Positions 1-64,000 of a stretch of DNA of 64,000 nucleotides are shown here, one piece after another. Source of the stretch: Struthio camelus (lineage: Eukaryota; Chordata; Aves; Struthioniformes; Struthionidae); assembly GCF_040807025.1 (NCBI RefSeq), contig NC_090952.1, positions 26,719,068 through 26,783,067 on the forward strand, in the 5' to 3' direction. Under the pieces are notes generated by a model. The model worked only from the letters and a program-made list of their open reading frames with translations. It had not been told where the DNA came from and did no database searches. Both the position numbers and the translations under genes were made by a program. Position 1 is the stretch's first letter. The number at the start of each line of letters is the position of its first letter.

Positions 1-2420
1 CAGAGGCGGGTATTCAATCCCTCTGTCAAGATGCCTGTATGACTCAGTCACAGGCACATCCCCAAGGGTTCGCTATTTCGTGCACAGCCCATAAAACAAA
101 AATTTAAGTCAATTCTAAGGATAAGGCTCCATGTTATCACCATGCAAACAGCAATTACAAAGCACAGTCAACAGTGCTATGTAAAACCTTAAGCAGCAAG
201 ATTATTAGTATGTAAAAAGCAAGTGTTTTTATGCACTCCCAGATTTCATGGCAGAAACTGCTCAGTGGCTTTAAATCTCTGTAGATTAACTGTCACTAGT
301 AGCCACTGGCTTTGTTCTCCTCTATAGGAAAAACACAAAGCAAGTACTACCCCATCCCAGCTCCCTCTGTGCCACCTTTCTATAGCTCTCCATTTCAGGG
401 ACACATATATCCCTCATCTCCACGCCAGGTTCCCCCACGGTCTTCTCTCTCCCTAGGCTCTGGGCATCTCCTCAGTCTTCCCTCCTTTTATCCATAATTC
501 CCCTTCTTTACTTATGTTTCTTCATTCTCTTACTTCGAGACATTCGTTCTGAGTACACCTGCACCACAAGCCCCCTTTTCCCTTTTGTCAACGCTCTGCA
601 GTATATGGGTGCAGCATGCAGACCTGTGATGGAAGAGCGATATTGCACTGGGAGGCTTTAATGGCTGTCACCAGCCAAGTCTTCGGCCTGAAGGTAACCA
701 GAAGCTCTGAAACTGCTGGATCTGCTAATTTGATGCTGGAATATCCCTGTGTTCCTCATTTCTTATTTCTGATTCTGAGAACTGATGCCTAAAACACTTC
801 AAGAAATTACAGGCTGACCTGGTGAACCTTTCAAAAGCTGTCATATTACAAAGAGAAATGTGTCAATGACTTGGAAGCTGGCTCCTGCTTCACACAGCCA
901 ACTAGCCTCTATTCACACAGAGACCTCCCTAGTAACTAGGTAAATATTCACATTTTCTCAGGCTGCTGAGGCAACTTTTGTTACTGGACATCTAAAAAAA
1001 TAGGTTCAGGAAAAAATGTACCGTTCTCCTTATTCGGTACAGGTTCCTTGCCAATATTTCCTGTATGTTTTGGAGTACCTCCGGATTCAGGGTATCCTCT
1101 GATTTTTTGTCTGTTACGACAGTCCTGTGGCTGTTGCTGCAAAGGAAAACAGAGTGCCTCAGTTCAGAAGCTATCTAGCGGCACAGCAGGAGCATCCCCA
1201 AAGCCCAGGGTGGTGTCAAGAGCCAGAGAGTCACACCAGCTCTTTCAGAGACCACCATCAGCAGAACAAGCTGACATAACTGTCAGCTACGTCTTTCAGA
1301 CAGAGCTCGTTGCAGACGGGGCATTTGGTATTCACATCAGAGTTGTGCCATCTGTATGCTCCCCGGAGGAAGTGGATAAAAGAGGTGTCGGGAGCCACGG
1401 TAGGGCAAAAACATTTGAGAGATAAGATGGCTGTTCCGACGTGCTAACGTTTGACTCTGCTATCTCAACCCATGCTCATTCGCTGCGCTGTTTCTTTCAG
1501 TAAACGTAAAGGTGCAAAGCCATCAAAAAGTAGTGCAAGTGCCGCTTGCTCAAAGCACCATTTCAGTGTAGCTCTTTGGGAGATACAGGTGCACCTACAG
1601 GCACAAGAACAGAAACTGTGTTTATCAATGCCAGGAGAATGCTTGTCCACCTGCTCATCTTTAAATAGTGTTTACTTTGCGCCTGCCCAGGCTGTTTTTC
1701 CTTCCTATGGTATAGCCAGGCAGGGAAGAGCAGATGAGGCAGAGAAGTGTGCAAGATCTTTTTGGAACAGTTCTCCCCAGCGTGGGAGGGAGGGAGAGGA
1801 AGGAAACAACTGCAAACTCCTGGTGCAAGACCATCCTTAGGAGCCACTGAGAGTCTTTGCAGTCCTACCCCAATGACTCTGGAGGCTCAGAGGTGGGAAA
1901 TACACAGAGTCGATAAAAGTTGCTGTCCTGGCCTTTTATCACCCGATAGAAACTGCACGCAAGGCCTGGGGTTACAGAAATGTAGTTCAGTTGCAGCTAA
2001 CCCTGCTTTCAGATTTATTTCATATTTATTCTGTATGTAGTTACATGACTGAGCAAATCCCTTTCTCTGACAGGTAGCACTCAAAGAAGCTGAAACATCA
2101 GACCTGGTGATTTGGTACACAGGATCCAAAACAAACAGAACATCTACTAAGATTTTGAATGGTTCTAATACAAAATTGATTGTCCATATATTGTGTGTCA
2201 AGTGACTGAGCACCACTTAAATCTTTCCAGAGACATTAAAAAATAAATTATTTCTTTGAGAAAATTTGATTACTCTCAGTCATGGTTTTTCCCTGAGGGC
2301 CAAGATACGTTACAAGCAGGAGAAATTGTGCCCATTGGCTTTCACAAGCAGGGACTTAGTTTCATCAAGATCCTTCTGACATACCATTTCTGCAAACAAG
2401 CTAGAGAGGGGAACACTTAC
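1..2420. other. NHE2-like intron 8, no supported exon
   Basis: Sequence downstream of exon 8 on the minus strand. The remaining tail exons expected for NHE2 (about 200 more residues) are not recognisable here, so they should lie further left. Open frames at 1048-1425 and 1451-1840 show no family features. Confidence 0.6.
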
Positions 2421-2585
2421 AGCAAGGACGGATGAGATGGTGTGTGACCCAACTGCCCTGCTTCAGCTAGTTCAATGGCATGCTTCCGCTCCAGCTTTTC
2501 ATAGAGAAGCACAATGCTTGATTTTGGCTGGTCATACTCTCGAAGCAGGATCTTCTGCAGGTACTTGCTGTTGAAATACTCTAAT
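2421..2585 (-). CDS. SLC9A2-like: NHE2-like exon 8 (CHP-binding region type)
   Basis: Residues 523-577 plus two bases: [36 protein letters not shown], then a diverged [15 protein letters not shown]. This is the amphipathic juxtamembrane region that binds calcineurin B homologous proteins in NHE1 (family knowledge). Acceptor TTCTCAAACAG|ATTAG; donor TTGCT|GTAAGT. Confidence 0.92.
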
Positions 2586-5500
2586 CTGTTTGAGAACGAA
2601 CCAAGACTGTGCTGATGTTGCAAAGTTCTTTGGCTTGAATATGGTCATCAGCCTCATGTCACTATTCCCCAGAACCAAAATGGATTTGAGCCAGCCAGCA
2701 GGTTTATATTCCACGATTACCCCACACTCCATCATATTCTGTTACCTACCTTCCAGAAACTCAGTGGCTTAAGAGGTTGGCCCAGGCCCTTACCATTTTT
2801 GTACTATAATACATGAGCTAAGGTGTTAAAACATATGCAAATGCAATAAAAAGTCCCGAAAATTTATCAGGAACTGCACTAAGCGCTACAAGGAAATAGC
2901 TTAGCCCAAATGGAAGCAACAGGATTTAACACTTTAAGCAGTTTCCATAGTCCCTTTTAATCCATTTCCTTTCATTTTTTTGCTTAAATGCAGCACAATG
3001 CTTGTAAAAAGATCTCTTTGGTATCAAATACCATCACTCAAGTTTGGCTGTTGTTAGCTATACACAAACTTACCTGTACTGCACGGCAAAGAGCCGGCCA
3101 GGCAGTCCTCGGGTGCCAGCGATTTCAATACCCTCTAGTGGTACTTCGAAAAACTGTCACTCGTAAGAAAATACCTGTCAGCTGCATTAGGCAGAAGCCT
3201 TACTATGAATTTAGGTGAATCTGGGTTTGTACAGCCAAATACTTAAAGCTGGCAGATTGTTTGTTAGCGGTATATTTTAAGCTTTTTTGTCTTTTTTTTT
3301 TTTTTCAGAAAGAAAGTTCTCCTGCGTGTACCACCTACCAGAACTGAACGAAAACTGGGCATTTTGCTACAGAGGTCCCTCGTGCTAGCCTGTCACTTGT
3401 CAGTCCGCACCAAAGAGTTGCACCTCCAGCTGATGCAAGGTCATATCGTACTCTTAACTTTGCCCATATTGGGTGGGGGCGCTCCCCCTCCCCACGGCTG
3501 GGCCAGGCTGCCCCTCCGGCCGCTGGCGCGACACAGGCCGCGGGTAGCGCTGGCACGACGGGCGCAGCCCTTTCTTTTATTTCAGCAGATTTCTTTAGGC
3601 GAGGGGAAAACATCATAGGAGAGGAGAAAGGAGTGGTTTTAGGGTGAAGCACAACCTGCGACCTGCAAGCAGGGAAGGAGAGAGTTTCCTGCCCTATTCA
3701 GCGTCAGTGTCTCGACAGCCTGGTCTCACCTTGTTGCCCAAGGAAAAGCTGCCCACTCTTCCTCTGCTTTATGGCACAAGGATGAATAAGGCTCAGCTAT
3801 CCACAGTGGAAACTTAACGGAATAGAAACCAGATTCATTCTTTTCGACACATGTATACAGTTGTATTTTTGGCAAATCCTTACTTGTCTTTCCAGTAATA
3901 CTGTCCCCAGTGTCCAGATATATCTTCTATGCCAGCCAGCAAATGATCCAAGAACTAAAGAGAAGAGAGGATTTTGCTATACACTAGTTGCATGTATTGC
4001 ATACGTGATGAACTCAGTTAGCAAACATCAAAAGCCAGCAGACAAAAACGCGGGACATTTCCAGCTAGGTACACAGCTCCAGTAAACAAGAGCAGGAGCT
4101 GTTGGCCTAATTCCCCATTCAATCATACACGTGTATTCCTTGGTTCTGGAGTACAATAAGTGATTTGGCTGCTTTCTTTGAGGTCTGTGCAAGCAAAGAG
4201 TAATCGCTGAGGGATATGGATCTGTTCTTTATGAAATGTAGCGGTTGGCTAACGGCCTGCATGTCCTGGATACTGGGGCTTGATAAGCAGGCAATTCTCA
4301 TGCTGTATGTTTTGAGGACAATTTGTCTCAAGAGGAAGCTATCCTCAGTATATAGATGTAGATAACTTAGGAGTGAAGTTTCCACCTGAATAATAACTAC
4401 TGCCTTTCCTCATATACTCCCCAAAAAATAAAATCATCGACCACATTACGCCTTATATAAAAATGTTGTTATTGTTTAAAATTTGATTAAAAATCCCAAG
4501 CAGGTTGATTTTTCACCTTTAAGTTAAATCTCTGCAATTTCTCCAATTGTTTTCCCTCCTACTGGCATCTCTAAACATGGAGGGGGCTCTGCTCTACCAC
4601 TGCTCACTACCCCTTCACACTCAAGTGCTGATGTTTCTGAGCTTCCTCCAAGTTTTTATGGTCGGGAGCAGAGTCAAGTGTGCATAACATGTCAGCACCC
4701 AGTCTTCCCCATCCTGCAGCTCTTCCAAGGCTCAAAGCAGCCAGCTAACACGACTGCACAGCTGATGGCCTCTGCCTTTCTGAGATCCTTTTTCAGTCAC
4801 ACTAACCTAATTCAGCTGAGTTACCGTGACATAAAAACAGATTTCTATGGGTCAAGACAGGGCTTCCCAAGGTTCTTTTGGAGGTGCGTTTCATTAGATC
4901 TCATGCTGCAAAACACGCATTTCTCGCATCTGTAATGTTTGGATTTTCCCTTTAGTCAGTAATGGCGAGTGCTCATAAGGCAGACGAGATCCTCTCTACT
5001 AGACAGTGATTAGCTTGAGTACCAGACACCTCATCCCCACTGGTTTGAATATGTGAGGGAAACAAATGTATTAATACTTGATCACAATTGATCTCATCAA
5101 AACCTGGGAGGAGAGGTGTCTGCAGAGAATTCGTTTGTGACCTCCGTATTTGTCACATGAGAATCAGACACTACAGATACCAGAAAGGAAATTTCTGACG
5201 ATCGCTACCGCTGGCATGCACATGCACACCGCTATCAGCGGGACGCCTGCAGTAGCGCGCTACCCCAGCAGTGTGGTTAGACGTAGCCTAGGACAAATCC
5301 TGCGCTACCTCAGCTGGACTGCTCCCAACATCTGAGCTGGCTTGTGTGGAGCTGGTTCAAGCATTTCACCCGAGTCAGGTGGCTAGTGGTGAACTGCTTA
5401 CTCTTGCAAGTGCTGGATTGCATCTCTCAGTAGGAATGGTAAAACCAGGACTCAAGACTGAATGTCATGAGTATCTGGATGAAGAAATAAATCTGAGGAA

Positions 5501-8500
5501 GAAAGCTTCTGGCTTCCTGAGTGCCTGCCTTCTGACTATCGGCATTGTTACCCTGTCTACTTAACTTAATTGGTACATAGCAATTTTCAGCTCACATTTC
5601 CCAATAAACACCTTTCCAGAGATGATTTAATATTCGTACACTAACAAAAGAAGAAAGCATTCTCTGTTCATTATACAAAAAGCCTCTTCAGCCCACTGAA
5701 CTGTTTTATTAACCTTAGACAAAGCCCTGTAATACAACCTAATTCCGAGGACACCAAACTTTTTTTTCCAAATGTCCTCAGATCTGATGTCTTTATTTCT
5801 AGCTCCCAAAAAAGAAGGCAAAAGCATTCCTGAAGAAGAAATACTTATAGAAATATGACTGGTCATAAACAATTATATTCAGAACCAGTATTTTACACTG
5901 AACACAGTGAATAACACTGAAAACAGTGAATATCACCTTATTAAAAGTCCCATGCCATTGCACCTGATCAGACTGCAAGGACCTGGACTGAATGACACAT
6001 GGTGCAAACTCTCTCTGATTTTTTTCTTGGTGCATTGACAGTGCTTAGAGGGGCATTTAACTAAGCTTGCTTTCAGCAATTCAAAGTCACAGCTAAGTGT
6101 GAAGAATACCCAGCTTTCTCATGGAGTTGAATCATTCTACGGAAGAGTCTTCTTTAGTTGAAGAAGACAAAGGCCACCTTTGGATGCTGAGAGCAAGGTG
6201 AAATGAATTCCACCCTCGGGTATGGCGACGGCACTGTTTCCCTCCAGTATAGCGCTTGCCTTATCTTCCCTCCCTCCCTTATTTTTAATTGTTTGCAAAA
6301 ATAATACAAACGGGTGGTGGCATCTGATAAAGAGGTGTCTGACCTGCCACCTGCAACAATTCAGATTTTTTTTAGCATGACTGGCTCTCCCTTTAAATAG
6401 AGTACTTTCCCAAATGTATTAATTTCCAAAACACTTTGGGACCGGTACTAGCCTATGCAAAGGTCTCTATTTTTTTTTTTCAGTGCCACAGAGAGGCTCT
6501 AAAGTTGACTGAATATTTTCCTTAAAAGTTTCTTAGACGAAAACAAAGGAGCCAACTCTGTGCCACCTCTCCCTGGCCCCTCAGTGTAAAGCTGGTCAGG
6601 ACTGAAGAGTCTGCCAGAGCACACTGCACACCGATTATCTTCGGCAGCTCAGCAGAGCTCTGACCTGGCCAGCTTTAGAAAGCTACTTTAGCTTCTCACA
6701 AGAGCACACAGTTGTGCAGTTTGGCCAGCCTAGCTTATCCTGAAGAATACGTGATCCATTAGATCACAGAAACGGCCTAGAAGTACATGAACTTATTTTG
6801 ATCACTGCTGATAGGGTAGTACCGCACTGACAAAAGAGTCACTCCACCTCTCATGAAGCTTTAATCCCTCAAACTACTGCATTTTAGCGACTATCACTAC
6901 TATGCCATGTCCCATAAAGCAAAACTGGAACATATTAAAATGCAGCGTCCTTCAGGCACACTGCCGTTTCAGAAGGGCTGTAGGCTATAGCACAGCACAT
7001 TGCAAAGCTTTGGCCACGTACTGATGGGTGGGTCACTTACCCGAATATGAATCTGCTCTCCCACTGTGGGAGCACTCTCTCTTTTCTTCTTAACATGCAA
7101 CAAGTCAACGAGAGGACGGATGGTCATTCCCTGCAGCATAACCACAAGCACAGAAATCAGGCTTCCTTCACATTAAGTCCGACTTGCATGTATTCTAGAG
7201 GCACTCGCACTGTCCTTTTTGGAGCAAAATCACCAGCATGGATATGAACAACCGCCACCCCCATCTCTGCAGCAAGAATGATGGCTTCTCTGTCAGGACA
7301 AGGCCTACTCTTTCACACAGCACCTCTCCTCAGATCTTTTTTATTAGGAAGAGGTTATCGATGAAGCTTTGAAACGTCTGCAAACTCTATTCACCCAACT
7401 GTGATCCAAAAAATTTTCTTTGCTCATGGAGAGCTACGGTAACAGTTTGTCAGCAGGAACTCACACACTCGCAGTCTTTAGGATGGGAGAAGGCAGAGAG
7501 GAGCGCTGTTATGCTCTCCTAATCTGGCTTCTAGCATCTCAGAGACCACAGAAGTGCAACCAATAATTTCAGGATCAAGCCTGTGACTAGTTATTGCCGC
7601 AGCCTACCAGACAGAAAGAGGCTTGAAACGTGCAGTGTTCAAACGCACGAAACGATGATAGTCCTCAGAACTTCACAGCACACAGCCGCTGTCAAGGCTC
7701 GCCCACACTGAAGGGGGTGACGTTTGCTAACTTTCTGAGTATTGTGTGTCACAGATCGTTGCTCCAAAGATCTTTGATCATCAGCCAGTAGCTAAGTTTA
7801 CTAATCAAAGTATCCACCCGGTGGGAAGGGCCAAGGGAAGAGTTCTAACGTCCTTTAAGCCTCACGAGGGAACTTGTAAAATGCTGCTATGATGCACTTC
7901 TTAGTCTTCCTTATGTAGGAAATGATTTTTCTAGGATATGTTTACAGCAAAAGTGATTGAGAAGTTGATGATTATGTCTTCTGAATGCCACAAGTGTTGG
8001 CACAGTGGAGAGTTGAACGCTTTTTTAACTACAAAAACAATTAATGTCTCATTTTAATTGCTAATAGCAATAAAAATGCATCATTATTCAGAGTAAATAA
8101 CATAAATTTAACATATTTAGAAATAATAGATATTTAAAAAATTAAATAGAACCCATGTAATTTGGTCTCTGTCTTGACTAGATAATCAGTTATGTTTGTT
8201 TTCATTCTGAAGTGGCATTGTGGAGTTTTTTTGACCAGGACTCTCAAATTCACAAACACCCCTGCACCCCAATTTCTTTGTACCATTTTTACGTCAGGAG
8301 CATCAGGGGAATCTCACAGGTCATTTCTAGACCATCAGATAGCTACACACTCATAGATCTCCTACGACTTCAGGACGGTTTCTTACAGAAACACTCCTCT
8401 ACCCGTGAAGGATAACTTGCCAGGAGCATATCACACAACACTGGCGACCGTACTATGGCTCACACAAAGTTTTCCTACTGATAACGATCCAGTAGCTAGT

Positions 8501-11500
8501 GGGTAAGTGTGGGCACCACCCAAAAAACTCTTCACAACGATTATATCTATTAATAATTTCAAAGAGGTCAGAGGCCAATAGGCTGAAAGAGTGAACTTTA
8601 AATGGAGAACGTGGTATTTAATTTTTAAACCACATTGAAAGAAAGAACAATGAGGGCCTTTTCTGACATTCCAGACAAGCCCACAGCTCTTTTGAGGACT
8701 TTCTGGTCTAAGTGGCATATATCCAGGCCTGTCTGGAACCACTGAGTACTTGACAATTGCTCGGTCAACCTTCTCAAAATTATTAACCAGGCCTGTTGTG
8801 GGAAGAGACTTATGCAACTGGTTTAAAAAGACCAAAACAGCCATATTTCCTGGGTTATATCACACACTGATAGATTCATGTATGGACATGTCTGACTGCC
8901 TACATTTTTGGTTTTTAGTCTGTGTAGCAAGAATCTTTTCAGACAACATTATCAGGATATCCAAGAAAATGAAGTGGATGTGTATTCCCTCCCACAAGAC
9001 ACCTTGCTGGCCATACACCAACATATAAGAGCCTGGATCACCTCTCCGACAGCTTCTATCCAGTGTTAACACAGAAAAGCTCTCTTGAAGTGAGTACTAA
9101 TGCCACTGTGAATATAAAGAAAACTTGCTGCAAAACAAACCAAACCAAAAGCCCACTATCCACAGAAGTTGTTTTGTAGCCAGTTTTTCACTTGTTCTTT
9201 CCACCCAAAGTGAAATGCAACATGAAGGACACTTGAATGTTAAAGATATCCATTCCTCAAATCCTTCATCCACTAATGTGGCTGGCAGTAGTCCCGTTCA
9301 CTTCAAAAGCTGTAGGACGGATTTGAAAACCCAGGTTTCTAAAGGTTTACCTTAACATCTGCATCTATTATTTTTACCTTTTTTTTTTTTTTTTTAAATA
9401 ATGCTGAGCTATAGCAAGGTTTTTCTGGTATAGCTTTTAAGCAAGTTTACATATTTTTTTCATTCTTGTGGTGGTCTCAGCTACACAATGCTGCAGGTAT
9501 CTGGAATCTGAGCATGGTCTGTCTTTATAGATGCTATATTCCTAGTGAATGGCTGAAGGTCAAGGGGTCGTCCCGTTGACACGTACCCATGGGGGATGCT
9601 CTTTAACTCTCACCCTTTAGCATGGAGATGACATCACCAGTTGAGCTTTGAGGTTACACAAAAGCCCTTTCCCAGTCCTGGGAAGGATTTTCCGAAGCTT
9701 CCGCAGAAAGGAGCTGCTGCCTTAGAACAACCTTTGTCTGAGACTCAAGAGCGTCTCTGCATGAACGGACGTGCCTAGTGACCGTATCTTTTCAATTTCT
9801 GACCCACATTTGCATCTTAAAACTTGTCAACCTCCACCTAACTACAGTCTCCCTGCCCCCCGGCCCCTGCTCATGCCTTTCAGTCTGCAACAGGAGGCCC
9901 GAAAACTGCCTCGTCCAGCTGCCCTGTGTGACTCAGCTCCAGGCCTATTGGCACATCACACTCATTATTGATTTTGTCGGCAAGTAACTTGGATTAGGAG
10001 GATGTGAAGAAGTTCTGCTGCACAGAGTCAATCCCAGAAGGAATCTGTGCCCCCTCTGCATGGCCTGAGTCACAAATGACAGACCGAGGGGTTCAACAGA
10101 GGCCAAGTGGAAGGAATTCGCTGTCACAGGGTGTCGCTCAGCCATGAGGCCACTTTGCAGCTGTCACCGTGACCTCAAGCTTTCTGAAGCCCCAACAGCT
10201 GCTTCATACCTTCTGTCTGATGGCAGGCAAGGGGGCTGAGGGGTGGAAGGAGGAGGAGGGCAGGCCCTGGGTCAGTGAATCTGCATGGACCTTGCGCACT
10301 TGAGTGAAGGAAGCTCCCATGGAGTTTTTCTATATGCCATTATTGCATATTCACCACCCACTCGCTTGCTTCATCTCCCGTGGTGACCTGCTTAGTCTGT
10401 ACTGTTTGCATTGCAGGAGGTGACAGTATCAGTCACCGTTTTGTACTTCCCTTAATCGCTCAGTCTGCAATAAAAAGTTTGACCTTAACTCCATGCTTTT
10501 GAGGACAGAGTATGTTAGGCAGACTTCAGTCTTGCTCTTTTCTGGATCAGGTGGCCCTCATTTTTAATCACATTCTCGTTTGAAGCCCAGGCCTAGCAGA
10601 GTTTGGAAGGAGAACTAAAGCAGGTGCATTTCAGAGAAACGGGAACTCTGGAAGGAGCCCTGCCACTACAGGCTTGCTCCTGCTTTCAGCGCCCGGTTAG
10701 CAAAGCAAAGAACAGCAAAGAAACAGATCCAAAAATTTTAGCGCGTAGAAATTTCCAGGAGTGTTTTTAACCACTAGATGTCATCGCAATGCCAAGAGCT
10801 GCGTCCGTGATGCGTGCAGCTCCCAGTGAACGGCAGAGCCTGCTTCAGGAGACCCTTGAAGCAAAATAATTCCTTTAAATCTCAGCCTGTGCTTCAGGGG
10901 CAGAAAACCTTTTGCTTTCACATATCTGGAGGTGTCTTAATTCAGTATCAGTTATAAATAAAGGCAATCTATTAGTAATGAGAGAAACACCAGTGAAATA
11001 GCAGAAACACGTTCACAGGAAAACTCCAAGGTAACTTTCTGAAGGTAACTTCTACAAACTTTCTGCTGGGACCCATTTTAGCAAAACCAACATCTATTTC
11101 CTGTTGGAGTTCCAGGATTCTCCTGCCGGACTCTGAAGCAAAACCTGCTTCAGAGTCGTATCGGTAGAAACGGCAATAGGACAGATGAAAGCTTCAGTTC
11201 ACTGGAAACCCACGGCAGATGCGCCATTAAAACAGAACAAAACAGGACGGAAGTAGATTTTGAACCTTGACTGGTCTCATTTTTGGTATCTCTTATCTTT
11301 CGGGAGAAGGGACAACTGCATGTTCATCCTTCTACTTCAGTGGTTACAGAGCACAAACATAAAGCACCTGATCCAAAACAGCAACAGGTATAAAAGATTC
11401 AGTTATAAAAGAAGAAATCAGAAGGAAATAAACAATAAATAAAATGTGCTATGATTTTACTGGCTTCTGATTGTCCTTGCTTTTATAACAAGTAACACAC

Positions 11501-14500
11501 CCCAAATTTTTTCCAGTGGAAGAGTTAAAGCTATCCCCTTCCTTCTGAGTCATCAAAAAATAACTACAGCTGCTTTACTGCATGAATGTGAGAACATCCC
11601 AGACACATATACAAAACATTTTCATAAGCAACTAATGATTATGGTTGCTTCAGTTGTTGGATGCCTCAATAAAATGGGACTCTCTCTCAGAAAATGAGAA
11701 GACTGCACTCCTTCAAAATCAGACCCTTTAAGTTGTCCCTCTCTGAAAGGCCGAAACTGAGATGACCAAAACCATAAGCCACTTTTCAAATTCTTGCTGC
11801 CCGTGTTCAGTGAGTCTGGAATATTTCCACTATCTTCCAGCTTCTCGCCTTTGGAAATATGAAAACTGACCTCCTTTACAGCATGGCTCAGCAGGCAGTG
11901 TTTCAGTTCATAACTCATTTCGCAAGGCCTGCAATAACAGGTGGCTCTTACCTTGCTCAAATAGTAAACTGTCTATGGAGTTTTATTTGGTGTTGGCTAT
12001 GCTCCCACATAAAACATGTAAAGGTACCACTTCAGAGGGGAAGTCTATGCTAGCGTTGTTCTTCCAAATTTTCACCACTGCTACCCCAGAAATGCTGGAC
12101 CGGATCAAAGGTGGGACATGTTATCAAGGAAAATGCTACACTACATGTTGTATGTCAACAGTTATTAAATCAGCTTCACAAATGCATGATGCAGTCTCAC
12201 ACCTTCTGCCTCTTTCAGTAATAATTTTAAAATTTTATATACTTAGCCACTTGATGTAGGGAAAGTCCTAATGACCAGTAAATTCCTGTATTCATTATAT
12301 TGTGCATCAAATCTAATGGTTTAGATTTCAGGTTATTCGCCTGAAAAAAAAATTTTTTTTGGTGGTTTTCTACCTCTGTTGGTGATATGCTTTCATACTG
12401 AGAGTATTTTTACCTGTACGAACACGGTGAAGAGGATGACAACAGTTGTTGCTGCAATGAAGAGCTTCTTTCTGTGAAAGTCAGGAAGCAAGAAAACCAA
12501 AGAGAAACAGATTGCGCCTCGGAGACCTCCATATGCTATAATAAATTGGTCTTTGCTGGTCACAGTGTTGACATGAAATCTGTTCACAAAGAAAGTCAGC
12601 ACAAGAACCCCTGAAAAGCAGGAAAGAAGATAGAAACTGATCAAACAAAAATAGAAATTAGATAAAACTCTGAAGAGAATGATATATTTTGCAGTAAAAC
12701 ACCATTAGAGTGGGAAGCACTAATCATTGAGAACTGGTCAGGGACAAAGGTGATAACATACAACATATTCTCAGTGCCACTGACTTTCCCTCTAATCTGC
12801 TTCAATGGGTTTAAATCTAACCCGTTTGGTTAGAAACCTTTGCCCCAGATGTTTCTGGATTGAGGGAATACAACAAACGCCATCGACTGGCCACAGTTGG
12901 TTGGGCTTCGTACAACTATAAAATTTTAGGTAACTCATCTTGTAGCAACTTCTCTTGGCTTGTTTTCGGTTTCGTGCTGATCACAGTCCACTTAGGAAAC
13001 CGGAGCTTCCTTCAGAACGACTCTGAGCTCTGCAAGGGATTTTAGTATTAGCCCTCTCCCATGACCAAGGTTTCCCAGAACATACAGTTTGCTTTTGAGT
13101 AAGTGTCAGCTTAATATTGAACAAACAATAACTCTTGGCAGCATAAGACATATTAGTATATATATTTCAATGGTAGTTAATTAAAATTTGGTAGGGTAAC
13201 TCTTATGGTCATGCGCCAGCCCAAATATGACATTGACTAGTAATAATGATATAGCTCCAGATTCTGAGAATCTAATTGAAATATTAATTGATTTATTCTA
13301 ATCAGTAATAACAAATGATTGAATTGGTTGGGTTATAAACATGCTCTTGAGGGAAATTGTCAATAATAATTTGGTTACAAGTTACTTCCCCATTTTGAAG
13401 TTTCCAAGCAATAGCCAAGACGCTCTAAATATTTGTTAAATATTCTACCCACATTAACGTTGTCGCTTCAGGATTTTCCCACTCATTAAGATTTATACTG
13501 TGTGAGTTTAGACTATGTAAGATGCTATAGCAACTGATGTAATTTATAATCTTCTGCAAACATCTAAACATATGCATAAAGCTACAGAAAGTCAGAGAGG
13601 GGACTAGTGATGTGACAATATCCATTTGACAGACATCTGCTTATATATCCAACACTTTACAGCCTGCTTCAGAGCTCCCTAGAACCTGTGTTAATAAGGA
13701 TTTGCTTGAATGAAGTCAAAGGACACTGTGCAAGTGAGATGAAAATTAGGCCTTGAATTTGTAAGCAGTATCTGATCTTAATATCAACTGATATGATAAA
13801 CATTTCATTTTCTGAAGAATAACGGCCATTCTGAGAGCTGATGACACAGACTGTCATTGACTTCTGCTAGGAGTTAGTTCAACCCACATTATTATTGATT
13901 TTCTAAAGGGCGTTTGTAAAGTGTCACCGAAGAAATAAACTTCAAAAATAGTGCATATGTAAAATACACCTTCCCACACACAGAAACTAAAAATAACCAA
14001 ACTTCAATCATACAGCAGAATAGTTTAAAGAAAACTAAAAAAAAAAAAAATCTGGGGACACAGAAATAGTGAACTCAGTTAATCGAACCTGGCAATACTT
14101 TCCCAGCTCTTGGAGTACTGTGGAACTGGTGCCAGGAAGAACAGATGATGTGAAGTACTTCGGTTTCAAGGTTCTTGGTAACTTTTAGCTCAAACAAATG
14201 CTGTGTAGTAACATATTTTCACAGAGAAACAGGAGCCAAATGGAACCGCCAGTTCACACACAAATTATTTTAACGAGGAAGGAAAGGCTGGTAATAGGTA
14301 GCTCTCCTAGGCCTAAACGCACACCTCATACCAGAGCTTTAGCTATTGTTAGCTCAGGCAGCACCACTGATTTAAAGGAACAAAATCTACTTGAGTGGAT
14401 ACCCTGGTCTTTGTCTTAACTTAATCCTTCTTCATAAATTGCTGTTAGCGTTCCCTACAGTAACTCAAGGCCGGTGTTTCCCAAGACATAACATACAATC

Positions 14501-17500
14501 ATTTTGGGCACAATATATTTTCTTGTGGAGATGTACCTTGATAAGCAGCAGCAGGAAAACTCCCTGATGTTTGGATAACAGTAGAATACCGGTGCTGTCA
14601 TATAATTCATATAGTTTGCTTTTTACGTGATCTCTTGTGTCAAAGGGATTCCAGTGCCCAGGCTCCAGTCGAATCACTTCTCGTTTAAGCCAGCATAAGC
14701 CAAAGAGAGTTCTGGTGGGATGCGCTCCGGAAAGCGACTAACGCAGAACCACTTGGGCCAACAGCACCAAATTTCTCACACCTTCAGCATAAGCACTTCA
14801 TTCCTGATCTGTGATTCCTTGCTGGCAAAAGTAAGCTGCAAAAGTAGTTCTCATCGAAAAGAAAAGGACCCAGGAAATACCAAACCCTTTTACCTACAAA
14901 AGATGAAACCTAAGCTCTAGTCGACACCAAAAGGTTCTGGACTAAAACCAATAAAGGGCTAAGGTACAAGTTGTGGACTAAAACCAGAAGCGTCAGCCCG
15001 AAAGTCCTCCAGTCCTGGAGGAAAACTCCGTAGGTGCCTCGCGTTTCTGGTGCTGTGCCCGTGAGCACGTCCAGAGCTGTTTCGGTGAGGACAGGCCTGA
15101 GCAAGTCGGTGCCTCGGCTCCTCCACAGTCTCCAGGGCAGGTGTTGTTCAGCCTGGATTGCGGCAGCAGCACTGTCTGGCTAGTGGCCTCCGGCACACCC
15201 AACGCACCCTGACAAGCCTTTCACGACCCGCGACGACAGGCTCCGTAGATAAGGGAAGCCCTATTCCGGATCAGGTGTGCAAGACGGCTTTCAGTCCTGG
15301 TTTGTGTGTTCACAGTTCCTATTCAATTCAGGGGAATTTTGAGTGTAAAGAACGTCTTCTTTCCTGGCTATAGCACCGCGCTCTTCTCAAATCAGTTATT
15401 ACATAATTAGAGAACATGATCAGAATAGCAATGTTTAGAGAGCTGGAGGATTTTGCTAGGTGCTTTTATAACGTTACTATCAATGTTCCTGACCTCTTGC
15501 AACAAAGAGTTGTCAAACTAAGAAAGTCAAAATAACTCAGAACTTTGTTTTGTATTTAAACAAATAATTTAACAGAAGAAAAACATTTAATCATAATAAA
15601 GCACTTGAACGTATGTAAAGCTGACTAATAAGCATGCTTCCAAGTGCATTTATGGTGCAAAGTCATTAACACAAATTTTGGCACGTATTAACAGCTAATA
15701 AAACACATTCTGCTATGTCTTGTTAATCATGGCCTATCTTATTTAAGTAATTGCTTGAAATGTCTATCAAATTTGAGTTCAAATGAATTATCGTTCTATT
15801 TGACTCAATGGTTTGTAAACATAAATCCCTTTGAATGCCTTTATCTATCAAATTCCTTGCCAAAATGTATGCCCTATTGTATGTGCCGACATATAGTTAA
15901 TATATTAAAATATCCATAAATGAGAAGAATAGCAAAGGAAGAACATAGCAAAATAGTGGTGTCATGGAACTCAGCTCTTTGCTTGTCCTTTAAAAAAATC
16001 TTTATACATTGTTAAACACTTAAATTCAGTGGACTAACAAGGTAGCTACTCTTTACTCACAGGCATCACTAACTGCACATTATGAAAGGTAATGGAGAAT
16101 CAGCCTCTGTGAACACCAAATCAGTGCAAGATACAACTAGAGACAACAGTAAAATAGCGCATCTATTCTTCTGGTCGTTTACAACACATGAAGATGGGAG
16201 CTTAGAACCCCGTGGGACCTGAACATGGGACATTCATTGTAGTGAATGGTATCAGGAAGATTATCCTTAGCCACAGGGAGTTTCAGGCACATCTCTTCCT
16301 CCTTTTATCATTTAGTTTTCTCAATCCTATCTGAAGTTCTCAAGTATGAGCAGAAGGAAAAAAACCTCAGCTTTGAACTTCCTTAGGTTACTCAGAATGC
16401 TTAACTTTTCCTTACTGGCTAGTTCTCAGCCTTTCCTATGGAAAATCCTCATGTCAGCTCTAATAAATTGTGTGTGCCACCTGACATGGCTCTGGAAGGC
16501 ACCCACGTGACAAGCCCAGAAGTGAAAGCCCTTGTGTTATAGATGGAGGATGGTGTGCACAGGCAGAGGCAGAACGAGCTTCCTCCGAGCCTTGCATCCA
16601 TGGGCTCGTGTAGGGCGCAGGATGGTTTAGACACCTTCAGAGGCTGCTCTTGTCTACAGCAACCCAGAATCACTCACAATCCTTATCAGGTTGCTTTTGC
16701 TGGAATTTACTGGGGAACCCTTCATGAACCGCAATTTCTCTGTCTCTGTATCTACTGAAAGCCCAGTGACTCCAGGATTTCGAAGCAGAGACAATTCATG
16801 TCTCTGCGGTCACGTCCTGCTAGGAGGTGTGATTAACCTCTCCCACACATTTGGTCAACAATATGAGACAATACATGTGAGGAGAGAGCCAGTGGTGCAC
16901 ATCTCCCTATCTTCCTAAGGGCAACCTACAGCCTGCCATGGAAAGGAGGACAGAAAAGGCTCTGTAACACTGAAGTTGTCTACCTGTACAAACAAGCGAG
17001 TGAAGACTTCAGAGAGGCCATCTGCACATATTGTCCTTCTGCAGGCCAGGGGGAATTCATAGTGCTGTAGCATTAAAGCGCTGCCAAGTTTTACAGTATT
17101 CCCAAATCACATCTACTCTGAGGCATGGCTGCACGTGGTGTATGAAGAAATTAGATTGACGTGGTGCTCCAGAGTACATTTGCCAAAGGATCTTTTCATA
17201 AAGAAAGCCTTTAGTCCATCACTTTCTCTGCTGCAACCAAATTTGACTTATTCCTTTTAGTAAAGGTATAGTTTCTCTTCAAGTGTCCTTTAAGGTATCT
17301 GGGTCTACAGGACATCAAGTGGGTCATGAGACCCAGCTAAAACACATGGGCTTGGACATCATTTTAAAAAAGGTAATAGGATTCAAACTCTAGACCACTG
17401 CCCCCAGAAGACAAACCCCTGCTCTTTAAGATCAAGTACCAGTTTATCTCATCAAATATGAAAATGCAGGAAGTCTATCACATTTTCCATGCAAAGAAAG

Positions 17501-20500
17501 GACAAAACAAGTGGGACAGAAGATAAGAAAGTAGTAGGAATTATCTCATGAATCAGAGACTGGAAATAATGGCCATATTCTGAATGCCAGATAATCAGTA
17601 CTCTTCAAAGTGTCCCCCCAGCATTCTCTCACTTAATGGAATCATATGTTTCAGTCCCACAAATAAAAATCCATCATTTCACCATACCTAGTGCTCTCCA
17701 GATGAGACAGAAAATGACAGTGAAGCAGATATATGGCCAGTTCCACTCATGATTTTCTCCAATGGTGGAAACCCCAAGAAAGATGAAGATGAGCGTATCG
17801 CTAACACTGCTCCACATCTTCATGAAGTATTTGACTGTGGTGTGAGATTTCAGAGAGATGTTGGCCTCCACATAACGTTTCATGCCCATAGCACAAGCAA
17901 TGATGCTGAGAAAATGAAAATAAAACAATTACTTTTTCCGCATAAGCACACTAAATTGACACACTGTCCTTTAAAAGAATAAAAATAAAAGGCTTCACTG
18001 AGTGTTTTATGTTTGCAGACATCTCACTGGGTAGTGCCTTTCTTCCTACATCAGTCCATTAATATTGGTAAGACCACTAGGACAATAAGACGCTATATAG
18101 GTTGACCAAGTTGCCTGAATCTGTTTTTTAACAGATAAACAGCTCACAAGCTATTACATTTATCATAGTCGCTTAATTTAAAGTTAAGTACACCCAACAC
18201 TTCCCATTATAAGACTCTGTTTTTAGCTCTGTAACTTTGCCACACTCTAACCATCTGCGCAGAAGAGTTTTAGTCTTAGGATCTCACATTGTTTTTCTGG
18301 AGGTTTTTTTTTTTTTTTGGTCTGGATGGGAGGAAGACGTTTAAGGAGACAGGATACTATTGTTTCTCAATAGCAGGTAAAAAGGACACCTACAAGTCTG
18401 GTTGATTTCTGGTCACTACAGCAGATTTGGTGTAGTCTGAGAACAGCTTGAATGCTGCACTACCGCACGCGAGAGAGCAAAGCTAGCCTAAGTGGGACAA
18501 ACTCAAACATACACTGTATGTCACACTATATTTCTCAGCCCAGCTGGGGCTGTACTGACACTTTTTGGGCACGGCTAAGAAGTCATCCTGTCCAAGCAAC
18601 CAAAAGACAACTAAATGCTCAAGCAGTAGAAAGCCTGGTGCTCATCAGGCTGCACAACGAGCCAACAAACGGCTTCCAAGGGCACTGCCGTGCTTCTGAG
18701 GAAATTGGAGAGCGTCACTACAGTCAGAATATCTTATTTTCGCATGGATATCCAAGGTCACTTCAGAACTGTGTAGCACCAATTAAAACTTCTGCCCTGT
18801 AATTTTTCATGGATAATTGGTTCTTCAGGTTACAGGATACATGTGGTTAGCCTAATTCATCAGCTTTTCAAATCAATACAATTTCAGTATAGCAATCTTA
18901 GAAGGTCAAAACCATTTAGTGCTCAGAGAGTCAAAGCTCCATTTTTTAGCAGCAACATTTTGTTCTAAATGTTGAACCACCACTGGAAAAAGGAACTTGT
19001 TTCCGAGATCTGATTTCCATTGCTATTTGGTACATATTGCTCTTACACAAAAGGCCTGGCTTCCTCCTAATGCAGAACACCGCCAACCGAACCAAACCCC
19101 ACTGAATCCTCCAGCACTAAGCCAACATAGAACTGATGGGACAATAGGAGACTAGAGAGCTTCATGAAAAGGGAAGGCGCTGCAGAAGCTCCCTTGTTTA
19201 ACTACCTCCTCTTCCTTTCCACCATTTCCCTGGTTTTAGTTGGGTCATTTTTACAGTCTTTTTTGACTTTTGTTCATTTTCTTTAATACCTACTATAAGG
19301 GAAACCTCTGCCGAGTCTTGATAACTTGACAAAATTTGGGGGTTGGGATTTTTTTAAATTTGGGGGAGCCTTTTCCTCCGCTTCTAAACAGCAAGTATCA
19401 GCTGTGAAACTTCTGACAGGAAAGGAAGCTCATACATGCTCCTCCATTTTCACTATCAAAATGCAAGGCAGAATTCAAGCTCAAGTGCAGGGGGAATAAA
19501 GAACTTTCCTTGGACAGTATCAATTGTTCCAATTAAGCGGAACGTGTGTACGCCATAGACGAGATGCAATCTGCTGTATATTCACAACACAGTCTGAACA
19601 GCTCTCTGCGGAAAGGCAGCGAATGCTGTTTTCATTTTTCAGCTCAACTATTGAAACAAACCAGTCAAGGTCTCTGAGTCTTCACTGCCGAAAGGAGTTC
19701 TCAGCTAGTGGTGTTTTTGTAACCTGTATAAAACCAAAGACTCCTATTCTCTCCTCAACAACCCTTTATTTCAGTAAGACACAGTTGGCTGTTGCTCCTA
19801 ATTTGCGCTGTTGTTAACGAAAGCAGAATAAGGGCCGTTTTCTTTCTCCCTCATCAGTGAACCATTAACATATCTTCATTGCCATAACTCTACATATATT
19901 ATTGGACCAAGACAAAAGTAATGAACAACAGCTATGTTAACCTCTGCTCTATTTAAAGCACTAAGAAAACCAGTAATGTTATTATGGGAAATACATATTA
20001 GATGCTTGGCTGCAATAGCAAACAAGAAATAACCAGGAAAAAAATGACTGGAATAAAGATGCACTTCCACCCGATATGAACTACTGATTACTTGGCTAAA
20101 GTACAGGGAAAAAAACCAAAATGAAACAAAAACATTTCTATTTATTTTATCTGAAAATAATTGTTTTTCCCCATTGCCATAAAAAAAAATTATTTGGAGG
20201 GTAAAGTCCCTCTGCTACTAGGACCAGGAAAAAAATTCCAACACTACAAACATTTGCATGTAGAGCTCTTTAGCAGATTGGGTTGCACTCACAAATTTTC
20301 TTTTGGTCTATGCAAAACTGATTTCTTTTGGCAATTAAATTATTTTCTAAAGAAAGAGAACACCCAGATCTGCTTCTTATAATGCATTATCCCCTGGTGA
20401 CAAATGAATGAATTGTTTGAAATAAAGATATATAAAGAGGCATTTGGAACTTGGCAACTACAAGACCAGTAGTGCAGGAATCAGCTGCTTTTGCAACTGT

Positions 20501-23500
20501 TTTGCTTTGGAAACAATACATTATTCAAAAGACTATGGGTTCCATAATGGGTACAACAGATTATGATTGATAGAAGGAGACACCATTAAGATTGAATGTT
20601 TTCTTCTCCTTGACGATTATGCAGCATATTTATTTCACCATTCCGTCTGATGCTCTTATAAATAGATTTATCTCACCTATTCCCATAGCTAGAATTGTTT
20701 TCAGTAATGCTAAAATATTTCTCATATTAACCATTTGAGGAAACAAAATCTGCAAGATATAGGAATAGTTTATATCCAAAGGAGTAACACTATTTTTAAA
20801 ATAGATCTCCCAGATGCTCCTGAGTCTAGCTGGTATCTGACCATTTAATTTTTCATTTTCTTCATTATTATCAGATTTACAGTTGTTTACACGGTGGCTA
20901 TCAATGGAGTCTAACTGCACTTTGTAGTTTTTAGATTAAGTACTGCTGGTCTGTGATCCTCAGCACTATCTGACTTAGTTTAGGTAGGAGAACCAGATGC
21001 AACAGATATGAGCCCTCAGAAATCAGGACTGAATCACTCATGCTGTGTTTTTTATCCATCTCTTCTTTCCAAAGTGAGATTTCTTTGGCCATTAGGATTA
21101 TTAGATCTCCTTTTCTGGATTAAAGTAATTGTTCTGCAGGCAAAAATGTACATTGAGGTGAGTCCAAATCTCTCTTAAAATTGAAGAATCTGACCCATAA
21201 TTATTAATCTTGTTGAAAAACCTACTCAGCAAAAACAGAAAAAAATAAAGTGTATTGTCTACAAATTACAATTTGCAAAAGACTGATTTGACAGAATAAA
21301 AACGCTTTCTCTTCACTAACCCTGAAAATTACATAGGAATACATGACAGGGTAACTGATACAGTGTGGGACTCAGCTCTATGACATCTTGTATGTATTGT
21401 GCTTCTATGCCTTATTTGTACAAGAGCTTCACAAAGAAAACCTGTCAGTACTCGAAAGCATTTGTAAAATTGGAAGAAAGTATGCAACTCCCTGTGCTGT
21501 AATAAATTGCAAGCAGTCCTGTGCATGCTGGTGTTGTGAAGCCTGGTTTCCTACAGCTGTGTGTCTTGTAGCTGATAGACTTTGGGATCTGAGAGATCTT
21601 AGGCATGACTGCCTCTTCTCCCAAGAGGCAGGATTTATGCCAGCAGGCTCAGGTATGGTTTCTCTGCTGTCTAATAGCAAGTCAGCACACTTTGCAATTT
21701 TTCCCTCTGTCAGAGGGACGCTTCTGCCCACCATCCATTTTCACAAAAACGCGCAAGGATTTAGTACCTTTGATACTGTGACCTCTAACAAATTTGGCTG
21801 AAGCCGGTCAGCGGATTCAAACGTTACTGGAGATAGAGGGGTGATGAACAGGCACATGCAAACTGAGAACATAAAAATGCAACAGCCTCACTAGGAAACC
21901 AGACAAACACGTGATTTGAGGTTGTCTAAACCTCTTTTGACAGTAAGTCGGACTCTCCAAGATAAATCTCTAAAGCAAATGTTTTGATTAGACCTCTTCA
22001 CTCCCAAATAGAGGGAATGTTTTCAGCCTTCATCTTTGCACGGCATAAACAACTGCCTCTCCATCACTTACTTGTTCTATCATTGTACCTTCTGCCTTAG
22101 CACGCCTTTGAGGCCATCACCCTCCAACTAACTTGTAGGACAGACAAATCAGGAGGGTGTTAGAACAGACCTGCTATAAGTACAGACCATATCCAAAGTT
22201 TGCTGAGGTCCACAGTATTTGATCAATTGCTCCTTGCAGCTTTTCAAATGTTGGTTTTGAGGGGGCCTAATGAATTAAATAACAAAATATGCCTGGAAGC
22301 CTCTTCTGGTCCTGCTACAATCCAGTAGAAATTTCACTGTTTGAACTGCAGGGCTTACAAACAACAACAACAAAATAGAATTCATAAAACGTCCCACAAT
22401 AACCTGAATAAACTGATGAGGCACTTGACGCTTGAAGTGCTAGTCATCAGGATGGCTTATGATCTGCAGCTTTAGAATACCCAAGTTGTTTGAAGTCAAG
22501 CGCTTTAGCTTTCCCAGTCATGAAGCTAGATGCTATTCCAGAGCAGCATTGGGATCATTTCTTTGAGGTTTTCAGATCCACAGAACGTTTCTGTGCACTT
22601 GAAGAGTCCCTACTGCCACCAATCTGTGATTGTGTAACGTGTGGAATGAGGTTACATCCCTCAGCTATTTCAAAGGCTTTTAAACTCAATTCACTGTCAT
22701 ATAAGTGTTTTCAACTAAGCGCTCTTACTTTTCAGCAAATATAGCCAGAAAGCTTTCCTTGGCAAATGAGATTCGTGGAGATACTTACGCCACAATACCA
22801 GAAAGGTGAAACATTTCTGCAGTGAGATAGGAAAGATAACTGTACAGGAAGACAAACAGCGGTTCAATTACACGGATATTGTTGGTAAATCGTGTGGTAA
22901 AGGCAGCAATCATCCCAAAAGTAAGACCTACTAAAACTCCTCCTAGGCCAACCACAAAGAACTTTCCAACTCCAGCAAAAACATCCACAGTTTTGATGGC
23001 TGGCATTTCACAGAAAGATCTAAACAGCTTGTAGAGTACCTGGATGGAAAATAAAAAAGAAAGAGGAAAAACAGCCAGTAACAAGGCATTAACCAGGCAT
23101 GACCACACATAGCAGTAACCTTAAAATATACTACTGAAACTTCTAGCAGTTCAGAGATCTGTACTCTTCTCCAGAGAGCAGGTGCCTAACAGGTAAGTGC
23201 TGTAGCACTCAAATACATTTTTTATCTCTACACTTATGGGCTAGATCCTCAGCTCTATTGAAACTGAAGACAGTTGCTCACCCAAATGTTTTTTAGGGCC
23301 TGAGGTCAGACACCTGGCTGAGGAGTCCGGTGCTAGAAAAGGCCCTTTCCCTCTGCAGATTTCAAGTCCCACTTCTCAACATGAGACAATCCTTCCTCCG
23401 GATGCTAAATGCTGAAAATAAAAGCTAGTCCTTACCACTGTCACTGCATCGTTCAGGAGCGATTCACCAAAGACCAAAATGTGTAGCTTTTCATTGACGT

Positions 23501-25429
23501 GTATCTCTTCAAACACAGCTAACACTGCTACAGGATCCACAGCAGCTATCAGACTGCCAAACAAGAGGTTATGGAGCAACGATACATCCTGCAGGTGAAA
23601 AGATTTCACTTGGCAGATCCCATACAGTGAAAAGCCAATGCCAAACACGTTCCATATTGTTCCCACAACTGCATACAGGAGAATAGTGCCAATGTTCTCG
23701 AAAAAGGGACGGCTCGGCATGAAGTATCCTGCATCGAGGACAATAGGTGGCAGCAGGTAGAGGAAAAAGATATCACTGTCCATAACAGGTGGTGACTTGT
23801 CATTTAAGCCATAGATGATTCCACCCATAATGAGTCCTACAAATATCAATAAACAGCTTTCCGGTACAACAGAAGGCAGCTTGTTATAGAGATGAAACCC
23901 TGAAAACAGATCAAGAGAAATATTCCTTGTTATCTCCTCACCCCGGACTGGCTAAACAGCTGCAGTTCCTCATTTGGATGAGGAAACTTTCCATGCTGTG
24001 ACTTCCAGAAAGTTGCATTTTGGTATAAAAGTAACAATAAAGTCATAATAATAAATTATTTATTTTATTAATTATTATTATAAAGTAATAACAATAGCAA
24101 TAATAATAAATATGTAATGGTAATTATATATATATATATATATAATTAAAGCAATGTTACCCAAGAAGAAATTGAATAGAAAATTTTAAAGTTTGCTGAA
24201 AATACCAAACTTAAAAGTTACTATTGATTGACACCTCACAACATATAAACAAAGAACAATAAAATAAAACAACAGTAAAATACGTTTTATTTGACCTGGG
24301 CATGGTGGCCACTCACAATTCATATTAGCATTACATAAATATATACATACGTAGACCTTAAGTGCAAGAGAAAAATTCATCAAAAGCAAAAATATATTGG
24401 TCCTGTTTGCACAAAATATAATTTCTCGGATGTGGTTTCACAGATGACTTCCTTGGTGTAGACGGAGTTTTTATTTTAGGTTTTACAACACCTAGCATAC
24501 AGATTGAATTATTCCTCGTGACTACTCTGATTTGGCACTCTTCTTTAGGAGTGAGTAGACTTCATTTTAAGATGAGGATGTCAGTGGACAAACTGCATGC
24601 AACACAGCTGGCAAGATCATGATGATGAATATCTAGCTTAGTATGTACTACACAAATAAAACATTCCTTTCCCCCTTTCTTCTCCTGGAAGCCCTGTTGA
24701 TATTTGTAGCAAAAACTAACAGGCTGTGCAGATATAAACTTCCACATGGCAAACCAGCATTTCCAACCTAGAAAGCAACTGGACCAGAGTTTTCTTCCCT
24801 GTGTGCAGCCTATCTGACATACAATATGTGTGCCTTTAGGAGGTGGCATGCTACCTCAGACTCAGAGATCACCTATTTGGCTTGCATGCAAAACAGCTTT
24901 GAACTGTAAACACAAAACTGTGCTTTGTCCTTGTCTTTCTGGTCCTGCTAGTAGAGAGTATTTTAGGAAAGGATTCCTCTTCCCAGCCCCGCTCCTTTCC
25001 ACAACCCCAGGGATTTTGGAGAACAGGCAAAACAGAAGCTGCCTTTCCCTATACCATTTTGGGGAACTGGTGAAGCAAAGGCTGCCCTTCCCCACTCTGT
25101 CCCCACAGAGAACCTTCTCCTCCTCACCCTCTCAAGATTTTCGGTGCCTTACCTATTTTGGCCAAGGATGCAAGCATGATCCAGAGTGTGATTTCAAAGG
25201 GGACTTGGACATGCTGGTAATCCAGGGAGAAAAATGCATGCTCCAAGGATTCATTCCCCTGGGCTTCCTCAGCAGCCCAGCTGGTGTTCTCCTGGAGAAC
25301 ATCTTCCCCTAGTGACTGCGGCTGGGAGCCTTGGAGGGCTCTGACCCTCGCAACCTGGAGGAAGAACGTGAGCAAGGGCCCAACTAGGCGAGCGACTGCA
25401 GCCTTGCATCCCAGGCTCTGCCTCTCCAT
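2421..25429 (-). CDS. SLC9A2-like: Na+/H+ exchanger, NHE2-like (8 coding exons, 3' end outside window)
   Basis: Electroneutral exchanger of the SLC9A1-5 plasma-membrane group, moving Na+ in and H+ out. Coding exons on the minus strand are 25153-25429, 23436-23899, 22789-23039, 17688-17905, 12414-12610, 7041-7130, 3884-3954 and 2421-2585. Phases join without a break for 1733 nt (577 residues plus 2 nt). Seen: N-terminal hydrophobic segment, two N-glycosylation sequons (N48, N59), the amiloride-site type [14 protein letters not shown] (141-154), [12 protein letters not shown] (236-247) with the ion-site Asp D243, YGGLRGA (430-436) with R434, and [10 protein letters not shown] at the start of the tail. 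All splice sites are canonical GT-AG. Matches with NHE2 ([35 protein letters not shown]) are closer than with NHE4, NHE1 or NHE3. Later tail exons lie left of base 1. No disabling change is seen, so I infer a working gene. Exact orthology (SLC9A2 or an extra paralogue) is open. Confidence 0.93.
3884..3954 (-). CDS. SLC9A2-like: NHE2-like exon 7 (71 nt)
   Basis: Residues 500-522 plus two bases: [13 protein letters not shown] then [11 protein letters not shown], the conserved GIED-GH-G-WKDK block at the start of the regulatory tail. The length of 71 nt fits the family. Acceptor has a strong pyrimidine tract (CTCTCTTCTCTTTAG|TTC); donor GACAA|GTAAGG. Phase 2 matches exon 8. Confidence 0.94.
3955..7040. 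other. NHE2-like intron 6, nothing else seen
   Basis: AT-rich intronic sequence with short poly-T and poly-A runs. No further exon or recognisable repeat. Confidence 0.6.
7041..7130 (-). CDS. SLC9A2-like: NHE2-like exon 6 (membrane-tail junction)
   Basis: Thirty codons, residues 470-499: [16 protein letters not shown] then [13 protein letters not shown]. This matches the GITIRPLV...DVK block that ends the membrane domain. Acceptor ATGCTGCAG|GGAATG; donor ATTCGG|GTAAGT, phase 0. Confidence 0.93.
7131..12413. other. NHE2-like intron 5, nothing firm
   Basis: A 5.3 kb intron. A 137-codon open frame at 8431-8844 on the same strand has an ATG but no recognisable family; I do not call it. A poly-T run lies near 9380. 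Confidence 0.6.
12414..12610 (-). CDS. SLC9A2-like: NHE2-like exon 5 (GGLRG helix)
   Basis: Residues 404-469. Contains [19 protein letters not shown]434 matches NHE1 Arg440, a residue linked to pH sensing and transport. The loop after LLP is about two residues shorter than in mammalian NHE2 ([11 protein letters not shown]). Acceptor CTGCTTTTCAG|GGGT; donor GTACAG|GTAAAA. Confidence 0.95.
12611..22788. other. NHE2-like introns 4 and 3, nothing else seen
   Basis: Two introns of about 5 kb each, separated only by exon 4. Sequence is AT-rich with homopolymer runs. I see no RNA gene or mobile element. Confidence 0.55.
17688..17905 (-). CDS. SLC9A2-like: NHE2-like exon 4
   Basis: Residues 331-403 plus one base, with [33 protein letters not shown] and [11 protein letters not shown], all standard blocks of the NHE2/NHE4 branch. 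Acceptor TTTTCTCAG|CATC; donor GCACTAG|GTATGG. Confidence 0.95.
22789..23039 (-). CDS. SLC9A2-like: NHE2-like exon 3
   Basis: Residues 248-330 plus two bases, beginning [12 protein letters not shown]. Includes [29 protein letters not shown] and the NHE2-type [18 protein letters not shown]. Acceptor TTTTCCATCCAG|GTACTC; donor GTGGC|GTAAGT. Confidence 0.95.
23436..23899 (-). CDS. SLC9A2-like: NHE2-like exon 2 (core transport helices)
   Basis: Residues 93-247, the most conserved part. It starts after TTTTCAG with the codons for FHLYNKLP. It holds [30 protein letters not shown] and [13 protein letters not shown]243 lines up with the NHE1 ion-binding Asp267. Donor: ACAGTG|GTAAGG, phase 0. Confidence 0.96.
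24030..24150. repeat. AT-rich low complexity with (TA)10
   Basis: ATT/AAT-type trinucleotide-like sequence followed by a perfect (TA)10 run at 24125-24144, inside NHE2-like intron 1. A likely polymorphic microsatellite. Confidence 0.9.
25153..25429 (-). CDS. SLC9A2-like: NHE2-like exon 1 (start, N-terminal extracellular stretch, first helix)
   Basis: Residues 1-92 plus one base. Base 25429 starts the only in-frame ATG of the open frame; context is GGTGG ATG G, and the protein begins MERQSLG. A hydrophobic stretch (residues 11-27) may act as signal peptide or first helix. It is followed by a variable stretch with sequons N48-T-S and N59-E-S, then [17 protein letters not shown], the conserved lead-in of NHE2. 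Donor: AAAATAG|GTAAGG, phase 1. Confidence 0.93.
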
Positions 25430-28400
25430 CCACCCGGGAAGCGGTCCGCTCTGGGGAGCACGCTGCTGGCTGCTCCCCAGCGGATGACTCCTGCTTCTGC
25501 TGCTGCTTTCAGCAGCTGGGAAAGGCTGCTGGCTGCGGCACCCTGCAGAGCACAGCTTGCCCTGGCTGTGTGGCTTGCTGCAAAGATCGAAGCAACTGCT
25601 CAGCCTCACAATGACTCTCCTCCCCAGTCCATCAGTTTCCAGCAGGGTTTCCCAGCTGGAAAGTCCCTCCCTTTTGGCAATCAAGTGCCCAAATAGGCAA
25701 AGGCTTCTCTTCGGATATTTCCTTGAAGAAATATCTCATGCACCTGTAGTCCGTGCACATATGTACGTACGTTCGAGAGAAAGAAGTCAGATTTTAGTCC
25801 TGAATATTAAATATTTTTGACTACCAGTCTTTCAGATACCCTACCTGGAAGAAAAACAAACTTAATGCCTGCTATGGCAGCCAGGCCTTGAAAGAGCTGG
25901 TCCCACATCAAAGAGCCCCATCCAGAAGTGGACCAACCTTACAGGACTTCTCACCTGTAATCCAACGTCAAAGAAAGGACACACAGCAGCAACATTACTG
26001 ATAATCACATTTGCCACTTGAGAAATCAAGCAAAGCAACCAGCTTTCTTAGGCAAAATACAAAACCACAGTGTTGTGCTGGATGAAGGTCTCACATACTT
26101 GAACAACACATTTCAACAGTTGCTTAAAGCTTCTTTCTGCATTAAGAACTAACAGGAAAAATTAAATCTCTTCATCTCTCTTCAGTGCTAGAAAAGGGCC
26201 CCCAAAAGCCAAGACAAAGGGTGGACTTGCTTACAAATTCGGACAGAAGGCCAAACGAAAGGATAGCAAGATAGGTAACAGCAAAATCTATCAGATACCT
26301 CCAGCTAGGAATGGCTTCTGATTATGTCACAGGATGCAAAACCTTTTGGTCTTCGGGGTTCTTTAAAGTCTCCAAGCACCAGCTTTTACAGAAGCCTGAA
26401 TGTTTGTTTTGGGAAACAGAGTTATTCACAACACTTAGATGTATTAATAATACAAAGAACAAAACGTATTGGGGAAATTCCTCCATTATGAAGCTCCATT
26501 TAAGTCAATGATGATTCACCAGGGATGAATTAAGTCCAGAGAACATATGTAATTAAAATACAGAGGCCCTAGGCTGTTGCTGGACTAATCAATGGCCTAT
26601 TTTTTTCTCTTCAGCTGGCTAAATGACACCAAACTTGAGCTGCCAATAACATGCTGGTGACCCATTTTTCTCCTATAAAGTCAAAGCCTAACATACCCTG
26701 CATTTGTCAACACCAGATGAGCTCCCGGTTTCTGATCTGACGTGTAAAGAAGGAGGAGGACAAAAAACCTTGGGAGATGGGAAAGATGCAGTGATATATT
26801 CTAAGGGTGATTTCTTTGTAATTTACCACAGTTAATTTGATTTTATAACACGCCTTTACCAGACTTGCTTACTTTAAAGCACAGAAACACTTCTCCAATT
26901 AGAAGTGTCTTCTAGCAAACAAAGTTTCTGTTTTCAGTAATTCAGTTCCATAGAGTTTGCGATACAGGAGGAGAAGGCGGCGGCAGGTCACCGGATCCGT
27001 AGGTACTCTGCAAGAACGGAGTTTACGTGTTCCCTTCAATAGGAGCAGAAAGCTTCTCCGTAGGAGTTTGTGAAGCGATATAAGCAGAAGCTGTGCCGTC
27101 GGAAGGGTACAGAGACAGCAGTTTTAGGAAACATGTTAAAATCCTGGTTTCAGTGGAATTCCCTGTTCAGTGTCAGAAGAAAGGGGTTCTGTGAAGATTT
27201 ACCATTGCCACATCAGAAAAGCCACTCTCTCTCTTGAGCTGTCAGCCAGGTAACAAGGTACCAGCTACAAACGCACTGATGACTAGACGGCTTTCACTAG
27301 CGGCTGTTGTGGATCTCTCCGTCTTTTTTCTTCACTTCACAAAGCGTGCTGTTACATGGAGAAAACCATTGATGAAGTTTGGAGTGCGCTGTCTGCTGCC
27401 TGGAGAAGACAACGCTCTTAGCAGCTTCCTCTGGTGCCTGGGAAACTGTGGGATCAGAAAAAGGGAAATAGTACTAGAAAAGAGGTTTCTTCTCTTGATG
27501 AATTCTGTGGATGGGTAAACTGAGGCAGAGATGACAAAGATGTACAGTACTTCAGTGTCAAAGCTAAGGACAGTGGAAGTTTTGACTGGCAGAGAGTTCT
27601 GAGCCTGGGCTTGCATGCAAAGTCATCATATTCCTTCTTCTTTCAGCTGAAATATTTGCTGTTGTACGCAGGATTTGCAAAATTTGTTTCATTTTGCTGT
27701 CAGGCAACAAATTTTGCCAGCCTCACCTTCTCCCCTCCCCGCACAAAGCCAACCCATTTTGATTTTTGCTACTCTCGGGAGGGGAGGAGGGGAAGAAAGG
27801 TTAATTTTCACTTACATTTACCTTAAACCAAAAATGAAACGTTTGGATCTCGGAGGGAGAAAAGACTTGAAGAGCGGAGCTCAGTAGTGCCTTCTGCAAA
27901 ATGTTTTTGTGCATTGAATCAACACCCGTTTGATCAATGGAACCAGAAAAAACAGCAACAACAAAAACAGAGTTAGGAGAGTATCAGAAGAAGGTCAAAG
28001 GAGAAGATAACATTAAAATACACTTCATTTTTTCTAATGGAGCCAATTTATAAAGTCAGGACCTCAGGGAGTAAGCAAAAATCGCAGGTGAAGTGACAAC
28101 ACCTGCATGCATACCACCAACACCTGCATGCACCAGCATCCTAAACAGGAGGTTTAGATCTAATTCTAATTACTGGCTTGCTGTGCCTGTATCTGTATAA
28201 GAACAATGAAAAGCTCTTTGCAGGTATTTTGGATGTATTCTTTTCGTCACAGTGAGAATTCTCTAGTTTGCTCTTAGTATTTTAAGAAAACTCATTTTTA
28301 TGTTAGGAATTGTTCTACCCTGATGTTCTATACAAATACGCCTGCCATTTCCCACAAGCAGTTTCTTACCTGTATCATTTTTCATTATATACTAGTCATA

Positions 28401-29521
28401 AATAAAACAAAAGACAAAGTAAAGACAGTGTTTTTCAAAATTCTACAATACTTTTTCTTCCTCCTGTAATGGCTATTGATGTTATTGAACCACTTTTTAA
28501 TGCAAGTACCATTTGATCATATGTTTATTGACATGCTTTCATTTTTTCCTAATGCAGCGTGCTTTCCCACATCTATAGGTTTCAGGACTAGATTCTGATC
28601 CCCGTAATTGCATTGACTGGTACCTCGCTTCTGCCGAAATGCACAGGGTTACGAGCAGAACAAAGTATTGTGTAATATGGTAACAGCGATCAGAATTCAG
28701 GCCCCTGCAATGAAAATGTTAATCATTTTAATTGTTGTTATTACACTCCTTAATTTGTGTCAACAAATTATTTTTCTTTACCCCCTTTCCGAGCGGAAAG
28801 ATGTGAAGTCTCTTTTCCCTTAGCGACTCGCAGTTGCTTCTGGGTACGCTGTAGCTCATCCCTCCTAATTTTTGCTGTAAATGCATGCATCTTTTAAAGA
28901 AAAATAAATATTGCAAATATTAAATCCCATAAATCCCTTCACCTATTGAAATTCATATATTAACTACTGAAATTTATGAGAGAGAGAACTTTGGATAAGC
29001 AGGTGCCTTATACAGGGGAAAAGAAAAATAATTTGTGACGTACCCTTTAGTTATGGTACCACAAAGACTTTCCAAGTTACTTGGGCCTCAATTCAATAAT
29101 ACATTTAAGCATTTAGTTAACTGTAAGTACTTGAAATTTCACACCTTGTAGTTAATAACATGGCAGAATCCTATGTTGAATTGTGGCCTAACAGAAATAC
29201 CTCGCACAGAGAATCACGTATTGCATTCTCTTTACCGAAGCCCACCTTCAAACTCGTCAGAGTGCTTGCTCTCACAGGTGCATCCAAAGGGTATTCCAGC
29301 ATTTCCCACCACGGGGAGCGGTGCTGCTTCCCAGGCTTCAGTGCAGTTCAGGTAACCCAAGCAGAATTCCTTCCTCTTTCGTAAGCTTTTGGGTATTATA
29401 CTTTTACAGAGTTTGTCTCAAACATAGTTCTTGCTTTTCCACAGAAAACTCCCATTCCCTGAAAAAGACATACAGCAGTCTTTGATTCTGTGAAGCAGTT
29501 ATTTGGAGAGTGTATAGTCTT
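25430..29521. other. Spacer upstream of the exchanger gene
   Basis: Should hold the promoter and any 5' UTR exon of the exchanger gene. The stretch 25430-25690 is somewhat GC-rich, but I see no clear TATA box or GC-box cluster. No other gene is recognised. Confidence 0.5.
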
Positions 29522-29960
29522 AGGGCCACAAAGATGATGAAGGGACTGGAACACCTCTCATACGAGAGGAGGCTGAGACCCAGGACAGTTTAACCTGGAG
29601 AAGAGAAGGCTCATGGGAATCGAATGTGTATAAATATCTGATGGAAGGGTGTAAAGAGGAGAGGGCTAGACTCTTCTCAGTGGCGCCAGTGAAACGGGCA
29701 CAGTGAGGGGCAACGGGCACAGACTGAAACACAGGAAACGCCGCTTGAACATAGGCAAGCCCTTCTTTACTGTGAGGGTGGTTGAACACTGGAACAGGTT
29801 GCCCCGAGACGCAGCAGAGTCTCCATCCTTGGAGAGATGGAAAACAAAACCGGACACGGCTCTGGGGCAACCTGCGCTAGCTGACCCTGCTTTGAGCAGG
29901 GAGGTTGGACCAGGTGACCTCCAGAGGCCCCTTCCACCCCCAGCTATTCTGCGGTGGAAT
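29522..29960 (+). mobile_element. CR1 LINE fragment (3' end)
   Basis: Begins AGGGCCACAAAGATGATGAA and carries the standard CR1 3' blocks: CACCTCTCATACGAGAGG, TGTATAAATATCTGATGG, CTTCTTTACTGTGAGGGTGG, CACTGGAACAGGTTGCCC, and near the end CCTGCTTTGAGCAGGGAGGT and GACCTCCAGAGGCCCCTTCC. It ends near an ATTCTG-type terminus without poly-A, as CR1 does. It is 5' truncated and lacks an intact reverse transcriptase. CR1 is the dominant bird retroposon. Confidence 0.95.
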
Positions 29961-30722
29961 ACCACCCTAAACCTCTTTTTCTTTCCAAAGCAACTTCCTT
30001 AACTGCATCTGTGAGGTCCGCTTGGGAAGATGATTTATGCGTGGGATTTCCCGTTATCTGTTTTCCTCTCCATAGGGGCTGCTGGCACAGAGCATCTGCA
30101 TTAGCATGCTTGTCTGATGGCCAGTTATCTACAGAGCCCCAGTAAGTTACAAAAATCAAGGGCCATCTGCTACCAGCAGGGGCAAACCTACCTTTGGCTA
30201 CAGTAGTTTCACCTGTGGTTTTATGAGCTGTTGCAAGAATAGAAAGATGTTCAAATAAGCACTTGCGGTGTTCGCTAACATCAGAAAGGCCTAAGGCTTC
30301 TTTTCTGTCGGTCTCATCTCTCAATCCTTCAGATCATTCTGGAGCCGATCGCTACTGACCGTCATTTCCATTCACAGGGATGGAGGAAATGCCCCTCTTA
30401 ACTCTTGCAGAAGTGATGTCACAGGTTCGTTTTGGGGTAACGCAAAATGTTAAATGTTGCCAAGGATTACAGTTCTCTGCTGTTTTACTTCTTCCAACCT
30501 TATTTTCCCTCTCTCTTCAAAATCATATTTTTTAATGAAAGAAATCAGACATGGATTTCCTGATTAGCACCAAGAAATTTGGAAGGGGTCACATGATTTG
30601 AGTGCAATGTTGCCGGAGAATATTTAAGCTCAGAGACACTCCATCCATTCTCAGCAGCTTCTGTCTTTCTCTTACAAGTTTTCCTTCTGAACGTGTATGG
30701 TGTCCTAAATAAGGAACTTGAT

Positions 30723-30956
30723 TTTGAAAAATAGCCCATATTTGTCTTTGTTAGGTTTTAAACAGTATCTTTGCAGTTTCTGTAGGACCTCTGTTGGGCG
30801 CTGCAAATGCTTTTTGGCACTCCTCCTTGTTATTAGTATGCCATCTAAAAACCAGGCACCACCACCTACCCGTCGCAGTCGCTGAGCCCTGACTCCCTGG
30901 GGCGCAGTAGGCATGCCCTCCACCCCACCGGGTAATTTTTTATACCTAAATAGCCC
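30723..30956 (-). mobile_element. Ty3/gypsy-like reverse transcriptase remnant
   Basis: In one open frame of the minus strand: GLFRYKKLPGGV, then FLDGILITRRSAKKHLQRP, then TEVLQKLQRYCLKPNKDK. The order and spacing match the gypsy-type RT blocks (GLFRY-LPFGV, Y-DD-ILI-G, EHL--L--VL-RL---GL--N--K). The catalytic pair is changed (DD to DG) and the segment before FLDG is scrambled, so the copy is dead. Similarity seems to fade through changed frames to about 30560. Nearby protease, RNase H or integrase parts are not recognisable. Confidence 0.75.
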
Positions 30957-33900
30957 TTCTGGGCTTTCCCCCCAGAAAGGATTTTGGCTCTGACTTTGAT
31001 ACCACTTCTGGTAGAGCTGGAACAAGTCATGAACAAATCATGACTAAATCTTATTCAAACCCCCTTCCAAAACTTTTTTGACTTTTACACTGATACTGCA
31101 GGCATGACAGAGCAATTGATTTTTCATCTCCTACAGCTCTCAGAAGCAGAACGACTTCTGCGTTTCCCCCGGGGAACACGTCCTTTCCGACGATGCACGC
31201 TCTCAGGAGTTATTTGGCAGCCGACCCCTGTGGGCACCTGTGGCTTCCTCCCAGGAAACCCTTTGGCGGGCTGCGGTGAACTTGGCCTGGCGGCACTGCA
31301 GCTTCCCTTACCCCACATTTGCCTCTGCATATTTTTGAAGAAAATCCTGGCTGAGGCAGAGTCCTTACTAGTGTGGAACATTTCTAACAGGAACATGCCT
31401 CTATGCATTTTGTTTAGGCATCACCTATTTATGTTTTAGCTTTATCACCTCTTTTATCCGTCAGCAGGTGGGGGCGGGGGGTTGCAAGGAGACCTGTTTT
31501 CAGAGTTTCCCCCTAACAAAATTTCCTTTTTGCATAAAACAGCCAACCGCTTTAGTTCTACTCCAAAACTATATTAACATCCAGGAGCCTCTCCAAAAAA
31601 GCTAAACTGGGATGCTAGTCCTTTCCCTCCCCCCAACAAAAATTCAGATATACTTCCTCATTCGAGCTGGTTTTCGACTGTAACTGATATTGTTCCATTA
31701 AAAAAGCTGCAGTAGACACATAGTAAAAATCCTTAAAAACTTGCCGTTTTACGCCATCTAATCAGCTTCTTATGAAAAAGATAATATATTAATATTTGAT
31801 AAACTATGTAAATATGATCCTTCCCACTAATACCACAAAATGCTCATTTGTTTATATGCATTTTCTATAGTACTTGCAGAACAATGCCCTCCCCATCCAA
31901 GAATGTACAAAATCTTTTTCCTCCCATCAAAATGGAAACTGGTCACATTTTCACACGCAACCACCTTATTTTTCCTTTTCTTTTTTTAAACTTCTGCTTG
32001 TTGCCTGCATTTCCCATTACATTTTAACATGCACAGTGAAGTCTGTGCACAAAATACTGATCTTATTTTGCTGAAGCAGGGACAGAAGAGTACTTAAAAA
32101 ATACACGAGCTTGGGAGCACACACAAACTATATAAAGCAGACAAGCAATTTATCAAGAAGATTTAATCAGAACTGAAATTAAGACCAAGCCCCTGATCAC
32201 ACTTCCCTTGCTGGGAAGGATCCCACTGGCAGTTTTTCTGGAAAGCAGGAACAGAAAAGCCCTTATAGTCACAACACAGATTTTTCTCAGTACATCAAAC
32301 ACCCCCAAATTACTGAGAAACTAACCTTGCATTGCAGTGAGCCAGCTGAGCAGATCTACTGCCTAACTTATATGCCACCCATGGGGCTAAGAGAATAATG
32401 TATATTTAACAAAAGTGACTTCAGAAATCTAATTTTAAGGAGGATTTGAACGTAACTCCATCGAGCAAGTTCCATGAAAGAAGAAATGAGTACAGAAGAA
32501 TAAATTTAAATGATAAAGACATCTGAATGCAAATACCTTCTCATGATCAAGAAGCTGCAGAGAACGTATACAACGCTATCTGCAAACTCTGTGCTTCATT
32601 TCTTAATATTTAACCAACTTGACTTGAAAATACAGATTTATCACTGATAATTTCACCTTGCCTAAATGGAGAGTCCAACAGATGGTCCCCCCATGCCAGT
32701 ATTAAGATGACCCAAAACAAAATGGCTTATATCTTTCCACATATTCTCCTTGCCTCGCACCCATTCTTTTTCCACATGGCTATAAATCTGCTATCGCTGC
32801 AAATACTCTAGTCTGGGTATGCTCCCCTCTAAGCAGCATTCAGGACAGCACATTTTCAAACTGGCCGCATTGCAACTTTACATTTGACAACTGCCTAATT
32901 GACATGGTCTTAAAGAATTCCTATAGGGCAATTACAGGTTGAGTATACTTTAATTATTCTGGCACTGACTTCTGTTTGGATTGTACTTTTGTCAACAACA
33001 GCTTGAGCACTTTGAGCAATTGCTTAAATGACTGGTAAACTAAACGGCCTCTAATATTTTGTCTTCTTTTGTCTTTTGTAAAACAGCAAATGCTTGGCTT
33101 TTTTGGTAACCTAAAAACATTTTTTCTGATTTAAACTCCAAATTTTTAACTCCTTGAGACATATCTAAGAATTCACACAACTGCAAATAAGATTTATATT
33201 CAAGTGATGGTATTTGATTTCTCCCACAAAATACTTTTGCTACTCATTACTTTTTAGGTGATCAAATTAGACAAAAGTCCTCAAATTTGTGGGAAAAAAA
33301 AATACCCCAGTTGACATCTAATAGGATTGGACACTGTTTGGAAAAAATTTCTGTTTGATCCAGTCAAAAATTAGCTATGATTTCACGTAAGAATTTACTT
33401 TTGATATACTTGAAACATCCATCAAACAGCAAAAAATAAATGTTTCTTTGCTATCATTTTAATCTTGCCTGTCACACTGGATGATATCCTCTCAATCCAG
33501 GGAGCTATCCTTCCGGGTAACGTATGGCGGACCAGGCTAGGAGACCCAGAGGCTAAGTCCAGTCAAAAGCAGCATAGTCCCCGTGAATCAACAACGATAA
33601 GGAAGTTCTGCCTCAGTAATTAACAGCTCAAACCGAGGATTCTTCAAACCCTCCTCGTGAGAGCACAACCTAAGACTTTTTCTGCTCTCACCTGGAGGTT
33701 TACATATGACGAGACTGGACTGTATCTCATGGTGGCAGGAACAAACTCCTGTAGGACCTTCTCCTAGCAGGATGAGCGCGTGCCGTGCCCAGGGGACACG
33801 GCAATGGGTTGCACACAGCAACCTCCAACCTTTCTTCAGTTGCTGTCTGGTGGCTGGGAAGGCAGAAGGATATTAGGCTCTTCCTCTCCCTTGCTATTCT

Positions 33901-36900
33901 TGCTGCTTTCCCTCATATGCAGCTGTGGGGGTGGATGGAAGAAAGTTTTCTAACTCACTTGCTGTTTTCTGCCAGCTTACTCAATTCTTCCTGCTCTCTG
34001 ACCAATCTACTAATCACCCAGCAGGAAAATAGGCAAGTCTGGACAAACCAAACACTGAATACTACTGTAGTCATGATGCATAGTCATGTTAGTTCTGTTA
34101 TCACAGAGTAAAACAAGAGCCCAAGAGGAAAATGAACCCCGGGAATCGGTTTAAGTGATGACAGCAGGCATGCTGCAGTGTTACCTGCATTAAAACTTAT
34201 GATTATGAATGTTACGTAATAAAGTCGCAGTAGATCCAAGAACATACAGTTGTACAATAACTCTTCACCTCAGACAAAGATGCGGAGCATGTTATGCCTT
34301 CAGAAGATTGTGTATTTACTACTGATAACATTGGCATTTTAATTCTGGGATTTCAACTCAGTTTGGATAAATATCCAGAAACATATTTCACATTTTTTTC
34401 TATTTACAATCAACTTTATCACAGAGCACTTCTGAACCAATTGAGAAGAGTTCTGTTTCAGAAGCAGAGCAAAGATCAAGATGACCAAAACCAAATCTTT
34501 TCCCACCTCCCGCTTCCACAGAGGATTGCATTAAGCAAAACCTCACAACTCGGAACAAAAGAAGAAACGCTACACAAAGCTAACGACCTTAGAGCTTTAC
34601 AGGTGGCCCCCACTCAATCACTTGCACTCCCAAAAACACTATCAAGGGAGCCAATTCACCAGTTTTCCACTGTGTGACATTGAAATAGCACCTCATGGCA
34701 GCTGCAAAACATGACTGATCTTCCCCGGCACACCACCACCAGTTGCCTTTGCTAACAGGCGCTCCCTGCACCTCCCACGCGCTTGAGCGACAGGCCCAAG
34801 GAAACGCTGTAAGCCGCGTGGCCCCGATATAAAAAGAAAAATACCGTGGTCTTGGAGAGAGGCTGTGTCTGTTGCCCCCCAGCGCTTCAAAGCGCACGCC
34901 ATTTCTCTTAATACGCATTTACAGCGGCTGGAGCTGCTTTCAGTCCCCATCTACCCATATACTGAAGGCTACGCTTCTTCCTCTGCACGCCCATAAGGCA
35001 GCGTGCTGCAGTGCACTCTGAGCAGGGCTGGGCATGCACTACTAGGAGAAGTATATTTTTTTGAGTCCTTTATCTGCCGACTGTAGCCTTAAATTTCCTT
35101 TTGTGGAATAAACACTGGCAAACGGCTACCTTCCTGCATGTATTTGCTATATAAAAACATTCAGTAGATCTGTCTGAAAGCCATTTTAACACAGTGCCTT
35201 TACTTGTGATTAGTAATCTGGACTTTATACGTTTGGTACTGAGTTTGAGTGGTGAACGGTTAGAAAAGGGAAATGGTGTTGCGTCAGCTCCTTGTTTGAA
35301 CATTCAAACATAACCAGTGCAAATATTCAGACATATGATTTTAAAGTTTAACTTGCACAATTTTTGCATAAGTAGCATTAAAATTTTCACTTTCTGTTCC
35401 AGAAGAAGTTGGTTAACTCTTATTCCTCTTTCCTGTTAGCTGAACGAACAAAATCTGTTCATTTAAAACTTCAAGTGAAGGTTTTTTGGAGATTAGTTTA
35501 CAATTGCGTTCCCGTTTCCAGTAAATTCACAATTTTTATTCACATAAAACAAGACAGAGTCTGCCTTAATATAGTTTACATACACAGAAAGGGTGAGAGT
35601 GGGTGCAAGTCTGGGTTTTCTTTTGCTCTACTCTTTCCGCATGAGAAAGAATTCAGGGTCTTTCCATAAAGAAAGGTCATGTCAGGATAAATGAGTAATT
35701 ACAACAAAGTACAACAGTGAATGAAGCAAGAACATCTGCCAGGCTCAGAAGAGCCTAAGAGCATTCTCGTCTTACCAGACATCATCGGTACGTTGTTAGG
35801 AAACCATTTGTGAGCTGCGTTTCTTGAGCCCTGTCTACCTTACAGTTGCTGATTTGATGAGCAGTAACCGGCTAACCTGCCAAAACTCAGTTACGCATGA
35901 AAGCCAAGAGAAAGAAACATAAAAAGTAAGTGTCAGACACACCTTAGTATCTATATTGGTCACCATTTAAGAATGGGGCATCATACCCACAGTCCTACCC
36001 TTCATACAATAGAATTTAATAACATCAAACACAGAATTATGTCAAACCTTTCGTCTGATGCTCTCAAAGTGCTCGGCACTTTGTTAACTTTTGTTGCATC
36101 TCAGAGTAGTAAGCAATTGCTACAACACCAAATGTATAGGTTTTGAGCAACGGAGAAAGCAATTGAATAAATTGGTAGGGATCACAGTACGTCTTACAAA
36201 TGTGGCAATGGAAAGCAGAAGCGTGCAGTGACCGGAGATGAGGAATGAGAACAAAAAATAGCAACACAGGATATTAAGAAATTACATTATTGCACAAAAC
36301 AAGAAATTTTTCAAGTAGGAGCTTCAAGGCTACCTTACAAGTAAGCCAGAGCTTACATATCAGCAATATTCTAAGAGTGCATTTCTACAGTATACAGTCA
36401 TTTACTGGCAAATCTCATGAAGTAAAGCATATTTGCTACCCTTTATAGAGTAACCAATAACCTTGTGAGACAACTCAACTATCCTATTTTCTAAGTGCGC
36501 AGAGGGACAACTGAAAGTCATCATTTTCCATGACTCTAAGTACTATTATTCAGGAATAAAACAGAGCATGTAAAAGAGCACTGAGAAACTCCAAGCATAT
36601 ACGTGCCTTAAAACTTGTGAAACCTATATGGGACGTGTTACAGCTAGATACTGTAGGATCAGATTTTTTAGAAAAGCCTGATACAAAAGCATGACAAGTG
36701 AATAAGAGCCATACCACGTTGGATAACACAAACTGAAGAACTTCATCTTCGGTGAACAGAAGTTCACATTCACAGCTAAGCTAGTATTTCAAGTCCTGTG
36801 TAAAGAGCAGAGGGAAATTAAAGCTGGCAGCCCGCTTTGTGGTTGATTCAACTACAGTAAAACTATCAAAATAGACCTGTAAGCCAGCTTTTGCTAACTT

Positions 36901-39900
36901 GCCACCACTGCTGGCTGATGGATCAAGCAGAGTTTCACAGAGTGCAGTTCAGAACTCCTTATTCCAATTTTACATACCTGGAGCTGTATTTAAGAAAGAC
37001 GCTGTTTCCACTTCCCCTCACAGAGAAGAAGCATTTATATGAAATGGAAAAGAACTCCTGCAAGTCTTACTTATTGCTTCTTCTGTGGTTGGTTGTAAAA
37101 ACACAGCTCCTCTGACCTACAGTTAACATTCACCAGGTGAAATTTCTCAGACCCTTGGTCGCCTGCCCATTCAGCACCTAAAAAACATCAGTAAACAAAG
37201 CTGCAGGAAGCTGGCAAGACGCCGTATTGCTTCCCACAAGCAGCAACTGAAAAAGATTCTAACAGCAGCCCCAGATTTTGTCCCTGAAAGAGAACCCTAA
37301 ACAAATATCCCAAGGCAAAATAATGTCCTGACGGATGTTGTCATAAGAAGAGCTCCAGAACTCCATTTGGTGGGAGTTACAACGATTCAGGTCTGGACAA
37401 CCCTCTTGCTGATTCATGCACCAATCCATCCTTGGCTTGCTCAGATGGCAACAAATATGCCTTCAATTTTTTTGCTGTTGCTTTTTCTATCAGGCTTATA
37501 CTGCTGTGAGAGATCCCACTCCTTACAAAGAAACGCTCAGCAACACTAGAAGATCAACATATACAGGCTGGATTGAATGAAAGGGTGAAAGCCTTCCACA
37601 GGGCAAAGCCCTCAGCAAAAACACCAGGTGAAGGTGAAGACCTCAATTTTTTTTTAATTTTTAAATCAAAGGGGTAAGTAATATCTGCAATCCAGAAGTG
37701 GAACAGTATGAGGGAGGGAAAATACCAGGAAGGAAGGTCTTAGGCTTCTTAGGATTCATAGGTCAGTACTAAACACATTTATATCTACTTAGAAGCCTGC
37801 AGGCAGTCAGTATAGCGTGTGGTATTAGCAGAACATGTTAGTAGCTAGGCATTCATTTACCAAGTGGTGGCTGAACTACACAGCTGATTTATATTCCCAG
37901 CAGATTGATGGGATTATCACAAATAAATTAACTGGAAATGTTCTTCTACTAAAGAAAAAATGAGTTCAATTATAAATAGATCGCTAAATTTTGGAACCTG
38001 TGTGTAAAATAGGAGCAACATGAAAACAAAAATCAGAATTACAATTTCATACATAAACTAGTGGAAATGAAGCTGGATAATCATCTTTCTAGAGTTTATT
38101 CAGCAGAATGTGAGAACATTAACGGAAGCCGTTATTCTGTGCAGCTGGGTATCCTTTCTTATGGGAGATGATCCTGCCTCCAAAGAGAGCTAAACTTTGG
38201 AGATTTATGTGCAGAAGGTTTGCAAACCTCTGGAAATCCTTAACTGAAGAGGTACTAAAGAAAATCACCACCAGGTATTTTTATTTGACGGTATAATAAG
38301 TATCACAATAATTGTAGTTGTTAATCTGGCATGTAGAAATCCGTCTTACTCACTTAGGTGGGCTTGCTCACCTTCTGGAGGGGCTTATTTTCCACCAATG
38401 ACAATAGAAAACAATCTGGTGGATGAGGTCCTAACTATGTGCGTCAGTTAAATTGAACAGATTTAACATAAAGAGCACAGCTTCTTGCAGGGTCCTGGTC
38501 ACCATATTTGATGAATGTTTCTCTGTGGGAATGCAAAATGAGAACTGGAAGTGGAAAATCCCCTGCCAATATTTCTCCTTCGATTTTGTATTTTCTGGCA
38601 CGTCCATAAACATAACTGCCAGCCAGAATTTGGCCTCATGTGTGCGACGTGTAATATGTGGCACTGCTTTCACTTGTAATGAAATATATCTGCTGTCCTT
38701 CAGCAGTCTTGAAAAGCATACCTTTTAAGTGATTTTCCTATTAATTTGAGTTTACTGAGCCATTTTTCCTGCTAGTGAAAATGGGCACAGCTCCAGTGCA
38801 GCTGACGGAGTTTTCTCACTTAAATTCAAAATGTGGCTTGGTATTTTTCAAATGTAAATAAAACCGAAGCATGTCATCAATTGAAATGTGTCAATTAAAA
38901 TAAAACGGAATTAAGAATAGTATTTAAGTGGATAATAAAGGCTACAGATTACAAGCTTTTCTCATAATATTGCTTGTTATGTTGTGTTTTCATTCTAACA
39001 TTTACACTAGAGCTGAAATTGTCCGCCTACCTGTGAAAATCAAATTTAAAATGTGCTCTAAAACAATTTCTGAATGGGATGGAATCAACATAGTTGCATA
39101 GCAATCTTGGATTCTGGCAAATACAGAACATTCATTTTCCTATTGTCTCCTCTTCTGCCACTCCATTTCTTTAATGACAACAGGAGAAGCAGATGTATAG
39201 GGGTTTCTCCCACCGTAGCAGTTCACGACACTCAGCGGCTTCTGCTGCTTCCGTTAACATCAGTGTTAAAACTGCAGTTGACTTCCAACGTTAAGACTCT
39301 AAGGCTAATATTAGAGCTAAGAACAGATTTCCTCCCTCACATTTCTCAAGGCTGGGAAGAAGGATAGAAAAAACACCAGAATCTGGACCTCAGCTTTAAA
39401 CTCTGACTTCCACATTTCCTGAGGAAGAACCTTATGCAATTAACTTCTTTCAAGATTTCAGTTGAACTATAAATACGTCCCAGGGGAGATAAAAGGCTAG
39501 GCCAAGGCAGCACAAATGCCACGGAAGAGATTTTTCTATAGTTAATTGCAAACCCTCTGGTTACTGATGCCCTTCTGAATATTTTTCCTCTCACCTTCAG
39601 TTCACTTATTCTCCGCATCTCCACCAAGGAACACTTTAGGGTACTGCCTCCTCTGGACTCCTCCAGAATTTAATGAAGTCATTCAGTCTCTTCCAAAGGA
39701 TTTTTGACTTGATTTTGCGTGCTGTGAAGGTTAACGAGACACATGGAACTAGGGCAGTGCATAAAAACAACAAAGTATCCTTTCCTATCATCCTCCTAGA
39801 AAACAGGGACCAGTTTCAGTATATGCTCCTTGCACTACTAACAACAATGAAATTTTCTGATCGGGAAAAGAACGTCCAATTAAATCTGTGACATGCATGA

Positions 39901-42612
39901 ATTTGATTTCATTTTGTAAGACTAGTCTATAAGAGCACCTGGCAACATACAGCAGCAGAAAAGGTTTGCTATGTACTCTTGTCTTTGCCTGTCACTTGCA
40001 CCAGGAGGGAAAGATTCTTGTTTCGGTCACTCCAAACCATTCTCCCCTGTAGGAATGGATTCTTCTCGTTCCTGCCAACCACCAAACTGTAGCAATCTCA
40101 CTTTTCTCCTCTATACCTGTGAAAAGATCCATACTACCACAAAGCTACCATGGAAGAGTCCAGCTCAGATCCAACACTGTGTGCAGAAACAACATACAAA
40201 GATTGAAAGTTAGACATTCAGATGAGAAACAAAAAGCAAGAATAGGATTTTCAAAGGCAGTTGAAGGAAATGAATGCCCAATTTTCAATGGAATTCAAGA
40301 GAAGTGGAGCACTCATCTTCTTAGAGCTCCAAGCCCAATCCATGTAACAGCCAGAAAACACCTCAAAACCAGGGGTATTCACTCTGCTCAAACTGTAAAT
40401 TGGCTTGATGCTTAGATAGGCTTATTCATACCATCTATCGGATGGACAGCCTTGTCTGCCAACTACTTGGTGTTTTGTTTATTTTTGAGTTTTGAGCTTT
40501 GGTCTCCAGTTTGAATACACACACCATATTGAATTCACTTGCTTGCATTTGGATGTGTTAGACATTACATACACAAATTCATTGAGCCAGGCACGTTAGT
40601 TAAATTCCACTAGTCCTAGAATAGATTGAAAGGCATCAGAAAAGGCTACAATCTTAAGATATTTTGCAGTTTCCCTTCCGTTACACATGCTGCCATACCT
40701 AGTAGAACGTTTGACATCCCATAAAATGGCTGCACACAGTTGACAGTTGCATTATCCTGCAAGAGAAGCCCAATGCCACGTGCAAGCGGTGCGAGAGCAG
40801 TCTTTATGTAGGTATAGCTTGTTAAGGACCCAGTATGCTTTTATTCTGCAAACTTTCTTCTCTATACAGGGCAAAACAGGTACAATCTCAACTCTAAGCC
40901 TCATCATACCGCTTGAATTACAGTAAATATAACTAATTAAGCTAAATTACTGGAATTAAGAGCACCAAGGTGAATCCCTTGTGAAATTAGATCTTCTCAA
41001 TGTTCTGAGGCATTCTTTCAAGCCTATTGCTATTTTTGTTATACTTTTCAGCACTCACTGATGACTTTAAACAAAAAAACCACACACAACTAAAGATGCT
41101 AGATTTTAAAAAATGAAAAAATAAAGAAAAAAAACTCTTTGATCTCTTCAAAGGACCGATCAGATGTCAAGGGCCTTGATTTACAAACACAAGTATGTTT
41201 GCATCTGATGTATTATTACCCAGAGATCACACGATCCTTCATATTCTCTTAGAAGGCTGACAAAGATTTAAAAAAATGCATACTACACGTCAGAGTTTAC
41301 CAGATGTATCTCAAAGGCAGAGATAGTTTTGTTTTACACTAGTCGTTTCAAAGCAATTTTCACTGAGAAGTTCTTTGTAACTGGTCCCATACCTGTGCAT
41401 TGACTGGCATCACTAACTAACTAAAGTGATTTAACTAGCGCTATCGTACACATTTGGGAAGCTTAAAATTGTACAAGTATAGCTTTGTTGGCAGACTTTG
41501 GACTTGAATTTCATGATTACCAACCTAGAACTGCAGGTTTATCAAAACACAGTTAGTCGTAATAGAAGTGAGTGAAGAGGTTTGCTTACTTGCAGAAAAC
41601 TTCTGCTGTCGAGATAACAGCCTAGTTCATTTATCATTTTACAATGGCAATACAGTCATTGATTTCCAGTCAAAATACTGAGAAGTGACCAAAAGGGCAG
41701 AAAATATTTTTGAAGGTTAAACCAGCAAGTTTCCCAAGTTTCCCTAGTGAAATATGCATTTAAACTTCCAAATGAGGATGGAAAAAGCTTGCAATGTCTT
41801 TTCAGGAATGTTGCAATAGAGTCTTAGCTTCCTTAGGTTGTAAGAGATTCATTTCCAAGGAAATGAAGACAGAGTCCATTTACTAAAAATGCAAATGCTA
41901 CATGAAATAATGATATAATGACAGAAAGATAAGTGTATTTCATTGAAGAGGAAAGAATTTATTTAAAATAAAAACGTTTTTTAAAAACAGAAAATAAAAC
42001 AATCTCAATCAACTATTTCACCTGTTAGAAAATCACTAACTTTTCATTGTAATATACTTTACCTATGTAATACAAACATATATATGCAATAATATCACAG
42101 TCTCTTGAACGTCTTGATTGATGTTTAAGGCTGACATTTCCTATGCATCATACTATATACAAAATAATGCAGAGTTGTGAACATCTCTATCTGCTGACAA
42201 GATTTTAAAACCAAGGAAATATTCTCTCAGGCACTCTGAGCAAGCTTTGCAGAAGAATTTATTGGACTTTGAACCAGGCAATATAGTTGAAGCCCAAATG
42301 TTGGACATTAGAGTTCAAAGACAATTTGACTCTTTTCCTTACTGAGGGGATGGATTACTCTCTCAGATCATAGTTTTATCAGCACTTATGACTTGACTGA
42401 TTGCTCTTGCAGGAGTAAATCCAATGCTACATGAGAACAATTACTCATAGAGCCAGAGTCTTAGAAGCAGGGCTCACACCATTTAAAAATATGGTGGAAT
42501 AGCATTTTAGAGATAAGTTCATTTCTTATTCTGTATTAGAAAAGAGACAACAGCGACTTTTCTCTTCCTCTGGTAAGAGCATCATGGACAAGGTATGTTA
42601 AATGTTAAAATA
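30957..42612. other. Gene-poor spacer
   Basis: About 11.7 kb with no supported gene, RNA gene or recognisable repeat. Open frames here (for example 34294-34677 plus, 31124-31408 minus) have no family features. Distal poly-A signals for the TASL-like gene may lie at the right end. Confidence 0.55.
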
Positions 42613-42618
42613 TTTATT
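42613..42618 (-). terminator. Poly-A signal AATAAA of the TASL-like gene
   Basis: Minus-strand AATAAA about 100 nt past the TASL-like stop codon, a plausible proximal polyadenylation signal. Further copies lie near 42260 and 41960. Confidence 0.55.
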
Positions 42619-42720
42619 TGGAAAAGTCTGTAGTGTCTAACACTTTCATTTCCCAATCTAATCCTTACAGTGAAATACTTGTATCTGAATTGTATTCATC
42701 TCTCCAGCTGAGCAGTTCAG

Positions 42721-43641
42721 TTACGTGAAGTGTATTCTGCAGCTCTTTTCCATACATGCTGGGTTTGAGATCTGTAAGTTTGGAGTACTAAATTCAGAGC
42801 TATTTCCATTGGTAGCATTACGCAAACTAAACACAGCTAAAGAACGTAACAGCACCTCTCTGGCTTTAGATGTTTCTATATTCTGCTCCTGGGATATCTG
42901 AAAGCTTATCTGATCCAAGTTATTCCTTATCAAGCTGCAAGTCAGCAGGTTTGTTACAGAACCACATCTGGCCAAGTTTTCTTCAAAAAACTGTTTATAG
43001 AGCTCTGCCACTTTTCTTTCCATGTAGTTGTTGAGCATGGAGTTTGAAAGAGGCTCTTCAGAGAGCATCATACTCCTTTCTCCAGTTTCATCTCCAGGCA
43101 GGGACTTTATACCTGGCTTTTCAAGATACTCAGGTAGAGGGGATTGACCTAGAGGAATATCTACAGAGAGCAGAACAGGGCCATCAGGAAGTTCATCACA
43201 CACATGGTCCAAAACACAACCTGAATCACATGTATGGTCACCCACATGGTCTCCTCCAATATGTAAGTCAGGATAGTTTTGATAAATGCTGTTGCATGAC
43301 CAGGATCTATACAAATCCAGCTGTTCATTATTTTGTTCTCTTTTGGGAATATGTAAAGCTGGTGAGGTGGTTCCTCTAACAAGTACTTTCTGATCTTTTG
43401 CAGGTAACTCTTTTATGGATTTCCAGTGAGGGTCTCTCTTTTGTTCCATTTTGCCACTTTCAGCAGTGATCTTGTCCTGCTTCTCATGCCCAGCAGCAAA
43501 CTCTTTAATTTTTGGCTGGTCTACAAGTTTCTCTCTCCAGATTCCCTCCGTATCCTTTTTGGTTGCATGACATTTGTGAGGCTTATCTTCATCACAGGTT
43601 TCTTTATATACAAGTCCAGTTAAGATGCCTTCTGCCAACAT
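42721..43641 (-). CDS. TASL2: TASL-family adaptor (SLC15A4-binding, pLxIS motif), 306 aa
   Basis: TASL (CXorf21) binds the endolysosomal transporter SLC15A4 and recruits IRF5 for TLR7/8/9 signalling. Here the protein starts MLAEGILTGLVY, matching the start of TASL that docks into SLC15A4, which fixes the ATG at 43641. Next come a variable Lys-rich part, SIYQNYPDLHIGG (118-130), DGPVLLSVDIPLG (153-165), SNSMLNNYMERKVAELYKQF (199-218) and LDQISFQISQEQNIETSKAR (242-261), all conserved TASL blocks. Near the end TPNLQIS (286-292) is a pLxIS motif with Ser292 as likely phosphosite. Length is close to human TASL (about 300). The coding region is one exon with an acceptor just upstream. I favour TASL2 over TASL because SH3BGRL is the neighbour. 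The frame is intact. A His/Cys-rich insert (127-148) is unusual. Confidence 0.9.
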   Translation of the reverse strand: MLAEGILTGLVYKETCDEDKPHKCHATKKDTEGIWREKLVDQPKIKEFAAGHEKQDKITAESGKMEQKRDPHWKSIKELPAKDQKVLVRGTTSPALHIPKREQNNEQLDLYRSWSCNSIYQNYPDLHIGGDHVGDHTCDSGCVLDHVCDELPDGPVLLSVDIPLGQSPLPEYLEKPGIKSLPGDETGERSMMLSEEPLSNSMLNNYMERKVAELYKQFFEENLARCGSVTNLLTCSLIRNNLDQISFQISQEQNIETSKAREVLLRSLAVFSLRNATNGNSSEFSTPNLQISNPACMEKSCRIHFT

Positions 43642-43688
43642 GACAACCAGTGGTAGAAACAGTCTAATCACCAGACTGCCGTATAGAC
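43642..43688 (-). other. TASL2: 5' UTR part of the TASL-like coding exon
   Basis: A strong acceptor (CCTGTTTTTCTTTCACTCACAG) ends at 43689, so the exon should start at 43688, 47 nt before the ATG. The frame stays open upstream, but the TASL N-terminus begins at MLAEG. Upstream 5' UTR exons, as in human TASL, are not located. Confidence 0.75.
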
Positions 43689-45578
43689 CTGTGAGTGAAA
43701 GAAAAACAGGCAAAGTACCTCAAACTTATTTGGAAAAAAAGGAGTAAGAACAACAAATTAACAATGCATATTTCACGAAGACTGTCTGTAATTTTGCTTT
43801 TATTCTAGAATGTTTCTCTTCAGTAGACAGTAATTTGCTTGCTTTTCTAAAAATCTAATGTCTATATCTAGGTCAACAAAAATCTTCCTGAAGGTATAAG
43901 AAGGGCATTTACCAGGTTCTTCACCTCTAGTATCACCTTTACTCTTAGGCGACATAGATTATATGCATGAGCTGTTACACGGTAAGGATTAACATTATAT
44001 CAACAAGATAATTTCACTTTTTGTCTACATTGTATCATCAGTTGCAAATCACCTTTTTTCATTGAAAGACAACAATTTACTAGCTAAAGGCCTGATGCAG
44101 GAAGAGAGTCTGGATCAAAGTCAGACTTAGAAGTCAATTCTCGATAGGCCTGAGCTATCTTGTGAAGTGCCGAGAACCTTCAAACGATGCTGATAGTTCT
44201 TCATGTCTAATAAAACCGCATCCCAAATGCAGCACTTGAGCATTCACATATACAAAAGTTTTTAAGAGCCCCTCCTAATAATAATTTAAAAAGATATGAA
44301 TAGTTAATGTCTCCCCCAACCAGAGTTTAACAGCAGATAGTGTATGAGCAGTGTGCTTTCATCTTTTAGGCTCCACAGTTTTATTAAGTGCATATGAATA
44401 ATTAAAAGCTCGCCTACACGCCTCAAAATCTATTATGTTTTATCATTCCTTATCATTTATTTTTAATTCATCTACTGCTAAAATCAATGGGAATCTTTCC
44501 AGCTAAAGCTGTCTCTGGCTTAAATTCACTGAGGACAAGACCATACCACTCCTGTTGTGGAAGAATGGGAAAGAAGAACGCAAGGAAATCCTTCCGTGCT
44601 TCAAATATTTTTTTTCATCTCTGCAGATTTCAAGTACCTTCACACATCTCTTGTGCGTTCATGGTTTGAAACAGCAGAGAGGCAAAGAACGAGGCTGTCT
44701 TACTGAAGAGTATGTACTAAATCTCCTGAAGAACATAACATATTGGAATGCCTGTTGTACCCTTGCAAGAAATCCACTAAAAACTCTACTTACATCATGG
44801 ACACCTAAGGCTCAATTCTTTTCACGCTGCTGCCATTTCAAATCAGGAGTAATGTCATGCAAGTCACTGGATAGCTCTTCCACACAAACAAAACCTCTAC
44901 AAATGTAATATGATATCTGATATACAACTGGGAAGATTCTCCTCACCCTACTCATTTGCTTCTATCAGCAACCACACTACATAATCTATTTTATTTGATC
45001 TGCAATAGAACTTGATACACCGGGGCACTTTTTTAAATCCCAGTACTCCTTCCTGAAAGCTATGCTAAAACTCCAGCTACCTGATAGCGGGAAATCTACT
45101 TCCCTCCTAAATTTATGTACTGCCACAGTAAAACTGTTTGCTTCCCCCCCCACACACACTTTTTTAAAGCATAAATTGCACTCCCCCCACCCAGGTTGAT
45201 TGTAACACTGGAATTGTGATATGCTTGCAAGTGAGACTAAAGCAGACAGGAAAGGCAGCATACCATGCCTTCTCCTGGTCTCATTAGCATAACTGTTTAC
45301 TTTATCTACAGAACTATTTACATATGCAAAAAGCAGGGCAACGTTTTCTGAAGCACTTGAAGAGCTTCAGAGAGAAAGTGTCATTTTCAAAAGAGACAAG
45401 GACACTTAGAAGTCTAAATCTTGTTGAATGTCAATGGAATTTAGAATACTCCATGCCTAATTTACTTTTGAAAAACAGTATGCATGTACCCAGACTCTTA
45501 CATGCTTATAAAACTTAGCTATACTGCCCCGAAAATGCTCATAGTGCTAAAATAAGAGCTAAAACATGTTAACCCTAA

Positions 45579-45610
<32 letters not shown>
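45579..45610. repeat. (AAC)n microsatellite
   Basis: A perfect AAC/ACA trinucleotide run of 32 bases, nearly 11 units. Confidence 0.95.
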
Positions 45611-48314
45611 CTCTTTAAAATAAAGCAAGTGGTGCCCGCATTCCGGAACAAAACATAAGGAAAAAAGGGGGGGGAAAAAAAAGGACAGAAAGCCCAGACT
45701 TACCAATTCTAACAGGTAAGAGAGGTGGATAATCATGTAGCCTAGAATTCTGCTACTACAACTGCTGTAAGAGAATAGATTCTCCCATACTTCATTGTTG
45801 TCTGCCTGAACGATAACTGAAGCACACACCATTTAGTTCCTTGTTTTTAAAACAGAAGTGATCCCAGTGGAAAATTGTGTAGTTTTTGAGTACGGAGTGA
45901 CAGCAAATCTAAAAGAGGATGTTAAAAAAAAAAATGAATTGAGATGTTTGACTGTGGTGTAATGCTGACAAGTTGCGTAATTGCTACTTCACACGTCATT
46001 TAAAACAACAAAAAATTACTAAGTGATTGGACTGTCTGTACTTCATTAGACTGTTCAAAATTGAAACTGAACTCCACTGAACACTTCCATCTCTATAAAA
46101 GTTCAGTTTTGATACTATCATCCACCTGACTTACAGAGGCAATGTTATTTATATCATTTCCCCTTTTGAAACAAACAGCTCAACTTGTAGTCTCGTGACC
46201 TTCCTCCACTGGGGAAGAAACTGACATTATCAAGATATCAAGATCTTGCTTATCAAGATTTTGATGAAATCTCATGTCTTCATAAAGAATAAATATAAGA
46301 ATCTGCCTCTTGGAAGGCAACAGTCATCAGATAGCTGAAGACAGTCTCTTTGCTCACTGATCCAAGACACCTTCTCAGGGCTCAAAAATTACCTTTTTCT
46401 CAAAGGCATGTCACAGGTGCCTCCACGTTTTTCTTCTGTGTTTCCCTCCTCTAACCTGTGGCACAAATACAATCCACTCAGCTCTGTGCCCTGCACTTTT
46501 TTGTCATACCATGATATCAAATGATCGCTAAGTCATGGGCAATGTCCACAGTACATGTATACGTATACAAATAACTCATCACTGCAGAGAGCGTATACGT
46601 GGCAGGTGACACGAGGTCACTTTGCAAATGCAGAGTAGATCCAAAGCACCTGGCCTTACCTCTTTGGCACAATGCCTGTGAATCCCCTTCATATTAAATT
46701 CAGGTTCTGCCAGGGTCCAGGAAATGGACTTAAGATGGTACTGTCTTTAGGTAGCTCTCAAGCTTGCCCTGATGAACCAAGCATTCGGGCTGTGCCACTT
46801 ATTTTTTTTTCATCCATCCCAGCTATCTTAAGAAGAAGCAAGGGTTTGACAGTTCCTTCAGGAGGAAGAACAGCAGCTGTTTCTTCCATTTCACGTGTTT
46901 CATTGTCCAGAACTGCTGTAACAGGATATACAAATGGAATGACGTGCAGGGCAGAATATATAAAAGCATAAGGAAAAGTACAATAGTGGTTTATGAAAGG
47001 TAGAGCTAAGAACAGATCAAGCATTATCTGGAAGTAGGTCGTATTACCCCTGCATTTTTGCTGTTTACTAGCCATTAAAGCCAGAAATCAAAATGACTAC
47101 CTAGCAGAAGAACTGCTAAGGACAGAATTGCGGAGACCCTACTCCTGCGAGCTGCAGTCTGGATAACACGGCTCCCCTTGACTGCTACAAGATCCGGGAC
47201 CTTTACAGGAATCGTGTGAAGCCTGGCTACCCGTCCTGGTCAGAAGGCCAAGCTGTTGGCTAAGATGACCCTGTGAGTAAGGTCTGATCTTTCGGAAAGA
47301 GTCAACAGCAAATTTTCAAAGATGTGGCTTCCTCTGCAGATATTTCTGTTTTTATGGCTTTCTAGGCAAGTTAAAAGGCTAGATTATTTTTAAACGAAAG
47401 CCAAGTCTCATCTCTACCTCTATTTAACCTCCAAATTAGAAGCAAAATGCTGGCTGTTGATGTCCTGTTCAGTGCAAGCTGCCTAGCTGACAGGCAGACT
47501 TTCAAATTTGACTTTCAGACCTGTAAACAACCTCTATCCTTACTTATTTGCAAAGACAAATGATAGCAGTAATATCCAACTGTAGCACATATTAGATAAT
47601 TACTTAGATACTGAGATGCTCAAATATACTAAATTCTGTGGGCAGATTTGAGTGAAGATTTTGTAAGAGTTAATGTCTATCTAGCAATATTCTAGAATAT
47701 TCTATTCAAAGACAATCTTCCACACACCCATCTAGGGTGTGTGACACAAATTTGGGTTTGATCCCAAACAGATAGCTACAAAACAATGGTTTACCTTGAA
47801 TAGAACAGATTCTTCTCAGGAGACAATAGCTCCTTTCTCACCCATTATTACCCCATTTCCTGGAAAAAGCTTAGTTTCTGCCCAAAAGTGTAACTTTTTT
47901 AAGAAGACAAGTGAGAATTATACTATGGAATGCATGATTGCGTTCCTTGGCTTATAATAAAATATACTAAATATCCGGAAATGGAGACAATAAGGATTCA
48001 GTTGGTTTTCCTTCACTGCTAACTTTTCTCAGACTGTAATAACTAAAGACTTACAGACTCATAACTAAAGAGTTACTGCATTCTGACTAATAAAAATCAA
48101 GGACACAGTTAACATCTGCTTGATTTACAGCTAGAATCCAGACTTAAGACATTTTTTAACACATCTCACAATAATTCTTAAAATTTAGAGTTCTTCCAAA
48201 AAATATCACTATTTTTAGAAATATTTGGGAAAGGTTATTTTCTTTTTCCTATCCATCAGATAATTATTTATACCTGACTAAAAGTCTTAAAAAAAAACAA
48301 AAAAAATCAAAAAA

Positions 48315-48346
48315 CCCACCCACCCACCCGCCCACACACACACACA
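48315..48346. repeat. Compound (CCCA)n-(CA)n microsatellite
   Basis: CCCA tetranucleotide units pass directly into CA dinucleotides, next to an A-rich run at 48289-48314. Confidence 0.9.
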
Positions 48347-51300
48347 AAGAAGAGGGAGGTGTTTTGTAATTATTTAATTTACACAAAACGGAGGGCAAAT
48401 TCCTGAAAGAAAATGAACATCCACGTGTAAACCGATTATTCCAAAACATACTATCATTCTCAAAACAGAAAGACTACTTCCTACCAAAGAGATTTTCATT
48501 AGTAATTTGATTCTTGGACAAATAATGTTAGTCCAAAGGTTCAGGACTCTGTTACAGAATGGACTACATAGTTTCAGTTTTTCTATATCATTTGACATAC
48601 GAGAGATAGCAAACACTCAAACGTTGAACTTCAGTGAGCTTGTGCATAATCCATGTGTTATATTTGCCTGTCCAAATCTCCTTCTCAAATTCTATTTTTC
48701 CATTGTCAGAGGCCTCCAAACACAGAAAAAAGCAGCAATATGCTCAAAATGCCTTTATCTCAGTTTTATCCCCTTTAACATTAAAATGTTCTACAAGTTT
48801 ACATTTATATTTTTGCAAAACTAAGTTCATATTACAAGACCTGCACCTTCCACTAAATTCACAAAAACACCAAAAAGAAAGCATCCTTATCACAAAGGCT
48901 AAACCCAGAGCTCATGCACTGAGCCACACAACAGTCCCAAGTACTAGACCAAAAGAAAGTCCATAGACAAGCTGAACGGTTTTCTGTTGATTCCTTTGTT
49001 AAACGTCCTTCTTCCTAAACCCAAAAATAAAAAAACAGAAGTTGATTCTCATCCAAGTACTACCCTAAAGTTCTTAAATAGACACTGCTTAGCGTAACGG
49101 TAGAAGTGGAAAAAAAAAAAAAGGTAGAATAAAAACTACAGAGTAAAGACAGCAATACAGCAATATATTGATTGCAACCCATCATGCCACATGTTTTGGC
49201 GGCAAAATAATGATGTGCCTTAGAAATGATGAATTATTGTAAGGTAGGAAGCAACTATGATCCCGTAAGTCCGATGAAGCCTCTTTAGAATTATTCCTAC
49301 CCCCTCCTCCTCTCTTCTACTTCACAGAAGACTTCAGTTTTTATGGAGGCAGAAAGCAAACTCTTGATTCCCACTGGACGTTTCTAGAAGACATTTCATA
49401 TTTAAAAGTTGCTTAAAATGACCCTTCCCCCTTTTTCTTTTTTAAATCATGCTACATGAGTTCAATTTTCACATGGTAGAACTGGTCGCGACTTCAGCAG
49501 AGTGCTCTTGCCCCCAGCCTTGAAAGGTTCAGACCTCACAGGAAACAGGGTGGATTAAATTCCGTGTAGTTTAAAGCTTGCCTCCTTCACTGAGTTTATA
49601 ATTAGCACCAGCTGTAGCCATATTTTTTGTGAAGCAGTTTCAACAAAATACAAAAGCAGCAGAGAGAGAGGAAGAAAAAAAAAGATTTAGCTAGATTAGT
49701 CATTTGAGTGATTAAAAATAAGTCATCTTTCATTTCAGTTGTACTCAGGTGTCAAATGTATCAACATTCAAAGAAATTAGTATCTTTCCACCAATGAGAT
49801 CATCTTACAAAAAGCTTAGATTTACAAAGACAAAATCAGAACAAGACAGACACCACAGTTATTTCAAAATCTGAAGACAGATTTCAGTTGGAAGAAACAG
49901 AGCCAGCAAGACAAGGATGTCTGAATCCCCGGGCTACACTTGAAGTAGAGCCTATAATGAGAAATGATATTTAAATATATCATTCATATATGGAAAAGTA
50001 AACAATACAGCATTGTGTACTGCTAAACACAATTATCATATAACATTGACTAAATAGCAGCACTACTGCAGAAATGTAAATGAAGTCTCTTATTTCAGCT
50101 CAGACTATGTATTTTATAGGCATATAAATATGAAATAGAAGTTGACTACATTAATAGTTTTCAAGCATAGCTGTTGTAAGTCTTTTCTTTTCCATTTAAA
50201 CTAGCAGTACTTCGTTTTAACCACCCAGCTTCTCCAAGGCTCAAGAATGTTTTTGCACAGCAGCTCTTCATTTACCTGAACATACGTCCCAGCTCTTCAG
50301 TGATGTCTCTTGACCTATTCTATGGCTACTGTGACAAAAGATACAAGTTATCAATACATATCTACACATAAAAAGGAGCCCAGATAATCTGGTCTTTATC
50401 AGACAAGAGTGAGATTTGATAGGTACCAGCGTGCAAGCAGAAAATTTTGATACACTTTAAAGCAACTGTTCCTTCTATCCCTACAACACTGAATTCACAT
50501 TTGTGGTTTCACCCATTGGGAATTCCTTTCGACCTCAACCCTACACCAGGGAGCGGCACTGCCCAGGTCCAACGGCCCCCAAGGAAGCTGTTTGCCAGCA
50601 TCCCATCTCTCCCGCACATGAACTGGCCTCTCCGCAAGAGGGAGATGAGTTTTGGCCGCATCCTTCTGCCCTCCGGCATGCAGCGTGCCAGCAGGACTCA
50701 CGCTTCATCTGCGGCTTCAGTTCAAGTCATGCATGTCTGCGTTACTCCCAGCACGGAATATATTTAAAAAAAAAAAAAATACAGCACTGTGATTCTATAA
50801 GGACACTCTGTCAGAACTGATTTCATAAAACCCACGATGCTCGTGACTTCAGTTATTTCCGGCTCAAAGCACAAAACCGTGTCTCTCGTGCCACCTACTG
50901 ATCACCCCGTCCAGCTTCTGCAGCGGCCGCGCTGCAGCCTGGACAGGCTTCACAGGCAACAGGGACGGACAGAAAGCACTACAGCACGGTAGTTTCTAGA
51001 GCGAAGAGATTTTTCCTCAGGAAATAGAAGTTTGGTAATTACTGTTAACTTTAAGGGAAAAAAAAGGAAAAAAACCCTCTAATGATTCCTCTGTACTTTA
51101 GGTATTAGCTTGGGATCAGAACTGCTACTTATTGACGTGGTGGCACACCCCTACACGGGGCGCTTGGCGGCTTAAAGGCACTCAGTTACCTGGGAGGCCA
51201 AAGCACTTCTGTAAACACAAACCAAGTTTCACCACGCACCGAACGGTAACAGGCACAGAAGAAACGAAGCCCGGAGCCGTCAGAGGGTCTCCCCAAAGCC

Positions 51301-51773
51301 ACAACGAAGCGGCCGTAACCAGCCAGGCTAACTCAGCCGAGTTTCCCTCCCGAAGCCTGTGGCAGAGCTGGAGAAGGACCCGGAGTCAGGGGACGCCTGT
51401 GCCTTGGGACGCACAACATCCCTGGAGAGGGGGGACAGAGCGCAGCAGAGCCGGGGCCTCACAGACGCCACGCTGGGAGGTGCTGCGCGCCGAGGAAACC
51501 CCAACCAGGCCCGCCGGGCCCGCCCCGGAGGAGCGGCGCTGCGCCACACGCCCAGAAGCCCAAAGAGCAGCGCGGGAGGAGCGCGGCGGGGCCGCGCCGC
51601 CGCTCGCCTGACGGGCAAAGGAAACCCGACCACCCCACCGCTCCCCTCAGCCGGCCGCGCAACGGCCGCCAACGGCCGCCGCGAGCCGGGGCGGGCGGAG
51701 CTGAGCGCTGACCGACAGGCCGAGCGGCCAATCAGGAAGGCGGGGGCGGGGCGGGCTCGCCGCGGTGGCGGTT

Positions 51774-51789
51774 GGTTGCTGTAGCAACC
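51774..51789. promoter_or_regulatory. RFX-type X-box
   Basis: GGTTGCT-GT-AGCAACC, a perfect inverted repeat with a two-base spacer, matching the RFX consensus (GTTGCY ... RGCAAC). It ends 20 bases before the ATG of the SH3BGRL3-like gene, so it lies in the core promoter or 5' UTR. RFX factors drive many cilium genes. Confidence 0.75.
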
Positions 51790-51792
51790 GCG

Positions 51793-51807
51793 CGGCGGCG
51801 GCGGCGG
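51793..51807 (+). repeat. (CGG)5 just before the start codon
   Basis: Five CGG units in the presumed 5' UTR, directly followed by CC ATG G, a good Kozak context. Confidence 0.9.
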
Positions 51808-51809
51808 CC

Positions 51810-52621
51810 ATGGCCTCCATCAAGGTCTATTACAGCAGCGTGACGGGGTCCCGGCAGGTGAGCGGCGGCCGGAGCCGGCCCCGGCCCCGGCCCCGGCCCC
51901 GGCCCCGGCAGGGGGGCCGCAGCGGCGGCGCCTCGGCTCGGTGCCGCTCTCTCTGAGCGCAGGTGCGGCAGCGGCAGGCGGCGGTCCGGCGGATCCTGGA
52001 CGTGAACCGGCTGCAGTACGAGCTGATCGACGTGTCGGCCGGCGAGGGGCGGCTGCGGGAGATGCGCGACAAGGCGGGCGACCCGCAGGCCGTGCCCCCG
52101 CAGATCTTCAACGGCGACGAGTACTGCGGGGTAAGTAAGGGCCGAGCGCCGCCGGCGGGCTCCCCTCGGCCTAAGGGAAAGCTGCACCTCGACCTGATGG
52201 CGAGGGGGATCAGGCCTCCCCCCCGCCCCGGCATCGAGCAGGAAGAGGGGGGCAGTTCACACCGCCCTCGGGCCGCGGGTTGCCGGCGCTGCCGTGCGCC
52301 TCCCAGCTAGGCCTTACTGGCTGTGGACTCGGCATCGCGGCGGCAAGCAGGTTCATTTGGCTTTAAGGCCGCGGTCGTGGTTGCGAACCGCTCGAGTTCT
52401 TTGCGTAAACAACAAAAATAACTTGCCCGATGTGCTGGGAAGGGACTCAAAGCGGGGCTGAAGTCCCGTGGGAACTACATTGCTCAATGACGTTGCTCGC
52501 TTTTCTGCTCGTTTTTAAGGATTTTGAGATGCTATACCAAGCAACTGAAAATGAAGAAGTGTCCAAGTTCCTGAAGATGACCTCGATAGACAAGCCTGCA
52601 CGAGAGGAGATTACTGTCTAA
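51810..52621 (+). CDS. SH3BGRL3-like thioredoxin-fold protein, 105 aa, 3 exons
   Basis: Small glutaredoxin/thioredoxin-fold protein of the SH3BGR family, which lacks the CxxC redox centre and acts as an adaptor or modulator. Exons: 51810-51857, 51963-52130, 52520-52621. Seen: start MASIKVYYSSVTGSRQ, then RILDVNRLQYELIDVS (26-41), LREMRDKAGDPQAVPPQIFN (47-66) and GDEYCGDFEMLYQA (67-80). It matches SH3BGRL3 (VTGSR, RILD--R-QY-L-D-S, EMR--AG-P-A-PPQI-NGD-YCGD) better than SH3BGRL. The G|D intron position after YCG is the same as in SH3BGRL. Unlike SH3BGRL3, it has a C-terminal extension of about 12 residues ending EEITV. Splice sites are canonical (CAG|GTGAGC, GGG|GTAAGT). Orthology to SH3BGRL3 itself is doubtful given the neighbourhood, so it may be a separate paralogue. 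Confidence 0.92.
51877..51906 (+). repeat. (GGCCCC)5 hexanucleotide in intron 1
   Basis: Five perfect GGCCCC units (GGGGCC on the minus strand), starting 19 bases after the exon 1 donor. Same unit as the repeat that expands in human C9orf72. Confidence 0.95.
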
Positions 52622-52692
52622 AGGACTGTTTTTGGCATTTGGTAGTTCATGAATGTGACATACTAAACGTCTGTATTTTGTTAGGTACTCAG

Positions 52693-52842
52693 AATAAACA
52701 TCCTGGAATTTATTATGATACAATGCTTCTATTTTCTGTAGTAAAATAGTGATCTCTGCTTCATTGTGTTAAGCCAGCTTTTAGAAGCCTTTTGCGTGTT
52801 CTAGAGAGTTTCACAATATAGTTCAAAACTGTTCATAATAAA
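52693..52842 (+). terminator. Two AATAAA signals of the SH3BGRL3-like gene
   Basis: AATAAA at 52693-52698 (71 nt past the stop) and again at 52837-52842, fitting short and longer 3' UTR forms. Confidence 0.7.
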
Positions 52843-54254
52843 CTTCTCAGTCTAAAATGTTATATACCAAGATCACATAGTATGGACGAATCACAAAATA
52901 CTTCTGTTTTTGTAGGACACCCATTCCAAGACACCTGCTTGGTAATTATTTACTTTCTGATCTATTCAGATGGGCTTCACACCTCATCCTTTTTCATGCT
53001 AAGCGTAATCCATTTCCAAAACAAGTGTTATGATAGTCTCCACTCTGCTTTCATGAAAGCACCTAGTAGTTTCACCAGCTGATTCCTGTTCATGCTGTTC
53101 ATTTTCCATAGCAAAAGAGGTTTCAAGCAGAGCTTAACTTACTGTGGGGCTAAGATGACCTCTGGGTTTTTTTTTTTGCTCCCGTGCATGAATATAGCAG
53201 ACAGCATGACACTGGTCATTCAGAAACATTAGTGTGTTGACTCCAAAAAAGGAACATAAACTAGGTGGAAGAAACATGATGCTAGTACTCAGCTCTGGAA
53301 TGGAACGCATGGATATGAGTGATAGGTAGATGCCTTCATTTTCCTTGCACCTTCAATCAGCTCTTCATCAGAGGCTGGGGATGAAGGAGGGAAACGTAAA
53401 CTTGGAATGCCTGTCCCTAAGTAATAACACTAAGTTTATCACTAATAAGTAATATGCTTTCCCAGTCTTGTACTTACCTCACAAAAAAAAAAAAATGAAA
53501 AAGCAAGACCAGCAAAAGAGGAAATCAGTAGTTCAAGGCAGGAAACCTCAATGGTTTGTTCCCAGGTAGTGACTTGTCTCAGTTTCATTTTAAAGTGGCT
53601 ACAAAATTCTCTTACCATAATGAGGAAAACACAGACGACATGTGGCCTGATTAAGCTCTTAGATTCAGACTTATCAATAACCTGTATTATTATATGAATG
53701 TATTTAAATAATTCCTTTGAAAAATGCATATTAGGATGTTCCTAGCAAGTATTTTTTCTTGTATTTCTCAACTTGTGAGCTTGCATGAACAGCTTTAGCT
53801 AACATTGCAACCTTTTTCTCATTTCATGTTAAAAAAATTAAAAAGACTCAGATTTTTGTATACAGTACGTGAAAGAACTCTTTATCAGCTCAAGTAACAG
53901 AGCTGCAGAAGAGCCAGTCATTTATTCAGCATACTTAATCATGTAAAATCTCACTGCTGTGGACTAAAACTTCACTTTAAGTTAGCTAACTCTATTTAGG
54001 AGCCCACATTCTAAGCTTTCTCTTTGTCAAATTAACCTCACTCAACTCTGATGAAGGCTATTCAATAAATGACTAGCAGGCATGTATCTCCACTATGCAT
54101 ACCTTGAACGTATATTGCAAGATATTTCTGGTGTTTGAAATATGTGCAACATGAGCTAAATGATATAATCACACTTTACAGAATTTTCCACAAAGTATGG
54201 ATTAAGAATATTAAATGAGAAATGAGTAAAATACCACATTCAATGGTAGAAAAG
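52843..54254. other. Spacer between convergent genes
   Basis: AT-rich, with a poly-T run near 53165 and a poly-A run near 53480. No gene or recognisable element. Confidence 0.5.
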
Positions 54255-57200
54255 TTTATTACAGTGCACACCATTATAACCTGAAATAGCAAGTTAAGAA
54301 AACATATGCAGACATGCATTTTGTTTTTAAACATATTTTTGAAACTGATTTGTATTGAGCTTTACATTAATGAATAACAATAACTTGGTTTTTTTTGTTT
54401 TAAGACTTTTATAAACAGACAAGAAAACAAGATTTATTCAGGTTATACAAGTAAAGTGTATATACAGTGAAAGTAAATGGGATTCCTTATAATTAGAAAC
54501 ACCATCAGAAGCCTTTTTCCCTAACTTACATTATGGACCATTTTTAAGACACTAAATGGTGGAGAGCAAGAGTGAAAGACAAGCAATAAACACTACTTAA
54601 AGACATCAGGATAACTGACAGCTCTCAGTTGTGCTTTAGTTGTTTAGACATAGCAAAAAGTCGATCCTATAAATAGAAAGCAAGTAAGCTCCCTTCTAAC
54701 AAACCACTCTAAAAATTTAGTGATCGGTTTCCTTAAGAGCATCTGAATGTAAGTCTGCGATTTGGGCAAATCCTGGTACAGTTTAGGGGTTGAAAAACAT
54801 ATCTTCTATAGCGATGCTGGGTGGTGTAATACTTCAGTATGTAAAGCACGTGGACTCTTAAAGGAATGCACCTGCTGGCTCTAGCAGGCAAATAGAGAAG
54901 GTAAAAATGAATAGCTTTTGTTTAAATAGGCATCTAACACTGCTCTCTCTGGCAACATAGGTATTAAATAACATAGCCCCCCTGTTGTGAACAGCATAAA
55001 GCTAATTAATTACACATTGGAAAAAAAAGCAGCTCAGGCTGTTTGGCAAGCTTTACAGGCATGGGGTGAAGTTGATTTGCCCTGTCCACTTTGACCTGAT
55101 AACTGCTTTTGGGGAGGAGTAGGAAAGCAGGTTAATTAGGAAGTATATTCAATAGTCTCCTAAAAACCAAAAGAACTCCAAAGACTTGATTTTATGCAGA
55201 TGCTTCCTAAATAATTAAAACACCTTAACTGCAATAGGTGAGAGAGACAATAGATCATGTCATGCATTACGTTCACTTTATTATATAGGTCCTAGCTTGG
55301 GGGGCTGGGTTTTTTAAAAAAATCCCATTATTTTCACTTGGAAACACCACTTTTTTCAGCTAAGAGGGCCACTTCAAACCATGGAGATATCATGCAAAAA
55401 AGTCAAGACTGTGAGAAAGCATTCTGAAACAGTTTTATTGGAATGATTCAGGAATGGTTAATATACAGTTTAAATACTCATTGCCTGCCTTCTACATAGT
55501 AAAAATACAGTGTTCAAGAAAGAAATGAACAAATTCAATTGTTGCAGCCATCATTAACCTAAAAACAAGTATGTGAACCAGAGAAGTAGCATATAGGGAA
55601 CACATCCCTACCACTCCTAATTGCAAAAGGTCTTCATCAAAACAAAGGCAAGTTTTACACACAGCCCACAACAGAAAGATTTTAGGTATTTTTCAGTTTG
55701 TGTTGGTGCCTTGTTCCCCGGACAAAGAAGTAATTCAGTCTGTCTCGACAGAACTTTCTTAGGAATGCAGATAGTTTGAATGCTACCATATGGCAAGGAC
55801 AGGGGGACTAGATGAGGGAACTGACTTTGCTTTCTTAAACTTGGAGATTTTCTTGACTCTTAGAAATAGAGTTTGACCTTTTTTCAGAATGTTTTGGGTC
55901 ACTGAACTGACAGAATTTGGCAGTCACTTTCAATTACAGCTTCTCCAAAATAATGACCGTAATGCACAAAACTTATGCCATACTTTCCTTACACAGGAAA
56001 CTGCAAATAAGCACGAGTATAGTGACTTGTGTGTCAAATTCCACCTTCTTCACAAAACTTCACCCAGTATTCTTTCCTACTTTCTCCAAAACTTGACCAG
56101 TAGGTTTAGACAAAGAGAAAGATTATGCCAATATTAAGAAAGCAAGCTCACCTCAGTTTAGAATGATGCAATCACAGTGAATGATTAAAATCAGACACTG
56201 GATGTAAAATGCAACCCACCTTCCATCCCGAAAAGATCCTAAAAGCAAAGTCTACAAAACGTCAGCAATTACTGATAAAGCCTGTTAATAAGAAAGCACA
56301 AATGCATGTGTTAATCTTGACGATGAGGCAACATTAATCCATCCCTCTGTATTTTGATACTGTGCCTGCTTTTGTAAGCACAAGCTTCAGACAGCTAGCT
56401 ACTCCCAGGCCCCCAAATCAGGGAGGGAAAAAAAGAGCAGCAAAAAAACTTAACTACCTTGGCTCCACACTAGATGCGTTCACTCTGACATCTGTGGAAG
56501 TTTTATGATGATCTTCTCTAGAAGAACTTTCTCCAACCAGAAGCAAGTAGCTGCATTTCTCTTTTAATGGATGCTGACAAAATCATTAGTTGTAGTGAAT
56601 GGAACAAAAGCCCCATACAAATGTTGGTGAGAGAAGTATTGCATTACTGCACTTTAGCCGGTCTTTGCAAACATAAATTTTTTCTTTTGTCCTGCTCCTA
56701 CTTTCAGAATTTAAAACTATAAGCTGTAAGCCGTTTTAGAAAATATTTTAAAAGCACTGCCTCAGTTTTACAGCATCAGTTTAAGTAACTGCATTGGGAT
56801 GATATGCTGCAGCCTTTTGCTGAGCTATACCACCTGTTTCTCTATCTACATAAAGCAAAGAAAACTAAAATGCACGTGTGCAGAGCTATTAGAGTGATCC
56901 TCTAACTTTACAAAGACTAATTATCTTTCTTGCTGTCTTTTGTTGCTTCGGGGAGTAAGTACATCATGTGGTGCAGAATGCATTTTAAATTAGCCACACA
57001 CATTTCTTATTGTTCAGGGCACTTGTACTTATTTATATTTTTGCAGAATATGGCCAAGAAACGTAGGCTATCTGATGAACACTGGGAGTACACACAGGCT
57101 AATATTGCACAAGGTAAATTCACCAATACAAGATACTTTTAATAGCTTTGCAATTCCTGTAATAGCTTCATGATAAGGCAATGGCAATAGAAATAAGTTT

Positions 57201-58236
57201 TTAAACCTTAAAAAAAAAAAGTCCTGCTCAATTGCAATAGTTCTTGCTATTCAAACACTTAACACTACTTCTTCATTTGAAAAAAGTACTATATGCAACT
57301 AATTACTACCACGCACCAAGATACGCAATTACTATAAGCAGTGTGAACCGGTATTTTTGTAAAGAATTACATTAAAGGCTTTCACCCTTACACTGGTAAG
57401 GAAATGCCATTTCTGGCCGTTTTGGCTTATTTGCAACACTACCTGGAAATTAGCGTGTATTTCATTGAGATGCACTGAGTTCTGCACACAAGCATGTAGT
57501 AAAAGTCATGCCTAGGCAGCTACGTGGCCAACTTGCCAATGGAAAGGCTGTCCATTGCCCAAATCCCTTTTTCTTTGTAGGAAGAGCCCACGTGAATCAC
57601 TTACATGAGAAATACATGGCATTTTTCTTTTCTTTTATCATCTGTACAGTGTGTTACAATACAATTTTAAATATCCATTCTACAAAAGAACAAACATCAA
57701 TTCCAAAAGTGACTACAATGGTTATTATACTACACAACACCCCCTACAATTTCATCTTAAATCAGAATCTAAAAAGACACTGAAAAATTCCTGTATATTT
57801 CAGCAACATTTTTGAGGCAACTCAGGCACTAAAGTTAGTATCTGATAAAGTGTAATGCTGTTGCTTTTTTTCTGTATTTTTAAATAGTTGGATATCTAGG
57901 TATAACCCCATCTGCATTAATAGTACTAAAATAGTTTCTTTACGTTTACACAAAATGGACAAATTGCCAAGACAGTTTAAACTATCTGAAAAATCGATCA
58001 TGTCTAATTGCTTCAATTTCCTATGTTTCCAACTTTGTAATAACACACTCCATGTCTTCTCCCTTTATGTTCACATTTTCATCTTGTGTTCAAATTTGTG
58101 TTAATGTACTGTGAATGCTGCAAGCACCAATCAAATGTTAGAAATCACATCTATTTTTCTTGAAGCAGAGACAATTTTACTGTTTTATAAAAAGCCGTGG
58201 AAATTCCCTTTACAAAGCATTTAAGGCAGTTGAAAT
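54255..58236 (-). other. SH3BGRL: Possible 3' UTR of SH3BGRL
   Basis: Downstream of the SH3BGRL stop on the minus strand. Minus-strand AATAAA signals occur at 55434-55439, near 55275 and at 54255-54260; an ATTAAA is at 56573-56578. The true 3' end cannot be fixed from sequence alone. A plus-strand exon candidate at 57047-57113 lies inside. Confidence 0.45.
57047..57113 (+). CDS. Unidentified exon candidate (MAKKRRLSDEHW...)
   Basis: Bracketed by a good acceptor (TTTATATTTTTGCAG) and donor (CAAG|GTAAATT). Its ATG at 57050 opens 21 codons plus one base: MAKKRRLSDEHWEYTQANIA then Q. The composition (basic start, charged, W and Y present) looks coding, and KKRR could be a nuclear signal. I do not recognise the family and found no partner exon. 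It could be the first coding exon of a plus-strand gene, an exonised transposase start, or chance. Confidence 0.3.
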
Positions 58237-58269
58237 TCATGCTTGCTGCTTTGCCAGCGCTTCAGCTTC
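58237..58269 (-). CDS. SH3BGRL: SH3BGRL exon 4 (C-terminus and stop)
   Basis: Ten residues [10 protein letters not shown] and TGA. The acceptor CTGCTGTTTCAG directly precedes. Mammalian SH3BGRL ends EAEVQAKQQA. Confidence 0.95.
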   Translation of the reverse strand, partial: EAEALAKQQA

Positions 58270-61200
58270 CTGAAACAGCAGAACAGAATTACACATATTA
58301 GTACTTTATGCAACAGGACAGCTTACATATACCTGGGCTAGGCACCAATGTCTGTTCAACATAACAAACGTTACAGGAGTATGTGATTGAGCAAAGTGGG
58401 CAGCACTGAGCCCAACTCAAATAGAGTCGAGTCTCCATGCCTAGGATTACATTATAAAGCAAATCCTATACGGTGCTAGCTTTACCTCCAACTCCAGCCT
58501 AGCCCAAACAGGACCTGCAGGAATACGCACTTATTCACCTTCTCTCTGCTGCCTGCTCTGCGTTCCTAACCACAACAAGGGCAGGTTGGACCACAGATGT
58601 CAAAGAACAGATACAACGAGTTATTCCCAGTTCCTGCTGAGATCATGAAACAGTTGCTACAGCTTAGTACACAACTCCCCTAACCTCTAACATTTCTTAG
58701 CACATCTCAGAAGGAACATTAAAAAACAATAACCTGCATTTTTCAGTCTTGGGGTTTCGTACGTTCAGAAGGAAGGCGGTCACCAATGGGAATAAAATGA
58801 CTCGCGTTAACAATTTCCTTGAAAAGGGTTTCTGCAAACTTCTGACTGAAGATTACTGTAATTACATGTTAATGCTAACACGACCTACAAAAAGATGAAC
58901 AGATTCACAGTGCTTTCACTAGGGCACTTCAGGAGAGAGGGTTTGTCTGTTTTTAAGAAAAAGTCCCAAATCTGCTAAAAATCAACTTTTATGTAATTGA
59001 GTTATTTGCTTCAGTGACTGCACAGAAATACTGAAGATCGCAGACTCGGTATCACTGCTAACATAAGCTTGAGTAACTATAACTATTTCAAAAATACGTC
59101 AAACAAGTAAATACTACAAAAAAGACAGGAAGAGAAAAAAGGGAATTCCTGGGAAGCTTGTAAGATTCCCCCACCCCAAAACTAAGGGGGCGGGGGGGGA
59201 ACACAGTCCCTGACCCTGGCCTGCAGGGCAGGAAGGACCACGTGTATCTCTGTTATCTTGGACTTGGGCGATGTCTCGAGTTTTCCTGGCTGGCTGTCCA
59301 AGTGCGTCGCACAGCGCTGCTCAGCCCTGGAGCGTGGGAACGCTGGGGCTGCTGCTCCACCGTCCCCCGTGCTCCCTTTCCGGCCACGTGCCGCAGGCCT
59401 GGGAGCAGACTGGGAAGCCGCAGTGCAGCCACGTGCCTTGTGCAAGGGCAGGCTATCAGTCAGAGACAAAAAAAGGCAGGCAAAAAAGGTGCAAAGACAA
59501 AAAAGGGCAAAAAACCTGGGGAAAAAGCACGTTCTAAATTCTCCAGAAGACAAGGCATTCTTTGAATGGTAACAAAGAGGTGGTTCTCTGCTTTGTAACA
59601 AGTCCATTAGTGGGTCACAGGCACTACAGAAGTTGTATCCAGCCTTTTTTGGCAGAAAATGCAGTTATCAGGTACATATGTTTAAAAGAGGCAGTGGCAA
59701 GCTGAAGACGATTCCTGGTATTTCGCTCTCCCCCTGAGGAAAGCGGGTAGTAGTAACACAAAGCGCGCTCCGCAGTGAACACACTAACCTACCTGTCTTA
59801 AAGGTCAAATTCCCTTTCCTTGGGCCTAATCCTGCAAGCTACCTGGGCAGTGCTCAGCTTTTCAGATCTTAAACTTTCCATCTTTTGCACTTTCCCTTAT
59901 TGCTCCCACGAAGCCCCTCACTGAGCACGCTGTCAGGTCTCAAATAAGTAATCACAGCCTTTAACTCATCCAATCGTCTCCCTTTAAAAGACCCACACCG
60001 CTTGAAGTTGGGATATTTAAGATAAATCGAATGCAAACTGTTTTCTGAGCGCTTCCCTGGGGTCTGTAGGTACATTTGAGCTCTTCATTGCCCAAAGCAC
60101 AAAACAAAGCACCAGTGCTCAGTAGTTATTTCATTTCCCATGCTCGTTTCTGAGGCCCGCCTCACAGTTTTGTTTGGCGTTAATATTGGAACTTTGTATT
60201 CAAACAACTTTCCAAATCTCTCAGACTGACACTTAAAGGAGGTCTGCTGTCAAGGTCCTCTCTTGCAATGCTATTCAGGTTGACCCTAGATCGTTTTCAT
60301 TTTACGTAGCCCCGTACACAGACTCAATGTCTTTAACTGCAGAATGAGCTGTGCGTAGCTATGCTGTAAATGCCAATTGCAGCATCTACAAATCACTTTC
60401 TCGTTCTAGGCAGCAGGCAGTCAGCTTGGTCTGACATCATGTAATTGCGGTACAGATACCAAAGTCAGGCCAACAGCAGAAAACACTGGGTACAAAGTCA
60501 CTTATTCAGAGGTTATCTTCATCGGCTCAAACGCATCCCCAAGCAGCAGCAAGTAGCATGAAAATTCAGCAGAGTACAACCACTTTAAATGTCTCTCCTT
60601 TTTAAGATTAACCTTTTCCTTAAAAGCCACCCTTCGGACAGAATTAGAGCAACTGCTGGCCATGCAGACGGCTTCTGTCAAAGCAGCGACTCGTAGGTTA
60701 GGTACGCAGCGACGTTCGTGCGTGTTACAGAGACGGACGACCTGATTCATCAGGGCACCAACTGTTCCCCGCCGGCACTGCACTTCCAAGGGTGCGGTGG
60801 GTTGTAGCAGCCCACGCAATCAGCCGCAGAGTGAGCAAAGGATAATACAGCGGGACCTGGGAAAGCTTCTGCAATTGAGAAAGCATCCTGCGGTGTCAGT
60901 GCTGCCTCCTGACTCCGGGGCTCCATTCCATTCTGCTCGTTTTTGTGCAATGTTGTGCAGATGCTCCACAAAAAACAGGATTTAAATGACTCTCATGCTG
61001 CGCACAGCTGGCCGCCCGAACCCAACGAGGCGCCACTCAGGGGCATGCATCACAGGTTTTGTTACTCGGGAACTCTCTGCACGAGCCAGAGTTTTTCCTC
61101 ACTACATCATTCACATTAGTGGAGTTATCCCTGGAAATTCATTTGACTCTCCAAACTGCTTGTTTCAGTTTGACCTGTAGTTTGTAACAGTTAATATAAA

Positions 61201-62094
61201 CTGATCATCATCCACCTTTAAAATTACGTCTCTGAGTGATATGTACAGTGTGACCTTCAACTCTTACATGAATAAAGTTGAAAGGAAATGGTGTGTTTAT
61301 CCATTGGGAAAAGAAAGCTGGGAGTGACCTGGTAGATCCTGCTGCATTCAAGTGAAACATCTAAAGCAGCCTTGTCTTATCCTGTCAAAATCCAACAGAG
61401 AATCCCAGTCCATTGCATCTGCGCAGCAGCAACTTGGTTTGCAAGTTGCAAAGGAAAAATAAAGCTTCAGAAAATAGGGTGGAGGAAAAAATTGCTTTCA
61501 AGTAAGTGACTCTGGTTTCAAGGTATTTTCCAATACAAAAGTCTCATCAAAATTTCATCTGAATCATTTTTTCCCCACTAAATTGAAAAATCTTTATTTT
61601 GTCACAATTTCTCTTCATCCAGATTTCTTGGACATTCTTCAGTGCACAAATTAACTACTCTTTCACTTGTTCCCAGGGTGTACAATATAAAAAAAAATCC
61701 AATAAAAAAAATCCAAAGTGGCTCTACAGTGAGAGTATCAAAGGAGCATCAGTCTTGAACACTGAGTTTTTCTGGCAGAAGGACAGGGAGGAACAGGGTC
61801 CAGGTAACAGAACATCCTCTAAATAAATGGGCACATAACAACGTATTGCAGCAGTGCTGAAGTCTGAAAGCTAAAGCCTCTGGAGCCCGAATATCGGACC
61901 AGCAGGTAGATTCATTGGGGCAACCACAAAACACAAAATACCCTACTGTAAGCAGGGAAGAAGAAGGTGTAAAATACAGGCGGTAGTTTAGTGTGAAAAA
62001 CGTATACACCTACCTTTGAACCAGGTGGCGCAGTCAAGCCTAAAAACGCATACACCGCGTTGTTCTCTCGGGCTTCAAAGAAAGCTTCATAATC
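58237..62094 (-). CDS. SH3BGRL: SH3BGRL, last two coding exons (5' part outside window)
   Basis: SH3-domain-binding glutamic-acid-rich-like protein, a small cytosolic thioredoxin-fold adaptor of about 114 residues. Exon 62014-62094 encodes [20 protein letters not shown] then TAPPGSK, nearly identical to mammalian SH3BGRL. Exon 58237-58269 encodes [10 protein letters not shown] and the stop. Both joins are phase 0 and canonical (CCGAAG|GATTAT, TCAAAG|GTAGGT, GTTTCAG|GAAGCT). The first two exons, with the N-terminal strand and PPQIFN motif, are not seen up to 64000 and should lie right of the window. The intron between the two exons (58270-62013) holds no other recognised feature. Confidence 0.95.
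62014..62094 (-). CDS. SH3BGRL: SH3BGRL exon 3
   Basis: Twenty-seven codons from the G|D boundary (DYEAFF) to PPGSK. One visible conservative change from the mammalian protein (DYD to DYE). Pyrimidine-rich acceptor CTTTTTCCCCTCCTTGTCCCC upstream. Confidence 0.96.
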
Positions 62095-64000
62095 CTTCGG
62101 ATCGGGGACAAGGAGGGGAAAAAGCAAAACAGAAGTATGAATCTTCAGAAATAACTCGAGATCAATTTGGTATGTCACCCAGGCCACACAGAGCAAACTG
62201 CTTGCTGTGGCATAATACAAAATTCAGAGGGTCGCCTCAGATGTTTATCGTTAACGTTGCTACCATACAACTTGTAGCGTTTGGAAAAGGTGACAAGCTG
62301 CGCGTTTCGGCATCCGCAGCAACAGATGCTGCTACGAGGTGCTTCAACCTCTCCCCGAGAGACAGCCTGCACGGCAATGCACTCAGCTGTCACCGGTCTG
62401 ACATCAATGTCCCTCCTCCAGGGCTGGGCTGAGCCCTGACCAAGTTGCAGTCAGAAACATTAACGTCCACAGCTGTCATTACTGACTCCTGATTAGTACT
62501 GGCAACTCTGCAACTAGGGACATTAACTCGTAAACCTGTTAGAAGTTCAATTTAAACCTGTAAACTGAAAGTAAATCTTTTTCCATCACTTTTGCCATTA
62601 ATGATTAGTCTAGGCAAATGACTGAAAGGCAGTGGGACTGCTTGCTAGACATCCATCTGTACTCATGTGCTGCAGATGTACAGATCCAGCTCCCTTTAGC
62701 GTAAGCAGAGCTCGGGCACCAGCCCAGCAAAACAGTGCATGTCTCAGCCTCACACTCTTCGGTGCTGTACTAAGAAGTGCACCACAGTAGCTCTAAATAT
62801 GCACACAGCCACTTTCCAAGCACGAAATTAAGGTAAAAACAATGAAACGCACACACAAAATACACATGCTCCTTTCTCTACCCTTTTTTACATTTGAGAC
62901 AAAATGTAATTCTGTACAGTGCATACACGACTCAACCTAGCCATCTGCTAAGTGGGGAAAGAGCTGGCAAAACCACGCGGCTCAGCAAGCGCTGTGGCCA
63001 AACACTGGCCAAACGAACCGAGCACTGTGCAAAGCCGGCGCTGGCCAAGTTACCGCACACTTCCCTTGCTCCACTTCCCAAACTCAGCCCCTATCTGACT
63101 CGTGCCTCTCCTCTCCGTTCTAGCTGAAGCAACAGCACGGGCTTTCTCCAGCTCTAACGAGGTTTCTTTTGATGAACGAGTCCTGGCCGAGAAATGTCTC
63201 CAGGGACGAGCGGCAGCACCGAGCAGGCTCCGTCGAGGGCTGACGGCAGGGAGGGAGCTGCCATTAAGGGCAAGCTGCTTCACATGCCCATCCGTCTGCA
63301 GGCAGAAGCGTAAAGAATGAGCAAATGCTGGAGGATTTGCAGTGTGCTCAGAGCCGGGGCACTCGCAGAAGAGGCTGTGGCAGCTGGAATAGAGGGAAGT
63401 ACAGGGAACGGAGCATGCAAAGAGCCTAGAGATCAGAGATATCAAATCCTCGTTCAATTTGTACACGCAGCATTCAGGTGTTAGCTTGATAAAAACGCAT
63501 ACGAGTATGTTAAATCCTCCCTCAAGCCCTCCTGGTGACAGTACTTGCTCTACACTGGGGCTGCTTGGTAACAAAGGGGTTGTTATCTCGCGAGTGCATA
63601 GTCCAGCGGTCTGACTCTTAGCACCAACCAGGAGAGGAAGGCTCGCCACCAGGAACAGCTTCCTCGCCAACCCACGGGTACGGGCAGCCTGCAATCACAG
63701 CCCCTCTGCTGCACCCACGCCAGTAAAACGCAGTTTGCTCACACCTCTGCCGGTTACGCTGCCTCAGATAAAACCAACAGGGAAGTTCATGCTTATGCCG
63801 AATCAGATAAAGACGTAGATGGGTTTAAATGTGCGGGTGTATAAAATTTAACTTTTACCCTTCTGAAAGCTAAACTGCAGTAACTTGAATCCAGTTATGC
63901 AAATTGCCTGGATTTCAAAATAAGAGCAATTAGGGTCCCTTTGTATCTTGTACGATTGCTCCTTATGGGAGCAACCTCAGGATCAATAAAAAGAACTTGA
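62095..64000. other. SH3BGRL intron 2, no exon recognised
   Basis: The acceptor of exon 3 lies at its left end. A 214-codon minus-strand frame at 63050-63694 lacks an ATG at its start and matches nothing known to me. Exon 2 of SH3BGRL is not visible. Confidence 0.6.

Follow-up and report, generated by a model that had tools for sequence, protein, structure and literature searches.

The results of this analysis suggest that a gene on the minus strand of the window, the 64,000-nucleotide stretch of bird DNA that was analysed, is probably the orthologue of mouse TASL2 (Gm6377), and that its product would act as an adaptor that docks on SLC15A4 and recruits IRF5, a function inferred from its relatives. 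The window corresponds to C11:26719068-26783067 of the genome assembly.

The coding sequence of this TASL2-like gene occupies 42721..43641 on the minus strand as a single open frame of 306 codons and a stop. When the frame was read from 43641 to 42721, the lone stop codon was the terminal one, giving a product of 306 aa, and the probability that one given frame would remain open over 306 codons is about 1.7e-9 at the local base composition. The ATG of the gene is the first in frame, as the frame stays open up to 43719 with no further in-frame ATG upstream. A likely splice acceptor, recognised by eye as a pyrimidine tract leading into CAG (43689..43705, minus strand), lets the predicted exon begin at 43688, 47 nt 5' of the ATG, and thus implies a non-coding exon upstream of the coding sequence. 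The first AATAAA poly(A)-like signal (42613..42618, minus strand) starts 103 nt past the stop codon. Judged from these signals, the layout fits a non-coding first exon followed by one coding exon. The repeats found at 40000-46000 were short two-copy families and short imperfect inverted pairs, all of which were taken as chance. Elsewhere in the window, the translation of 29666-30002 resembles by eye the end of a LINE reverse transcriptase, which we take to be of the CR1 type and which would suit a bird or another sauropsid. In addition, an open frame that resembles a LINE and spans 1005 codons lies at about C1:132006616-132009630 (minus strand), within the 200 kb around the canonical TASL gene described below; it possibly reflects recent activity of CR1-type elements, the family being assigned by eye.

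Residues 1-293 of the product matched positions 1-299 of the 300 in the Pfam TASL profile (PF15133) with an E value of 3.3e-106 and 355.8 bits, the Pfam cut-off being 27 bits. TASL was the only Pfam match of this protein up to an E value of 1, and the NCBIfam profiles gave no match to it. The 306-aa frame and the near-full-length match bear out the claim of an earlier note on this DNA that an intact TASL-type gene is present in a bird; the start MLAEGILTGL and the motif TPNLQIS, on which that claim was based, were also found, the former at residues 1-10 and the latter at exactly the residues given for it, 286-292. A conserved C-terminal region, residues 195-293 (42763..43059, minus strand), matched the solved TASL chain 9irc_B by phmmer (E 2.1e-17), and TPNLQIS (42766..42786, minus strand) lies within it and includes the pLxIS motif NLQIS at residues 288-292, the sole match to this pattern in the protein. 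Among 20000 randomised versions of the protein, 8.8% carried the pLxIS pattern by shuffling, and therefore the pattern by itself is weak evidence and the alignment register is what counts: TPNLQIS stands in register with TPSLHIS both in 9irc_B and in the second TASL-family protein of the same genome. A search of the PDB with the first 30 residues only gave no matches, no relatives of the gene were matched in a viral contig collection, and a scan of the genome contig collection for relatives gave 26 pattern matches, none of which was confirmed by tblastn.

The second gene was identified by a PF15133 profile search of the bird's own genome (1.45 Gb, 262 contigs), which gave two candidates, both of which match and are free of stops, one on contig C1 (E 7.0e-116) and the other in the window (E 1.6e-103); the same search found matches in none of 14 control genomes. 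The C1 gene (C1:131964591-131965460) encodes a protein of 295 aa, which starts MLSEGYLYRITYLCE, ends TPSLHISQYSNTNA and matches PF15133 over 1-300 with an E value of 1.4e-118. Its N-terminus, MLSEGYL, aligns with the start of 9irc_B, and the ISQYSN stretch is present after its pLxIS motif. In the C-terminal region, the C1 protein and 9irc_B are identical at 64 of 91 positions, as compared with 42 of 91 for the window protein and 9irc_B and 44 of 95 for the window protein and the C1 protein, and overall the two bird proteins share 96 of 269 residues (36%). Because the C1 protein is closer to 9irc_B than to the window protein, the paralogue split looks older than the split between the species of the C1 gene and that of 9irc_B. 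We take 9irc_B to be a mammalian TASL, in which case these identities make the paralogue split look older than the bird-mammal split. On the same assumption about 9irc_B, the sequences would identify the C1 gene as the orthologue of TASL and the window gene as a second paralogue of long standing. TASL2 is the closest reading of the latter, since the genome has a TASL-like gene apart from it. Two other assignments were rejected, that of the window gene as the bird's TASL, to which the C1 gene is a far better fit (64 against 42 of 91 residues shared with 9irc_B), and that of a recent bird duplicate, on the identities among the C1 protein, 9irc_B and the window protein. The guess of a TASL2 branch in the earlier note fits both the separate TASL on C1 and the SH3BGRL gene nearby, but the canonical TASL had been missed; with that gene also present, "the" TASL of the bird is not the gene in the window.

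Mouse TASL2 was compared with the bird proteins via two short fragments, EALLHSL and ISNQASRE, translated from Gm6377 oligonucleotides in print (a guide in PMC11759703 and two primers in PMC10703706). In register with the C-terminal end, EALLHSL matches the window protein at 5 of 7 residues versus 0 of 7 for C1 TASL, and ISNQASRE at 5 of 8 versus 2 of 8. The two fragments together, one of which has an alternative placement, thus give 10 of 15 for the window protein versus 2 of 15 for C1 TASL in the in-register reading, and 0 of 100000 joint shuffles of both fragments reached 10 in-register matches. With the spacing of the window gene, this placement would give a primer product of about 110 nt and place the 3' guide where the coding sequence ends, which agrees with the stated deletion of the entire Gm6377 coding sequence in the mouse (PMC11759703). 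A second placement of ISNQASRE is at the conserved DQIS region around residue 245, where its BLOSUM62 score is 19 versus 20 in register for the window protein, and 24 versus 8 for C1 TASL. Placed at the DQIS block it lends no support to TASL2, and the in-register reading is a choice. In a looser control, in which oligonucleotides drawn from elsewhere in the window were compared in six frames with the window protein, at least 5 identities anywhere were reached by 1.2% of 4000 random 22-mers and by 3.7% of random 26-mers. The second published Gm6377 guide had no clear placement on the window protein. Overall, the Gm6377 fragments appear to give the TASL2 identity moderate support at the sequence level. 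It is conceivable, if improbable, that the gene is instead a younger, fast-diverging TASL duplicate found in birds or reptiles only and unrelated to mouse TASL2; the fragment with the alternative placement, at which it is silent on TASL2, would allow this, but the in-register matches of the mouse fragments favour the window protein over C1 TASL, the two bird proteins share just 96 of 269 residues, and the C1 protein is nearer to the PDB TASL than to the window protein.

The neighbouring genes were also considered. A tblastn search with E. coli GlpK located glycerol kinase exons in a collinear row on C1, on the minus strand and some 40-62 kb ahead of TASL, and human TASL presumably adjoins GK. 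The gene that we read as TASL2 is separated by about 18 kb from an exon of SH3BGRL (62014..62094, minus strand), in which 26 of 27 residues are identical to the PDB SH3BGRL chain 1u6t_A, and we take mouse Gm6377 to be located next to Sh3bgrl. The strongest of 20 matches in a POU-domain search of the genome, at C11:26392690, is about 0.37 Mb from the window gene and was read as POU3F4 by position alone. A human Xq21.1 deletion includes both SH3BGRL and POU3F4 (PMC4593198). A table of allele-specific expression in chicken, in which the cell type is DC, annotates chr4:9301316 as "CXorf21, SH3BGRL", the one of the two genes that is meant being unstated (PMC11779831). Literature that places Gm6377 by Sh3bgrl, Hmgn5 or Pou3f4 was not found among the matches listed, and the available parts of PMC5726758 and PMC7727198 do not say where Gm6377 or CXorf21 maps. 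The window contains other genes as well. An SH3BGRL3-like gene of three exons and 105 aa (51810-52621, plus strand) is situated in GC-rich DNA roughly 10 kb away from the SH3BGRL exon, and its exon 2 has PDB SH3BGRL3 as its best match (E 2.7e-15). Exons of a CPA1-type sodium/hydrogen exchanger lie at 12393-23951 on the minus strand; the piece at 23379-23951 matched NHE1 (E 9.5e-63) and NHE3 (E 1.5e-56) in the PDB and TIGR00840 (E 3e-79), that at 22788-23120 matched PF00999, and a putative exon near 12.6 kb was recognised by eye and had no Pfam match. The gene set of the human Xq21.1 deletion, as given in the available part of PMC4593198, includes no such exchanger.

The N-terminal ten residues of the window protein, MLAEGILTGL (43612..43641, minus strand), correspond to the end of TASL that docks on SLC15A4, a role that has been published for TASL (PMC10502012, PMC10589346). 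The window protein begins with MLAEGILTGLVY, and M1, L2, E4, G5, L7 and Y12 are common to it and to C1 TASL, whereas Ala3, Ile6 and Thr15 stand in place of Ser3, Tyr6 and Glu15 of TASL. It has been reported that residues 1-13 of chicken TASL suffice for binding to chicken PHT1, that Glu4 is essential, its change abolishing binding, and that residues added before Met1 lower or abolish binding (PMC10502012). The chicken TASL used in that work has Ser3, Glu4, Tyr12 and Glu15, as does the C1 gene, while the window gene has Ala3 and Thr15, and the published bird binding data therefore, as far as these residues tell, were probably obtained with a TASL of the C1 type. Human TASL tolerated S3A, and its binding and signalling were weakened by Y6A (PMC10589346). 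Mouse TASL2 bound mouse SLC15A4 and did not bind human SLC15A4 (PMC11759703), which means that SLC15A4 binding is not transferable between species. Because Ala3 and Ile6 fall at the published interface, SLC15A4 binding equal to that of TASL is not to be assumed for the window protein. Given Ile6 in the window gene and the mouse-only binding of mouse TASL2, a shifted SLC15A4 interface in TASL2 is plausible.

These substitutions bear on two further explanations. The gene could encode an intact but altered adaptor that does not dock on SLC15A4 in the manner of TASL and serves as a decoy, as a regulator or as a feeder of IRF7. The change from Tyr6 to Ile affects a contact that is important in human TASL (PMC10589346), chicken STING requires its pLxIS region for the activation of IRF7 (PMC7157566), and a pLxIS mutant of TASL2 appeared to be dominant negative in mouse cells (PMC11759703), all of which would suit such a role. 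Nevertheless, we regard it as quite unlikely, in that M1, L2, E4, G5, L7 and Y12 are kept, including the Glu4 whose change abolished binding (PMC10502012), LQIS is intact, and IRF5 is encoded in the genome. Least credible, and very improbable in our estimation, is a fast-evolving bird TASL (CXorf21) orthologue without any involvement of TASL2, for although one Pfam model covers both genes and the chicken chr4 gene is named CXorf21 (PMC11779831), it is the C1 gene that is better matched to the PDB TASL, that has the MLSEGYL start, the ISQYSN stretch after the motif and glycerol kinase nearby, and that shares Ser3, Glu4, Tyr12 and Glu15 with chicken TASL (PMC10502012).

The candidate partners of a TASL2 adaptor were found in the genome. 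A PF00854 search gave 13 exon matches on four contigs, including SLC15A4 on C17, exon 1 of which shares 179 of 194 aligned residues with chicken PHT1 and keeps R44, Y48, Y82, K180 and K192. So close a match to the chicken protein speaks for a bird genome. A later SLC15A4 exon keeps the positions Y485, M497, F500 and F501 in chicken numbering. Glu473, which is also needed for binding in chicken PHT1, lies in an exon other than these two. A PF10401 search gave 12 exon matches, of which that at the IRF5 locus, C1:1495710, matches the PDB IRF5 chain 3dsh_A with an E value of 4.7e-66, and that at C5:16048202 looks by eye like IRF7. A weak match to the IRF-3 domain was also seen in a GC-rich stretch at C29:565926-566105 (E 8.1e-4), where the flanking translation is repetitive; this could represent a divergent IRF or have arisen by chance. 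Birds have been described as having TLR21 in place of TLR9 and as lacking IRF3 (review, PMC7157566).

As a bird TASL2, the window protein would insert its extreme N-terminus, folded as a helix, into the cavity that SLC15A4 (PHT1) opens to the cytosol on endolysosomes, and most of the remaining protein would be a flexible tether. Stimulation of endosomal TLRs (TLR7 and, in birds, plausibly TLR21) would lead to phosphorylation of Ser292 of the pLxIS motif, and phospho-Ser292 would then recruit IRF5, which would be activated. The protein would work alongside the canonical TASL from C1 and be partly redundant with it, as in the mouse. The expression, docking, phosphorylation, choice of IRF, upstream receptor and redundancy of the window gene are all what we infer for it. 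An extension of this reading, which we hold to be unlikely, is that birds, in contrast to humans, run two SLC15A4-docked adaptors and that TASL2, with its Ala3 and Ile6, would be specialised for CpG-DNA, serving the path from TLR21 to IRF5. TASL2 deficiency in the mouse seemed to weigh more heavily on TLR9 than on TLR7 responses (PMC11759703), and avian TLR21 is the functional counterpart of TLR9 (PMC7157566). If this were true, adaptor choice would follow the ligand and not receptor ancestry, because TLR21 replaces TLR9 functionally with little sequence similarity to it.

TASL2 was named in a 2025 paper on the mouse, where it was reported to be absent from the human genome, to substitute for TASL in the activation of IRF5 and to have orthologues in other vertebrates (PMC11759703). 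Binding of chicken TASL to chicken SLC15A4 has also been published already, in a study that used one TASL (PMC10502012). The gene in the window was thus largely to be expected given the published mouse TASL2 and its vertebrate orthologues; a study of TASL2 in a bird was not found among the literature matches listed, as far as their available text goes. That a bird carries both TASL2 and TASL in intact form suggests that the two genes already existed before the bird and mammal lineages separated and that humans, with TASL alone, have lost TASL2. With a second adaptor, knocking out only one of the two in bird cells might have a weak effect, as in the mouse. Furthermore, chicken expression data under the name "TASL" or "CXorf21" have to be attributed to one or the other gene. 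For instance, chicken "CXorf21" (ENSGALG00000016286) was reported to rise strongly, at 717.7 versus 7.6 FPKM, in macrophages infected with ALV-J for 3 h, a value that is unassignable to either paralogue (PMC6404279). The same applies to "TASL" in chicken macrophages exposed to Salmonella, for which values of 7.5 to 30 are given with unlabelled second numbers of 0.06 to 0.6, none of which would be below 0.05 if they are p-values (PMC9111174), and to CXORF21 as tabulated among the genes of a qPCR panel for chicken immunity (PMC6890255). PMC7386301 concerns mammals, and in the available text of an Eimeria paper (PMC13397759) TASL is named in a reference only.

Among known systems, mouse TASL2 (Gm6377) is the closest to the window gene, as both are second TASL paralogues that have a docking end at the N-terminus as well as a pLxIS motif (PMC11759703). 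The function of mouse TASL2 was established by knockout and co-precipitation and the gene is X-linked (PMC11759703), whereas the bird gene lies on contig C11 near SH3BGRL. TASL itself (CXorf21; chicken A0A1L1RS25 and the C1 gene) shares with the window gene the full-length PF15133 match, the DQIS block and the LxIS end, but its tail after the motif is QYSNTNA as compared with NPACMEKSCRIHFT in the window protein, and its neighbour is glycerol kinase instead of SH3BGRL. STING, MAVS and TRIF also have an LxIS motif, which in their case is phosphorylated and recruits an IRF (PMC10589346). However, no sequence relationship was seen between these proteins and the window protein, for which TASL was the sole Pfam match up to an E value of 1, and, in contrast to them, its expected membrane anchor would be SLC15A4 instead of a membrane segment within the protein itself.
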